Below are positions 1 through 46,979 of a stretch of 46,979 nt of DNA, piece by piece (within the stretch, counting starts at the first letter, position 1; every line of letters starts with the position of its first letter). Origin of the DNA: Lachnospiraceae bacterium (GTDB lineage Bacteria > Bacillota > Clostridia > Lachnospirales > Lachnospiraceae); contig JAFTFD010000372.1 in assembly GCA_017449745.1 (NCBI GenBank), positions 1 through 46,979 of the forward strand, read 5' to 3'. A program made the position numbers and the translations under genes. The notes below the pieces were generated by a model. That model searched no databases. It saw only the letters and a program-made list of their open reading frames with translations, and was not told where the DNA came from.

Positions 1-57
1 AAGAGAAGCTGCCATGACCAGAGAAAGGCCCATTGCTAACAGCCTTTTTTTGCTCAT
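1..57 (-). CDS. N-terminus of an exported protein (partial, runs off window)
   Basis: Reading leftwards from an ATG at 57-55, the 19 codons before the window edge give a short basic start (MSKKR) and then a hydrophobic run with small residues, a typical start of a signal peptide or lipoprotein signal. A strong AGGAGG-like ribosome binding site lies at 66-75 with normal spacing. The gene follows rplI on the same strand after about 230 bases of structured DNA. The family cannot be named because the mature protein is outside the window. The replicative helicase dnaB, often found after rplI in Firmicutes, would not carry a signal peptide, so this is something else. Confidence 0.7.
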   Translation of the reverse strand, partial: MSKKRLLAMGLSLVMAASL

Positions 58-122
58 TTTTCAGTTTCCTCCTTATAAGAAATTTTTATAATAAACACAC
101 TGCTGTGATTATTAACGATGAT

Positions 123-239
123 CCGGTGCACCGGCACTTTTCCAAAAATGCCGAAGCGCTCTGCGCGGAGGCAACATGACGAAAAATCCGCGGAGGCGGT
201 TTTTCGTCTATGATCAGCGGAGGCTGTGCTTCGGCACAG
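123..239. repeat. Structured intergenic element with three GCGGAGGC repeats
   Basis: This stretch between rplI and the partial exported-protein gene is unusually rich in symmetry. It has a perfect 12-base palindrome at 123-134. An 8-base inverted pair (GCCGAAGC at 150-157, GCTTCGGC at 228-235) encloses a long hairpin at 178-208, whose 9-base outer stem GACGAAAAA/TTTTTCGTC continues inward as CCGC/GCGG after a bulge. A competing hairpin CTGTGC-TTCG-GCACAG lies at 224-239. The octamer GCGGAGGC occurs at 165, 190 and 217. No protein reading frame here looks real. It may be a dispersed intergenic repeat or part of the 5' leader of the gene at 1-57. Confidence 0.5.
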
Positions 240-246
240 ACTCCTA

Positions 247-280
247 GTGAAAAATAATTGCATCGGCAATTATTATTCAC
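247..280 (-). terminator. Hairpin just past rplI
   Basis: A 15-base inverted repeat with one mismatch (GTGAAAAATAATTGC against GCAATTATTATTCAC, loop ATCG) begins ten bases after the rplI stop codon. It is placed like a transcription terminator for rplI but lacks a clear T-run on the minus strand, so it may instead be an mRNA 3'-end stabiliser or part of the structured element next to it. Confidence 0.4.
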
Positions 281-289
281 TCTTCTCTG

Positions 290-736
290 TCAAGCCTCTT
301 TGACGAGGACAAATACTCTGCCTGTCACCTGGGGATGCAGTTTGATCGGTACTTCATGCATACCGAAGGCCTTGATCGGGTCATCCAGGACGATCTTCTT
401 CTTGTCGAGATCCAGGTCATGCTGTTTTTTTGCCGCCTCCGCAATTTCCTTGGAGGAGATGGAGCCGAAGACCTTTCCGCCCTCTCCTGCGCGCATGGTG
501 ACCACGATCTGGACTCCCTCCAGGCGCTTTGCCATGGCATTTGCCTCATCCAGACGGATCTGTGCCAGCTTATCCTCATGCGCTTTCTGGAGCTTTAAAT
601 CGTTTTTGTTCTTGTCAGTAGCCTCGACGCCAAGTTTTTTGGGCAGCACAAAATTGCGGGCGTATCCATCGCTCACCTCAACTACCTGGCCCTTTTTCCC
701 CAGTGACTTGACATCCTGCATTAAAATTACTTTCAT
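290..736 (-). CDS. rplI: 50S ribosomal protein L9
   Basis: This 148-residue protein is ribosomal protein L9, a two-domain protein of the large subunit. The start (MKVILMQDVKSLGKKGQ) and the following GYARNFVLPKKL segment are the diagnostic N-domain, followed by the long connecting helix (about residues 40-75) and a C-terminal domain with GKVFGSIS. Length is normal for the family. The start codon has AGGAGGAAA about eight bases upstream. It lies 112 bases downstream of gdpP on the same strand, the usual Firmicute arrangement, and probably shares its transcript. Confidence 0.97.
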   Translation of the reverse strand: MKVILMQDVKSLGKKGQVVEVSDGYARNFVLPKKLGVEATDKNKNDLKLQKAHEDKLAQIRLDEANAMAKRLEGVQIVVTMRAGEGGKVFGSISSKEIAEAAKKQHDLDLDKKKIVLDDPIKAFGMHEVPIKLHPQVTGRVFVLVKEA

Positions 737-848
737 TTGGTATTTCCTCCGTTTTATCTGTGTAACTTGTTTTCCCGCCTGCTTGCCACGGCATTCCCCG
801 AAGGGTGTGGCAGGGATCCTCTTTTGGGCGGCGGGCTGTCCTTTTCCT

Positions 849-2894
849 TTACAGCTGTCCCTCTTCGATCATCGCGTCAATGGTGTGCTTGAGCATTTGG
901 ATCGTCTCCTCGACGGTGCCGTTTTCGATCTGACAGCCTGCTATATTCATATGTCCGCCGCCGCCCATTCGCTCCATGATGACCTGAACGTTCACTTCGT
1001 CGATCGATCTTGCGCTGACAAAGATCTGATTCTGATATTCCGTGAGCACGAAGCTGCCGTGCACTCCCTTTATGTCAAGCAGTTCGTTGGCTGCCTGCGC
1101 GCCGATGACCGTAGGGCTCTGCAGCCCCTCTCCATGGCAGACGGAGATCGCAAAATTCTCCCGGTAGATCTCCGCCTGGGAGACAGCATCCGCCCTCGCC
1201 TTATACTCAAGCGCATTTTCCCTGAAAAGCTTGCGGACTCTGGTGACATCCGTACCGTTCCTGCGAAGGAACGCCGCCGCCTCAAAGGTCCTGACGCCGC
1301 ACTTGTTCTGGAAGTTATTGGTATCGACAACGATACCGGCATACATGACGTCGGCTTCCTCCTGCCGGATCCGGATATTTTCACCCGTATACTGGAGGAT
1401 CTCCGAAACCATTTCACAGGCGGAAGACGCATAGGCCTCCACGTAGGAGAGCGTCGCGTTTTCGATCGTCTCCGTACCTGCCCTGTGGTGATCCAGGACT
1501 ACAATGGACTTACACAGCCGCAGCAGTTCCGGACATTCCGTAATACTGGGTTTATTGACATCAACGACAACGAGTGCCGCATTATCCGACACCTTTTCGA
1601 TTGCCTGCTGGCTCGTATAGAACATATCATCCGGATACTCCGGGTTGTCCTTGAACAGGTCCACCATCGGCGCAAGAGATGTAGAGATCTCATTGAGCAC
1701 GATATGCGCCTCTCTGTTCATCGTCTTGGCGATCCTGTAGATTCCTATACCGGCACCCAGGCAGTCGATATCGCCCAGTCTGTGACCCATGATATAGACC
1801 ACGTCCTTGCCGGAGATGATCTCTTTGAGCGCCTGTGCCTTGACACGGGCTTTGACGCGGGTGCTCTTTTCGACCTGCTGTGTTTTTCCTCCGTAATAGA
1901 TGATATTGTCCGGCATCTTGACGACCGCCTGGTCGCCGCCGCGCCCAAGGGCGAGGTCAATGGCATTGCGCGCGAACTCGTAGTTCTGGGCGTACGTCAT
2001 GCCGTCTACGCCGAAACCAATACTGAGGGTGATCGCCATCTCATTTCCGATGCTGACGGTCTTGACGTCCGCAAGGAGCTCGAAATGAGCCTCCTGCAGA
2101 TACCGCAGCGATTTCTTTCTCAGCAGGACCAGATATTTGTCTTTTTCGATCTTGCTGCAGATACCGTCCATGGAGGCGATATACTTGTTGACTTTTCGGT
2201 CGATGAGCGCGATCAGGAGCGAGCGCCGCACATCCTCGACGCTGTCCAGTGCCTCGTCGTAATTATCCATATAGATGAAGCCGATAACTACGCTCTGGTC
2301 ATCCACTTCCTGGATGGCCATCGTGACGGCCGTCTCATCAAACAGATACAGAGCGATCAGGGCCCCGCTGTATTCCGCATGGTCTATGATATCACTGTCT
2401 TCCGTCATCTGGTCGAGGGGGATCCTGCGCATCTGCGCCCGGTAATTGCCGCCGTCGAATACGATCTTCAGCCGGACTTCCTCATCTCCCGTGGGAAAAG
2501 TATCTTTTGTCAGGGACGGAAACAGGGAAGAGATCTGTCTCTTGAAGACCTTCTCTTTGTGGACAAGTTTATCAAATGCAAAGTTCGTCCAAATGACCCT
2601 GCCGGTCTCATCCAGCACCGCATAAGGAAGATCCAGGTTTTTAAGCAGCCTTCTCTGCACCTGGCCGTATTCCGTCGCAAAACTCACCAACTCGTTCAGA
2701 TAGAGAGACCGGCTGTTCATATATCTGGACAGCACGACGGCCATATAGACGACCAGGACTGCGCTCAGCACGATCCCACTGACCCAGCTGATAAAATAAA
2801 TCAGGATATTCGTGAGGATCAGAAACAGCCCCAGCACCAGCGGCGCGTTGAAATAGGACATGAATCTTCCCTTCATCTTGACACGATTGCTCAT
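849..2894 (-). CDS. gdpP: Cyclic-di-AMP phosphodiesterase GdpP (DHH family)
   Basis: This 681-residue membrane protein matches GdpP, which hydrolyses the second messenger c-di-AMP. Two transmembrane helices fill about residues 15-57. A PAS-like segment follows, then a degenerate GGDEF domain (about 180-310), then the catalytic DHH domain with MGHRLGDIDCLGAG, VVVDVNKPS and VVLDHH. A DHHA1 domain ends with GGGGHMNIAG. The metal-binding Asp and His residues of the DHH motifs are present. The start has GGGGAG at good spacing. It is the first gene of a gdpP-rplI unit with its own promoter at 3008-3036. c-di-AMP control of potassium and osmotic balance is known for the family; nothing here suggests a different role. 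Confidence 0.95.
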   Translation of the reverse strand: MSNRVKMKGRFMSYFNAPLVLGLFLILTNILIYFISWVSGIVLSAVLVVYMAVVLSRYMNSRSLYLNELVSFATEYGQVQRRLLKNLDLPYAVLDETGRVIWTNFAFDKLVHKEKVFKRQISSLFPSLTKDTFPTGDEEVRLKIVFDGGNYRAQMRRIPLDQMTEDSDIIDHAEYSGALIALYLFDETAVTMAIQEVDDQSVVIGFIYMDNYDEALDSVEDVRRSLLIALIDRKVNKYIASMDGICSKIEKDKYLVLLRKKSLRYLQEAHFELLADVKTVSIGNEMAITLSIGFGVDGMTYAQNYEFARNAIDLALGRGGDQAVVKMPDNIIYYGGKTQQVEKSTRVKARVKAQALKEIISGKDVVYIMGHRLGDIDCLGAGIGIYRIAKTMNREAHIVLNEISTSLAPMVDLFKDNPEYPDDMFYTSQQAIEKVSDNAALVVVDVNKPSITECPELLRLCKSIVVLDHHRAGTETIENATLSYVEAYASSACEMVSEILQYTGENIRIRQEEADVMYAGIVVDTNNFQNKCGVRTFEAAAFLRRNGTDVTRVRKLFRENALEYKARADAVSQAEIYRENFAISVCHGEGLQSPTVIGAQAANELLDIKGVHGSFVLTEYQNQIFVSARSIDEVNVQVIMERMGGGGHMNIAGCQIENGTVEETIQMLKHTIDAMIEEGQL

Positions 2895-3007
2895 TTTCTC
2901 CCCTTTTCCGGGACTGCACGGATAGGATCCCGTTCGCCGCCCGGGCTTGCGCTTTTTGCAGGCAGCTTTCTGCCTGAAACCGCTTAAGGCAACAGTATAA
3001 CTAATAT

Positions 3008-3036
3008 ATTATACACTGTAAGCCCGTATTCGGCAA
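3008..3036 (-). promoter_or_regulatory. Sigma-70 promoter of gdpP-rplI
   Basis: On the minus strand TTGCCG (3031-3036) and TATAAT (3008-3013) are separated by 17 bases, 114 bases before the gdpP start codon. A perfect CAGGCAG-CTTT-CTGCCTG hairpin at 2959-2976 lies in the predicted leader. Confidence 0.7.
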
Positions 3037-3068
3037 ATTTGGAGATAAGCCATTCATCATCATTATCA

Positions 3069-3307
3069 GGCTCACGGGGGCGTGTCTGCTGTATGCGGCT
3101 TCTTCGTGAAGATCCACTAACATTTCTCATTCTCTTCACTCGGGCAGCGCCTTAAACTCGTTTCCGGCGCTGATGCACCGGAAACTCAGACAGGCGGCGG
3201 CTCAGGCGTCAGTGATACTGCCGCCTTCGACCCTCCCTCCGTTCATGAGAAATGAAGTGGATCTGACACTCAGGCGCAAGCAAACAGCAGACACGCCCCC
3301 GTGAGCC
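3069..3307. other. Large nested inverted repeat, candidate structured RNA or MITE-like element
   Basis: Perfect 24-base inverted repeats at 3069-3092 and 3284-3307 bracket a second paired region: 3110-3118 with 3256-3264, and 3121-3130 with 3245-3254. Inside are two mutually exclusive hairpins, CAGCGCC (3145-3151) with GGCGCTG (3166-3172) or GTTTCCGG (3160-3167) with CCGGAAAC (3178-3185), and a third pair AGGCGGC/GCCGCCT (3192-3198, 3220-3226). The whole 239 bases can fold as one long arm ending in a multi-branch loop. It lies between the rpsR terminator and the gdpP promoter and overlaps no credible reading frame. I see no target-site duplication at its edges. The transcribed strand is unknown. 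Confidence 0.6.
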
Positions 3308-3355
3308 CGAACTGGTTATTGACATATCCAGCCGCCTTCAAACAGACATATTTCC

Positions 3356-3390
3356 GGCAAAAAGAAAACCGGCAGTTTCCTGCCGGTTTT
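3356..3390 (-). terminator. Intrinsic terminator of rpsF-ssb-rpsR
   Basis: An 11-base perfect stem (AAAACCGGCAG/CTGCCGGTTTT, loop of four) at 3365-3390 is followed on the minus strand by CTTTTTG, 22 bases after the rpsR stop codon. Confidence 0.9.
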
Positions 3391-3412
3391 CGTGATCCAC
3401 ATAGATATGTAA

Positions 3413-3676
3413 TTATCTCTCTGCGTAAGGAAGGATCGCAATGTGGCGAGCTCTCTTGATCGCTGTTGTGAGCTCTCTCTGGTGTGTTGCGCATGTTCCT
3501 GTGATTCTTCTGGGAAGGATCTTGCCTCCCTCGGAGACGAACTTGCGAAGCTTTGCACCATCCTTGTAATCAATTGCGTTATCTTTACCGCAGAAAACAC
3601 AAACCTTCTTTTTTCTGTGGAAATTGCTCTTTCTTCTGAAAGGGGCATCGCCTTTCTCGGTCTTATTAAAAGCCAT
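3413..3676 (-). CDS. rpsR: 30S ribosomal protein S18
   Basis: This 87-residue protein is ribosomal protein S18 of the small-subunit platform. It has the family core [25 protein letters not shown] and [20 protein letters not shown]. The cysteine pattern (CxxC plus a later Cys) is of the zinc-binding type. An in-frame ATG exists four codons upstream at 3688, but GGAGG lies inside those codons at the right distance from the ATG at 3676, so the shorter start is chosen. It is the last gene of the rpsF-ssb-rpsR operon, 68 bases after ssb, and is followed by a strong terminator. Confidence 0.96.
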
Positions 3677-3744
3677 GATTTCCTCCAATCAACTAATCCC
3701 TATTGCTGCCGCCCTCTAGTCTTTGCTCAGGCGGTCGATCCGCG

Positions 3745-4284
3745 TCATGAGAAAGGAAGCTCTTCGTCGATTCCATCCGGAATGTTCATAAAGCCATCGA
3801 TCGCGCCGGAGGGCTCTTCTCTGGCCGGTGCGGACGCACCGCCGAAGCCTCCTGCTGACTGATAAGACTGCTGTCCGAAAGACTGCTCGGGAGCTCCGAA
3901 GCCGGATCCGCCCTGCCAGCCGCCGAAATCACCGCCGGCTCCCTGACTGTTCCTGCTCTCCGCAAACTCCTGGTCCTCAACAACGACATCCGTCGTATAG
4001 ACCTTCTGTCCGTCCTTGTTCGTGTAGCTGCCGGTCTGGATCCTTCCGGATACACAGATCTTGGTGCCTTTGTGGAGATATTTCTCCGCGAACTCCGCAG
4101 ACTTACCGAAAGTAACGCAGCTGATAAAATCAGCAGTTGCCTGGTCCGGTGTCTGAGCGGTACGGCTCGTACGTCTTCTGTCAACAGCGAGCGTATATCT
4201 TGCGATCGCCATCGAATTGTCGCCCTGTGAATATCTCACATCGGGATCTCTTGTCAAACGTCCCATCAGGATTACTCTGTTCAT
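3745..4284 (-). CDS. ssb: Single-stranded DNA-binding protein
   Basis: This 179-residue protein is SSB, which coats single-stranded DNA in replication and repair. The OB-fold occupies about residues 1-110 (MNRVILMGRLTRDPDVRYSQG, FGKSAEFAEKYLHKG, VSGRIQTGSYTNKDG). A Gly/Gln/Ser-rich flexible tail follows, and the acidic tip DEELPFS binds partner proteins in this family. It sits between rpsF (18 bases upstream) and rpsR, the classic bacterial operon. Length is normal. Confidence 0.96.
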   Translation of the reverse strand: MNRVILMGRLTRDPDVRYSQGDNSMAIARYTLAVDRRRTSRTAQTPDQATADFISCVTFGKSAEFAEKYLHKGTKICVSGRIQTGSYTNKDGQKVYTTDVVVEDQEFAESRNSQGAGGDFGGWQGGSGFGAPEQSFGQQSYQSAGGFGGASAPAREEPSGAIDGFMNIPDGIDEELPFS

Positions 4285-4302
4285 AGTGTCCTCTGCTTTC
4301 TG

Positions 4303-4593
4303 TTAAGCTTCGTCCTGTTTTACGCACAGATATCTGATGACATTGTCCATAATGCGCATACGGCTTTCGATTTCCGCATTGCCTGTACCGTCGGACTCGA
4401 ACTGAATGAAGTAATAATAGCCCTCATTCATCTTCTGAATCTCGTAAGCAAGTTTCTTCTTGCCCCAGTCATCGACATTCGTCACGGTGCCGCCGAATCT
4501 CTCGACAAGCGCCTTGCAGTTGTCAACGACCGCAGTTCTGGCTTCATCGTCAATCTGCGCATTCACAACAACGGCTAACTCGTATTTGTTCAT
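4303..4593 (-). CDS. rpsF: 30S ribosomal protein S6
   Basis: This 96-residue protein is ribosomal protein S6, which binds S18 on the platform of the small subunit. The motifs YELAVVVNAQ, the WGKKKLAYEIQ segment and EGYYYFIQF are typical. The start has AAGGAGGT at good spacing. It is the first gene of rpsF-ssb-rpsR, with a promoter at 4677-4706. In other bacteria the S6:S18 pair binds the rpsF leader to repress it; see the leader finding. Confidence 0.96.
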   Translation of the reverse strand: MNKYELAVVVNAQIDDEARTAVVDNCKALVERFGGTVTNVDDWGKKKLAYEIQKMNEGYYYFIQFESDGTGNAEIESRMRIMDNVIRYLCVKQDEA

Positions 4594-4676
4594 GTGCTTT
4601 TACCTCCTTCTGGTCTCTGGCTCTCACGGCTAAATGAGAACAAGGAAAAATAAGGGATGAATCCCCACGGAGATTT

Positions 4677-4706
4677 AGTATACCACGGAGATCCATCCCA
4701 ATTCAA
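4677..4706 (-). promoter_or_regulatory. Promoter of rpsF-ssb-rpsR with a 10-base direct repeat
   Basis: On the minus strand TTGAAT (4701-4706) and TATACT (4677-4682) are separated by 18 bases, 84 bases before the rpsF start. The decamer CCACGGAGAT (plus-strand reading) occurs at 4665-4674 and 4683-4692, on either side of the -10 box. Confidence 0.65.
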
Positions 4707-4792
4707 GTACATTTTTTATCAGTGTTTCTATTCACAGTCCGTAATGACAGGGTGTTACAGACGTCGTGCCTGCACGTAAGGCTATGGACAGA

Positions 4793-5680
4793 TTAGTCCT
4801 CAAAGGGAATGACTGCGCCGTCATATTTGCCGTTGATGAACTCTTTGATCGCATCGGACTTAAGGACACCTACAAGGGCCTTGATCGCCTCGGACTCTTC
4901 ATTTCCTTCTTTAACAGCAATGACATTCACGTAGGTCTTTGCCGCCTCGGAATCGGAGGTCTCGTATGCGATGGAATCCTGGCCTACAGACAGGCCTGCT
5001 GCCAGAGCGTAGTTTCCGTTCAGGACGACAAAAGCGACCTCATCCTTTACTCTGGCCACCTGTGCAGCTTCCAGCTCAAGGATCTCGACGTTCTTAAGAT
5101 TCTCGACGATATCCAGGACAGTCGCTGTCAGGCCTGCATCCTCTTTCAGTTTCAGGATCCCGTTTGCCTCCAGCAGGAGCAGTGCTCTCGCCTCATTGGT
5201 CGTATCGTTCGGAACTGCGATCGTATCGCCGTCAGCGAGCTCGTCCAGAGAAGCCTTTGTTCCGGGATAGATCCCGAAGGGCTCATAGTGGATGCCGCCT
5301 GCATTGACAAGGTGTGTGCCCTGTTCCGCATTAAAGGAATCGAGGTAAGGAATATGCTGGAAATAGTTTGCGTCGAAATCGCCGCTCTCAACAACGAGGT
5401 TAGGCTGTACGTAGTCCTCAAATTCCGTCACCTTCAGTTCCCAACCCTGCTCTGCAAGGAGCGGTGCGGCCTCTGCCAGGATCTCCGCATGGGGAGTTGT
5501 GGATGCTGCGACTGTGATCGTGCCTTTTGCTTCTGCGGGAGCCTCAGCGGGCGTCTCTGCTGCCTCTTCAGCAGGAGCCTCTGCAGCAGGTGCGGAAGCG
5601 GTGCTGCCGCCGCAGGCCGCAAGAGAAAGTGCCAAAACACAAGCTGCGCCAAGTGCTAAGAGTTTCTTGACATTTTTCAT
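4793..5680 (-). CDS. metQ: MetQ/NlpA-family substrate-binding lipoprotein
   Basis: This 295-residue lipoprotein resembles MetQ, the extracellular binding protein of D/L-methionine ABC importers. It has a signal peptide with lipobox LAAC, an Ala/Glu/Pro-rich linker (about residues 27-52), then the NlpA fold with ITVAASTTPHAEIL, FEDYVQPN, FDANYFQHIPYLD, the GIHYEPFGIYPG segment and IAVPNDTTNEARAL. The ATG at 5680 is chosen because AGGAGG lies at 5691-5696; an upstream in-frame ATG at 5725 has no such site. The usual partners metN and metI are not seen on either side, so the importer core must be elsewhere. Methionine as the ligand is inferred from the family only. Confidence 0.85.
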   Translation of the reverse strand: MKNVKKLLALGAACVLALSLAACGGSTASAPAAEAPAEEAAETPAEAPAEAKGTITVAASTTPHAEILAEAAPLLAEQGWELKVTEFEDYVQPNLVVESGDFDANYFQHIPYLDSFNAEQGTHLVNAGGIHYEPFGIYPGTKASLDELADGDTIAVPNDTTNEARALLLLEANGILKLKEDAGLTATVLDIVENLKNVEILELEAAQVARVKDEVAFVVLNGNYALAAGLSVGQDSIAYETSDSEAAKTYVNVIAVKEGNEESEAIKALVGVLKSDAIKEFINGKYDGAVIPFED

Positions 5681-5825
5681 AATAGTTTTTCCTCCTGAAA
5701 AAATAAAATATATCTTTCCTGTCAAAAGACAGAATTGCCTGTCCGTGAGTGCATGAAACCACGGTGCTGCTTCTGTCTTCCGACCCTTGCATCATATGCT
5801 CAGATCTTCCTTTCGTCAATATTTT

Positions 5826-6554
5826 TTACGGGATCTGGTCCAGGACTTCGCCGATACTGCCGCTGATCACAAGGTCTGCCTGCGCGTCCCTGGAGGTGGC
5901 GCTGCGGTTGATCAGCACGAGCTTGTTTCCGCGGTAGTAATCGATCAGTCCCGCTGCCGGATAGACAACGAGCGATGTCCCGCCGATGATCAGGACATCC
6001 GCCTCTGCGATCGCACGGACTGCCCGGTTCATGATATCCATGTCGAGGCCTTCTTCGTACAGGACCACATCCGGCTTGACCCTGCCGCCGCACTTGGGGC
6101 AGAAAGGTATTCCGTCGGAATGAAGGACATGCTGCACGTCATAAAAAGCCCCGCATTTTTCGCAGTAGTTGCGAAGGACGCTTCCATGGAGCTCCAGGAC
6201 ATTCACGCTTCCGGCCGCCTGATGCAGCCCGTCAATATTCTGCGTGATGACTGCCTTGAGTTTTCCCTCTTTCTCCCACTGCGCGAGTTTGAGGTGGGCC
6301 TTGTTCGGCCTGGCCTTTTCCCCCGGGATCAGGATCTTGTTTTTGTAAAAACGGAAGAACTCCTCCGGATATCTCCTGTAAAAAGTATGGCTCAGGATCG
6401 TCTCCGGCGGATAATCATATTCCTGGTTATACAGGCCGTCGACGCTCCTGAAATCCGGGATCCCGCTCTCCGTGGATACGCCGGCTCCTCCAAAGAACAC
6501 GATGTTGTCAGTCCCCGCAATGATTTCCTTTAATCTCTCGATCTCCGATGTCAT
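5826..6554 (-). CDS. cobB: Sir2-family NAD-dependent protein deacylase
   Basis: This 242-residue protein is a sirtuin, which removes acyl groups from lysines using NAD. It shows the NAD-binding GGAGVSTESGIPDFRS near the N-terminus, TQNIDGLHQAAGS, the catalytic His in LEL-HGS, four zinc cysteines in two CxxC pairs (CEKC and CPKC), GGTSLVVYPAAG and a C-terminal INRSAT segment. GGGGGGAG at 6556-6563 fixes the start at 6554 rather than the longer frame. It follows ilvE after a hairpin, so it is probably expressed by read-through or from a weak promoter. Confidence 0.93.
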   Translation of the reverse strand: MTSEIERLKEIIAGTDNIVFFGGAGVSTESGIPDFRSVDGLYNQEYDYPPETILSHTFYRRYPEEFFRFYKNKILIPGEKARPNKAHLKLAQWEKEGKLKAVITQNIDGLHQAAGSVNVLELHGSVLRNYCEKCGAFYDVQHVLHSDGIPFCPKCGGRVKPDVVLYEEGLDMDIMNRAVRAIAEADVLIIGGTSLVVYPAAGLIDYYRGNKLVLINRSATSRDAQADLVISGSIGEVLDQIP

Positions 6555-6589
6555 TTTCTCCCCCCTTTCTGAACACCCGGATATGCAAA

Positions 6590-6618
6590 GATCCTCCCGA
6601 CAGAGCATCGGGAGGATC
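6590..6618 (-). terminator. Hairpin terminator after ilvE
   Basis: A perfect 11-base stem (GATCCTCCCGA/TCGGGAGGATC, loop of seven) lies 12 bases after the ilvE stop codon. On the minus strand it is followed only by TTT, so it may be leaky and let some transcripts continue into the sirtuin gene. Confidence 0.65.
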
Positions 6619-6629
6619 ACATGTTCTAC

Positions 6630-7661
6630 TTATTTAACTCTTACGATCCAGCCCTCCGGTGCCTCGATGGAGCCCATCTGGATGCCTGTCAGCGTCTCGC
6701 GCAGTTTGGTCATGCCGGGGCCCATCTCCTCCATACCGCTGGCAAAATCGATGTCCGTTCCGTGATCATTGATCCTGCCGATCGGAGAGATGACAGCAGC
6801 CGTTCCGCACAGGCCGCACTCCTTGAAGTTTCCGGCCTTGACCTCTTCCCAGTAGACCGGTCTCTCAACGACCTTCATGCCAAGATAGTGTTCTGCTACA
6901 TATACGAGGCTTCTGCGTGTGATCGAAGGCAGAATGCTCTCGGACTGAGGCACGATCAGTTGATCGTCCTGGTCAATAAAGAGGATGTTCGCACCGCCGG
7001 TCTCCTCGACCTTGGTCCTGGTAGCTGCATCCAGGTAGATATTCTCAGCGTAGCCCTCCTCATGTGCCGTCACGATCGCGTGCAGGCTCATGGCGTAGTT
7101 AAGGCCGGCCTTGATGTTGCCGGTTCCCTTCGGTGCCGCGCGGTCGTAATCACTGATCTTGACGACGATCGGCTTTGCGCCGCCCTTGAAATAGGGGCCG
7201 ACGGGAGTCGTGAAAATACGGAACTGATACTCATCCGCGGGCTTAACGCCGATAACGGGGCTGATGCCGAAGGTATAAGGGCGGATATAAAGGGTAGCGC
7301 CTGTTCCATAAGGGGGTACCCACGCCTCATTGGCCTCAACGGTCTTGACGACGGCATCGATAAATTTGTCTACAGGATAGGGAGGGATCTCCAGACGCAG
7401 AGCGGAATCATACATTCTCTGTGCGTTCAGATCCGGGCGGAAAGTCACGATATGTCCGTCCACTGTCTCATAAGCCTTCAGTCCCTCAAAGACAGACTGG
7501 GAATACTGCAGAACGCCGGCATCCTCGCTCATCAGGATCATGTCATCGCTGATCAGCGCGCCATCATCCCATGCGCCGCCCTTGTAGTTCGCAACAAACC
7601 TCTTGTCCGTCTTCATATAGGCGAAGCCCAGGTTTCCCCAGTCAAGATTTTTCTTTTCCAT
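6630..7661 (-). CDS. ilvE: Branched-chain amino acid aminotransferase
   Basis: This 343-residue PLP enzyme of fold-type IV interconverts leucine, isoleucine and valine with their 2-oxo acids using glutamate or 2-oxoglutarate. Typical segments are SVFEGLKAY, RPDLNAQRM, YIRPYTFG and the PLP-lysine segment GNIKAGLNYA, followed by EETGGANILF, SILPSITRRS and ECGLCGTAAVISPIG. Length matches the eukaryote-like BCAT group common in clostridia. The start has AGAGGAG upstream. It has its own promoter and about 130 bases of leader, and ends at a hairpin before the sirtuin gene. Confidence 0.94.
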   Translation of the reverse strand: MEKKNLDWGNLGFAYMKTDKRFVANYKGGAWDDGALISDDMILMSEDAGVLQYSQSVFEGLKAYETVDGHIVTFRPDLNAQRMYDSALRLEIPPYPVDKFIDAVVKTVEANEAWVPPYGTGATLYIRPYTFGISPVIGVKPADEYQFRIFTTPVGPYFKGGAKPIVVKISDYDRAAPKGTGNIKAGLNYAMSLHAIVTAHEEGYAENIYLDAATRTKVEETGGANILFIDQDDQLIVPQSESILPSITRRSLVYVAEHYLGMKVVERPVYWEEVKAGNFKECGLCGTAAVISPIGRINDHGTDIDFASGMEEMGPGMTKLRETLTGIQMGSIEAPEGWIVRVK

Positions 7662-7738
7662 CCTGTTTCTCCTCTCCGGTTTAACTAGATTGCTGCCCGT
7701 ATTCTCAGAATCACGGCAGCGAAGTACCTCTTGCTATG

Positions 7739-7820
7739 ATATTCCTCTTCCCTTTTATATTTCAATAGCAATATTCCTCTTGGCGAAATAATTATATCAA
7801 AAAAATATATTAAAAAGTTA
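7739..7820 (-). promoter_or_regulatory. ilvE promoter and repeat-bearing leader
   Basis: On the minus strand TATAAT lies at 7791-7796 with a weak TTAACT at 7815-7820 (loose spacing). Downstream in the leader the 11-mer ATATTCCTCTT (plus reading) occurs at 7739-7749 and 7771-7781. The two repeats lie next to a 7-base TTGCTAT/ATAGCAA pair that could form a hairpin. I see no T-box sequence. Confidence 0.5.
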
Positions 7821-7845
7821 ATACTATTTCTGATCTGTATGATAA

Positions 7846-8973
7846 TCAGATATTCACCCCTGCCGATTCCATCTTTTTATGGCGCAGCGCCCAGTGGACC
7901 CGGCGCACCAGGCGCGGTGCGGCGGTAAGCAGCGTCAGATATATCTTGTTTTTGGCGGTAAGTCCGTCGCAGCGGAGCATCCGGGTGAAATTCCGGCGCA
8001 GATACTGCAGGACGCCCTCATAAAATGCATTGCCTCTGTTCATATCCCGGATCGGCACGTGCAGCATGTAATCCAGTCTCTCATAGAGCCCGAAGCGGAG
8101 CGCCGCCGCTTTCAGCTGCGGATTCCTGGCCGCCAGAACATTTTCCACCTCATCCGCATGGCGGACGATATCGATATATACCCGGGAAAACTTTGCCGGG
8201 GTTCCCGTTCTTGTCGCGCTCCCGGCCCTGTGCACGACGCGGTATCCTGTCTGCGGCAGGCGCAGGACGGTGCGGATCGATTCCGACATTCTCATGAGCA
8301 GAATAAAGTCTTCTCCCATTACACCTTCGGGAAACAGATGCTCCTTCATATAGGCGGCGGGGAGCATGGATGTGCAGAATGAGGCATCGCCTGTATACAT
8401 GAGAAGGCTTTCTGCAAATTCCGTGGGGGAAACAAATTGCGCTTCCTCAGGCGCTTTCACGGCATCCGCAAGGCGGTTCCCCGCTTCGTCGATCTCCTCT
8501 CTCCCGATCTGGACGATGAAAGCCGCTCCTGTATCATCTTTGCCTTTTGTATTCGCTGTTTTTCCCGTCTCCTCTTCTTTTCCCTTCTCCTCTGCTTTTC
8601 CTGTCTCCTGCTGCAAATACTGCTCTGCCGCCATTGCTCCCTCATAGAGCAGGCGATACATATCAGGCAGGATCAGATCGTCGGAGTCTACAAATCCTAT
8701 ATATCTGCCCTTCGCATTCCGTATGCCGACGTTGCGGGCAGTCGACGCCCCGCCGTTTTCCTTATCAAACACATGGATGCGCGCATCCCTTTTTTCAAGC
8801 TCATGACAGACGGCAAGGGACCTGTCCCCGGATCCGTCATTGACAAGAAGGATCTCAAGATTCGGGTATGTCTGCGCAAGGATCGATCCGACAGTCCTCT
8901 CCAGGAACGTCTCCGCATTGTAGACGGGAACGACGACGGAGATCAGCGGATATTCGGTTTTGTTCTGTTCCAT
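7846..8973 (-). CDS. GT2 glycosyltransferase, last gene of the exopolysaccharide operon
   Basis: This protein of about 375 residues is a GT-A fold family 2 glycosyltransferase. It starts with PLISVVVPVYNAETFLERTVGSIL, has NDGSGDRS, the ARNVGIRNAKG helix and the metal-binding DSDD. The ATG at 8973 (GAGGG upstream) puts the domain start at residue 8 as usual; a longer start at 9027 is possible. An odd Lys/Glu/Thr-rich insert of about 25 residues follows the DSDD region (near plus-strand 8545-8610) and is encoded by imperfect TCTCCTCTTC-type repeats. It follows a GT4 gene closely. Sugar and acceptor cannot be told from sequence. Confidence 0.88.
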   Translation of the reverse strand: MEQNKTEYPLISVVVPVYNAETFLERTVGSILAQTYPNLEILLVNDGSGDRSLAVCHELEKRDARIHVFDKENGGASTARNVGIRNAKGRYIGFVDSDDLILPDMYRLLYEGAMAAEQYLQQETGKAEEKGKEEETGKTANTKGKDDTGAAFIVQIGREEIDEAGNRLADAVKAPEEAQFVSPTEFAESLLMYTGDASFCTSMLPAAYMKEHLFPEGVMGEDFILLMRMSESIRTVLRLPQTGYRVVHRAGSATRTGTPAKFSRVYIDIVRHADEVENVLAARNPQLKAAALRFGLYERLDYMLHVPIRDMNRGNAFYEGVLQYLRRNFTRMLRCDGLTAKNKIYLTLLTAAPRLVRRVHWALRHKKMESAGVNI

Positions 8974-9038
8974 AGGCACCCTCTGTGAGATGAACAGCCC
9001 GGATGCTGTCTCTGCAAAGGCAGGCATCCTTAGCCTTT

Positions 9039-10256
9039 TTACACTTTAAGATACGGCCGCAGAACGGGATCCCGGCTCATCGGGCCGTCCTGCCATACAG
9101 GATCCGGGAGCTTTCCCTCTGCCGCAGGCGAACCCTCTTTTAAAAGCGTATCACATACCTGCAGAAGTCTCTCAGCGGCCGTTTCCGCATTCCATAGTTC
9201 CGTGACGGTTCGGCAGGCCTCCTGCCCGAGCTTTTCACAAAGAGCAGCGTCATTCACTAGCCGCAGGACTGCTTCTGTCAGCGCCTCCAGGTCTCTGTGT
9301 TCATAGAGAAGCCCGTTGACACCGTTTCTGACAAGGTATGGCACCGCGCCGGCTTCCGTTCCCGCAGCCACGGCGCATCCGCTGTTCATGGATTCGTTCA
9401 GGACAGCGCCCCAGCCCTCTCCGGCATCGCTGGTCATGACGTGGATATCGCACTGCTCCATCAGGTCCCTGACGGCATCCGGCGGCATGAAACCGTGGAA
9501 AGTGACATACCTGTCCAGTCCTTTTTCCGCAAGGGAACGGCGCATTTCCTCTTCCCCTTCTCCTCCGCCTGCAATGTGCAGATGAAAGGACGCGCCTTTA
9601 TCGTCCAGTCTGTTCACCAGCTCCGGGATCATCCAGGGATTTTTAAAGTCTACGAACCGCCCTGCCCAGATCAGCTGCGCTTCTTCCCCCAGCGGACGGC
9701 TTCTTTTGATCCTCTGCAGATCCCCTTCCGCATAGGTCCTAACCTGAGGGAAATAGCCCCACCGCAGCATTTTCCGGGGAAAAGCACCGATCAGCTTAAA
9801 ATCCGACGCCACATACGCCCCGGCGCAAAGCAGGTAATAAGGGGCTCTGCGGAACCTGGAATATTCTTTCCATTTGCTCAGAAGTCCTCTGGGAGAGATC
9901 GCCTTCCACTGGCCATCCTTGTAGATCCTCTCCGAGATCCGGAAGGTTATTTTCCCTGCCCGGACTCTCTCCACGATCAGGTCCGCGGCCGCCGGTGCCC
10001 AGCCGGCAAGAAGAATGTCGCAGCCAAGGACCCTCTCCCGGATCTTCTCCCGCAGCTGTTCATCCGAGGATGCCGTATCCCCGCGCAGCACAAAGGCAAG
10101 GTCCGCATCCGCGGCGTTCCATCCCATGCGAAGACGCTCCTCTTCCATGGGCTCCGTCTGGATAAAAATAAAATCATCCCCCAGTTCCCGCCGCAGCGCC
10201 CGGCACAGCGGGATCTGGTGATGATTCATATAATTGGATAGAAAAGTGATCTTCAT
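9039..10256 (-). CDS. GT4-type glycosyltransferase
   Basis: This 405-residue protein is a GT-B fold glycosyltransferase. The C-terminal half holds the family 4 signature: LIWAGRFVDFKNPWM, LHIAGGGEGEEEM, VTFHGFMPPDAV and a GEGWGAVLNESMNSGCAVAA segment with the nucleotide-sugar-binding Glu. The N-terminal half (MKITFLSNYMNHHQIPLCRAL) is the acceptor domain. Its ATG overlaps the stop codon of the preceding GT4 gene (ATGA), which suggests translational coupling, since no strong ribosome binding site is visible. Probable role: one sugar addition in the exopolysaccharide repeat unit. Confidence 0.88.
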   Translation of the reverse strand: MKITFLSNYMNHHQIPLCRALRRELGDDFIFIQTEPMEEERLRMGWNAADADLAFVLRGDTASSDEQLREKIRERVLGCDILLAGWAPAAADLIVERVRAGKITFRISERIYKDGQWKAISPRGLLSKWKEYSRFRRAPYYLLCAGAYVASDFKLIGAFPRKMLRWGYFPQVRTYAEGDLQRIKRSRPLGEEAQLIWAGRFVDFKNPWMIPELVNRLDDKGASFHLHIAGGGEGEEEMRRSLAEKGLDRYVTFHGFMPPDAVRDLMEQCDIHVMTSDAGEGWGAVLNESMNSGCAVAAGTEAGAVPYLVRNGVNGLLYEHRDLEALTEAVLRLVNDAALCEKLGQEACRTVTELWNAETAAERLLQVCDTLLKEGSPAAEGKLPDPVWQDGPMSRDPVLRPYLKV

Positions 10257-11650
10257 CTGCGTCCGTTCATGCTCCTGTAGATCTCAAGAAGACGCCGGTA
10301 ATTCGTATCCGGGTTATGCCGGACCTGCGCCCTTTTCTTTGCATTGCCGCCAAGCCAGGCCGCAAGATCCTTTTCGTAGAAGACCGTCTTGACACCTTCT
10401 GCCAGTTCGTCTGCTTTACCGCCCGGGAAGAGGATCCCCTCTTCACCGTCGAGCACGAGGTCTCCGATCCCTCCCACCTTGGCCGCCACGACCGGCATGC
10501 CCAGGAGCATCGCCTCGCAAAGGGAGTTCGGCGAGTTCTCCATGATCGAAGGGCAGACAAAAACGTTGCTCTTGAGATACTGCTCCTTCATCTGGTCCGC
10601 GCTTAGCTTGCCGAGCATGATCACATGCCCCTGCAGCCGATAGTGCCGGATCAGCCATCTCAGATACAGTCCATAGGAGGTGATCCAGAGCGGCAAAGGA
10701 TATTTTTTCTTTTCCCTGAGGACGCCGCCGACATTGCCTATGATCGAATTTCCTGCCACATACAGGCGGGCATCCGGAAACTTTTCCAAGATCATCGGCA
10801 TGGCCTGCAGCATATAGTGAAAGCCCTTGAGCGGATAGTCGCCCTGGCTGATAAAAATACTGTGTTCTTCGATCCGGCTGCTCTCCCACTCCCCCGTGTA
10901 GAAATTGCTGCGCAGGGTCTCATTCATGGCGTGATAGACGGCGTCCGGCGCGATCTCCGAGGTCGTCTCCCTGTCAAAAACAGTCCGGCCCGTCACATGC
11001 TCGGTCCTGCGCAGCGCCTCTTTTTCCATTCTGGCGCGAAGGCGGAATTTTTTCCTCTGCTGCTGCAGCGAATCCTTGCGGTACCAGTCGCGGAACGTGA
11101 CCCTGCGCTGTACCTTATAGGGCAGGTCCGCCATATAGGCATCCGCTATGGCGCAGCACAGTCCCTGCAGTCCTATCAGAATATGCTCCGGATCTCCGAA
11201 GGCCCTGGTCATTGCCAGTGTATGCGGGAATTCCGTTCCGAAAATATGCACGATATCCGGCCTGCAGTCGTCCAGGATCTCCCGGAAGCGCCCCTCCAGG
11301 GAGGCATCGTAGATCTCCGGTGTATCCAGATTCTCCTGGAAGCCGTAAAAGGTGACCTTGGTGCCCTTTCTCCCTTTTCGCTCCGCCTGGCCGCGCTTTC
11401 CCCCTTCTGCTGCGCTCTCCGTCCCCGGATCGCTCTCAACAAAGAGTTCACGTTTGCAGTTTCCCAGCTGTGCGGGGACCGGAAAGCACACGGATAGCGT
11501 CACCAGCTTTTCACTGGCGCCGCTCCGTCTCGGTTCCCTGATCAGTCTCTCAAAGCTTCCGGTCAGCCATCCCTCCCTGCTCGAATAGGGCAGGCCTTCC
11601 ATCTTTGCAAATGCCGGAAGCATTATGTTGCACAGCCACAATACCTTCAT
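10253..11650 (-). CDS. GT4-type glycosyltransferase
   Basis: This protein of about 465 residues is a GT-B fold enzyme. Its C-terminal half has FISQGDYPLKGFHYMLQAM, RLYVAGNSI, VIMLGKLSADQMKEQYLKS and VFVCPSIMENSPNSLCEAMLLGMPVVA, the family 4 donor site. The start at 11650 is chosen because it lies seven bases past the stop of the upstream gene; a longer frame from 11701 would overlap that gene. A charged, Gly/Lys/Arg-rich insert (GGKRGQAERKGRKG) interrupts the N-terminal domain around residue 80. The gene overlaps the next one by four bases. Confidence 0.87.
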   Translation of the reverse strand: MKVLWLCNIMLPAFAKMEGLPYSSREGWLTGSFERLIREPRRSGASEKLVTLSVCFPVPAQLGNCKRELFVESDPGTESAAEGGKRGQAERKGRKGTKVTFYGFQENLDTPEIYDASLEGRFREILDDCRPDIVHIFGTEFPHTLAMTRAFGDPEHILIGLQGLCCAIADAYMADLPYKVQRRVTFRDWYRKDSLQQQRKKFRLRARMEKEALRRTEHVTGRTVFDRETTSEIAPDAVYHAMNETLRSNFYTGEWESSRIEEHSIFISQGDYPLKGFHYMLQAMPMILEKFPDARLYVAGNSIIGNVGGVLREKKKYPLPLWITSYGLYLRWLIRHYRLQGHVIMLGKLSADQMKEQYLKSNVFVCPSIMENSPNSLCEAMLLGMPVVAAKVGGIGDLVLDGEEGILFPGGKADELAEGVKTVFYEKDLAAWLGGNAKKRAQVRHNPDTNYRRLLEIYRSMNGRR

Positions 11651-11657
11651 ATATTCG

Positions 11658-12461
11658 TCACGAACGCTTTCTCTTATAGACTGCATTCTTGATCCTGTCA
11701 TAGACAGCTGCGGTATATTTTCCCTGCGCCAGCCTCTCCCGGAGGGGCTGCAGGGTAACCAGCAGATACAGCCTGTATAAAAACAGTTCTTTTTTTGTAA
11801 AGTAGATCCCCGTGATCTTTTTGTGCTCCTGTGCGGAGAACGTTCTTCCCTTTTCCGATTCGGAGAACCCGCCGCCCTCGTAATCGGCGATCACGATCGG
11901 CATATGGGTGCAGGGAAGTCCCGCCCGGATCACGCACCACAGGAAATGCTCATAGTCTGCGCGCACCCTGTACTGCGTGTCAAACAGACGCTCCGAAAAA
12001 GCTTCTCTTGCGTAAAAGCACGCCTGATGACAGGGCAGATACCGGAACATCGCAAAATGCGTCATCTGCGGATTGGCGGCTACGACCTGGCCCGTCTGCA
12101 TTTCCACCACATCACCGTACCAGATCCCGCGTTCCCCTGAGCTTCTGATCATCCTGCTGACATTCTCCAGGACCTCCGGGTCGTGCAGGGTATCTCCGCA
12201 GTTGAGAAAATACAGGTATTCTCCCCACGCACTCCTGACAGCCTGGTTCATCCCGTCATAAATGCCGGCATCCTCTCTGCAGATCAGCCGGATCCTGGGA
12301 TCTGCCGGGATCTTCTCCAGAGATCCGTCCGTAGACCCCGCGTCTTTAATAATGACCTCATAGTCCTCGAATTTCTGCTCCAGGATGCTCTCCAACGTCT
12401 CCGGAAGCTTCTCTCCTGCCTGAAAGCTGACTACGATGATGGAAAAATACGGTGTGTTCAT
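11658..12461 (-). CDS. GT2 glycosyltransferase (WcaA-like)
   Basis: This 267-residue protein begins with the GT2 core YFSIIVVSFQAGEKLPETLESIL, followed by IIKDAGSTDGS, GIYDGMNQAVRSAWGEY and the divergent metal motif NCGD in place of DxD, as in a subgroup of cyclic and capsule glycosyltransferases. Length is normal. It lies 63 bases after the EpsG-like gene, with a small hairpin (12475-12490) between them, and seven bases before the next GT4 gene. Confidence 0.87.
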   Translation of the reverse strand: MNTPYFSIIVVSFQAGEKLPETLESILEQKFEDYEVIIKDAGSTDGSLEKIPADPRIRLICREDAGIYDGMNQAVRSAWGEYLYFLNCGDTLHDPEVLENVSRMIRSSGERGIWYGDVVEMQTGQVVAANPQMTHFAMFRYLPCHQACFYAREAFSERLFDTQYRVRADYEHFLWCVIRAGLPCTHMPIVIADYEGGGFSESEKGRTFSAQEHKKITGIYFTKKELFLYRLYLLVTLQPLRERLAQGKYTAAVYDRIKNAVYKRKRS

Positions 12462-12474
12462 TAGGCTTTAAAAT

Positions 12475-12490
12475 CTGCGCTTCTGCGCAG
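12475..12490 (-). other. Small intra-operon hairpin
   Basis: CTGCGC-TTCT-GCGCAG is a perfect 6-base stem with a 4-base loop in the 63-base gap between the EpsG-like and GT2 genes. On the minus strand it is followed by ATTTTAAA. It could be a partial terminator or an mRNA processing/stability element. Confidence 0.45.
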
Positions 12491-12524
12491 GCTTAAGGTT
12501 AGGCGACCGTCTTTCAAAGCGATC

Positions 12525-13691
12525 TTACTCAATACTGCGGGACGGTGTTCCGGGCAGTTCATGAAAGAGGAATGTTTTATAAGGCAGGATCCGGATCCTG
12601 CTGTCATCCGCCTTGCGAAGGAACATGGCAAAAGATGCCAGTGCCGCTGCCGCGACCAGTGCTGTCAGCAGCTTTTTCAGTTTTAAGCGGCTCTCCGGAA
12701 TACACTCGAGCAGCTCCGGCAGGAGCAGCACCTGCGGGATCGTCAGATAATAACAGATCCTCGAGACCTCCGGGATAAAGGATCCGAAGAGGTAGATCCA
12801 GAGGGCCATTGCCGTGCACTTAAGTCCAAAGAGCACCTTTCTGTCATAGAATGATCCTCCCGGCTCTTTCCCGGCAGCGATGTATCTGATCCCTGCAGCT
12901 AATGCCAGGACCAGGGCACATTTTACGATATTGCCATAGCTGAATCCGCCGCTCGCAGCCAGGTCCTCCGTGTCGTCCCACAAAGGGTAAAAGCGAAGCA
13001 TCAGTGCAAGCCACTGCTCATGGAACATGAGCAGGCTCCCGCCGAGCAGCAATGCAGCGGCGGCATGCCATTTTTTCCATGCCAGGGAAGCGACCGGATA
13101 CAACAGGAGCACGATCAGCACCGATTTGTGGAAAGTCGACGCCAGCAGGATGATCAGCACGAACGGCACGTATTCTTTTTCAAGGAAATAATACAGGGCA
13201 TAAAAGGCAGCCGCCAGCGCCAGGTAATACCGCACCGTGTTATAGCTCTGGAAATAGTACCCAAACATCATGAACAGGTAGATACTGAAGCCGAAAAAGC
13301 GCGCCTGCCTGCGAATCGCGAGCAGAAAAAGAGCGGTGGTTGCCAGGGAAAACAGCGCAAAAACAAGAAGATAATTCTCATATCCGCAGAGCGCATAGAC
13401 AGCCCGCACGAACAGATTGAATCCTTCTTCCGTCGGGACTCTGGCGCCCACTGCGGCCAGGTGATAGATCTCTACGTAGCGCATGTAATCATTCCCCGTC
13501 GCCTGCCTTAAGGCAGCGGGAATAAACAGCGTCACCAGAAGGAGAAACAGGGCTGTTTTGGAAAGGAGCGTCCCCCTTGCGTTCTCCATAGCAAATACTC
13601 TCCCTGCCGGCTGTGAAACTGCCCTGCGGGAGAGATCTGCGCTGTATCCCAGGAAAACCGCCACGCAAGTGACGAACAGATAGACGATCAC
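12525..13691 (-). CDS. EpsG-family exopolysaccharide polymerase-like membrane protein
   Basis: This protein of about 388 residues is a multi-pass membrane protein of the EpsG type, thought to act like Wzy and join repeat units at the cell surface. It has about ten hydrophobic segments. The central NTVRYYLALAAAFYAL and LASTFHKSVLIVL segments (Arg in a helix, then the conserved AS-FHKS motif) are characteristic. The frame opens with TTG at 13709, but that codon has no ribosome binding site. AAAGGGG lies about eight bases before a GTG at 13691, which is preferred. It sits in mid-operon between two GT2 genes. Confidence 0.82.
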   Translation of the reverse strand: MIVYLFVTCVAVFLGYSADLSRRAVSQPAGRVFAMENARGTLLSKTALFLLLVTLFIPAALRQATGNDYMRYVEIYHLAAVGARVPTEEGFNLFVRAVYALCGYENYLLVFALFSLATTALFLLAIRRQARFFGFSIYLFMMFGYYFQSYNTVRYYLALAAAFYALYYFLEKEYVPFVLIILLASTFHKSVLIVLLLYPVASLAWKKWHAAAALLLGGSLLMFHEQWLALMLRFYPLWDDTEDLAASGGFSYGNIVKCALVLALAAGIRYIAAGKEPGGSFYDRKVLFGLKCTAMALWIYLFGSFIPEVSRICYYLTIPQVLLLPELLECIPESRLKLKKLLTALVAAAALASFAMFLRKADDSRIRILPYKTFLFHELPGTPSRSIE

Positions 13692-13719
13692 GCGCTGCGC
13701 CCCTTTCAAAATATCCGCA

Positions 13720-14505
13720 TTACGCTTCTTTCATCCCTTTTACCATCAGGGCATATGCCTTGTGCAGAGGTATCTGTACGCACATCGTTTTCCTCTTTGT
13801 CAGGAGAAAACGAAGGGCAAAAGGCCTCTCCATGATCCCGTACAGATAATGGTAGAGGACGCCTCTGTCGTAGAAAAACTTCTCATTATATCCGTTGAAC
13901 CAGGTCGACTCGTTGTTCTCCCTGGCCATCTCATGCCCGATGATGACAGGAACGGCATAGATCTTCAGCCTTCTTTTCAGGCAGTCATGGATAAACAGGG
14001 TGTCCTCGCCGTTGCTGTAGGGCGCACCTCCGCCAAACAGCAGGGAGAACCACACGTTGGCCTTTCGAAGAGATTCCAGTCTCGCGCACATGGCATAGGT
14101 CGGATACCGGCCGTAGTTGTACCAGCGGACGGGTTTGGGGCGCACGTTCTCATAAGTCTGCCTGCTCTCGACTGCCGTTACATTGAACATGAGGATGTCC
14201 GCCTGCGGGTTCTCCTCGAAAGCGCGCAGGACCCGCTCTTCATAATCGTCGTTGTAGACGATATCCTCATCTCCAAACAGGACCAGTTCGCCCTCTGCCC
14301 TCATCAGGGCATTGTTGCGGTTGCGGCCGACGCCTCTTTCCGTAAACTCATAGCAGCGCACGAGTCTGCCCTTGCGCTCAAATTCCTTGTACTCAAAGAG
14401 CTGGCACTGGTTGCAGATCACCGCTTCCGTGGAGAGATTCATATGTTCCGCCAGTGTAACTTCATTTTCCTGTACGGCGGCGACCAGGACTTCCAGTTTA
14501 CTCAT
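13720..14505 (-). CDS. GT2-like glycosyltransferase with DED motif
   Basis: This 261-residue protein has the layout of a GT-A glycosyltransferase: GVGRNRNNALMRAEGELVLFGDEDIVY is the usual ARNxGxxxAxG helix and metal site, with DED in place of DxD. The N-terminus (KLEVLVAAVQENEV) is short and lacks the standard nucleotide loop, so the family assignment is to a divergent GT2 group. Later segments (WFSLLFGGGAPYSNGEDTLF and a GHE) fit an acceptor/catalytic region. The first eight bases overlap the end of the Wzz-like gene, implying translational coupling. Confidence 0.75.
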   Translation of the reverse strand: MSKLEVLVAAVQENEVTLAEHMNLSTEAVICNQCQLFEYKEFERKGRLVRCYEFTERGVGRNRNNALMRAEGELVLFGDEDIVYNDDYEERVLRAFEENPQADILMFNVTAVESRQTYENVRPKPVRWYNYGRYPTYAMCARLESLRKANVWFSLLFGGGAPYSNGEDTLFIHDCLKRRLKIYAVPVIIGHEMARENNESTWFNGYNEKFFYDRGVLYHYLYGIMERPFALRFLLTKRKTMCVQIPLHKAYALMVKGMKEA

Positions 14506-15430
14506 GTCCGTAATACCTGTTTAAAAAGCGGCTGTCCGCTTCTGTGATGAGGATCCCAGCAGGTTCCTTTCCCTGAAGCCTGAGCTGCTGCACATCGTGA
14601 AGCGCTCCGGAGGCGCGGTCCCTGCCCCAGCGCAGCGTCATCACCGGATGCTCCGGGTCTTTCTGCTCCAGCAGCTCTCTGTTTTTTTCCAGATCCTCTT
14701 TTAAAAATTCCGGTCCTTTTCCATCCCTTGTCTGAACACCAAGAACGGTGATCCCTATCCTTTCGGCAATATCCTCGGGTATGTAGATCCTGTCATCCAT
14801 CAGGACATAGATCCAGACGCCGGCTCCGAAGAGAAGGATTCCCAGGAGCCCGCCCAGCAGTGCCGCATTCGCTGTCCTGTCCTTTACAATAACCGGTGCA
14901 GGATCCGAAGCGGACAGGAGTGTGATCTTTTCAAACTCCTTTGCAGACTCTCCGAAGGCCGTTACTCCGCTGCCGACAGCATCTGTGATGCCGGCTGCCT
15001 TTTCCGCGGTATCTGCTGTCACTGTGACCGTCATCAACCGGATATCCGAGATCAGCTCCGCTTTTGTATCCGCATCAGCCTCTTCCATCGTAGTGCCTGC
15101 AGGCAGCTCTTCCCGGATCGTATCTGCGATCTGTGGATGTGTAAAGAGCAGCTCGTCCCATGTTGCGGCATTGTAATAATCATAGGCTTTCTGCGTCTGA
15201 TCATTAAACGCAAAATCGATATAGTACTTGGACTCCACCTGATACTGCCTTTGTCCGGCAAGCCGGGTGAGAACAGAATGATACAGCAGTCCCGTCAGAA
15301 TCGCACAGAGTATTCCCGCGACAGGGATGATCCACCCCTTGCGGAATGCTCTCAGATATAGCGAGCGCCGGTTCAGCGTCTCCTGCATGTAACTCTGTCT
15401 GTCCATCTTCGTTCCCGAATTTCTACTCAT
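14498..15430 (-). CDS. Wzz-like chain-length/capsule membrane protein
   Basis: This 310-residue protein has the Wzz topology: transmembrane helix 1 at about residues 33-50, an extracellular region of about 140 residues, and helix 2 at about 189-210 followed by MDDRIYIPEDIAERIGITVLGV, which closely resembles the segment after helix 2 in CapA/YveK-type proteins. Those proteins activate a tyrosine kinase and control chain length. Here about 80 further residues continue into the cytoplasm (ending GILITEADSRFLNRYYGHE) and no separate tyrosine kinase gene is seen. Start and stop overlap both neighbours by eight bases. Confidence 0.8.
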   Translation of the reverse strand: MSRNSGTKMDRQSYMQETLNRRSLYLRAFRKGWIIPVAGILCAILTGLLYHSVLTRLAGQRQYQVESKYYIDFAFNDQTQKAYDYYNAATWDELLFTHPQIADTIREELPAGTTMEEADADTKAELISDIRLMTVTVTADTAEKAAGITDAVGSGVTAFGESAKEFEKITLLSASDPAPVIVKDRTANAALLGGLLGILLFGAGVWIYVLMDDRIYIPEDIAERIGITVLGVQTRDGKGPEFLKEDLEKNRELLEQKDPEHPVMTLRWGRDRASGALHDVQQLRLQGKEPAGILITEADSRFLNRYYGHE

Positions 15431-16814
15431 CCTGTTTGACGTCGTTTTTCAGTGCTGTGATCTGCCCCTCGGAGATCCCCTCCGTGCTCTCAGGCCGCAG
15501 AAGGATCTTGAGCGTGAGCAGCATCAGTTTAAGATCCAGCCATACGGAATAACTCTGGATGTAGGTCAGATCGAGCTTGAGCTTGTCATAGGGCGTCGTG
15601 TTGTATTTTCCGTAGATCTGCGCATATCCTGCCAGTCCCGCCTTGACCTTCATACGAAACACGAATTCCGGCATTTCCTCGACATACTGGGCAATGATCT
15701 CCGGTCTCTCCGGGCGGGGGCCTATGAAGGACATATCCCCGCTCAGGATATTGATCAGCTGCGGCAGTTCATCAATGCGCACCTTTCGGATAAAGGCGCC
15801 GATCGGAGTGATCCTGTCATCATTTTGCGAGGCAAGTCTCGCCACGCCGTCTTTTTCCGCGTCCACACGCATGCTGCGGAATTTGATGATCTTGAATTCC
15901 TTCTGCCCGATCGTGCAGCGTGTCTGCTTGTAAAAGACAGGGCCTCCGTCATAAAAATGGACCAGCAGGGCCGTTACGGCAAAGATCGGAGATGTGATCA
16001 GCAGCAGAAGCGCCGCGCAGACGACATCGATCGTCCGCTTTATAAGCCTCTGATTGAATGTCAGGGCATATTCCCTTGTCATGAACAGCGGCGTATCGAA
16101 CAAATGGAGCTGGGCGGATCCCGCGATCAGAACATCCGGGATCTTCGGCATCAGATAGATGCGGATGGAATTCTCGTAGCAGAATTTCATCAGTTTGTTC
16201 CTGTCAGATACGTTGATGTCCCACAGGACGACCGGTTTTTTCTGCTCCAGGATCCTGCCCTTGATCGCATCGATCCCATCCGCGATATCGATCGTTTCAA
16301 TGACTTTGTATTTATCCGGTCTCGTGGAAAACTTATGCAGAATATCCCCGATCGGACGCTCCCCGTGAATCAGGATCAGTTTTGAAGGGGGGAAAGCCTT
16401 TTTGTAGACAGCATCGCTGAAATAGACCCATACGATGCTGACCAGGATCTGCTGCAGAGTACACCTGACCATCGGCCAGATCGGCAGCATCCAGTTGCGC
16501 ATCAGGGAGTCCTCAAAATAGGTGATGACATTCACCGCCAGGAGCGCAAACATCTGGGAGAGAATAACATCCACCGGCTTCAGATATCCGACCTTCAGCC
16601 CCCCGTACGTCGTCATGAAAAACAGAAGGAGAACCACATAGATCCCCATGACAAGGATATGTCCGTTGATATAGAATTTCAGCTTCAGCAGGACATAATT
16701 CGGATAGTAGACCTTAAACCAGAGCCAGGCATACAGGAGCGTGTAGAGGATGGCTCCCAGAAGAGGCAGCTCCAGCGCTATGATTTTTTTTATGGAATCT
16801 TTCCAACGATTCAT
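15423..16814 (-). CDS. Polyprenyl glycosylphosphotransferase (initiating sugar transferase)
   Basis: This 463-residue protein would start the exopolysaccharide unit by transferring a sugar-1-phosphate to undecaprenyl phosphate. The N-terminal half carries about four membrane helices and a NAD-like fold. The C-terminal 200 residues are the bacterial sugar transferase domain: KRTIDVVCAALLLLITSPIF, GPVFYKQTRCT, FKIIKFRSM, IRKVRIDELPQLINILSGDMSFIGPRPERPE and KAGLAGYAQIYGKY. All core residues of the family are visible, including the DE of the catalytic motif. It follows the GT2 gene by 39 bases and overlaps the Wzz-like gene. Confidence 0.93.
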   Translation of the reverse strand: MNRWKDSIKKIIALELPLLGAILYTLLYAWLWFKVYYPNYVLLKLKFYINGHILVMGIYVVLLLFFMTTYGGLKVGYLKPVDVILSQMFALLAVNVITYFEDSLMRNWMLPIWPMVRCTLQQILVSIVWVYFSDAVYKKAFPPSKLILIHGERPIGDILHKFSTRPDKYKVIETIDIADGIDAIKGRILEQKKPVVLWDINVSDRNKLMKFCYENSIRIYLMPKIPDVLIAGSAQLHLFDTPLFMTREYALTFNQRLIKRTIDVVCAALLLLITSPIFAVTALLVHFYDGGPVFYKQTRCTIGQKEFKIIKFRSMRVDAEKDGVARLASQNDDRITPIGAFIRKVRIDELPQLINILSGDMSFIGPRPERPEIIAQYVEEMPEFVFRMKVKAGLAGYAQIYGKYNTTPYDKLKLDLTYIQSYSVWLDLKLMLLTLKILLRPESTEGISEGQITALKNDVKQDE

Positions 16815-16853
16815 GTTTTCAGGTTTTTGTAATCAAACACGGAATCTGACCGG

Positions 16854-17786
16854 TTACTCATCAGCTTCCTTAACTATATAGATCGGTCTCTGTTTAACTT
16901 CCAGATAGGCTTTTGACAGGTACTGCCCGATCACTCCGAGGCACATCAGCTGCACGCCGCTGACCAGAAGGATGATGCAGACAAGGCTCGGCCATCCGCT
17001 TGTGGGGTCACCGAAAATCAGCGCCCGGAAGAAGAAAAACAGCAAAAGGAGCAGTGCCACGACACAGAAGATCACTCCCAGGATCGCCACCACCGTGAGC
17101 GGAACTGTCGAAAATGCGACGATTCCGTCGATGGCGTACAGGAACAGCTTCCAGAATGACCATTTAGTCTCTCCGTGCACTCTCTCTACGTTTTCATATT
17201 CCAGCCACTTCGTCCGGAATCCCACCCATCCGAAGATGCCTTTTGAAAACCGGTTGTACTCCTTGATGGAGAGGATCGCTTCGACGACCTGTCTGGTCAT
17301 AAGCCGGTAGTCCCTTGCCCCATCTACAATGTCCGCGCTGGACATCCGGCGCATCAGCTTATAGAACTGCCTGGCAAAAAACGAACGGATCGGCGGCTCT
17401 CCCTTGCGGGTCACGCGCCTTGTCGCAGCCATGTCATATCCCTCCCGGATATATCCGTACATCTCCGGCAGGAGCGAGGGCGGATCCTGCAGATCAGCAT
17501 CCATGATCGCCGCGAGATCTCCCTTGGAATACTGCAGCCCGGCGTAGATGGCCGCTTCCTTGCCGAAATTTCTGGAGAATGAGACGAGCCTTACGCCTTT
17601 TTGCTGCTCCTGCAGTTTTTTTACCATCTGCACCGTCGCGTCCTTCGATCCGTCATCCACGAAGATCAGCTCGTATTCCAGTCCTTCTTTTTCAAAAAAA
17701 GCGGCATTCTTTATGAATTCCTCAAAGAAAGGAAAAACATTCTCTTCTTCGTTATAGCACGGAACGATAGCACTCAGCATACTCAT
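16854..17786 (-). CDS. Polyprenyl-phosphate glycosyltransferase (DPM1/GtrB-like GT2)
   Basis: This 310-residue GT2 enzyme resembles GtrB/YkcC-type transferases that make polyprenyl-phosphate sugars. It has MLSAIVPCYNEEENV, FVDDGSKDAT, the FSRNFGKEAAIYAGLQ helix and the metal-binding MDADLQDPP. Two C-terminal membrane helices (about residues 225-255 and 265-290) anchor it. The sequence KGIFGWVGFRTKW is typical. Its ATG overlaps the galactokinase stop codon (ATGA), tying the operon to galK. It may supply a lipid-linked sugar for modifying the polymer. Confidence 0.9.
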   Translation of the reverse strand: MSMLSAIVPCYNEEENVFPFFEEFIKNAAFFEKEGLEYELIFVDDGSKDATVQMVKKLQEQQKGVRLVSFSRNFGKEAAIYAGLQYSKGDLAAIMDADLQDPPSLLPEMYGYIREGYDMAATRRVTRKGEPPIRSFFARQFYKLMRRMSSADIVDGARDYRLMTRQVVEAILSIKEYNRFSKGIFGWVGFRTKWLEYENVERVHGETKWSFWKLFLYAIDGIVAFSTVPLTVVAILGVIFCVVALLLLLFFFFRALIFGDPTSGWPSLVCIILLVSGVQLMCLGVIGQYLSKAYLEVKQRPIYIVKEADE

Positions 17787-18958
17787 AATTCTCTCGGTCC
17801 TCCGCCGATCTCCAATGTATAGAAGGATGCCGGGTATCCCACCTTTTCCTCATAGATCCTGCCGATCCTGCTGATAAATTCCTCTACCGCTTCATCCTTG
17901 ACGATACTGACTGTGCAGCCGCCGAATCCGCCGCCTGTGATCCTGCTGCCGAGAACGCCCGGCAGTTTCCAGGCTTCTTCCGCGAGAATATCTGCCTCAG
18001 GGCAGCTGGTCTCGTAGTCATCCCTCAGGGAGACATGGGAGGCGTTCATCAGCTGTCCGAAACGCTCGATATCGTTAGCCCGCAGCGCTTCGACCGCTTC
18101 GATCGTGCGCTGGTTCTCGTAGACGGCATGCTTTGCTCTTCTGCGGCAGATCTCATCTCCGATCAGGTCCTTGTTCTGCTCATACTCTTCGATCGAGAGC
18201 TCACCGAGTGCTCCGATGGCCAGGCGGGTGTTCAGATCCGCCAGCGCCTGTGCGCACTGCTGTCTGCGAAGATTGTATTCTGAATCGACAAGACTGTGCT
18301 TTTTATTCGTATTGGTGATCAGCAGCTTCATGCCCTCCAGCTCGACAGGGGCGTATTCGTATTCCATGGTATTCGTATCCAGGAAAATGGCATTTCCTTC
18401 CTTGCCCATAGCTGAAGCGAACTGGTCCATGATGCCGCACTTCATTCCGTTGAACTCGTTCTCGGAATACTGGCCGATCAGAGCCAGATCCTGGTTCGTG
18501 AGGTCATCAAACCCATATAAAGTCCGGAGCACATATCCTGTCAGGACTTCAAGGGATGCGGAGGACGAAAGTCCCGATCCGCTCGGGATATCGCCGTATA
18601 TGACCATATCGAAGCCTTCCGGCAAGAGATACCCTCTGCCTGCGAATGCCCAGACGACGCCCAGCGGATAGTCCGTCCATCTGCCCGTTCCGGAGGGAAC
18701 AAGCTCATCCAGTGAGCACTCGATCGCGCCTGCTGCCGCGAAATTTGCGGAGTAGAAGCGGATCTTTCTGTCCTGCCTGCGCTTTACAGCGGCATAAGTC
18801 CCCAGGCTGATCGCGCAGGGAAACACGTGACCGCCATTATAATCCGTATGTTCACCGATCAGATTGACCCTGCCGGGCGCAAAGAAAAATCTCACGCCTT
18901 CTGTATCTCCGAACACTTCTCCAAATGTTTTTTTTACGATCTCAAGCTGTTCCTTCAT
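17783..18958 (-). CDS. galK: Galactokinase
   Basis: This 391-residue GHMP kinase phosphorylates galactose to galactose-1-phosphate. The signature GRVNLIGEHTDYNGG, the ATP loop SGSGLSSSASLEV and the C-terminal GSRITGGGFGGCTVSIV are all intact, and the length is normal. The start has GAGGT upstream. A promoter at about 19033-19056 and a GC-rich hairpin (19003-19019) precede it. The stop codon overlaps the start of the GtrB-like gene, so galactokinase is the first gene of the exopolysaccharide operon. galT and galE are not in the window. The alpha-galactosidase upstream would supply its substrate. Confidence 0.95.
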   Translation of the reverse strand: MKEQLEIVKKTFGEVFGDTEGVRFFFAPGRVNLIGEHTDYNGGHVFPCAISLGTYAAVKRRQDRKIRFYSANFAAAGAIECSLDELVPSGTGRWTDYPLGVVWAFAGRGYLLPEGFDMVIYGDIPSGSGLSSSASLEVLTGYVLRTLYGFDDLTNQDLALIGQYSENEFNGMKCGIMDQFASAMGKEGNAIFLDTNTMEYEYAPVELEGMKLLITNTNKKHSLVDSEYNLRRQQCAQALADLNTRLAIGALGELSIEEYEQNKDLIGDEICRRRAKHAVYENQRTIEAVEALRANDIERFGQLMNASHVSLRDDYETSCPEADILAEEAWKLPGVLGSRITGGGFGGCTVSIVKDEAVEEFISRIGRIYEEKVGYPASFYTLEIGGGPREL

Positions 18959-19002
18959 AGCTTACCTCACCCGTTCTTGTCCTTTTTCACTTGCCTTACT
19001 AT

Positions 19003-19019
19003 CCCGGGCACTGCCCGGG
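19003..19019 (-). terminator. GC-rich hairpin between alpha-galactosidase and galK
   Basis: CCCGGGCA-C-TGCCCGGG is a near-perfect dyad. It lies in the galK leader, downstream of the galK promoter, with no T-run. It may terminate alpha-galactosidase transcripts weakly or shape the galK leader. Confidence 0.4.
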
Positions 19020-19032
19020 TGTGCTGTCAGTC

Positions 19033-19056
19033 ATTATAACACAGAAACAATAGCAG
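19033..19056 (-). promoter_or_regulatory. Extended -10 promoter of galK-exopolysaccharide operon
   Basis: On the minus strand TGTTATAAT (TATAAT at 19033-19038) is a perfect extended -10 element; a weak -35-like TGACCC lies 17 bases upstream, at the end of the alpha-galactosidase gene. The galK start codon is 75 bases downstream. Confidence 0.6.
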
Positions 19057-19058
19057 GG

Positions 19059-21305
19059 TCACTTTCTTACAAGGTGCCACAGTCTGCTCCTGTAATCCCC
19101 TGGGACGGCTCCCGCCAGGATCCCTGCCTTCATGAGTTCTTCACCGGTATAAACGCCGTCCTCAATATGCGCCATGATCTCCCCGTTCATGGGATTTTTC
19201 GTCTCCGATCCGTAAGTCCTGAGTTCATAGACGCCCTGCGGATCAAGTCCGTCCAGGCGGATCTTTTTGCTGTGCTGGTTCGGCTTTGCCAGGACCTGCA
19301 CATAAGTGAACAGGGCTTCGGAGCCGTCCTTTGCGACCGTTCCCCAGCAGTCGTAGGGCTGCTCGTCGTTCCAGGAGTGGATCCTGTAGTAGTCCCCGTC
19401 CGCGATCAGGGAGTGGAACTGATGATACTGCTGTGTCTGCGCCTGGATCATCTCCCTGTCCTCGTCCGGGATCTTCGTGATATCCAGTTCGTAACCGAAG
19501 GTCCCTGAGAGCGCCACGTGTCCTCTTGTTTCAAAAGGCAGGATCCTGCCGGTCGTGTGGTTCGGTGCGCAGCATACATGGGCTCCCATGACAGAAAGCG
19601 GATAAGCCAGCTCTGTCCCTTCCTGTATGCGCAGTCTCTCGACACTGTCCATGTCGTCCGAGCACCAGATCTGCGGACTGTAATAGATCATACCGGGATC
19701 AAAACGCGCTCCGCCGCCGGCACAGTTCTCGAGCAGCAGATCCGGGAAGTCTTTTGTCAGTCTCTCCTGCAGTTCATAGACGCCCAGCACATATCTGTGG
19801 GAGATCTCCTGCTGCCTCTCCGGCGGAAGGACAAGGTTTCCTATGTCTGAGATTGATCTGTTCATATCCCATTTGACATAATCGATATTGGCGCTGCGAA
19901 GGATGCCCGAGATCATATCGTAGATCGCGTCCCGAACCTCTTTGCGGGAATAATCCAGAACGTACTGGCCTCTTGAGAGAGTGCCTTCTCGCCCGCTGAT
20001 CTGCAGCGCCCAGTCGGGGTGTGCCCTGAACAGATCCGAGTCGGGAGAGATCGCCTCAGGCTCAAACCAGATACCGAATTTCAGGCCGATCTTGTTCACC
20101 TCTTCCGTGAGGTATTTAAGTCCCCCCTTAATTTTCTCCTCGTTGACGTACCAGTCTCCCAGCGAGGAATCATCGAGGTTTCTGTGTCCGAACCAGCCAT
20201 CGTCCATGACCAGCATCTCAATACCGCATTTTTTCGCCTCCCTGACGATTGAAAGGAGCTTCTCCGTATCGAAATTGAAATACGTCGCCTCCCAGTTGTT
20301 GATCAGGATCGGGCGCTCCCTGTGCAGCCAGGGGCTGCGGATCATATGATTTCTGTAAAAATCGTGCAGGTTCCTGGACATCCTGCCAAGCCCGCACTCC
20401 GAGTAGGTCAGAACACACTCGGGCACTGCAAAGCTGCATCCTGGATCCAGTACCCAGGTGAAGCGGTCGGGATCGATCCCCATCGTCATGCGCACGTTAT
20501 CCCACTGGGAGAGCTCCGCCTGCGCCCGGAAATTTCCGGAATAGACAAAGTGCATTGCATAGGCGCTGCCTGTCTTCTGCGTTGTCTCAGGCGTGACCAG
20601 AGCGATGAACGGATGCTCCTGATGGGAGGTATATCCTCTGGTGCTCCCGACGTAGGTCCTGCCGTGACGCACTTTCTGCCTCTCGATATGCCGCTCTCTT
20701 CCCCAGGCGCCTGTCAGCGTGATCAGCTCCATATCCTCATTGTCGAGATCCAGGCAGGCCGAATAAGCCTTCCGGATCGTCCTCGTCTTATCCGCCGCAT
20801 TGGTGATCACGGCGCTCCTCGTGATCACATCTTCCTTCTCAAAAACAGAATAGCGCAGCTCGACCGTCACGTTCAGGACCGGATCTTCCAGCAGAAGGCG
20901 CAGAGTCATGACCTCGCCGTCCGCCGCCGCTCCCTTAAAGGAAGAAGGGAGTCCTTCCAGCTCCGGCTTTCCTTCTTCAATGGTATAGCTCCTGTAAAAA
21001 AGCTCGCACCCGTTCTGTCCCAGTTCATTGAGCAGCTCCAGCGCTGTCTCCCTGTATCCGCTGACACCTCCGGTGGGATACTCCATCGGGAGCGTATCCA
21101 GGAAAGCTGCCTTCTCGGACGGCAGCACCCCAGGAGTAAAAGGCGGTTCTCCGGTCCGCAGCAGGTGTGCGGCGCAGGCACTCTCCAGCCTTGCCCCGTA
21201 ATAGACGTGCCCGACATACCCTTCCTGCGTCAGGCCGATCATATACGTAGTCCTCTGTGTATCGAGTTTGAATATTTTTTTGTTATCGTCAAAGCAGATA
21301 GACAT
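19059..21305 (-). CDS. GH36 alpha-galactosidase
   Basis: This 748-residue protein is a GH36 alpha-galactosidase that releases galactose from raffinose-type sugars and galactosides. It has an N-terminal beta-sandwich (to about residue 330), then a TIM barrel with WEATYFNF, LVMDDGWFG, FGIWFEPEAISPDSDL, KWDMNR (nucleophile Asp480) and CSDDMDS (acid/base Asp550), and a C-terminal beta domain. There is no signal peptide, so it acts on imported sugars. GAGGGGGGAG precedes the start. It has its own promoter with a palindrome over the -35 region and lies just upstream of galK. Confidence 0.95.
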   Translation of the reverse strand: MSICFDDNKKIFKLDTQRTTYMIGLTQEGYVGHVYYGARLESACAAHLLRTGEPPFTPGVLPSEKAAFLDTLPMEYPTGGVSGYRETALELLNELGQNGCELFYRSYTIEEGKPELEGLPSSFKGAAADGEVMTLRLLLEDPVLNVTVELRYSVFEKEDVITRSAVITNAADKTRTIRKAYSACLDLDNEDMELITLTGAWGRERHIERQKVRHGRTYVGSTRGYTSHQEHPFIALVTPETTQKTGSAYAMHFVYSGNFRAQAELSQWDNVRMTMGIDPDRFTWVLDPGCSFAVPECVLTYSECGLGRMSRNLHDFYRNHMIRSPWLHRERPILINNWEATYFNFDTEKLLSIVREAKKCGIEMLVMDDGWFGHRNLDDSSLGDWYVNEEKIKGGLKYLTEEVNKIGLKFGIWFEPEAISPDSDLFRAHPDWALQISGREGTLSRGQYVLDYSRKEVRDAIYDMISGILRSANIDYVKWDMNRSISDIGNLVLPPERQQEISHRYVLGVYELQERLTKDFPDLLLENCAGGGARFDPGMIYYSPQIWCSDDMDSVERLRIQEGTELAYPLSVMGAHVCCAPNHTTGRILPFETRGHVALSGTFGYELDITKIPDEDREMIQAQTQQYHQFHSLIADGDYYRIHSWNDEQPYDCWGTVAKDGSEALFTYVQVLAKPNQHSKKIRLDGLDPQGVYELRTYGSETKNPMNGEIMAHIEDGVYTGEELMKAGILAGAVPGDYRSRLWHLVRK

Positions 21306-21354
21306 TTATCTCCCCCCTCTTTCGCATTTTGATCAGGATAAAAACATTATTCTA

Positions 21355-21390
21355 ATTATACAATAACATTTTCCGGCTGTGCAGATGCAC
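21355..21390 (-). promoter_or_regulatory. Alpha-galactosidase promoter with operator-like palindrome
   Basis: On the minus strand TATAAT lies at 21355-21360, 50 bases before the start codon. The expected -35 position has no consensus and instead holds part of the perfect inverted repeat GTGCA-GA-TGCAC (21379-21390). That layout suggests control by an activator or repressor. Confidence 0.55.
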
Positions 21391-21413
21391 GCGCCATAGA
21401 AGTACCAAAGCGG

Positions 21414-21455
21414 CATAAAAAAGCTTTTCCTGGAGCATAATGCCAAGGAAAAGCT
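21414..21455 (-). terminator. Intrinsic terminator of degV
   Basis: AGCTTTTCCTGG (21422-21433) pairs with CCAAGGAAAAGCT (21443-21455) with one bulge, and on the minus strand the stem is followed by TTTTTTA. It lies about 80 bases after the degV stop codon. Confidence 0.85.
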
Positions 21456-21535
21456 GTAGGTACTGAAATTTCTATATATTGATAAATGCTGCTAAATGCT
21501 ATTGCCGTCTCAAAGCCGTACCAGTCTCAGAGCTC

Positions 21536-22390
21536 TCAGGGCTCTCTCATGACTGCAACGCCGACCAGTCCGGGCCCTGTGTTGATGGCCATCGTCGCCG
21601 TGATCTGCTGCTCGTAAAGGATCTCTTTGTCCGCGATCGAGTCCTCAATCATTTTCTGCATCGCAAGGGCTTCCTCATGGGCATCGCCTTCTTCAACCAC
21701 GATCCATGTCCTGTGTCCAAGGCAGAATTTCGCGACCTCCTCCAGCAGGCGAAGCTTTCCGAATTTAGCTCCGCGGATCTTTGCCACCGTATAGTAAACG
21801 CCGTTCTCATCGCAGGAAATGATCGGCTTAAGCTTTAAGACCTCACCGAGTGTTGAAGCAACGCGCCCGATCCTGCCGCCGCGCTGGAGATATTTTAAAG
21901 TGTCCATATAGAAGAAGACTTTGGAGTCCGCGATCTTGTCCTGCATTCCCCTGGTCACTTCTTCAAAGCTCCTGCCATCCTTTAACTGTTTGGCTGCCCA
22001 GATGGCAAAGAGTCCGGATCCGATGGAAATATTTTTCGAATCAAAAACGAAGACCTCCAGGTCCTCTTCCTCAGAGGCTGCCAGCCGGATCGTATTAAAG
22101 GTTCCGGAGAGCCCGCTGGAGATACAGACAGCGATCACCTTCTCAAAGCCCTCTTCCCGGAACTGGTCGAACATATCCGTCACCTCGGCCAGGGAGGGAG
22201 TAGAGGTGGATGGGAATTCCTCCGGGAAACGCCTGTAAACCATCAGCGGATCGATATCGACGCTGTCCATATAGTCTTTTTCCGGATAGATCACGCGCAG
22301 CGGGAGGATCCGGATATCATACTGTTCCCGGATGACCCTCGGCACATCGCACCCTGAATCTATCATTATGACTGTTTTCTGTTCGTTCAT
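21536..22390 (-). CDS. DegV family fatty-acid-binding protein
   Basis: This 284-residue protein is a DegV-family (FakB-like) fatty-acid carrier, which holds fatty acids for phosphorylation by FakA. It shows VIMIDSGCDVPRVI at the N-terminus, the FPSTSTPSLAEV loop, VCISSGLSGTFNTIRLA and TLKYLQRGGRIGR, then KPIISCDENGVY. AGGAGA before the ATG at 22390 selects the start over an upstream in-frame ATG. It is monocistronic, ends at a good terminator, and has a palindrome and a possible short upstream frame in its leader. Confidence 0.9.
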   Translation of the reverse strand: MNEQKTVIMIDSGCDVPRVIREQYDIRILPLRVIYPEKDYMDSVDIDPLMVYRRFPEEFPSTSTPSLAEVTDMFDQFREEGFEKVIAVCISSGLSGTFNTIRLAASEEEDLEVFVFDSKNISIGSGLFAIWAAKQLKDGRSFEEVTRGMQDKIADSKVFFYMDTLKYLQRGGRIGRVASTLGEVLKLKPIISCDENGVYYTVAKIRGAKFGKLRLLEEVAKFCLGHRTWIVVEEGDAHEEALAMQKMIEDSIADKEILYEQQITATMAINTGPGLVGVAVMREP

Positions 22391-22442
22391 TCCTTTCTCC
22401 TGACATAGAGAGCAGTTCGCCCATAGCGGCATCCGCCCGTAT

Positions 22443-22502
22443 TCATATGCAGGCAGGTGGGAACTGTCCCAAAATACATGTAGTTTTAAAAACTACATCC
22501 AT
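22443..22502 (-). CDS. Possible 19-codon upstream reading frame before degV
   Basis: An ATG at 22502 preceded by AGAGGTAAACT opens a 19-residue frame (start MDVVFKTTCIL) that stops at 22443, 52 bases before the degV start. The ribosome binding site is better than for most short chance frames, and codons 2-8 lie across the palindrome at 22478-22498. The peptide matches nothing I recognise. It could be a leader peptide or chance. Confidence 0.3.
   Translation of the reverse strand: MDVVFKTTCILGQFPPACI
22478..22498. promoter_or_regulatory. 21-base perfect palindrome upstream of degV
   Basis: ATGTAGTTTT and AAAACTACAT flank one central base. It is 88 bases upstream of degV and about 105 bases left of the divergent rlmI promoter. 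The size and symmetry are typical of a repressor operator. I cannot name the regulator. Confidence 0.5.
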
Positions 22503-22602
22503 AGTTTACCTCTTTTCTCCTTATAAATCCAGTATAAGCGCAAACAATGTTGTCTTTCCGCGCTTTTCGCTGCTGCCGCGTATAAAGTGGCCTTACGGGG
22601 GA

Positions 22603-22631
22603 TTGTCAGAAAATCGAAAATCCATTATATT
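22603..22631 (+). promoter_or_regulatory. Sigma-70 promoter of the rlmI-like gene
   Basis: TTGTCA (22603-22608) and TATATT (22626-22631) are separated by 17 bases. The leader contains a bulged hairpin at about 22664-22697 (loop TTTGTTT) that ends 20 bases before the chosen start codon. Confidence 0.7.
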
Positions 22632-22717
22632 TGTGGGACAGAATTGCCGCAATATCATAACAATAGGAAAAGGTCCTGCACTTTGTTTGTGCGGGCCTGA
22701 TGAGTTTCGGAGCAGAT

Positions 22718-23974
22718 ATGACGATCAGTGAATATTTGGCATATGACTGCAGTTCGCAGACCTCTCTCGTGCGGGACGCCTGCGCTGTAATAAAGAAAAA
22801 AGAAGGAAGGGAATTCAAGGCTGGCGGTGCCTGGATCTATGACAATGAAATAGACCGGTTCGAAGGCAGCTCCTTTGAAGACGGAGATATGATCCGCGTT
22901 CTGGATCACGACGGGTATCCTCTCGGAGTTGGTTTTATCAACCGCAGCTCGACGATCCGTATCCGCATGCTCTCAAGAAAGGACACAGCCGTGACGCCGG
23001 AGTTTTTGTATGAGCGGGTCCGCAGTGCCTGGGAGTATCGCAAACACGTCATCGATATTTCTTCCTGCCGCGTCATTTTCGGCGAGGCGGATTTTCTCCC
23101 CGGCCTGACTGTCGATAAATATGAAGATATCCTTGTCGTGGAGTCTCTCGCCCTGGGAAGTGAGAAGATCAAGACGATCTGCCTCTCCGCCCTTGTGCAG
23201 ATCCTTGCGGAAGACGGGATCCGTGTTCGGGGGATCTATGAGCGAAGCGACGCAAAGGTAAGAGAAAAGGAAGGCCTGCCGAGATTCAAGGGATTCCTTT
23301 CGGAAGAGTTTGACGTTCGCGTTCCCATCACAGAGAACGGCGTCCGCTATATCGTAGACGTGGCGGAGGGCCAGAAGACCGGATTTTTCCTGGATCAGAA
23401 GCTCAACCGGCGCGCGATCCATCCGCTCTGCAAGGATGCCGAGGTCCTCGACTGTTTCACACATACCGGTTCCTTCGGCCTCAATGCCGCCATCGCCGGC
23501 GCAAAACACGTCACCTTGGTGGATGCCTCGGATCTGGCTGTCAGGCAGGCCAAGGAGAATGCCGCCTTGAATGGTCTCTCCGACAATAAGGTCGATTTTG
23601 TCTGTGCGGACGTCTTCGACCTCCTGCCGTCCTACGAGGAAGAGGGGAAACAGTTCGACGTCGTCATCCTCGATCCTCCTGCCTTTACAAAGAGCCGCAA
23701 CTCCATCAAAGGAGCGATTCGCGGCTACCGGGAGATCAACCACCGCGGTATGCGCCTCGTCCGTGACGGCGGCTACCTCGTCACCTGCTCCTGTTCGCAC
23801 TTTATGGATCCGCAGCTTTTCTCCGACGCCATCGCTCAAGCCTCCAGGGATGCGCACGTGCGTCTCAGGCAGATCGAGTTCCGCCAGCAGGCTCCGGACC
23901 ACCCGATCCTGTGGGCTAATGATGCGTCCTATTACCTGAAGTTTTATATCTTCCAGGTAGTGAGGGACAGATAA
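22718..23974 (+). CDS. rlmI: RlmI-like 23S rRNA (cytosine) methyltransferase
   Basis: This protein of about 418 residues is a class I SAM-dependent RNA methyltransferase of the RlmI/YwbD type. An N-terminal PUA-like domain (FKAGGAWIYDNEID, VGFINRSSTIRIRML) is followed by a linker (FGEADFLPGLTVDKYED) and the Rossmann domain with EGQKTGFFLDQ, the SAM loop VLDCFTHTGSFGLNAAIAGA and the catalytic LDPPAFTKS plus CSCS. GGAG at 22709-22712 favours the ATG at 22718 over 22700. The exact RNA target is inferred from the family. Its last 34 bases, including the stop codon, form the left attachment repeat of the island. Confidence 0.9.
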   Translation: MTISEYLAYDCSSQTSLVRDACAVIKKKEGREFKAGGAWIYDNEIDRFEGSSFEDGDMIRVLDHDGYPLGVGFINRSSTIRIRMLSRKDTAVTPEFLYERVRSAWEYRKHVIDISSCRVIFGEADFLPGLTVDKYEDILVVESLALGSEKIKTICLSALVQILAEDGIRVRGIYERSDAKVREKEGLPRFKGFLSEEFDVRVPITENGVRYIVDVAEGQKTGFFLDQKLNRRAIHPLCKDAEVLDCFTHTGSFGLNAAIAGAKHVTLVDASDLAVRQAKENAALNGLSDNKVDFVCADVFDLLPSYEEEGKQFDVVILDPPAFTKSRNSIKGAIRGYREINHRGMRLVRDGGYLVTCSCSHFMDPQLFSDAIAQASRDAHVRLRQIEFRQQAPDHPILWANDASYYLKFYIFQVVRDR

Positions 23975-23975
23975 G
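23942..23975 (+). repeat. Left attachment-site repeat (attL) in the end of rlmI
   Basis: These 34 bases encode FYIFQVVRDR and the stop codon of rlmI, plus one base. They match 35181-35214 except at three positions (23950, 23959, 23965), all third codon positions. Confidence 0.8.
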
Positions 23976-23986
23976 GTAAAATAATA

Positions 23987-24022
23987 CCCCGGAAAGCGTT
24001 TAAGTATAACACTTTTCCGGGG
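23987..24022 (+). terminator. Terminator after rlmI, supplied by the island
   Basis: CCCCGGAAA pairs with TTTCCGGGG around a 17-18-base partly paired loop, and is followed by TTCTCTT on the plus strand. It lies 13 bases after the rlmI stop codon and overlaps the end of the recombinase remnant. Confidence 0.75.
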
Positions 24023-24440
24023 TTCTCTTATTTGAGTTTTGTTTCATTCTGAGCCCTTTACCCAAAACATACCCTAATCTACATATTGTTTTGGGAGTAT
24101 CCAGTTTGAATCCCTTGTGAGGAATATAGTCCAAAGAGTGGCCAACATGGATAACTTCATTTTTGCTGTCTATATCTCCTATAGATAATCCAAGCAATTC
24201 ATTTATCCTCATTCCTGTAAGTGTTGCTGCCTTATAAAGTCTGAAATAAGGAGATGAAATTGCATATTGCAAAAAGGCTTTCTGTGTTTCTCTGGCTACA
24301 GCTCCCTTTTTTTGACTTTTCTTTGCTTTCGGTCTATCTGAGTTAATAACCGGATTAATATTAATCACACCTGACTTTACAGCTCTATCAAACATTCCAT
24401 ACAATATTACAGTTGCAAGGGATTTTCTCTCTTGGACCCT
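24000..24440 (-). pseudogene. Truncated tyrosine recombinase/integrase
   Basis: This open frame of about 146 codons matches the middle of a phage/ICE-type tyrosine recombinase. It has the end of the core-binding domain (ATVILYGMFDRAVKSGVININP), a Lys-rich linker, then the start of the catalytic domain with TGMRINELLGLSIGDID, which contains the first catalytic Arg. Both ends are lost. Upstream the frame meets a stop codon at 24441-24443, and downstream it runs into terminator sequence without the HxxR, His and Tyr motifs. A protein made from it could not be active. It is AT-richer than the surrounding genes and points towards attL, the normal position of an integrase. Confidence 0.8.
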
Positions 24441-24493
24441 CTATAGGAGACGCGGCAAGCCGCTATAGAAGGCCAGAAGACTGCCAGAGGGCA

Positions 24494-24526
24494 TAAAAAA
24501 ACAGACATACCCAAAGGTACATCTGT
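24494..24526 (-). terminator. Intrinsic terminator in the island's left end
   Basis: On the minus strand ACAGATGTACC and GGTATGTCTGT pair over 11 bases (two G-U pairs) around TTTG and are followed by seven T residues. No intact gene now ends here, so it is probably left from a deleted element gene. Confidence 0.75.
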
Positions 24527-24617
24527 CACCTCATTTCTATAATACCAAATGACAATCCTTTTTATCTGTCCTCCCGATCCTAGACACATACACTATAGCA
24601 TATAACTTGTCTCAGTG

Positions 24618-24711
24618 CGTCCCAGCTTTTCCCAAGTTTTCGTATCCTGTCGCATTTTGTCGCATCGTGTCCCAAAAGTCGCATCTGTGTATTAGAAATC
24701 ACCGCGTCCCA
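24618..24711. repeat. TGTCSCA repeats with 10-base period
   Basis: Seven-base units close to TGTCGCA or TGTCCCA start at 24648, 24658, 24668 and 24677, with further copies at 24618 and 24705. The central four are spaced 10, 10 and 9 bases, one DNA turn. Such arrays near an integrase gene are often arm-type binding sites for the recombinase or its accessory protein; that role is inferred. Confidence 0.5.
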
Positions 24712-24914
24712 AAGGTGTACCAGCATTGCGACCGTTGTGTAAAACTCTGTATAGAACGATCTCAATGCGTCAGTAATACACACCTTGAGCAGTTCCGATA
24801 TTCAAATAAGCATCGTAACTGTGCCTCTTCAATTGGAAGCATAGTATTAACGTTCAAAACACCGAACAGTTTTCACTTCTATAAAGCTTGAAGCCTGCCT
24901 GCATAGTCTTCCCC

Positions 24915-24948
24915 GAAAAAAGTGGCTATGCACCTTTGCATAGCCACT
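24915..24948 (-). terminator. Intrinsic terminator of the symporter gene
   Basis: AGTGGCTATGC and GCATAGCCACT form a perfect 11-base stem with a 6-base loop, followed on the minus strand by TTTTTTCGGGG, ten bases after the stop codon. Confidence 0.92.
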
Positions 24949-24957
24949 GTGTAATCC

Positions 24958-26331
24958 TTATGCTTTTCTGGTCTTTCGCTCAGCAAGCTCCTTGACGATG
25001 GTCGGATAGATCTTATCGAGATTGCACATGGCAAGGATGACCGTCCCGATAACAATCAGGATCAGCGGAACCCATGTGTAAAGAGCTTTGATCGCAAACA
25101 GAGCGGATGCACTCTGTACTGCTGCTTCACCGGAATAACCGCCTATGGCAAGACCCCAGCCGACGACGGCGCTCCCGAGGCCGGTTCCAACCTTCATGCC
25201 GAAGGATGCCGCTGAGTAAGTCATTCCCTCAACGCGCTTGCCGAACTTCCAGTCACCATAATCGATTACATCTGCGATCATTGCGAACATACCTGCGGAA
25301 TGAGGCACTCTACCTACCCCGACCAGTGCAAGACCAATGAGCAGCATTGCAAAACTTCCGGAAGTTGCAAGGATGACCAGGTAACCGATGATCTGCATGA
25401 TAAATCCGATCATCAGGCATTTCCACTTACCAGTCTTCTCAACGATCTTCGGGAAAACAGGAAGCAGGATGATGGAAGGCAGGAAGCCCATCGTATTTAC
25501 CGTCCCATAGGCTCCCATATTTCCGAGGATATCACGGATATAGTAGATAGCGATACCATTGGTCAGGTTCAATGCAGCATAGTTGATGATGAACAGAAGT
25601 GCGACAAAAATGAAATACTTATTCTTAAACAAAAGAACCAGTGCCTGTTTTACCGGGATATCCTCTCTCTTATTCTCCACTGACTCACCGATGGTACGCT
25701 CTTTGCAGAAGAAAAATGTAATAAGGATCAGCACGGTTCCTGCAATGCCATAGATGACAGACATCCAGCGATAGCCTATGGACGCGATCATACCGGGAGC
25801 TGTATAGATGATGATCAGTACAGCGATCCAGGTGCAGAAGAAACGGACCGAACTAAGTGTTGTGCGGTCCTGCTGGTCAGGTGCCATAAAGGACATCATC
25901 GTTCCGTAGGACAGATTACATGCAGTGAAGATCACCACAGCAAGCAGAATGTATGTAATGAAGGCATATACGATCTTCCCGCTTCCCGAAAGGCCTCCTG
26001 GCACATTGAACAGAAGGACCAGGCCAATGCCCATAAAGGGAGCCATAAGACCAACCCAGGGTCTGGCTTTACCCCACCTGGTATGGGTATGGTCAACAAT
26101 ATTACCCATGATAAGATCGGAAATTCCATCCAGCAGACGGGTCAGCAGCATAATTGTTCCGACAACACCGGCAGCGATTCCAACGTTATCCGTGTAATAT
26201 ACGGTGAGGAACATCCCCACTGTTGTCCAGATGAAATTACATCCGGCATCTCCGAGACCATAAGCGATCTTTTCCAAAAACGGCACTTTTTCTACCGACC
26301 CCACAGCAGAAGTGTTTTCATTGGCAGCCAT
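24958..26331 (-). CDS. GPH-family sugar/glycoside:cation symporter
   Basis: This 457-residue membrane protein is a glycoside-pentoside-hexuronide:cation symporter of the major facilitator superfamily, related to MelB, XynB-type and GusB transporters. About twelve transmembrane helices are visible. The conserved segments AYGLGDAGCNFIWTTVGMFLTVYYTDNVG, RLLDGISDLIMGNIVDHTHTRWGKARPW and LSYGTMMSFMAPDQQDRTTLSSVRFF carry the Asp residues that bind the coupling cation in this family. AGGAGG at 26338-26343 sets the start at 26331. It has its own LysR-type promoter (26411-26451) and terminator, so it is a separate unit from the enzymes upstream. The substrate is likely a xyloside or other glycoside, judged from the GH120 and GH2 neighbours. 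Confidence 0.9.
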   Translation of the reverse strand: MAANENTSAVGSVEKVPFLEKIAYGLGDAGCNFIWTTVGMFLTVYYTDNVGIAAGVVGTIMLLTRLLDGISDLIMGNIVDHTHTRWGKARPWVGLMAPFMGIGLVLLFNVPGGLSGSGKIVYAFITYILLAVVIFTACNLSYGTMMSFMAPDQQDRTTLSSVRFFCTWIAVLIIIYTAPGMIASIGYRWMSVIYGIAGTVLILITFFFCKERTIGESVENKREDIPVKQALVLLFKNKYFIFVALLFIINYAALNLTNGIAIYYIRDILGNMGAYGTVNTMGFLPSIILLPVFPKIVEKTGKWKCLMIGFIMQIIGYLVILATSGSFAMLLIGLALVGVGRVPHSAGMFAMIADVIDYGDWKFGKRVEGMTYSAASFGMKVGTGLGSAVVGWGLAIGGYSGEAAVQSASALFAIKALYTWVPLILIVIGTVILAMCNLDKIYPTIVKELAERKTRKA

Positions 26332-26410
26332 AATCGTCCTCCTAATTCTTATAGAGATCTTTTTGAACGTTGTTTCCATAGATTTAATGATAAAGAAAAA
26401 CAGCAGTTTT

Positions 26411-26451
26411 AGAAGATAGATAATCGTTGTGCAGCAACAACCAATTGTTGT
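26411..26451 (-). promoter_or_regulatory. LysR-type operator and promoter of the symporter gene
   Basis: Plus-strand reading: AGAAGATA (26411-26418), seven bases, then GTTGT-N6-ACAAC-N5-GTTGT (26426-26451). On the minus strand TATCTT (26413-26418) is a -10 box and TTGTTG (26435-26440) a -35 box with a 16-base spacer, so the operator covers the -35. The same arrangement recurs at 34007-34047. Confidence 0.65.
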
Positions 26452-26468
26452 ATAAATTCAGAGGAAAA

Positions 26469-28958
26469 TCAGACAGTTGCGATTTTAACATCCATTGGCT
26501 TACATCCATCAGATGTAATCTTTACCGTGATTTCACCCGTCTCCCTTTTTGATCTTACAACAGCGAGGACCAGACCATCGTATGTCTCCCATGTGGTGCT
26601 GTCATAGCTGTTCTCCGTATCAGGATCAGCGCTGCCAAACCCCTGCAGTGTCCCTTTGCCTTCCACTGACACGGAAATCCTTTTCTTTATCTGAAGATTC
26701 TTCCGGCCTTCTGCATCTTTCAGTCCGATAAGGATATAAGCGAGATCGGCACCATCCGCACATATCTCATTCCTGTCAACTGTAACATCCAGTTCCACCT
26801 GATCATCCGCGCTTTCCAGGGAGAATGCTCCTGTGCACTCGCCCCTTATATAGCTGACAGCCTTCAGTTCTCCCGGTTCATAAGTCAGCTCATAGGAAGC
26901 CAGGTAGTTATTCTTCTCTCCTGCAGGTCTGCGGCCAAGTGATCGTCCATTGAGGAAAAGCTCCACTTCATCCGCATCCGCAAAGACATCCACCTTTGCC
27001 GGCTTTCCCTCATATCCGGTCCAGGTCCAGCTCGCGATGTTATCCTTCCACGCCCATGCAGTCTTATTGGGAACCTCGCCATAATGATCCAGACGTTCGA
27101 CTGCAATATACGGATCTTTTCTCAGGCCAAATATGATCTCCCTGTAGTAGCTGATCGGACGTCTGGTCCCGATCAGGTCGATATCACCTGTAAAGGAAAT
27201 GCTGGTAGGCCAGTTGTCCGTAAATCCGCCGCGCCCGTCATAATAGAAGACGCCAAGACCTGCTTCTCCGAGATAATCGTAACCTGTCCAGGTCATATCT
27301 CCGATGACATTATTGTTTTCCCTGATGATCTTCCACAGACGGGGGATTTCCGGCGGGAAGGTCTCTGTTCCAAGAATTACACGGTTGGGATTGTCCTTCT
27401 GTTCCATCAGGTGCCGTGCCGTCAGATAATTATATCCGCAGATATCCAGGGTTCCTTCCATCTCTCCGATGGTTTCCGACAGGATGGGATGAACAGCAAC
27501 CGCATCCGAAAGAGGACCGACAAGCAGGCTCATCGTGCTGTTGAGGGCCTCGCTCCCCGCATCGGACTCATTAGCCTGCGCTGTCATCGAGACGGACACC
27601 CGATCCTGTGTTTCGCCTGTGATATCTGTCATGATCTCTCCCAGGCGGCTCATACTGGCCAAAATGCCGTTGATTGCGTTTGTCACATACCGGGTATCAT
27701 CCAGACGATGAACATAGTTTGTAATCGTCCTGCTCACTTTAGCGCCCTTTGCCGTACCGGCCTCCTGTATCTCATTGCCGGTACAATACATAATGACAGA
27801 AGGATGATTGTAATCTTTACGAATCATCTGCTGCGTATCGAATTTCCAGTTCTGCTCAAAAAACTGCGCGTAATCATTGTTGTTTTTCGACTGTGTCCAG
27901 CAGTCAAAAAGCTCGTCTATGACCAGCATTCCCTCTCTGTCACATGCTTCGAGCATCGCCTTGCTTACAGGATGATGAGAACTTCTTATGCAGTTGAATC
28001 CGGCTTCCTTCAGCTGCCGGCATCTTCGCTCCTCTGCCCGTTCCAACGTACAGGCTCCGATAATACCATTATCGTGATGGATACAGGCTCCGCGCAATTT
28101 AACGGTCCGCCCATTGATCCTGAGCCCGTGTTTTGCGTCAAGGGACAGTCTCCGGATACCGAAGGGTATCACCTCTTCATCCAGAAGCTCATCGCTTTTC
28201 AGGATGCAGACCTGGCATTGATAAAGATAAGGTGTATCGGTATCCCAAAGCCGGGGTGCATCCACGTAAAGACGCTGCCGGCAGGACTCGTTTTTTCCGG
28301 GGAAAACAGTGACTGGAACAGAATCGCGCGCGACGATCCTGCCTTCCTGATCCATAATGCAAACCTGCAGCTTTGTTTTCTGCCGAACCTGCAGACTGCT
28401 GACGATTTCCGTTTCCACCGCAATAACCGCCGAGTCTTCCCCAATATCCAGAGAAGTGACTTTTACGCCGTCCTCCCGAATATGCAGAGCATCCCCGACC
28501 ATGAGATTGACATTGCGGTAAATGCCGCTGCCTGAATACCACCTGCTGTTTGGCTCGGCTGTATTATTGGCAACAACTTTTATTTCGTTCCCTGTTCCAT
28601 ATTTCAAAAAGCTATTTGCCTGGATATAAAAATTGGTATATCCATATGGATGACCGCCGGCATACTCTCCATTCAGATACACCCTGGCATTTCCATATAC
28701 ACTTTCGAACTCAATCAGGACAGTCTTGCCTTCCCAGTCCGCAGGCACATCGAATTGTTTCGTATAGGTATAGATACCTCCCGGATAAAACCCCGTCTGG
28801 TGGGCATTTTTAGTGTCATGAGTCCTCTTTTCATGGATCATGGCGTCATGAGGAAGTTCGATCAATTCCTCTTTTGCATTTTCACCCGACATCTCTGAAA
28901 AAGGGCTTCCTGATGGTGCCTGCACCGTCCATCGGTCATTCCACTTTATCCGTTTCAT
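26469..28958 (-). CDS. GH2 family glycoside hydrolase (beta-galactosidase/glucuronidase type)
   Basis: This 829-residue enzyme is a GH2 retaining exo-glycosidase. Domains in order: jelly-roll sugar-binding (about 1-160, with GIYTYTKQFDVP and RVYLNGEYAG), immunoglobulin-like (160-270), a TIM barrel (270-600) and C-terminal beta domains (600-829) including an ADEVELFLNGRSLG module as in DUF4982-bearing members. RSSHHPVSKAMLEACDREGMLVIDE, GNE (acid/base Glu396) and ILGTETFPP (nucleophile Glu532) are intact. There is no signal peptide, so it acts inside the cell. AAGGAG precedes the start. It is the last gene of the GH120-ADC-OYE-GH2 operon. The sugar released cannot be decided; galactose, glucuronic acid or arabinose-type substrates are all possible for the family. 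Confidence 0.9.
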   Translation of the reverse strand: MKRIKWNDRWTVQAPSGSPFSEMSGENAKEELIELPHDAMIHEKRTHDTKNAHQTGFYPGGIYTYTKQFDVPADWEGKTVLIEFESVYGNARVYLNGEYAGGHPYGYTNFYIQANSFLKYGTGNEIKVVANNTAEPNSRWYSGSGIYRNVNLMVGDALHIREDGVKVTSLDIGEDSAVIAVETEIVSSLQVRQKTKLQVCIMDQEGRIVARDSVPVTVFPGKNESCRQRLYVDAPRLWDTDTPYLYQCQVCILKSDELLDEEVIPFGIRRLSLDAKHGLRINGRTVKLRGACIHHDNGIIGACTLERAEERRCRQLKEAGFNCIRSSHHPVSKAMLEACDREGMLVIDELFDCWTQSKNNNDYAQFFEQNWKFDTQQMIRKDYNHPSVIMYCTGNEIQEAGTAKGAKVSRTITNYVHRLDDTRYVTNAINGILASMSRLGEIMTDITGETQDRVSVSMTAQANESDAGSEALNSTMSLLVGPLSDAVAVHPILSETIGEMEGTLDICGYNYLTARHLMEQKDNPNRVILGTETFPPEIPRLWKIIRENNNVIGDMTWTGYDYLGEAGLGVFYYDGRGGFTDNWPTSISFTGDIDLIGTRRPISYYREIIFGLRKDPYIAVERLDHYGEVPNKTAWAWKDNIASWTWTGYEGKPAKVDVFADADEVELFLNGRSLGRRPAGEKNNYLASYELTYEPGELKAVSYIRGECTGAFSLESADDQVELDVTVDRNEICADGADLAYILIGLKDAEGRKNLQIKKRISVSVEGKGTLQGFGSADPDTENSYDSTTWETYDGLVLAVVRSKRETGEITVKITSDGCKPMDVKIATV

Positions 28959-29010
28959 ATTCCCACTCCTTGGAACTTAAATTATAGTGATTGAGTTGTT
29001 TTACAGTTTG

Positions 29011-30978
29011 CTATAATTCATATGCCGCACGGAAGGCTTCGTGGATCGCATCCGGAACTCTCCTGCCGCCTCTTACCGCATCACCGGCGCAATACACCCG
29101 TTCCATGCCAGCCAGTTCCTCCTGCAGATGATTAACAGCTCTCACACCCAGCGCGACAATGACAGCGTCACAGGGTTCTTCAATCTGAAACCCTGCATGG
29201 TCCTCCAGAATCACACTGTCATGCCGGATCTCCATCAGTTTATGTCCCGGCATTGTGCGAACACCTGTCCTTGCAAGTGCTGCGGTAGCGTCCATGATCA
29301 TCAATGGAAAACCTACGGCGCCCATTGCATCGGCCATCTCAATATTGATTACTTCATTGCCCCGCTCCTGCAGGTATTCTGCAGTCTCCATTCCAGTAAG
29401 GCCGCCACCGATCACTGCCATCCGCTTTCCGGAAAAACATACCTTCTCTGTCAGTACATCCTCCGCCACATAGACATTTTCACCTCTCATTCCCGGAATA
29501 CTGCCGGGCAGGACAGGCACGGAACCAGTCGTCAGAAAAACCGCATAAGGATTCAGCTCCCGGATCATATCCGCGGTTACTTCGGTATTCATCTGGATAT
29601 CCACATTCAATGTTTCCAGTTGTTTTACGGCATACCGGATAAAGTTACCCATCTTTGCTCTGTGAGGCGGCAGGGACGCAAGATACATCTGACCTCCTAG
29701 TCGTTCCCTCTTTTCAAATACCTTTACATGAAATCCTCTTTTCCCGAGGATCATAGCTGCCTCAAGGCCTGCCGGACCGGCGCCGACTACGACACACAGT
29801 CTGCCTTCTCCATCCTTCCCCGGCTCACCGTAATTCAGTTCTTCTCCCATATAGGGATTCACTGAGCAAAATGCGTGAGATCCGCCTGTACACAGATTGT
29901 TCCCGGCCGTCTCAAAACAGTACATGCAGCCTAAGCATTTCCGGATTTCTTCATCACGGCCTGCAATGGCTTTTACACCCCATTCAGGGTCTGCCAGCCA
30001 GGACCTGCCCATGGCCACAAAGTCAACATCTCCATTCTCGAGGATTTGTTCCGCATATGCGGGATCACGGATGACGCCTGTTGCAGCGACCGGAATCTGC
30101 ACTGCCTTTTTGATCTCAGCTGCCAGTGGTATTTTCCAACCCTGTTCATAAGAAGTCGGCTCGACAATCGTATTTCCGGTAAAATGCGTACCGGAAGAAA
30201 TATTTAAAAGAGCAACTCCCGCCTTTTCACAGGCTTTGGCATCTTCTATGGTTTCCTTCAGGGTAAGACTTTCCCGGTAAATCCCGTCAAGGAATTCCGA
30301 GCTGCTCAGCCGCACACTGATGGGATATTCTTTGCCGCATACCCTCTGCACTTCCGCTATGATTTCCATCAGAAAGCGACGTCTGTTCTCCGCAGATCCG
30401 CCGTATTCATCTTCTCTGTGATTGTCAAACGGAGAGAGGAACTGATGGATCAGATAGCCATGTGCCGCGTGAATTTCAACGCCGTCAATTCCCGCTTCTT
30501 TGGCTCTGCCTGCCGCCTCGCCGAAGTCTTTCACCAGCCCCCGGATTTCTTCTACCGTAAGCGCCCGGGTCGGTTCAGGCGCGACAAAACTTGGAACCGG
30601 CATGGAGGAAACGAGCTGCCTGGTATCAGGATTCAGCACAAGATGGGATTCCCGTCCCGGATGATGAAGCTGTACAAAAATTTTGGTGTCATATTCATGT
30701 ACTACATCTGCCAGTTTCCTGAAACTGGGTACGGTATCATCTGTGGCAAGGGACAACTGATCATATTCCCCTGCCCCGTGAAGATTGTTGACACGGGTAA
30801 TTTCTGTAATAATAAGACCTGCGCCGCCTTTTGCCCGCTCTGCATAAAACCGGATAAATGCATCTGTTGCCTGTCCATTCGGGGAGCCGACGCCAACACC
30901 CATCGCCGTCATGACAAGCCTGTTTTTTATTGTCAGATTTCCAATCGATCCTGTTTCCGCAATCTTTTCATATTTCAC
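29011..30978 (-). CDS. OYE-family NADH:flavin oxidoreductase / ene-reductase with FAD and Fe-S
   Basis: This 655-residue protein has the 2,4-dienoyl-CoA reductase layout: an FMN TIM barrel (about 1-340; NRLVMTAMG, VQLHHPGRES, DGVEIHAAHGYLIHQFLSPFDNHREDEYGG), a cysteine cluster (CLGCMYC, then two more Cys) for a 4Fe-4S centre, and an FAD/NAD(P) domain (VVVGAGPAGLEAAMILG, AVIGGGLTGMETAEYLQ, CAGDAV). Such enzymes reduce carbon-carbon double bonds in enoates, dienoyl-CoA, bile acids or flavonoids. The GTG start overlaps the ADC stop codon (GTGA), with GGAGGT eight bases upstream. In this island it probably reduces the aglycone released by the glycosidases; the substrate is unknown. Confidence 0.9.
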   Translation of the reverse strand: MKYEKIAETGSIGNLTIKNRLVMTAMGVGVGSPNGQATDAFIRFYAERAKGGAGLIITEITRVNNLHGAGEYDQLSLATDDTVPSFRKLADVVHEYDTKIFVQLHHPGRESHLVLNPDTRQLVSSMPVPSFVAPEPTRALTVEEIRGLVKDFGEAAGRAKEAGIDGVEIHAAHGYLIHQFLSPFDNHREDEYGGSAENRRRFLMEIIAEVQRVCGKEYPISVRLSSSEFLDGIYRESLTLKETIEDAKACEKAGVALLNISSGTHFTGNTIVEPTSYEQGWKIPLAAEIKKAVQIPVAATGVIRDPAYAEQILENGDVDFVAMGRSWLADPEWGVKAIAGRDEEIRKCLGCMYCFETAGNNLCTGGSHAFCSVNPYMGEELNYGEPGKDGEGRLCVVVGAGPAGLEAAMILGKRGFHVKVFEKRERLGGQMYLASLPPHRAKMGNFIRYAVKQLETLNVDIQMNTEVTADMIRELNPYAVFLTTGSVPVLPGSIPGMRGENVYVAEDVLTEKVCFSGKRMAVIGGGLTGMETAEYLQERGNEVINIEMADAMGAVGFPLMIMDATAALARTGVRTMPGHKLMEIRHDSVILEDHAGFQIEEPCDAVIVALGVRAVNHLQEELAGMERVYCAGDAVRGGRRVPDAIHEAFRAAYEL

Positions 30979-31823
30979 AGACGGTCACCTCCTATCAGAC
31001 CTTTTTTATCAAAACGAGCCGTCAGAAGCTTCGATATTGCCTGCGCAGGATCCGCTTCGCCCATCTTCACCAGTTCCTTCATCCGCAGATCACTCTCGCA
31101 GTACGCTCCTCCCATGTTTTCTAATACAGGAAGCTGCCCCCAGGCATCATCCCTGCCTGACATAAGACGGACCGTCACCTTGCCCGCTTCCCAGCTCCGA
31201 TAGGTATACTCCGCCTCATTGGAATAAATGTTGACCTTTGAAAAAGCAGGGGCACCGGTTTCATCCGGCTCCATGAGCGGATGCATATAAAAGCTTGTCC
31301 CACCGGATACAGCACCAGCGGCAGCCCCCTGATAACAGGCTTCCGTCTGGGGATTGTTATAACTGCCGTCCAGTTTTACCGATACATCAGCCAGCGTTAC
31401 TCCATGGCGGCACGCATAAGCCCGTACTACGTCTCCGGTCCGGATGAACCGGATATCCGATTCGTTCTCACACATCTTTTTGGGAAGCCCGTATTTTTCC
31501 CTGCCTGGCAGTGTGGCCATCTGGGCGCCGGGTCCGGAAAGCAGAAAGCTCACAGGATACAGACCTGTCTGCGCTCCCAGGCGGACGTAAACGCCTATCA
31601 TTGCTTCCCGATAAGGTTCGGTAAATGCTGGCTTGTCAATACTTACGATATATCCGGATACCAGCGGAAAGGCAGCTTCCAGAGGTTTTGGAATAATATC
31701 AGCAATCGCAGCCAGATCGCTTCGAAAAGTAAAATATACGCCTTTTACATCTCCCATCAGGGAGATCGGATTCAGGAATGCCTGATCCTCCGGCAAGTGA
31801 AATAGTGCTTTCTCCGGTTTCAT
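30975..31823 (-). CDS. Acetoacetate-decarboxylase-family protein
   Basis: This 282-residue protein belongs to the ADC superfamily. It has YFTFRSDLAAIADIIPKPLEA and the active-site region GREKYGLPKKM, where one lysine forms the Schiff base in true acetoacetate decarboxylases. Length is slightly above the usual 245-270. Many family members act on other beta-keto or enol acids, or as aldolase/dehydratase-like enzymes, so acetoacetate is not assumed. AGGAGGT precedes the ATG. It is translationally coupled to the OYE reductase downstream and lies 61 bases after GH120, indicating a shared pathway. Confidence 0.85.
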   Translation of the reverse strand: MKPEKALFHLPEDQAFLNPISLMGDVKGVYFTFRSDLAAIADIIPKPLEAAFPLVSGYIVSIDKPAFTEPYREAMIGVYVRLGAQTGLYPVSFLLSGPGAQMATLPGREKYGLPKKMCENESDIRFIRTGDVVRAYACRHGVTLADVSVKLDGSYNNPQTEACYQGAAAGAVSGGTSFYMHPLMEPDETGAPAFSKVNIYSNEAEYTYRSWEAGKVTVRLMSGRDDAWGQLPVLENMGGAYCESDLRMKELVKMGEADPAQAISKLLTARFDKKGLIGGDRL

Positions 31824-31884
31824 TCTTCACAACCTCCTGTCACAATACTCTCTTACGTTTATGCCTGTACTTTATGTTCCCGGA

Positions 31885-33924
31885 TCAAAACAATCTCTTT
31901 GATGCTTCCCTGCCATCTGCGAATGGACCGGGAACGCAGCGCCTGGTCCTTGAAGTTCCGAACCAGGTCTTGTCAAACAGGATCTCACTGCCATCCGGAT
32001 TTTCAAAACGCTGTTCCGGCTCAAAGGCCATGCCTAACGTCTCTGTATTGATCATCTTCGGGGATGTTTGGGGCAAATGCTCATAAAGGTTTGTTGTCAG
32101 ATACCATCCGTCATCCTTCTGTTCTGCTGCGATTTCGATAGCGTGGTCAATGACCTCGGTGCCTTTATTTTCCTTTTCCCAGGGTCTGGCCCCGTTGAAG
32201 AAAACGTTGCCGCCGGTCCATACAGGCAGGCGGATATAATAACGGTCACTGAGCGCAGAACCCATACCGCAGTATCCTTCGAACTCTTTGTCCCACTCTT
32301 CGAATGTGGGGAAGCCGTCGTATGCGCTGGTACCCACGATGGCGTTGCCATCGTCCCAGCCGCTCCCATCGCTCCCCATCATCTCCATGACAGGCTTCAG
32401 GGCCGGGCGCAGCGAACGCTGCACAAACAGGTTATTGTAGAACCTGGCATCTCCGTGAAGGAAGGTCATGAACCCTGCAACCTCAGTCCTGTGGGGCAGA
32501 TGGTAAGGCGTGTAACGCGGAGAGTAAAGTGTCAGAGCGCCGTTGTTTGTGCCTATCCCGATGTCCACCAGACTGCCCGCGATAAGGTTGTGTACTACGG
32601 CTACACCCTGACAGGCCAGCTTGATCGCACGCTCGGAGAGCAGTACATTGTTATCGATCAGCGTCGGACCGTGGGAGACTTCCACAAAGACATCCTCACC
32701 TATGCTGGAGAAAAGAGAAGGATTTAGATCCTCCGGCGTCTTGTTCAGATGTGGTGCGGTATTGTCGTGGAACAGGTTCTGCGTGACCCGCGTGCCCTGT
32801 GCCTGCCAGTCCAGCCAGATCCCCCGCGTACAGTCATGAATATGATTGTGCCGGATGATCACATCGATGGCAGCGTGCATCTTAATACCACCGATCTCTG
32901 CTCCTGCCAGGTTTTGCTTATTATTGATATGATGAATATGATTATCGTCTATCAGGGAGAACACACCGCCCAGATGGCCTACTATGCCGGTCTGTCCGCA
33001 GTCATGTATGTCACAGCGGCGGACAGTGTGGCTGCCAATCGTCTCTTTCGACCATCCTTCCGCCTGTGCCAGACAGATGCACTCACGTTCCGTCTGTGTG
33101 CCGTCTTTGTATTTCCAGTGAAGCCATTTGTTTTCATTGTTTTTCTGCAGATATTTACCCAGAGAAATGCCGCTGCATTTGGACTCATATACTTCGCAGT
33201 CCTCGATGATCCAGCCTTTGGACCAATGCGGTGCGATCATACCCTCCTGAAAAGCTGTAGGCGGAGCCCACTGGGTAGCCGCCTGACAAACGGTAAAACC
33301 GGAGAGGGTAATGTACCCTATGCCCTCATCCTCAGGCGCAAAGCAGGCAGAGCGTACGCTCAGTTCCACATTCTCCGCATTCGGATCCTTTCCCTGAAAA
33401 TTCGCGAAGAACACTGTTTCATCCGTCTCCGGATCCTGCTCGGCATACCAGACATAAACCGAAAACTCCGGATCCCAGGACAGAGAGCTCGGCCGGGGAT
33501 CGAATACCATTTCACGGCACGTCACTTCATACAGAGACTTCCCGTTCAGGAATACCTCGCCGGTGTGGGCAACAAAATCAGATATAAACCAGTCCCCCGA
33601 GATCCTTGTCGTGTAAGGATTACGCTCCGTAAATACTGTATTGGAAATTCTCGCCGACCAGACGCTGCCGCCTTCATATACCCAGCCGGCCAGCCTCTCT
33701 GCCCCGGTAATGACAGCCTTCCGCGGCTGCGTCGAACGATAAATAATACGTTCCTGCTCGGTGCCGCCATGCCTGGGATTCACATTCTCGCGATATACGC
33801 CCGGCATCACCAGAACTTCATCTCCCGCCGCAGCGACATCTGCCGCAGCCTGGATCGTTCTGAATGGGCGTTCCTGTGTTCCATCTCCATTTGCAGCGGC
33901 ATTCACGTCAACATAGAGTTTCAT
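31885..33924 (-). CDS. GH120 beta-xylosidase-like parallel beta-helix protein
   Basis: This 679-residue right-handed parallel beta-helix protein closely resembles GH120 beta-xylosidase (XylC of Thermoanaerobacterium). Shared landmarks are the GTQERPFRTIQAAADVA opening, VWYAEQD with FANFQGKDPN, WAPPT, HWSKGWIIEDCEVY, GWSKETIGSH, DCGQTGIVGHLGGVFS, IKMHAAIDV, GIWLDWQAQGTRV (catalytic Asp372) and DVFVEVSHGP (catalytic Glu415). Compared with XylC there is an extra stretch of about 20 residues between the two catalytic residues. No signal peptide, so it acts on imported xylosides. AGGAGG lies nine bases before the start. It is the first gene of the four-gene catabolic operon. Confidence 0.85.
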   Translation of the reverse strand: MKLYVDVNAAANGDGTQERPFRTIQAAADVAAAGDEVLVMPGVYRENVNPRHGGTEQERIIYRSTQPRKAVITGAERLAGWVYEGGSVWSARISNTVFTERNPYTTRISGDWFISDFVAHTGEVFLNGKSLYEVTCREMVFDPRPSSLSWDPEFSVYVWYAEQDPETDETVFFANFQGKDPNAENVELSVRSACFAPEDEGIGYITLSGFTVCQAATQWAPPTAFQEGMIAPHWSKGWIIEDCEVYESKCSGISLGKYLQKNNENKWLHWKYKDGTQTERECICLAQAEGWSKETIGSHTVRRCDIHDCGQTGIVGHLGGVFSLIDDNHIHHINNKQNLAGAEIGGIKMHAAIDVIIRHNHIHDCTRGIWLDWQAQGTRVTQNLFHDNTAPHLNKTPEDLNPSLFSSIGEDVFVEVSHGPTLIDNNVLLSERAIKLACQGVAVVHNLIAGSLVDIGIGTNNGALTLYSPRYTPYHLPHRTEVAGFMTFLHGDARFYNNLFVQRSLRPALKPVMEMMGSDGSGWDDGNAIVGTSAYDGFPTFEEWDKEFEGYCGMGSALSDRYYIRLPVWTGGNVFFNGARPWEKENKGTEVIDHAIEIAAEQKDDGWYLTTNLYEHLPQTSPKMINTETLGMAFEPEQRFENPDGSEILFDKTWFGTSRTRRCVPGPFADGREASKRLF

Positions 33925-33959
33925 GCTGCATTTCCTCCTGCCTTCTTATCCGTCTACCG

Positions 33960-33994
33960 TTTCCTGTATCTTCTAATTTAGAAGATACAGGAAA
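33960..33994 (-). promoter_or_regulatory. 16-base perfect hairpin in the GH120 operon leader
   Basis: Positions 33960-33975 and 33979-33994 are perfect inverted repeats with a 3-base loop. The stem contains TATCTTCT/AGAAGATA, the same octamer found at the promoter (34007-34014). It starts close to the predicted 5' end of the transcript and ends 36 bases before the GH120 start codon. Confidence 0.7.
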
Positions 33995-34006
33995 AAGGAA
34001 GCGTCC

Positions 34007-34052
34007 AGAAGATACAAAAAGGTTGTGTCCTCACAACGATCCGTTGTATAAT
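34007..34052. promoter_or_regulatory. Divergent GH120 operon / lysR promoters with shared operator
   Basis: AGAAGATA (34007-34014), seven bases, then GTTGT-N6-ACAAC-N5-GTTGT (34022-34047). Leftward promoter: -35 TTGTGA (34031-34036), 16 bases, -10 TATCTT (34009-34014), minus strand. Rightward lysR promoter: -35 TTGTGT (34023-34028), 18 bases, -10 TATAAT (34047-34052). The operator covers both, so LysR binding should activate the operon and limit its own gene, as is usual for divergent LysR loci. Confidence 0.7.
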
Positions 34053-34083
34053 GATTGCAAGTTATTAAAGGGGGATAATATTC

Positions 34084-34959
34084 ATGGAACTCAGGCAAAT
34101 CCAATATTTTGACGCTGTTTTCAGAGACACCAGCATCTCAAAGGCAGCACAGAATTTATTTGTCACTCAGCAATGCATCAGCAAACAGATCTCAATGTTG
34201 GAAAAGGAATTCGGCGTGGCGCTTCTTAAACGAAATCCGAATGGCGTAACCCCAACGGAAGAAGGGCTCTGGTTTCAGGAACATGCCGCAATGATCCTCC
34301 AGATCGAGCAGGACATCCAGACACATTATGAGATGCTGCGTAAGGGAGGGCCGGATGTCGTACGTATCGGTGTCTCCAACGGATTAAACCTGTTCTTCGA
34401 TGACACCTTTTTTCATCGTCTGAGAGCCGCACATTCCGAACAGATGATCCAAGTTTCCTACATGTGGAACAGACAAATTGAAGAAATGATCGAAAGAAAT
34501 GAACTGGATATCGGAATATCACTCCTTCCGGTGCAAAATGATTCCCTGTATGTAAAAAAACTGTTCACAGAGCAGCTTTGCTGCATTGTGAACAGTCATC
34601 ATAAACTGGCCGGATATGAAACGCTCCATTTCGAAGACATCATGCGGGAGCATATCGCAATGGCTGATGAGAACTACAACACATTTCATTCTTTCATGGC
34701 ACGCTGTAAAGCGCAAGGCGTCATGCCAGACATATATAAGGCCTCAGATCTGATGTCTATCTATGTCTATGTACTAAACCATGATGCCGTAGGTTTCAGC
34801 CTGAACACCTTCGCCGACCGCTTTCAAATCCATCAGATCCGGCACATCCTTTATGAAGATGCGGGCGGGGTATGGGATGTGTGCGCACTGCTGAATGAGA
34901 AGTGTAAGAACCGATTTTCAGCGTATACGAATGATTTTTCCACCTTGCTTCTGCTGTAA
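34084..34959 (+). CDS. LysR-type transcriptional regulator
   Basis: This 291-residue protein has the LysR winged helix-turn-helix at the N-terminus (MELRQIQYFDAVFRDTSISKAAQNLFVTQQCISKQISMLEKEFG...LLKRN) and a co-inducer-binding domain from about residue 90 (VVRIGVSNGLNLFF, ELDIGISLLP, NHDAVGFSL). AAAGGGGG lies upstream of the start. It is divergent from the GH120 operon and is the only plus-strand gene of the island cargo. Its probable targets are the two identical-layout operators at 26426-26451 and 34022-34047. The inducer is likely the imported glycoside or its aglycone (inference). Confidence 0.92.
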   Translation: MELRQIQYFDAVFRDTSISKAAQNLFVTQQCISKQISMLEKEFGVALLKRNPNGVTPTEEGLWFQEHAAMILQIEQDIQTHYEMLRKGGPDVVRIGVSNGLNLFFDDTFFHRLRAAHSEQMIQVSYMWNRQIEEMIERNELDIGISLLPVQNDSLYVKKLFTEQLCCIVNSHHKLAGYETLHFEDIMREHIAMADENYNTFHSFMARCKAQGVMPDIYKASDLMSIYVYVLNHDAVGFSLNTFADRFQIHQIRHILYEDAGGVWDVCALLNEKCKNRFSAYTNDFSTLLLL

Positions 34960-35180
34960 AGCTTTTCGTTTTAAACCAGGTTGCCTCTTAATTTGACAAA
35001 GTATATATCTTATGCCTGTGCGTCAGCCCGTACGACATTTCATACGACATTTTTTCATCAAATTCTGCTATTATGCGAGAGATTATGTCAATTCCGTAAA
35101 TATTACCCGATGTCTCCCGCCTAAATAAACACTGCATTTATCAGCATTTCTAAGGTTGTCCCGACCCATCTGGCCGGGAT
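34960..35180. other. Right end of the island, no gene
   Basis: AT-rich DNA after lysR with no credible frame. It has two TACGACATT copies at 35031 and 35043 and a short terminator-like hairpin (TCCCG-A-CC, loop CATCT, GG-C-CGGGA, then TTTTTAT) at 35159-35187 that touches the right attachment repeat. Confidence 0.5.
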
Positions 35181-35214
35181 TTTTATATTTTCCAGGTGGT
35201 GAGAGACAGATAAG
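35181..35214 (+). repeat. Right attachment-site repeat (attR), displaced end of rlmI
   Basis: This copy still reads FYIFQVVRDR plus stop in one frame. It differs from the rlmI end at 35189, 35198 and 35204, each a synonymous third-position change. There is no gene body in front of it, so it is a displaced gene end, not a functional gene. Confidence 0.8.
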
Positions 35215-35251
35215 TATTGCAGTTCAGCTATACGCAGCAAGTGAGCTAAAC

Positions 35252-35277
35252 AAAAGCGGCCGGCGGGCTGCTTTTTT
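35252..35277. terminator. Bidirectional terminator, probably the original rlmI end
   Basis: AAAAGCGGCC and GGCTGCTTTT pair over ten bases (one G-U) around GGCG and are followed by TT on the plus strand. On the minus strand it ends the motor operon, whose stop codon overlaps the T-run. It lies 38 bases after attR, the distance expected for a terminator of the undisturbed rlmI gene. Confidence 0.8.
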
Positions 35278-36298
35278 ATTCACCGCTGCCCGCATTATCT
35301 TCTTCTGCGTCACGTCCCCCGAGGATTGCCTCCATCTCTTGGACCATCTCCTCATCTTTCAGGCGGAAAAGGAATTCCACACGCCTGGATGCATCGGCGT
35401 CCACATTTCCGTTTTCGTCATAGACGGGTGAGCTGAAGGAGCGGCCGTTTGCCGTGACGATGCTGCGCAGCAGCTCTGTGTCCTCCGCTGAGAGGATCCT
35501 GTTGTCATCGCTGAGGCAGTAGCTTGCCACGGTGAGAGCGCGCTTCTGGGACAGCTCCAGGTTGTAGAGATATCCGCCGGTCGTATCCGTGTGTCCCTCG
35601 ATAATGATCTCGGCGACGTAGTCTGAGAACTCCGGCTGCATCAGGACGTCCAGGTACCTCGGCAGGAACCTGCTCAGGAACTGTTTTCCGGCATCCGTCA
35701 GATCCGACTCGCCGTAACCAAAGAGCACGTTGGAGTCGAAAGTGATCGCACCTGTCTGCTCATCCACCTTGATGGAGAGGTCGGTGCCCTCGAATTCCTC
35801 CTTGAGCGCTTCGATCAGTTCGCTTCGTACACCGATGATATTGTCCAGCTTGACCTGCTGGGCATCCAGTTTTTCCTGCATAGCGCCCAGCTCTTCCTCC
35901 TGGGAATTCAGCTTTCTCTGAGTGACGGCAAGCTCGTCCTGCTGGGCCTTCAGCTGGTCCTGTAACAGTGCCAGGGCAGCCTGTTTATCCTTCAGGTCCT
36001 TCTGCGCGAGCGCAAGCTCCGCTTCCTGCGTATCCATGATACTCTGCTGCTCCAGAACGACCTGGCGCTGCTCGTCCAGCTCGGTCTCCTGCGCAATGAT
36101 CTGCGCCTGCTTGTCCGAGAGCTGCAGCTCCTTCTCCTCGTATTGCACTTTGGACTGCAGCATAGTAAACGAGATGATCAGCACGAACGTCAGAAGAAGA
36201 GCTGCCATCATATCCGAATAGGAAAGCCAGTAGGTGGTCTCTTCGTCCGCTGCTCTGCGGCGTATGTCTTTTCTCATATTCGTTTCTTTCCTCTGCAT
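35276..36298 (-). CDS. MotB/ZorB-like membrane protein with OmpA domain
   Basis: This 340-residue protein is a stator-type B subunit. One transmembrane helix (about residues 28-48) follows the motif WLSYSDMMAALLLTF, whose Asp29 corresponds to the proton-carrying Asp of MotB. A long Gln/Glu/Leu-rich coiled coil fills about 50-155. An OmpA-like peptidoglycan-binding domain (about 185-313) has IIIEGHTDTTGGYLYNLELSQKRA and ASRRVEFLF. A second ATG at 36277 with AGAGGA upstream is an equally possible start. It follows the MotA-like gene by 12 bases. The extended coiled coil is longer than in most flagellar MotB proteins. Confidence 0.85.
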   Translation of the reverse strand: MQRKETNMRKDIRRRAADEETTYWLSYSDMMAALLLTFVLIISFTMLQSKVQYEEKELQLSDKQAQIIAQETELDEQRQVVLEQQSIMDTQEAELALAQKDLKDKQAALALLQDQLKAQQDELAVTQRKLNSQEEELGAMQEKLDAQQVKLDNIIGVRSELIEALKEEFEGTDLSIKVDEQTGAITFDSNVLFGYGESDLTDAGKQFLSRFLPRYLDVLMQPEFSDYVAEIIIEGHTDTTGGYLYNLELSQKRALTVASYCLSDDNRILSAEDTELLRSIVTANGRSFSSPVYDENGNVDADASRRVEFLFRLKDEEMVQEMEAILGGRDAEEDNAGSGE

Positions 36299-36310
36299 TT
36301 CTGCTCTTGA

Positions 36311-37744
36311 TTATTTTCTGCGCCCCTGCAGGTTGAGCATGGTCTCACGCAGCGCATCGACTGCCTGTGTCAGCTCCTGCAGTTCATAGACGACCTGCTC
36401 CATCGTGCCGGAGATCTGCCTGACGCCGTCCGTTCCGTCCTTCTCATTTGCCTGCAGTGTCTCAACATAACTCCGCAGCTGTTCAAGCGTCTGGGTGTTG
36501 ACATCGAGCTGCCTGTTCGCGCCTGTATAGTTTCGGTTGATGACGTCCTGCAGCTGCTCGACCTTCTGAATATAGCTGGACAGCTGATATACGATGCTGC
36601 CCGACATGGAATTGATATTGTCGATGTTGCCTGTCATGTTCCCGATCCGGCCAATGATATCCTGCATCTGCTCGGCGTTCATTCTCTGGGCCGCATAAGT
36701 CTGGTCAACAACGTTGCCAAGCTGCAGGAGCTTGCCGGAAAGCGACCTGTTCATCTCGTCCACGAACTGGTTGACGATCATGGACAGGGCTTCCATCTGG
36801 TTCCTGGTCGCAAACCTTGCGAACTGGTCGATCATCTGGTTCATGTCGTCCATCTTCGGCGCAAGGCGGGAAGCCATCTGCTCCGCCATATCTCCGGCCA
36901 GGTTTTCTTTCATGTAAGCGAACTGGTCGCTCTGGGTCTTCTGATACTCCTGCATCAGCCGGACCTGTTCTGTCTGGTATTTCTGGTACGCGACCAGAAT
37001 GCTGAGGTTGTCATCCTGTGCCTCGGGGCTTACACACTTGCGGAATGTAGCAAGGAAGGCGTCCACCGCCGTGTAAGCTTCATCCAGCTTTCTCTTATAG
37101 ACATAGTTGAAAACGAGCGAAAATACCATACCGTAAATAGAGGTATGGAAGGCGACCTTGATACCGTTCATAAGCGGCGCAATGCTGTTTGTGATCTCCT
37201 GCGCTGTCCCTGTATTGAAGCTCTGCAGGCCGAAGGATAATCCGACAAACGTTCCCAGGATTCCCAGTCCCGTCATGGCGCCTGCGACCTGGTTCAGCAT
37301 ATTTTTGCTGATCACGTTGTCAATGACCTGATAGTTGATGTAATCCTCGATATCAGTCTTGAAGCCGCGGTGGCTGATCGCCGATTTTCTCTTATACTCG
37401 GATTTGAACTCCTCGTTCAGTTCGTCCAGGATACTGTTCTGGAAGATATCCTTGCGGACGCTGTAGGAATCCCAGAGAAGCCCCTGGCGCTGCTTATACT
37501 CTTCCTCCAGCTGCTCGCGCACCTGGTACAGGCTGGCGATCATGCTGTTTACCGGTGTGAAATGGGCAAACCAGACCTTGAGGAATACGACCCCGATGAT
37601 CAGGAACATGACGATATTGACCAGATAATCGGAGAGGGATGCTCCCTGTCTGGATGTCAGATTCAAAAACAGGGCCAGAGCCGCCAGCAGCACATAAGTG
37701 ACCGGCAGTACCAGCTGAAAAGAATCCGCTCTGTGTTTTTCCAT
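36311..37744 (-). CDS. MotA/TolQ/ExbB (ZorA-like) proton channel subunit with long tail
   Basis: This 477-residue protein has four predicted membrane helices: about 10-29, 39-60, 152-172 (AMTGLGILGTFVGLSFGLQSF) and 195-216 (VAFHTSIYGMVFSLVFNYVY). The last pair is the MotA/TolQ/ExbB core. About 260 residues of Gln-rich helical tail follow, predicted coiled coil, as in ZorA, whose tail forms a long cytoplasmic rod. GGAGG precedes the start. With the MotB/OmpA-like gene it should form an ion-driven rotary stator. No flagellar, Tol/Ton or other Zorya genes are nearby, so its job is unknown. Confidence 0.83.
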   Translation of the reverse strand: MEKHRADSFQLVLPVTYVLLAALALFLNLTSRQGASLSDYLVNIVMFLIIGVVFLKVWFAHFTPVNSMIASLYQVREQLEEEYKQRQGLLWDSYSVRKDIFQNSILDELNEEFKSEYKRKSAISHRGFKTDIEDYINYQVIDNVISKNMLNQVAGAMTGLGILGTFVGLSFGLQSFNTGTAQEITNSIAPLMNGIKVAFHTSIYGMVFSLVFNYVYKRKLDEAYTAVDAFLATFRKCVSPEAQDDNLSILVAYQKYQTEQVRLMQEYQKTQSDQFAYMKENLAGDMAEQMASRLAPKMDDMNQMIDQFARFATRNQMEALSMIVNQFVDEMNRSLSGKLLQLGNVVDQTYAAQRMNAEQMQDIIGRIGNMTGNIDNINSMSGSIVYQLSSYIQKVEQLQDVINRNYTGANRQLDVNTQTLEQLRSYVETLQANEKDGTDGVRQISGTMEQVVYELQELTQAVDALRETMLNLQGRRK

Positions 37745-37975
37745 TCTATTGTTCCTCCGTAGTTATACTGTGTGAGAGCAGCAGAAAAGTCCGCCTCTTC
37801 TTTCTGCCGCAGGATACCCCGCGAAAATACGTCTGGGGCAATTTTGAAATGAGGCAGTTTTGAAATGAGTATAAACGAAAATCCGTGAACATACAAAGCT
37901 GTCGCCCCAGAATTCACAGAAAATTCAGCAATCCTTCATATCTGCATTATAATAGCAGTGAGTCATAGGGACAGG

Positions 37976-38003
37976 TTGCCACTGCCTGTATCTGTGATAA
38001 AAT
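37976..38003 (+). promoter_or_regulatory. Promoter of the rubrerythrin gene
   Basis: TTGCCA (37976-37981) and TAAAAT (37998-38003) are separated by 16 bases, leaving a leader of about 95 bases. Upstream, 37745-37975 holds the motor operon's start region and no credible gene. Confidence 0.5.
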
Positions 38004-38023
38004 AAAAATGCTACCGTATAAGA

Positions 38024-38081
38024 TGCCGACAGTAAGCTGCCTGTCTGCAATAGCTGCTTTCGGCATAAAACAGGTTTTTTT
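38024..38081 (+). promoter_or_regulatory. Attenuator-like leader before rubrerythrin
   Basis: TGCCGA (38024-38029) can pair with TCGGCA (38060-38065). Alternatively CCTGT (38040-38044) can pair with ACAGG (38070-38074), directly followed by seven T residues. The two pairings cross and exclude each other, like an antiterminator and terminator. It ends ten bases before the ribosome binding site. Confidence 0.4.
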
Positions 38082-38107
38082 ATTTTGAATAAGGAGAGGT
38101 GAAACAC

Positions 38108-38647
38108 ATGGCAAATAAATACGCAGGAACACAGACGGAAAAGAATCTCGAGGCTGCTTTCGCCGGCGAATCCATGGCAAGAAACAAGTATACCTATTTC
38201 GCGTCCAAGGCAAAAAAAGAGGGTTTCGAGCAGATCGCATCCCTGTTCTTAAAGACCGCTGACAATGAGAAAGAGCACGCAAAACTCTGGTTCAAGGAAC
38301 TGAGCGGCATCGGAGATACGGCGCAGAATCTCGGCGCAGCCGCTGACGGTGAGAACTACGAGTGGACAGATATGTACGAGGGATTCGCAAAAACAGCTGA
38401 GGAAGAAGGCTTCCCGGAGCTGGCAAAGAAATTCCGCATGGTCGGCGAAATTGAGAAGCATCACGAGGAGCGCTATCGCGCACTTCTGAAGAACGTCGAG
38501 ATGCAGGAAGTCTTTAAAAAGAGCGAGGTCAAGGTCTGGGAGTGCAGAAACTGCGGCCATATCGTGATCGGCACGCAGGCTCCCGAGGTATGTCCTGTCT
38601 GCGCGCATCCTCAGAGCTATTTCGAAGTCCATGAGGAGAATTATTGA
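38108..38647 (+). CDS. Rubrerythrin
   Basis: This 179-residue non-haem iron protein removes hydrogen peroxide in anaerobes. The N-terminal four-helix di-iron domain shows [23 protein letters not shown], the EKEHAKLW motif, and [13 protein letters not shown]. The C-terminal rubredoxin-like knuckle has CRNCGH and [12 protein letters not shown], the four iron-binding cysteines. AGGAGAGG at 38091-38098 fixes the ATG at 38108; the frame is open a little further upstream. It stands alone, with its own promoter and terminator. Loss of spacing in the two CxxC pairs is not seen, so it should be functional. Confidence 0.95.
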
Positions 38648-38719
38648 TCTGCCTGACGGCTTAGATTTCCTACAGACAGCCTGTCCTGTTTCGTTATTAT
38701 ATCAGGGCTGAATGAAAAG

Positions 38720-38748
38720 CAGAGGCTGCAAGTCAGTCTCTGTTTTTT
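38720..38748 (+). terminator. Intrinsic terminator of rubrerythrin
   Basis: CAGAGGCTG and CAGTCTCTG pair over nine bases (one G-U) around CAAGT and are followed by six T residues, 73 bases after the stop codon. Confidence 0.85.
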
Positions 38749-38842
38749 CTGTCGTTCTTAAGGCTTTTCTTACTACTGATCTGCCTGTCCTGTCGAAACC
38801 GCAACAGCCAATGTGAAAAATGAAAAACCAGGTGCGAATAAC

Positions 38843-38903
38843 TTGCATTCTTATGAAATGAAACGTATAATAAAGACTTGATGTTGCGCTTTAACGCGTT
38901 AAA
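38843..38903 (+). promoter_or_regulatory. Acyl-CoA ligase promoter with downstream palindrome
   Basis: TTGCAT (38843-38848), 17 bases, TATAAT (38866-38871) is a near-consensus promoter. The perfect 14-base palindrome TTTAACGCGTTAAA lies at 38890-38903, about +12 to +25 of the transcript, a usual place for a repressor. The start codon is at 38939. Confidence 0.7.
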
Positions 38904-38938
38904 CCACGAAAAATTTATTTTATTATGAGGTAACTGCA

Positions 38939-40576
38939 ATGCCTATTACTGATTTTCTGGAGCGAAACAGGAAGCTTTACGGAGACGAGGTCGCTTTGAT
39001 CGAGCTCAATCCGGAGCAGAAGGACACTATGAGACTGACATGGAAAGAGTATTCTCTTATTCAGCCCACTGTGGACGCTCCTTACCGCCGCGAGATCACA
39101 TGGCGTGTTTTTGATGAAAAGGCTAACCGCTGTGCAAATATGCTGCTGTCCCGCGGGATCAAGAAAGGGGATAAGGTCGCCATCCTGATGATGAACTGCC
39201 TCGAATGGCTGCCCATCTATTTCGGGATCTTAAAGACCGGCGCCCTCGCTGTTCCGTTCAACTTCAGATATTCTGCAGATGAGATCCAGTACTGCGCAGA
39301 TCTGGCGGAAGTGGATGTGCTGCTGTTCGGTCCTGAATTCATCGGACGTATCGAGAGCATCATCGACAAACTCTCCGAGCACAGGCTCCTGATCTATGTC
39401 GGTGAGAACTGCCCCACTTTTGCAGAGAGTTACCGTGACCTCGTCGCAGACCACTCCAGCGCTGCTCCCAAGATCCGCATCGAAGATGACGATGACGGTG
39501 CGATCTATTTCTCCTCCGGCACGACCGGTTTCCCGAAGGCGATCCTGCACAAGCACAGAAGCCTTATGCACGCCGCCCTCGTGGAGCAGCACCATCACAG
39601 CACCGGACGCGATGACTGCTTCCTTTGCATCCCTCCCCTTTACCACACGGGTGCCAAGATGCACTGGTTCGGTTCCCTCGTCGCTGGTTCCCGCGCTGTC
39701 CTTTTGCGCGGCACCAAACCTGAATATATTTTCGACGCCGTCTCCAGAGAGCACTGCACGATCGTCTGGCTCCTGGTGCCGTGGGCACAGGATATCCTGG
39801 ATGCCTTGGACAACGGCACGCTTAAGATCAGTGATTACAAGCTTGATCAGTGGCGCCTGATGCATATCGGCGCGCAGCCTGTTCCGCCTTCACTGATCCG
39901 CCACTGGAAAGAATATTTCCCTAACCACCAGTATGACACGAACTACGGCCTGTCCGAGTCCATCGGACCCGGCTGCGTCCACCTCGGTGTAGAGAACATT
40001 CACAAGGTCGGCGCGATCGGCGTTCCCGGTTACGGCTGGGAGTGCAAGATCGTCGATGAAAACGGCGAGCCTGTGGCTCAGGGTGAAGCCGGCGAGCTGT
40101 GCGTAAAAGGCCCGGGCGTCATGACCTGCTACTATCGCAATCCCGAAGCGACAGATGAAGTCCTGACAAAAGACGGATGGCTTCATACGGGAGACGTCGC
40201 CGTTCTTGATGAGGACGGATTTATCTTCCTCGTCGACCGCAAAAAAGATGTCATCGTCTCCGGCGGCGAGAATCTCTACCCCGTCCAGATCGAGGACTTC
40301 CTCCGCAAGAATGACAAGATCCACGACGTGGCTGTCATCGGACTGCCTGATGAGCGCCTTGGTGAGATTGCCGGCGCGATCATCCAGATCAAGGAAGGCA
40401 TGACCTGCACGGAAGACGAGATCAATGAGTTCTGCAAAGGCATGCCGCGTTACAAGAGACCCAAGAAGATCATCTTCGCTGATGTCCCTCGCAACCCTAC
40501 CGGCAAGATCGAAAAGCCGAAGCTCCGCCGCATGTACGGAGAAGAGCACCTGGTTGCCTTTGAGAATCAGAAATAA
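38939..40576 (+). CDS. AMP-forming acyl-CoA ligase/synthetase
   Basis: This 545-residue enzyme of the ANL superfamily activates a carboxylic acid with ATP and joins it to CoA. Conserved motifs in order: IYFSSGTTGFPKAI (phosphate loop), CIPPLYHTGA, DTNYGLSES (A5), DGWLHTGDVAVLDEDGFIFLVDRKKDVIVSGGENLYP (A7-A8 hinge), PDERLGE and the catalytic lysine near NPTGKIEKPKLR. GAGGT precedes the ATG. It has its own promoter and a very strong terminator. Sequence cannot say whether the substrate is a fatty acid, aromatic acid or bile acid. It stands next to rubrerythrin without a visible functional link. Confidence 0.9.
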   Translation: MPITDFLERNRKLYGDEVALIELNPEQKDTMRLTWKEYSLIQPTVDAPYRREITWRVFDEKANRCANMLLSRGIKKGDKVAILMMNCLEWLPIYFGILKTGALAVPFNFRYSADEIQYCADLAEVDVLLFGPEFIGRIESIIDKLSEHRLLIYVGENCPTFAESYRDLVADHSSAAPKIRIEDDDDGAIYFSSGTTGFPKAILHKHRSLMHAALVEQHHHSTGRDDCFLCIPPLYHTGAKMHWFGSLVAGSRAVLLRGTKPEYIFDAVSREHCTIVWLLVPWAQDILDALDNGTLKISDYKLDQWRLMHIGAQPVPPSLIRHWKEYFPNHQYDTNYGLSESIGPGCVHLGVENIHKVGAIGVPGYGWECKIVDENGEPVAQGEAGELCVKGPGVMTCYYRNPEATDEVLTKDGWLHTGDVAVLDEDGFIFLVDRKKDVIVSGGENLYPVQIEDFLRKNDKIHDVAVIGLPDERLGEIAGAIIQIKEGMTCTEDEINEFCKGMPRYKRPKKIIFADVPRNPTGKIEKPKLRRMYGEEHLVAFENQK

Positions 40577-40595
40577 CAGGCTTAAATAACGGAAA

Positions 40596-40666
40596 AAGAA
40601 ACGGGATACCGTCCCGGCACCGCTGTCGCTGTGACACGAATCTCCCGGGACGGTATCCCGTTTCTT
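40596..40666. terminator. Very long bidirectional terminator
   Basis: A 22-base perfect inverted repeat (40596-40617 with 40645-40666) encloses 27 bases that hold a small TGTC/GACA stem. It ends the acyl-CoA ligase gene on the plus strand and lies downstream of the DUF3048 gene on the minus strand, where it is followed by TTTTTCC. Confidence 0.9.
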
Positions 40667-40790
40667 GTTATTCACACACCTCACAAATATGAATGGAAGC
40701 CTATCCTGATCATCCCATTTCGCGTCAGCCGCGGCAGATATCCGCAGTGGCTGCTGTACATGCGTTATGAGGCTGGCCCCGCTTGAAGCA
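40667..40790. other. Short gap with a gene-end-like open frame
   Basis: Between the terminator and the DUF3048 stop codon, a plus-strand frame of about 35 codons ends at 40787 (segment PFRVSRGRYPQWLLYMRYEAG) and looks protein-like but has no start codon or ribosome binding site. It may be the tail of a lost gene. A nested CAGCC-GCGG / CCGC-GGCTG pairing lies inside it. Confidence 0.3.
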
Positions 40791-42140
40791 TCACCTGATT
40801 GTTACATCAAGCCAGACATCATGCGGGATCATCGTAATATATGTCTTGCCGGTATTAAGCTCGATCTCATTTCCTTCAAAATCATAATATCTTGTGATGC
40901 CTGTATCCCCGATCTTCTGCCAGATGATCGGCATAAAGCGGCCATTGGTCACATAGAATCCTTCCTGCTGCAGGCCGATGCAGTTATAGATCATATAGCC
41001 GTTATTGTCGTACTGATGGATCTCGCACTTCTGGATGATGATATTGTCGAAACTCATCGTCTCGCCGTTGCCGGCATCTTTATACAGCTGCCCGTACTGA
41101 TAATAATCGTATTTTCCCGTCTCCTCGTTATAGACCAGCTTCGGTTTGTTGTGCGGAAGCGGCAGGATGACCTGGGTGGCCGGATAAGAAGTCTCCTCAT
41201 CCAGAGATGCCCTGGTGCCGTAATCAGCAAAATTGAAGTGGTAGTCATCCTCCGGCTTGTTGCTGTTATAAGTTCTGGAAACCTTCGGATAGCTGCGGAA
41301 ATTCCTGTCCAGATCACCGGTCAGGCAGTACTCCGTAAATTCTCTCGCTTTTCCGTTATTGATGCGGGAGAAAGTGCCGGAAAAGTGGTCTGTATAACCT
41401 TTATTCAGGTACGCATTTATGTAGAACGGGCCGCCGTCATGGCAGAGGATCCCGTTCCATTCTGCATTGAGCAGGATGTTTGTCGGACGCACACTCCGGA
41501 TATTACCTATTCTCTCTATTTTCTCCCAGTCTTTGACCATGACCATGAAACGGGTGATCCGGTTGTTTGCCATACTGTTGATCAGCTCATAGACGACGTC
41601 TGCCTGGGATGTCCCATAGTGCGGCTGCGCGCGCTCATCATTGTCGATCATGAACGCCATCGGGCGCTGGTCTTTGATCTCCTCGCTGATCGGCTCCCCG
41701 GTCATTTCGCTGAAATACATCCCCTCCGGGAGTACATAAGGCTCCGGCTCTTCCTCTGCAGGTTCTTCCTCTTCTGATTCTTCTGCATTCTCTGCAGCCT
41801 TCTCCGGATCTTCTTCTGATTCGTCCTCGTTAGCGGACTCTTCGAAGGACTCCTCTTCCGCCTGTTCTGCATCAGAAGATTTGTCATCCTTTTTTGTATC
41901 TTCTTCAGCTTCCGCTGCTCCGGCGTCTTCTTTATTCTCTGCAGCGTCCTGTGCCTGTGTGTCTTCCTCAGCTGCTTCTTTTGCGGAGTCCGCCTGTGCA
42001 TCTTCTCCGGCTGACAGGTCCTGCCCCTCCTCCACTGCAGGAGTTTCAGCAGCAGGTTTTTGCGCACCGCCGCAGCCAGACAGCAGCAGCGCTGTCATTG
42101 CAGCCATAGCGATCAACACACATACATTTTTCTTTTTCAT
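40791..42140 (-). CDS. DUF3048 (YerB-type) lipoprotein with acidic linker
   Basis: This 449-residue protein has a lipoprotein signal (lipobox LSGC) and an extremely acidic, low-complexity linker of about 110 residues made of Glu, Asp, Ala and Ser (about 30-145). It ends with the DUF3048 domain: RPMAFMIDNDERAQPHYGTSQADVVYELI, RFMVMVKDWEKIERIGNIRSVRPTNILL, YHFNF, and a second domain to the end. YerB homologues are surface lipoproteins of unknown biochemical role. GGGAGGG precedes the ATG at 42140. It is the third gene of the GT4-GH13-DUF3048 operon, 26 bases after GH13. Confidence 0.9.
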   Translation of the reverse strand: MKKKNVCVLIAMAAMTALLLSGCGGAQKPAAETPAVEEGQDLSAGEDAQADSAKEAAEEDTQAQDAAENKEDAGAAEAEEDTKKDDKSSDAEQAEEESFEESANEDESEEDPEKAAENAEESEEEEPAEEEPEPYVLPEGMYFSEMTGEPISEEIKDQRPMAFMIDNDERAQPHYGTSQADVVYELINSMANNRITRFMVMVKDWEKIERIGNIRSVRPTNILLNAEWNGILCHDGGPFYINAYLNKGYTDHFSGTFSRINNGKAREFTEYCLTGDLDRNFRSYPKVSRTYNSNKPEDDYHFNFADYGTRASLDEETSYPATQVILPLPHNKPKLVYNEETGKYDYYQYGQLYKDAGNGETMSFDNIIIQKCEIHQYDNNGYMIYNCIGLQQEGFYVTNGRFMPIIWQKIGDTGITRYYDFEGNEIELNTGKTYITMIPHDVWLDVTIR

Positions 42141-42166
42141 TTTTACTGCCCTCCCTTCAACACACT

Positions 42167-43840
42167 TCATTTTCTGAATCTGATCACTCTCGCCTCATAC
42201 GGACGAAGCGACTGTTCTGCCCCGGAAGTCCCCTGAACAGGATAATTATCCAGCAGGATCTCCCCTTTGCATCCCCTGTATTCCCGGGGAAGGCGGCAGG
42301 CAGCAGGCCTCTTTGAGAAGGAACAGATCACCAGGATCCTCTCATCTCCGAGTTTTCTCTCATACATATAGATCCTGCCGCTAAGGCGCATATACTCTCT
42401 ATAGGTGCCCTGGAGCAGGGTCTCCGAGCTCTTTCTCAGTGCCAGGCACCTGCGATAGAAGTTCAGGATGCTGTCAGGGTCTTTCTCCTGCGACGCGGCA
42501 TTCACGGAAAGGTAATTCGGGTTCACATGAAACCAGGGCTGTACGCTCGAGAATCCCGCGTAGGCATCGCCGCTCCACTGGACGGGTGTCCTGGCAGAAT
42601 CCCTGCTCGCGTAATGGATGCGCGCAAGTCTTTTCTCCACGGAGTCCTTCAGGTGAAAGCTGTGGTAAGTATTGATCGAGGCAATATCCGCATATTTCTC
42701 AATGGAGTCCAGCCTGATATTCATCATGCCGATCTCCTGTCCCTGATAGACGAACGGCGTGCCCCTCTGGAAGATATAGGCTGCTGCCAGGCAGGTACCG
42801 GATTCCCTCCAGTATTCTTCGCTGCCATAGCGGCTGATCACCCTCGGATGGTCATGGTTCTCCAGATACAGGCAGTTCCAGCCGTCCCGCTGCATTCTGT
42901 ACTGCCAGCGCGTAAAGGCATTCTTGAGTTTTCTGAGGGAAAACGGATGATGGATGTACTCCGTCATGAAACAGTCCGCCCGCATGGAATCGATCTGGAT
43001 CATCATATCCAGAACCCGATCTTCCCCGCAGATATAGCGCTGCGCTGTTCTCACGGTGGTAAAAGGTCCCTCTCCGATCTGGATCACGCCGTATTCCATG
43101 GCAACCTTTCGGAATTGTTTAAGGTACTTGATTAAGTTCGGGCCGTCTTTGTAAAACGGCATCCCATTGATCACCGGGACAAAGGAGAGTCCGTCCGGAA
43201 GCTTTTCATGTTTTGAGATGAAGGTGATCACGTCCTCGCGGAAGCCGTCTACGCCCATGTCCAGCCAGAAGCGCATGATTCCCTCGACCTCTTCCCTCAC
43301 CTTAGGATTATCCATATTCAGGTCCGGCTGCTTGCTGGCAAACAGATGCAGGTAATACTGCTGCCGCTGTTCATTGTATTCCCAGGCCAGGCCTGCAAAC
43401 TGGCTGTACCAGTTATTCGGGGGAAGCTGCGTCTCTCCCTTCCATCTGGGATTTCTCCAGATATAGTAGTCACTGTAGGGGTTGTCTTTCCCCTTGCAGC
43501 TTTCGATGAACCAGGGATGCTCATCCGAGGTATGGTTGATGACCAGATCCATCAGGACCTTCAGTCCCAGCTCGTGGGCGCGGTCCAGCACCTTCTTGAA
43601 CTGCTCCAGGGTCCCGTAATCGGGGTGAATGTTCCTGTAATCGGAAATATCATATCCATAATCCGCATTCGGGGAAGGGTAGATCGGGCTGAACCAGATC
43701 CCGTCCACTCCCAGGGAGCGGATGTACTCCAGCTTGTCATAGACACCATACAGGTCCCCGATCCCGTCTCCATTTCCGTCCGCAAAGCTGCGGATCCAGA
43801 TCTGATAAAAGGACATTCTGTGAAAATCGTACTGTTTCAT
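42167..43840 (-). CDS. GH13 oligo-1,6-glucosidase/alpha-glucosidase
   Basis: This 557-residue protein is a GH13 (subfamily 31/17-like) alpha-glucosidase acting on isomaltose- or maltose-type oligosaccharides. It shows DGIWFSPIYPSPNADYGYDISDY, region I DLVINHTSDEHPWF, region II GVDGFREDVI (nucleophile Asp), region III IGEGPF (acid/base Glu) and region IV LENHDHPR, where the usual Gln after HD is His. The C-terminal beta domain is present and length is typical. No signal peptide. GAGAAG precedes the ATG, nine bases past the GT4 stop codon, so it is co-transcribed with that gene. Confidence 0.93.
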   Translation of the reverse strand: MKQYDFHRMSFYQIWIRSFADGNGDGIGDLYGVYDKLEYIRSLGVDGIWFSPIYPSPNADYGYDISDYRNIHPDYGTLEQFKKVLDRAHELGLKVLMDLVINHTSDEHPWFIESCKGKDNPYSDYYIWRNPRWKGETQLPPNNWYSQFAGLAWEYNEQRQQYYLHLFASKQPDLNMDNPKVREEVEGIMRFWLDMGVDGFREDVITFISKHEKLPDGLSFVPVINGMPFYKDGPNLIKYLKQFRKVAMEYGVIQIGEGPFTTVRTAQRYICGEDRVLDMMIQIDSMRADCFMTEYIHHPFSLRKLKNAFTRWQYRMQRDGWNCLYLENHDHPRVISRYGSEEYWRESGTCLAAAYIFQRGTPFVYQGQEIGMMNIRLDSIEKYADIASINTYHSFHLKDSVEKRLARIHYASRDSARTPVQWSGDAYAGFSSVQPWFHVNPNYLSVNAASQEKDPDSILNFYRRCLALRKSSETLLQGTYREYMRLSGRIYMYERKLGDERILVICSFSKRPAACRLPREYRGCKGEILLDNYPVQGTSGAEQSLRPYEARVIRFRK

Positions 43841-43849
43841 TTTTTCTTC

Positions 43850-45319
43850 TCAGATACCTCTGAGTTTATCCATCAGTTCCTTCCTGCGTGCCATGCCGCG
43901 GATCCTTGTTTTTTCAATGTTCACGCGGACGTCCTCCAGGAACTGCTCGGCATCTTCTTCTGCCTCTATGAAGTTCTCCATCATACCGACAGCGGTCTGT
44001 TTAAAATAATCAAGCCTCTCTCTTCCACGGCTTCTGAGTCTTTCCTGCTCTTTCCGGAAGCGGTCGACTTCACCCATTCCGTATGCCGTCATCTCGAAGA
44101 GATAATCCGAAGGGATCTTCTTTTTCTGCGGCAGGCGTCCGGCCGCCTTCTCCTCCAGTATGCATCCGTACCGGTCATACGCCTCACTGACACAAGTCTG
44201 CCAGGAAAGATAGATCTCATCCATCGCATGCTGTCCGGCCTCATGCAGATGCGGCAGGTCTCCTGACACCTTTCCCAGCAGCTCCGCCATAGATTCGGCC
44301 GTCTCCTCTATGAGAAATCCGTTCCGGCCGTCTGTGATGCCTTCCGCCGCGCAGGAATCCCTGATCAGCACGCTGGCAAGACCGCAGGCAGCAGCCTCCC
44401 GCACGACCAGTCCATTGGTGTCAAAAGTAGACGGGAACAGGAACAGGTCCGCCCTCGTATTCCAGGCGCGCAGAACTTCTCTGTCATAAACAGGTCCTGC
44501 AAAAATACACCGGTCCGCGTGATCCGCCGCTCCCATCAGCCCGAGTTCCCTCGCCTTGTTCTCCAGGAGCTCCTTGTCCGGTCCCTTGCCGACAAAGACC
44601 ATGCGGAAATCCATTCCCTTGTCCGCCAGGATTTTCAGCGCGTCCAGGATCAGCGGCAGGCCTTTATAAGTCATCATTCGCCCTACAAATAAATAGACAG
44701 GAATTCCTTCCGGAAGGTCATATTCTTTTAAGGCTTCCCGGACTTTTTCTTCCGGGACGCGTCCCTTGGCAAAATCGACGCCATTATTCATGACGCGGTA
44801 TTCACCCTGAAAACCGAGGCTCTTTAGGTTTTCTCCTGCCCCGCGGCTGACGACCCAGATCTCATCGCAGGCCTCGATATTGCTGACCATGGCCCGGATC
44901 CCCTCCTGAGCCACGCTCTCTACCTTTACCGCTCTCTGGATGTCGATATCGTACTTTGTATGATAAGTGAAGACGATCGGCGCCTCCGTCGCTTCCCTGA
45001 GGATCCTGGCAATGATCGTCGCGGAGGCCGGGCTGTGTGCATGCAGGATCTCCGGCTTAAAATCCGCAAGCTCCGAGACCGCCTTCTCTGCAAAGGGATT
45101 GCCGGCCCTGTATCCGCTGGCAAAGGATCCTGTGCCGAAGCTCTGATAGGGAACTACAGGGTACGGATAGACGCTGTAGTCGGTATCCGGATATTTCGGC
45201 GTTCCCACGATCACGTCCGCCTCGTGGTCGGCCATCAGATAATCCGCATAATTCATTACAACATTGACGACTCCGTCGATCATCGGCGGGAATGAGTCAT
45301 TTAACAGGCATACTCTCAT
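43850..45319 (-). CDS. GT4 glycosyltransferase (diglucosyl-diacylglycerol synthase-like)
   Basis: This 489-residue GT-B enzyme has the pattern of GT4 glycolipid or glucan synthases: MRVCLLNDSFPPMIDGVVNVV, HAHSPASATIIARIL, VFTYHTKYDID, VMNNGVDF, VYLFVGRMMTYKGLPLILDAL, FAGPVYDREVLRAWNTRADLFLFPSTFDTNGLVVREAAACGLASV (with the donor-binding Glu). About 100 C-terminal residues form charged helices (FRKEQERLRSRGRERL), likely for membrane or partner contact. GAAGGA upstream of the ATG at 45319 fixes the start; the in-frame TTG at 45337 lies in that site. First gene of the GT4-GH13-DUF3048 operon. Confidence 0.88.
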   Translation of the reverse strand: MRVCLLNDSFPPMIDGVVNVVMNYADYLMADHEADVIVGTPKYPDTDYSVYPYPVVPYQSFGTGSFASGYRAGNPFAEKAVSELADFKPEILHAHSPASATIIARILREATEAPIVFTYHTKYDIDIQRAVKVESVAQEGIRAMVSNIEACDEIWVVSRGAGENLKSLGFQGEYRVMNNGVDFAKGRVPEEKVREALKEYDLPEGIPVYLFVGRMMTYKGLPLILDALKILADKGMDFRMVFVGKGPDKELLENKARELGLMGAADHADRCIFAGPVYDREVLRAWNTRADLFLFPSTFDTNGLVVREAAACGLASVLIRDSCAAEGITDGRNGFLIEETAESMAELLGKVSGDLPHLHEAGQHAMDEIYLSWQTCVSEAYDRYGCILEEKAAGRLPQKKKIPSDYLFEMTAYGMGEVDRFRKEQERLRSRGRERLDYFKQTAVGMMENFIEAEEDAEQFLEDVRVNIEKTRIRGMARRKELMDKLRGI

Positions 45320-45367
45320 ATTTGTTATTTCCTTCAACGTGAAATTGTCACACAGGGTGCCCCATTT

Positions 45368-45373
45368 ATTATA
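45368..45373 (-). promoter_or_regulatory. Likely -10 box of the GT4-GH13-DUF3048 operon
   Basis: TATAAT on the minus strand, about 50 bases before the GT4 start. No good -35 is visible at the proper distance. Confidence 0.4.
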
Positions 45374-45403
45374 TACCCGAATCCGGTTGTGAGGTTACAA
45401 AAA

Positions 45404-45458
45404 AGGAGCAGGGGATCGCCCTGCGCTTTGTAAAAGCAGCCAGGAATCCCCTGCTCCT
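45404..45458 (-). terminator. Intrinsic terminator after the kinase remnant
   Basis: AGGAGCAGGGGAT and ATCCCCTGCTCCT form a perfect 13-base stem with a partly paired loop, followed on the minus strand by TTTTTTGT. It lies 14 bases after the stop of the histidine-kinase remnant. Confidence 0.9.
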
Positions 45459-45471
45459 GAAATAGGATCAT

Positions 45472-45738
45472 TCAGTTAAAATCCCCGTCCGAGATCCTGC
45501 CTGCCGCTTCGGAGATCCTTCTCGCCGGCACCTCATAGTATTTCCGGATCTGCCTGCGGATATAGACTGTGAGCACCCATGCCGCAACGATCCAGTACAG
45601 CAGGATCAGGTGAACGATCGGGATCGCAGACCAGTGAAGCACTTCTACCAGCAAAAGAATCAGGCCCACGTTGATCCCCGCCAGCAGGCAGCAGAAACCG
45701 AGGGTCACCAGAAAGAAATGAACAGAGATCCTGTTCAA
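45472..45738 (-). pseudogene. Truncated sensor histidine kinase (membrane helices and start of HAMP)
   Basis: The 88 codons encode two hydrophobic helices (about residues 7-33 and 38-58) and then RRQIRKYYEVPARRISEAAGRISDGDF, the start of a HAMP linker, and stop. The dimerisation and ATPase domains of a kinase are missing. The frame begins with TTG overlapping the stop codon of the receiver remnant. I read it as the stub of a kinase whose body was deleted. It ends just before a strong terminator. A working 88-residue membrane protein cannot be ruled out but is unlikely. Confidence 0.65.
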
Positions 45739-45872
45739 AGGCTCCCGTACATCTCATCATAGGCGTCCTGTACGTTCAGGACCCCCTTCGCCTCGAATCC
45801 GCAGTCATTCAGATAGGTGCAGACCGCATGATTAAGCTGTTTATCATCCTCTACCACAAGAATATGGATCAT
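45735..45872 (-). pseudogene. Truncated response regulator (first 45 residues of receiver domain)
   Basis: From an ATG at 45872 with GGAGGGG upstream, 45 codons match the start of an OmpR-type receiver: IHILVVEDDKQLNHAVCTYLNDCGFEA, then DAYDEMYGS and a stop. The phosphorylated Asp and the DNA-binding domain are missing. The frame breaks exactly where receivers continue with a hydrophobic strand, and the kinase remnant starts in the next bases. An internal deletion of about 550 bases would explain both (inference). Its ATG overlaps the esterase stop codon (ATGA). Confidence 0.7.
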
Positions 45873-46979
45873 TTCCCCTCCTCCTGTTTCAGCAGCTGTG
45901 CGCCGACATCATATACATTTCCGTTTACGGCATCCGACAGCCATTTCGCCATGGACATTCCCGAGCGTTCCGGGATCAGAAAGGCGGGGTGGCGGACCAT
46001 GGTGTGCACTGTGCCGGTCCTGCTGCGCAGCAGGTCCTTGTGCTGGTGAATATACATGCCAAAGACCGGCTTTCCCTCCTCCGTGCGGAAGTTCTCAAAT
46101 ATAGTTTTAAAGCGCCTCATCTGGCCGCTCAGCTGCATGTAGTAGCGCTCCTGCATTTCCTCATTGGTCTCGTATTTCCTGTTCACCAGGTCATTGTAAT
46201 AGGTGCTGAGCAGATGATCGTGTGTGGAACTCGAGTAGAGGCATCGGATCGTCCTGCCTCTCTCCCGGTATTTTTCCGCAAATGCTTCATACCAGTCCCC
46301 TGCCGGGTCATCGGTCTTTATCGGTTTCCAGAATTTCTCCGGTGCTCTCCAGACATCCCGGATGATCGGCTGCCATCCGTCATAGATCAGCGTCGCGCTG
46401 TCCGACAGGAGTGTGACGTCTTTGCAGCCCGGATACCAGTTCTCCAGGATATCGCCCGCCAGGGCAGGCACGGCGAAGGCACCCGCGGAATCTCCCGCGA
46501 TCAGCAGTTGATCCGGTTCCGGGAAAAAGTCCCGGCAGATCTCCATTGCCGCCTGGAAATTCCTGTATCCGTGGAAGTGCAGGATCTTCTCTTCTCCGTT
46601 TTCAGACACATACGGCAGCTCGGAATCCCCGATATGGAAATCTCCCGTATCATATGTGATCACCGCCATATTCCACTGCTGGAACGGATTTGTCCCCAGC
46701 AATACGTCTGTGATCCCGACATTGATATTCATGATCTGCGTCGCAGGCCTTAAGTTGTTCCAGTAATAATTAGGCGTCTTGGCGGCCATCTTTCCGCCTG
46801 ACGCAGGGCGGGCGGCCGTGTACGTATTCCAGGCCATTCCGCCGCCCGAGAAAAAGACACACAGATGCTGTGTATCTCCTGCCTTCAGATAAATGTGATA
46901 TTCCGATCCGTCTCCGGAGAGCCCTTTTCTTACAGGCACGCGGTACCATACGCGTTTAGCCGGAATGCTGCCTGCTCTG
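45869..46979 (-). CDS. Pectin-acetylesterase/Notum-like esterase (5' end outside window)
   Basis: This frame stays open to the window edge, so the start is missing; at least 370 residues are seen. The region near the window edge has VFFSGGGMAWN, an oxyanion-loop-like motif, and AGDSAGAFAVPAL, a nucleophile elbow of the GxSxG type, followed by a later His-containing segment. This is the pattern of pectin acetylesterase/Notum alpha/beta-hydrolases, which remove acyl groups from polysaccharides or lipidated substrates. A GTG at 46939 is internal and not needed as a start. The gene overlaps the receiver remnant by four bases. The substrate is not predictable. Confidence 0.7.
   Translation of the reverse strand, partial: RAGSIPAKRVWYRVPVRKGLSGDGSEYHIYLKAGDTQHLCVFFSGGGMAWNTYTAARPASGGKMAAKTPNYYWNNLRPATQIMNINVGITDVLLGTNPFQQWNMAVITYDTGDFHIGDSELPYVSENGEEKILHFHGYRNFQAAMEICRDFFPEPDQLLIAGDSAGAFAVPALAGDILENWYPGCKDVTLLSDSATLIYDGWQPIIRDVWRAPEKFWKPIKTDDPAGDWYEAFAEKYRERGRTIRCLYSSSTHDHLLSTYYNDLVNRKYETNEEMQERYYMQLSGQMRRFKTIFENFRTEEGKPVFGMYIHQHKDLLRSRTGTVHTMVRHPAFLIPERSGMSMAKWLSDAVNGNVYDVGAQLLKQEEGK

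Follow-up and report, generated by a model that had tools for sequence, protein, structure and literature searches.

The window analysed here, a stretch of 46,979 nucleotides from a gut Lachnospiraceae bacterium, very probably carries at 23976-35180 an 11-kb decayed integrative genomic island of the tyrosine-integrase type, with the 3' end of an rlmI-type gene as its target and presumed genes of sugar and small-molecule metabolism as cargo. An immobile remnant of such an island is the reading best supported by the combination of a direct repeat of the gene end, an integrase remnant, lower GC3 in the cargo genes, the absence of the acetoacetate-decarboxylase-like (ADC-like) gene from nearly all other genomes of the genus, and recurrence at other rlmI ends. 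This is most likely an instance of an ordinary, well-known kind of gene gain, by site-specific insertion, at an unusual address.

Probable target gene and displaced gene end

The target gene, the two boundaries and the right flank comprise the following features:

22700..23974, plus strand: rlmI-type 23S rRNA methyltransferase of 424 aa with an uninterrupted open frame (PF10672, PF17785; RlmI the best NCBIfam model)
23942..23975, plus strand: left attachment copy (attL), the final 33 bases of rlmI and the base that follows (sequence comparison)
23987..24022, no strand: inverted repeat CCCCGGAAA / TTTTCCGGGG, inside attL on the island side, terminator-like by eye
35181..35214, plus strand: right attachment copy (attR), a displaced rlmI end without its gene (sequence comparison)
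35276..36298, minus strand: MotB/ZorB-like OmpA-domain protein, right flank, outside the island (profile searches)

The target gene contains the Pfam domains Methyltrans_SAM and PUA_3, with its best NCBIfam model, RlmI, scoring 277.6 bits, below the cut-off of 712, so that "rlmI-type" is the correct wording; rumA/rlmD is a distant NCBIfam match, at 42 bits against a cut-off of 183.55. The copies at 23942-23975 and 35181-35214 lie on the same strand and are identical at 31 of 34 positions, being made up of 33 coding bases of rlmI, stop codon included, and one further base, beyond which homology ends abruptly. All three differences are silent third-codon changes. No gene body lies upstream of the right copy, where nothing rlmI-like was found, and tblastn places a single rlmI in the window. 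The initial annotation, which had noticed a 34-base recurrence with 31 identities and a second copy lacking a gene, is borne out by this re-count and by tblastn, with direct repeats of the target gene end bounding the island, the feature tested for, being present.

No third site matches the repeat at 22 or more of 34 positions on either strand of the window, and ~5e-11 matches of at least 31 would be expected there by chance (both strands, equal base frequencies assumed). Within the window's genome, a 24-base core pattern allowing up to three mismatches is found only at the two known copies, which rules out a dispersed repeat there; wide dispersal of the 34-base copy had been named as grounds for rejecting the island, and the search of this genome returned those two sites only. 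Rfam yielded no match at gathering level across 22500-38000, and the inverted repeat at 23987..24022 is absent from a hairpin scan that permits loops of 3-8 only.

Integrase remnant and cargo

The interior of the island holds an integrase remnant and six cargo genes:

24000..24440, minus strand: open frame with a Tn916-type tyrosine integrase remnant (similarity at 24087-24410)
24958..26379, minus strand: GPH-type sugar:cation symporter (TIGR00792 above cut-off; Pfam)
26469..28958, minus strand: glycoside hydrolase family 2, GH2 (Pfam)
29011..30978, minus strand: Old Yellow Enzyme (OYE) type flavin reductase, Oxidored_FMN and Pyr_redox_2 (Pfam, NCBIfam)
30975..31823, minus strand: ADC-like protein, coupled to the reductase (Pfam)
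31885..33924, minus strand: GH120-type protein with GH120 insertion domain and beta-helix (Pfam)
34084..34959, plus strand: LysR-type regulator, divergent (Pfam)

The integrase similarity at 24087-24410 aligns to residues 134-241 of a 409-aa relative, with 49% identity to a full-length integrase over 108 aa and a Pfam score of 23.2 bits, under the cut-off of 27.1. About the central quarter of the protein is retained, with the N-terminal part and the C-terminal half gone, and the remnant predicts that the island cannot excise itself. The frame lies 25 bases and the similarity 112 bases inside attL, towards which it reads, both the end and the orientation being those expected. Relatives of the remnant in Lachnospiraceae are tyrosine integrases of about 335-541 aa; plasmid and phage collections held distant integrase relatives only, all below 60% identity, and a search of viral_contigs with the remnant gave no confirmed relative. 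No rlmI match was found near 19 integrase loci of the genus (L183-L201) or 19 from other genomes of the family (L232-L250), each covering ~3 kb, suggesting that near relatives of the integrase use other targets.

The composition of the island looks foreign, with GC3 of 0.49-0.60 in the six cargo genes and 0.66-0.73 in seven of eight flanking genes (0.59 in the eighth), in a draft genome of 393 contigs with 4.84% contamination. The best NCBIfam model of the OYE-type reductase is BaiCD, under its cut-off, and reductase and ADC-like protein form one continuous frame in ten other genomes, the cargo presumably being catabolic in function. The ADC gene is unmatched at E 0.001 in 60 of the 61 other genomes of the genus, the exception (G053) containing two matches at 27-30% identity. 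Pfam scans of the island ORFs revealed no conjugation genes, no phage structural or replication genes and no excisionase gene.

Related loci and recurrence

The rlmI/motB neighbourhood of the window was found in one relative, G051 (same contig as RUG14180, L106), where rlmI and MotB/MotA occur in the same order, the cargo is absent, and 2.65 kb of other genes separate rlmI from motB. As regards the empty site that the initial annotation had proposed to seek in relatives, the cargo is missing from G051, but a clean junction of rlmI, the 35252-35277 terminator and motB is not present. An exact empty site was not found, this best syntenic relative being occupied by other genes, and neither was an intact element. 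Constant presence of the cargo between rlmI and motB, which had been offered as counter-evidence, is not observed, with the full cargo lying behind rlmI in none of 120 loci. OYE homologues of 31-35% identity occur in five other rlmI loci, in G036 (L030) rlmI is followed immediately by a distant GH2 homologue (33%), and in JAFPRF010000248.1 (L126) a GH120 homologue (50%) precedes rlmI; the short loci L030 and L126 gave no match to other cargo proteins.

A survey downstream of 201 rlmI loci (189 distinct, 2.26 Mb) showed repeat-bounded inserts to be rare, occurring in three, one of them weak (23/33), with a best match of 22/33 in the minus-strand control of the same loci; in 29 further short loci of the genus, over 39 kb of downstream sequence, no match reached 22. 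The search for other elements at this gene end, also proposed in the initial annotation, has thus produced one clear case and one weaker. The clear case, G026 (L092), has a 29/33 copy of the rlmI end at +1022, and between the copies lie a PemK/MazF-like gene and a weakly MazE-like gene (MazEF-type). The next gene beyond this insert is diacylglycerol-kinase-like and lies directly behind rlmI in three relatives without the insert (G044, G042 and G024). Two differences fall inside a 27-base core, both silent where 19-21% of single changes would be, and two more bases differ to the left of the core. The weaker case, JAFQUB010000024.1 (L130), has a 23/33 copy at +2746 (2.8-kb), with two of four differences changing a residue. 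JAFQCM010000125.1 (L117) has its left end and next gene, zf-HC2, in common with L130 and contains a 9.6-kb insert; it was left out of the count, its right copy being a degenerate trace by eye. In CACYXH010000005.1 (L159), an integrase DNA-binding remnant (Pfam Integrase_DNA (Tn916), 21.3 bits, under the cut-off of 27) lies less than 100 bases behind rlmI.

Several other candidates were set aside. A second weak match in L130 (+1521, 22/33) lies inside another ORF, and a 23/33 match in L098 was dismissed as chance-like local repetition adjoining the gene. The score of 23 reached by this chance-like repeat equals that of the L130 copy. Integrases occur 1.4, 4.7 and 9.7 kb behind rlmI in L273, L276 and L268 respectively, with no second copy of at least 22. 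The core pattern matched repeatedly in G413/G097 and in G379 (16 copies in the latter); for the G413/G097 copies L057 and L058, no preceding frame resembles rlmI by eye.

The exact attachment core had no match in viral_contigs, and three degenerate patterns of the rlmI end matched 1, 36 and 1 stretches. The single stretch matching the first of these, L341, falls within a long open reading frame and is a chance match, whilst the 37 stretches from two patterns (L378 included) showed no rlmI match at E 0.001 by tblastn, and most look like chance. L362 contains an rlmI-end copy, KFYIFQVCEEL-stop, beside repressor and excisionase genes, with 12/16 identity over the next 16 bases, tied with two other matches; it is kept as a lead only, on account of the in-frame CEEL-stop resembling the rlmI end and of its repressor and excisionase neighbours. 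Tentatively, Tn916-type tyrosine integrases in Lachnospiraceae may recurrently use the rlmI 3' end as an undescribed attachment site, the elements concerned being metabolic islands, minimal islands with little beyond a toxin-antitoxin pair, and one or more temperate phages (L362).

Proposed origin of the island

In the proposed scheme, the incoming element would have coded for a tyrosine integrase of the Tn916 type and carried in its attP a version of the 3' end of rlmI. Recombination of this attP with the rlmI end (attB) would have placed the element beside rlmI, which would have kept a working end (attL) while the second copy came to lie at the opposite boundary (attR). Loss of most of the integrase gene would have followed, so that the island is now fixed, with a catabolic operon of symporter, glycosidases, reductase/ADC pair and LysR regulator kept as cargo. 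We infer that the integrase now seen as a remnant performed the insertion and that it arrived together with the cargo; the choice between the two copies as the original host end is likewise presumptive.

Short repeats by themselves are generally weak evidence, and the repeat could be a chance similarity beside an unrelated accessory gene block. However, the expectation of 5e-11 and the minus-strand ceiling of 22/33 in 201 loci effectively refute this. It is also improbable that a second rlmI gene, from a tandem duplication or an incoming rlmI acquired by homologous recombination, lost its body by deletion and left only the right copy behind, with the cargo lying between or inserted by chance. 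The silent differences are as expected of two functional rlmI genes, but the sharp stop at 34 bases with nothing rlmI-like upstream, the integrase remnant at the other copy, and recurrence of the short copy in G026 and more weakly in JAFQUB010000024.1 all speak against it.

A two-step history is compatible with insertion at the rlmI end, and differs in that a small integrase element entered first and the operon was added inside it later, or in that the integrase came with a separate element that settled next to the operon at a later time. This appears rather unlikely, though GC is 0.40 in 23976-24957, the stretch of the integrase remnant, against 0.46-0.53 in the cargo genes, the G026 insert holds little except a toxin-antitoxin-type pair, and the JAFQUB and JAFQCM inserts differ in length behind a common left end. 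Against it, both copies enclose the whole cargo, no second boundary was recognised inside the island, and no IS or second integrase occurs among the ORFs scanned. The island proposed in the initial annotation therefore stands as an insertion that used the rlmI 3' end and regenerated it, well supported by the remnant, the silent differences, the composition, G026 and, more weakly, JAFQUB010000024.1, whilst its arrival as one unit spanning 23976-35180 is less secure, the integrase being decayed and the cargo possibly later.

Should the decayed island reading be true, a 23S rRNA methyltransferase gene end joins the addresses of mobile DNA in gut Clostridia, a displaced rlmI end offers a simple search signature, and the arrival of a glycoside/reductase operon is explained in one genome of a genus otherwise without a close ADC gene. 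The understanding of integration itself is unchanged.

Comparison with known integrative elements

Tn916-type integrases include the Lachnospiraceae relatives of the window's remnant, and the L159 remnant matches Integrase_DNA below cut-off. Tn916 itself has low target specificity, whereas the window's site is a defined gene end. In the literature searched, including the accessible parts of PMC6907783, PMC4383910 and PMC12884075, an rlmI-type gene end was not found named as an integration target; the TIGER/Islander table could contain cases.

Among streptococcal ICEs, the accessible part of PMC4701971 lists targets including rplL, rpsI, lysS, rpmG and guaA, with 3' ends implied. These elements resemble the window's island in having a tyrosine integrase near one end and a housekeeping gene as target, but no conjugation module was recognised in the island, and rlmI is unnamed among those of their 18 targets that appear in that part of the source (PMC4701971). 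The same part describes ICEs in rumA, a 23S rRNA methyltransferase gene, with serine integrases, repeats of 2-21 bp and gene-end exchange; the target is likewise an rRNA methyltransferase gene, however their integrases are of the serine type, and rumA/rlmD is only a distant relative of the window's gene (PMC4701971).

The tyrosine-integrase islands of the Islander/TIGER resource, of which 43.4% sit in protein-coding sequences (PMC12424338), are alike in that the target is regenerated at one end, a fragment is displaced to the other and the integrase adjoins (PMC12424338, and the accessible parts of PMC4383910 and PMC12884075). TIGER needs an integrase gene (PMC12424338), and might therefore miss the window's island, which differs from these islands in that its integrase is only a remnant and its target gene is rlmI-type.

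Results

The duplicated rlmI end and the integrase remnant concern the following features:

22700-23974, plus strand: rlmI-type gene, ending TTT TAT ATC TTC CAG GTA GTG AGG GAC AGA TAA G
24000-24440, minus strand: frame holding a tyrosine integrase fragment, near the rlmI-side copy of the gene end and reading toward that copy

As claimed in the initial annotation, the 34-base end of the rlmI-type gene returns at 35181-35214 with three changes. Because each of these (ATC/ATT, GTA/GTG, and AGG/AGA) is silent, both copies read FYIFQVVRDR-stop. By chance, a match this close would be expected ~5e-11 times in the window (equal base frequencies), and no match of 22/34 or better to the rlmI end occurs elsewhere in the window. 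Nor is the copy a dispersed repeat, with the 24-base core, at up to three mismatches, found at two places in the whole genome, which are the two copies themselves. Within the integrase frame, 24087-24410 aligns with residues 134-241 of a 409-residue integrase from another genome of the family (49% identity), and the match to an integrase of genome G008 reaches residue 134 of the 146 of the frame. The remnant lacks the N-terminal part and the C-terminal half, and with them most catalytic residues, and no further integrase piece stood out in 23901-25100.

The remnant is followed by genes for a GPH symporter, a GH2 enzyme, an OYE-type reductase, an ADC-like protein, a GH120-type protein, and a divergent LysR regulator. 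GC3 is 0.49-0.60 in these six cargo genes, and 0.66-0.73 in seven of the eight flanking genes measured (0.59 in the other). ADC matches at E 1e-40 or better occur in 12 of 397 family genomes, including the window's own; in ten of the other eleven, a single open frame, 938-1043 codons long, holds the ADC part with a reductase part just before it, and G164 has them as separate neighbouring genes. On this gene order, the reductase and ADC genes belong together. The ADC-like domain and OYE-type reductase, fused in ten Lachnospiraceae genomes (loci L206-L215), are two separate genes in the window. Within the genus, 60 of the 61 other genomes give no ADC match and G053 gives two distant ones, an absence that is not certain genome by genome because many of these genomes are incomplete. 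Glycoside import and cleavage, with reduction of the aglycone, would fit the cargo genes. A single distant GH2 homologue (33%) lies directly behind rlmI in G036 (L030 1-1359), and JAFPRF010000248.1 (L126 2-1306) has a single distant GH120 homologue (50%) preceding its rlmI, with no second cargo gene beside either within the short stretches compared.

In the genus, 62 genomes were searched, the window's own among them. One relative comes near the empty site anticipated in the initial annotation: G051 (L068; L106, RUG14180, is this contig again) has both flanks and no match to the cargo. The pair of genes preceding rlmI, then rlmI itself and MotB/MotA-like genes, stand in the window's order, but its 2.65-kb rlmI-MotB gap holds other genes (a DUF554-like gene, an acyltransferase, and a DnaJ-domain gene, named by eye) and is not a precise empty site. 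The window's own "motB/motA" pair (35276-37744) is closer to ZorB/ZorA-type stator proteins (PADLOC ZorB1 E 2e-77, ZorA1 E 4e-25; NCBIfam, below cut-off, ZorB1 E 6e-26 versus flagellar MotB 1e-5), with no defence match in the two scanned ORFs adjoining it. The MotB-like protein finds a match at E 1e-20 in 16 of the 62 genus genomes. A rubrerythrin gene (38099-38647) separates the stator-like pair from an acyl-CoA ligase gene, and at locus L105 a 77% identical acyl-CoA ligase lies ~630 bases from rlmI in opposite orientation.

The last 33 bases of rlmI were compared with up to 18 kb downstream at 201 loci (2.26 Mb in all), comprising the window, 40 genus regions, 80 named loci (the best 80 of at least 592), and 80 family regions, the last picked by rank from rlmI matches (215 of 397 genomes have one), with sites close to contig ends excluded. 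The downstream span was at least 35 bases, being under 1 kb at seven loci and 9.9 kb or more at 142, and 189 of the 201 loci are distinct by tail plus 200 bases. Four loci gave matches of at least 23/33 (window, 30; L092, 29; L130, 23; L098, 23), each of them plus-strand, with the minus-strand control at the same 201 loci reaching 22/33 at most. The L098 match was rejected as a second rlmI end, being local repetition beside the gene. A further 29 short loci of the genus, with 39 kb of downstream sequence, gave no match reaching 22/33.

L092 (genome G026, same genus) has 1.05 kb between its copies, holding PemK/MazF-like (above cut-off) and MazE-like (below cut-off) genes. Both differences in the 27-base core of these copies are silent, with two further mismatches immediately left of the core. 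The diacylglycerol-kinase-like gene next after the insert directly follows rlmI in G044, G042, and G024, an arrangement that represents the state without this insert. The MazEF-type pair (15588-16165) fills much of the insert, with no integrase there; the insert may be a cassette mobilized in trans or a stripped-down island. In L130 (JAFQUB010000024.1), 2.8 kb separates rlmI from a copy that encodes FQVLEEK-stop and is closely followed by a zf-HC2 gene and polA (the latter named by eye), with two of four differences within 24 bases silent. The left end of L117 (JAFQCM010000125.1) nearly matches that of L130, with direct repeats AATGGTGTC, and L130's next gene comes after 9.6 kb (64% identity); its right copy is degenerate only, by eye. 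In these two goat-gut species an island end of ~200 bases (L130 11195-11405, L117 2744-2965) is strongly conserved, with the AATGGTGTC repeats and a hairpin (by eye), although the inserts that follow are unlike in length and gene content. Genome G379 has 16 occurrences of the 24-base sequence TTTCAGGTGGTGAGTGACAGCAAA or similar sequences.

A profile built from genus integrases detected integrase sequence no more than 500 bases past rlmI at two of the 201 loci, the window and L159. At L159 (CACYXH010000005.1), an N-terminal piece of a Tn916-type integrase lies <100 bases past rlmI, and a right rlmI-end copy was not found.

Discussion

The simplest account is integrase-driven insertion at the rlmI 3' end, in which the element would have integrated by its own tyrosine integrase, its attP would have supplied a working end for rlmI, and most of the integrase gene would then have been lost. 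The silent differences between the copies fit an attP bound to keep coding for the rlmI end. The two copies, the remnant with its orientation, the composition, and the recurrence at other rlmI loci are observed directly. We infer that the window's remnant integrase did the insertion and that cargo and integrase arrived as one unit, and likewise the direction of exchange between the copies.

Several observations count against the island account. The genome to which the window (contig C166) belongs is a fragmented draft (4.16 Mb, 393 contigs, 91.46% complete, 4.84% contaminated), probably metagenome-assembled, and falls in the family Lachnospiraceae on the evidence of named rlmI relatives. Repeat-bounded inserts at rlmI are rare, one of them being weak; no intact element was found at rlmI; and none of the integrase loci compared, 19 from the family and 19 from the genus, has rlmI in its ~3 kb. 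An exact empty site for the window's island was not found either, but this says little, because what follows rlmI differs greatly across the genus, where rlmI protein identity is ~70%.

The viral contig L362 (5,647 bases) has KFYIFQVCEEL-stop near one end and no rlmI gene, with repressor, excisionase, anti-repressor, and replication genes as neighbours of this rlmI-like end. It is a lead and not a result, because it was drawn from 36 matches to a degenerate pattern, mostly chance, and is not outstanding by base identity.

Restoration of the target gene by an entering island is textbook knowledge. No report naming an rlmI-type gene as an integration target was found in a literature search of openly searchable papers, subscription papers and island tables lying outside it. 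In the TIGER/Islander resource of genomic islands, 43.4% of islands lie in coding sequences (PMC12424338).
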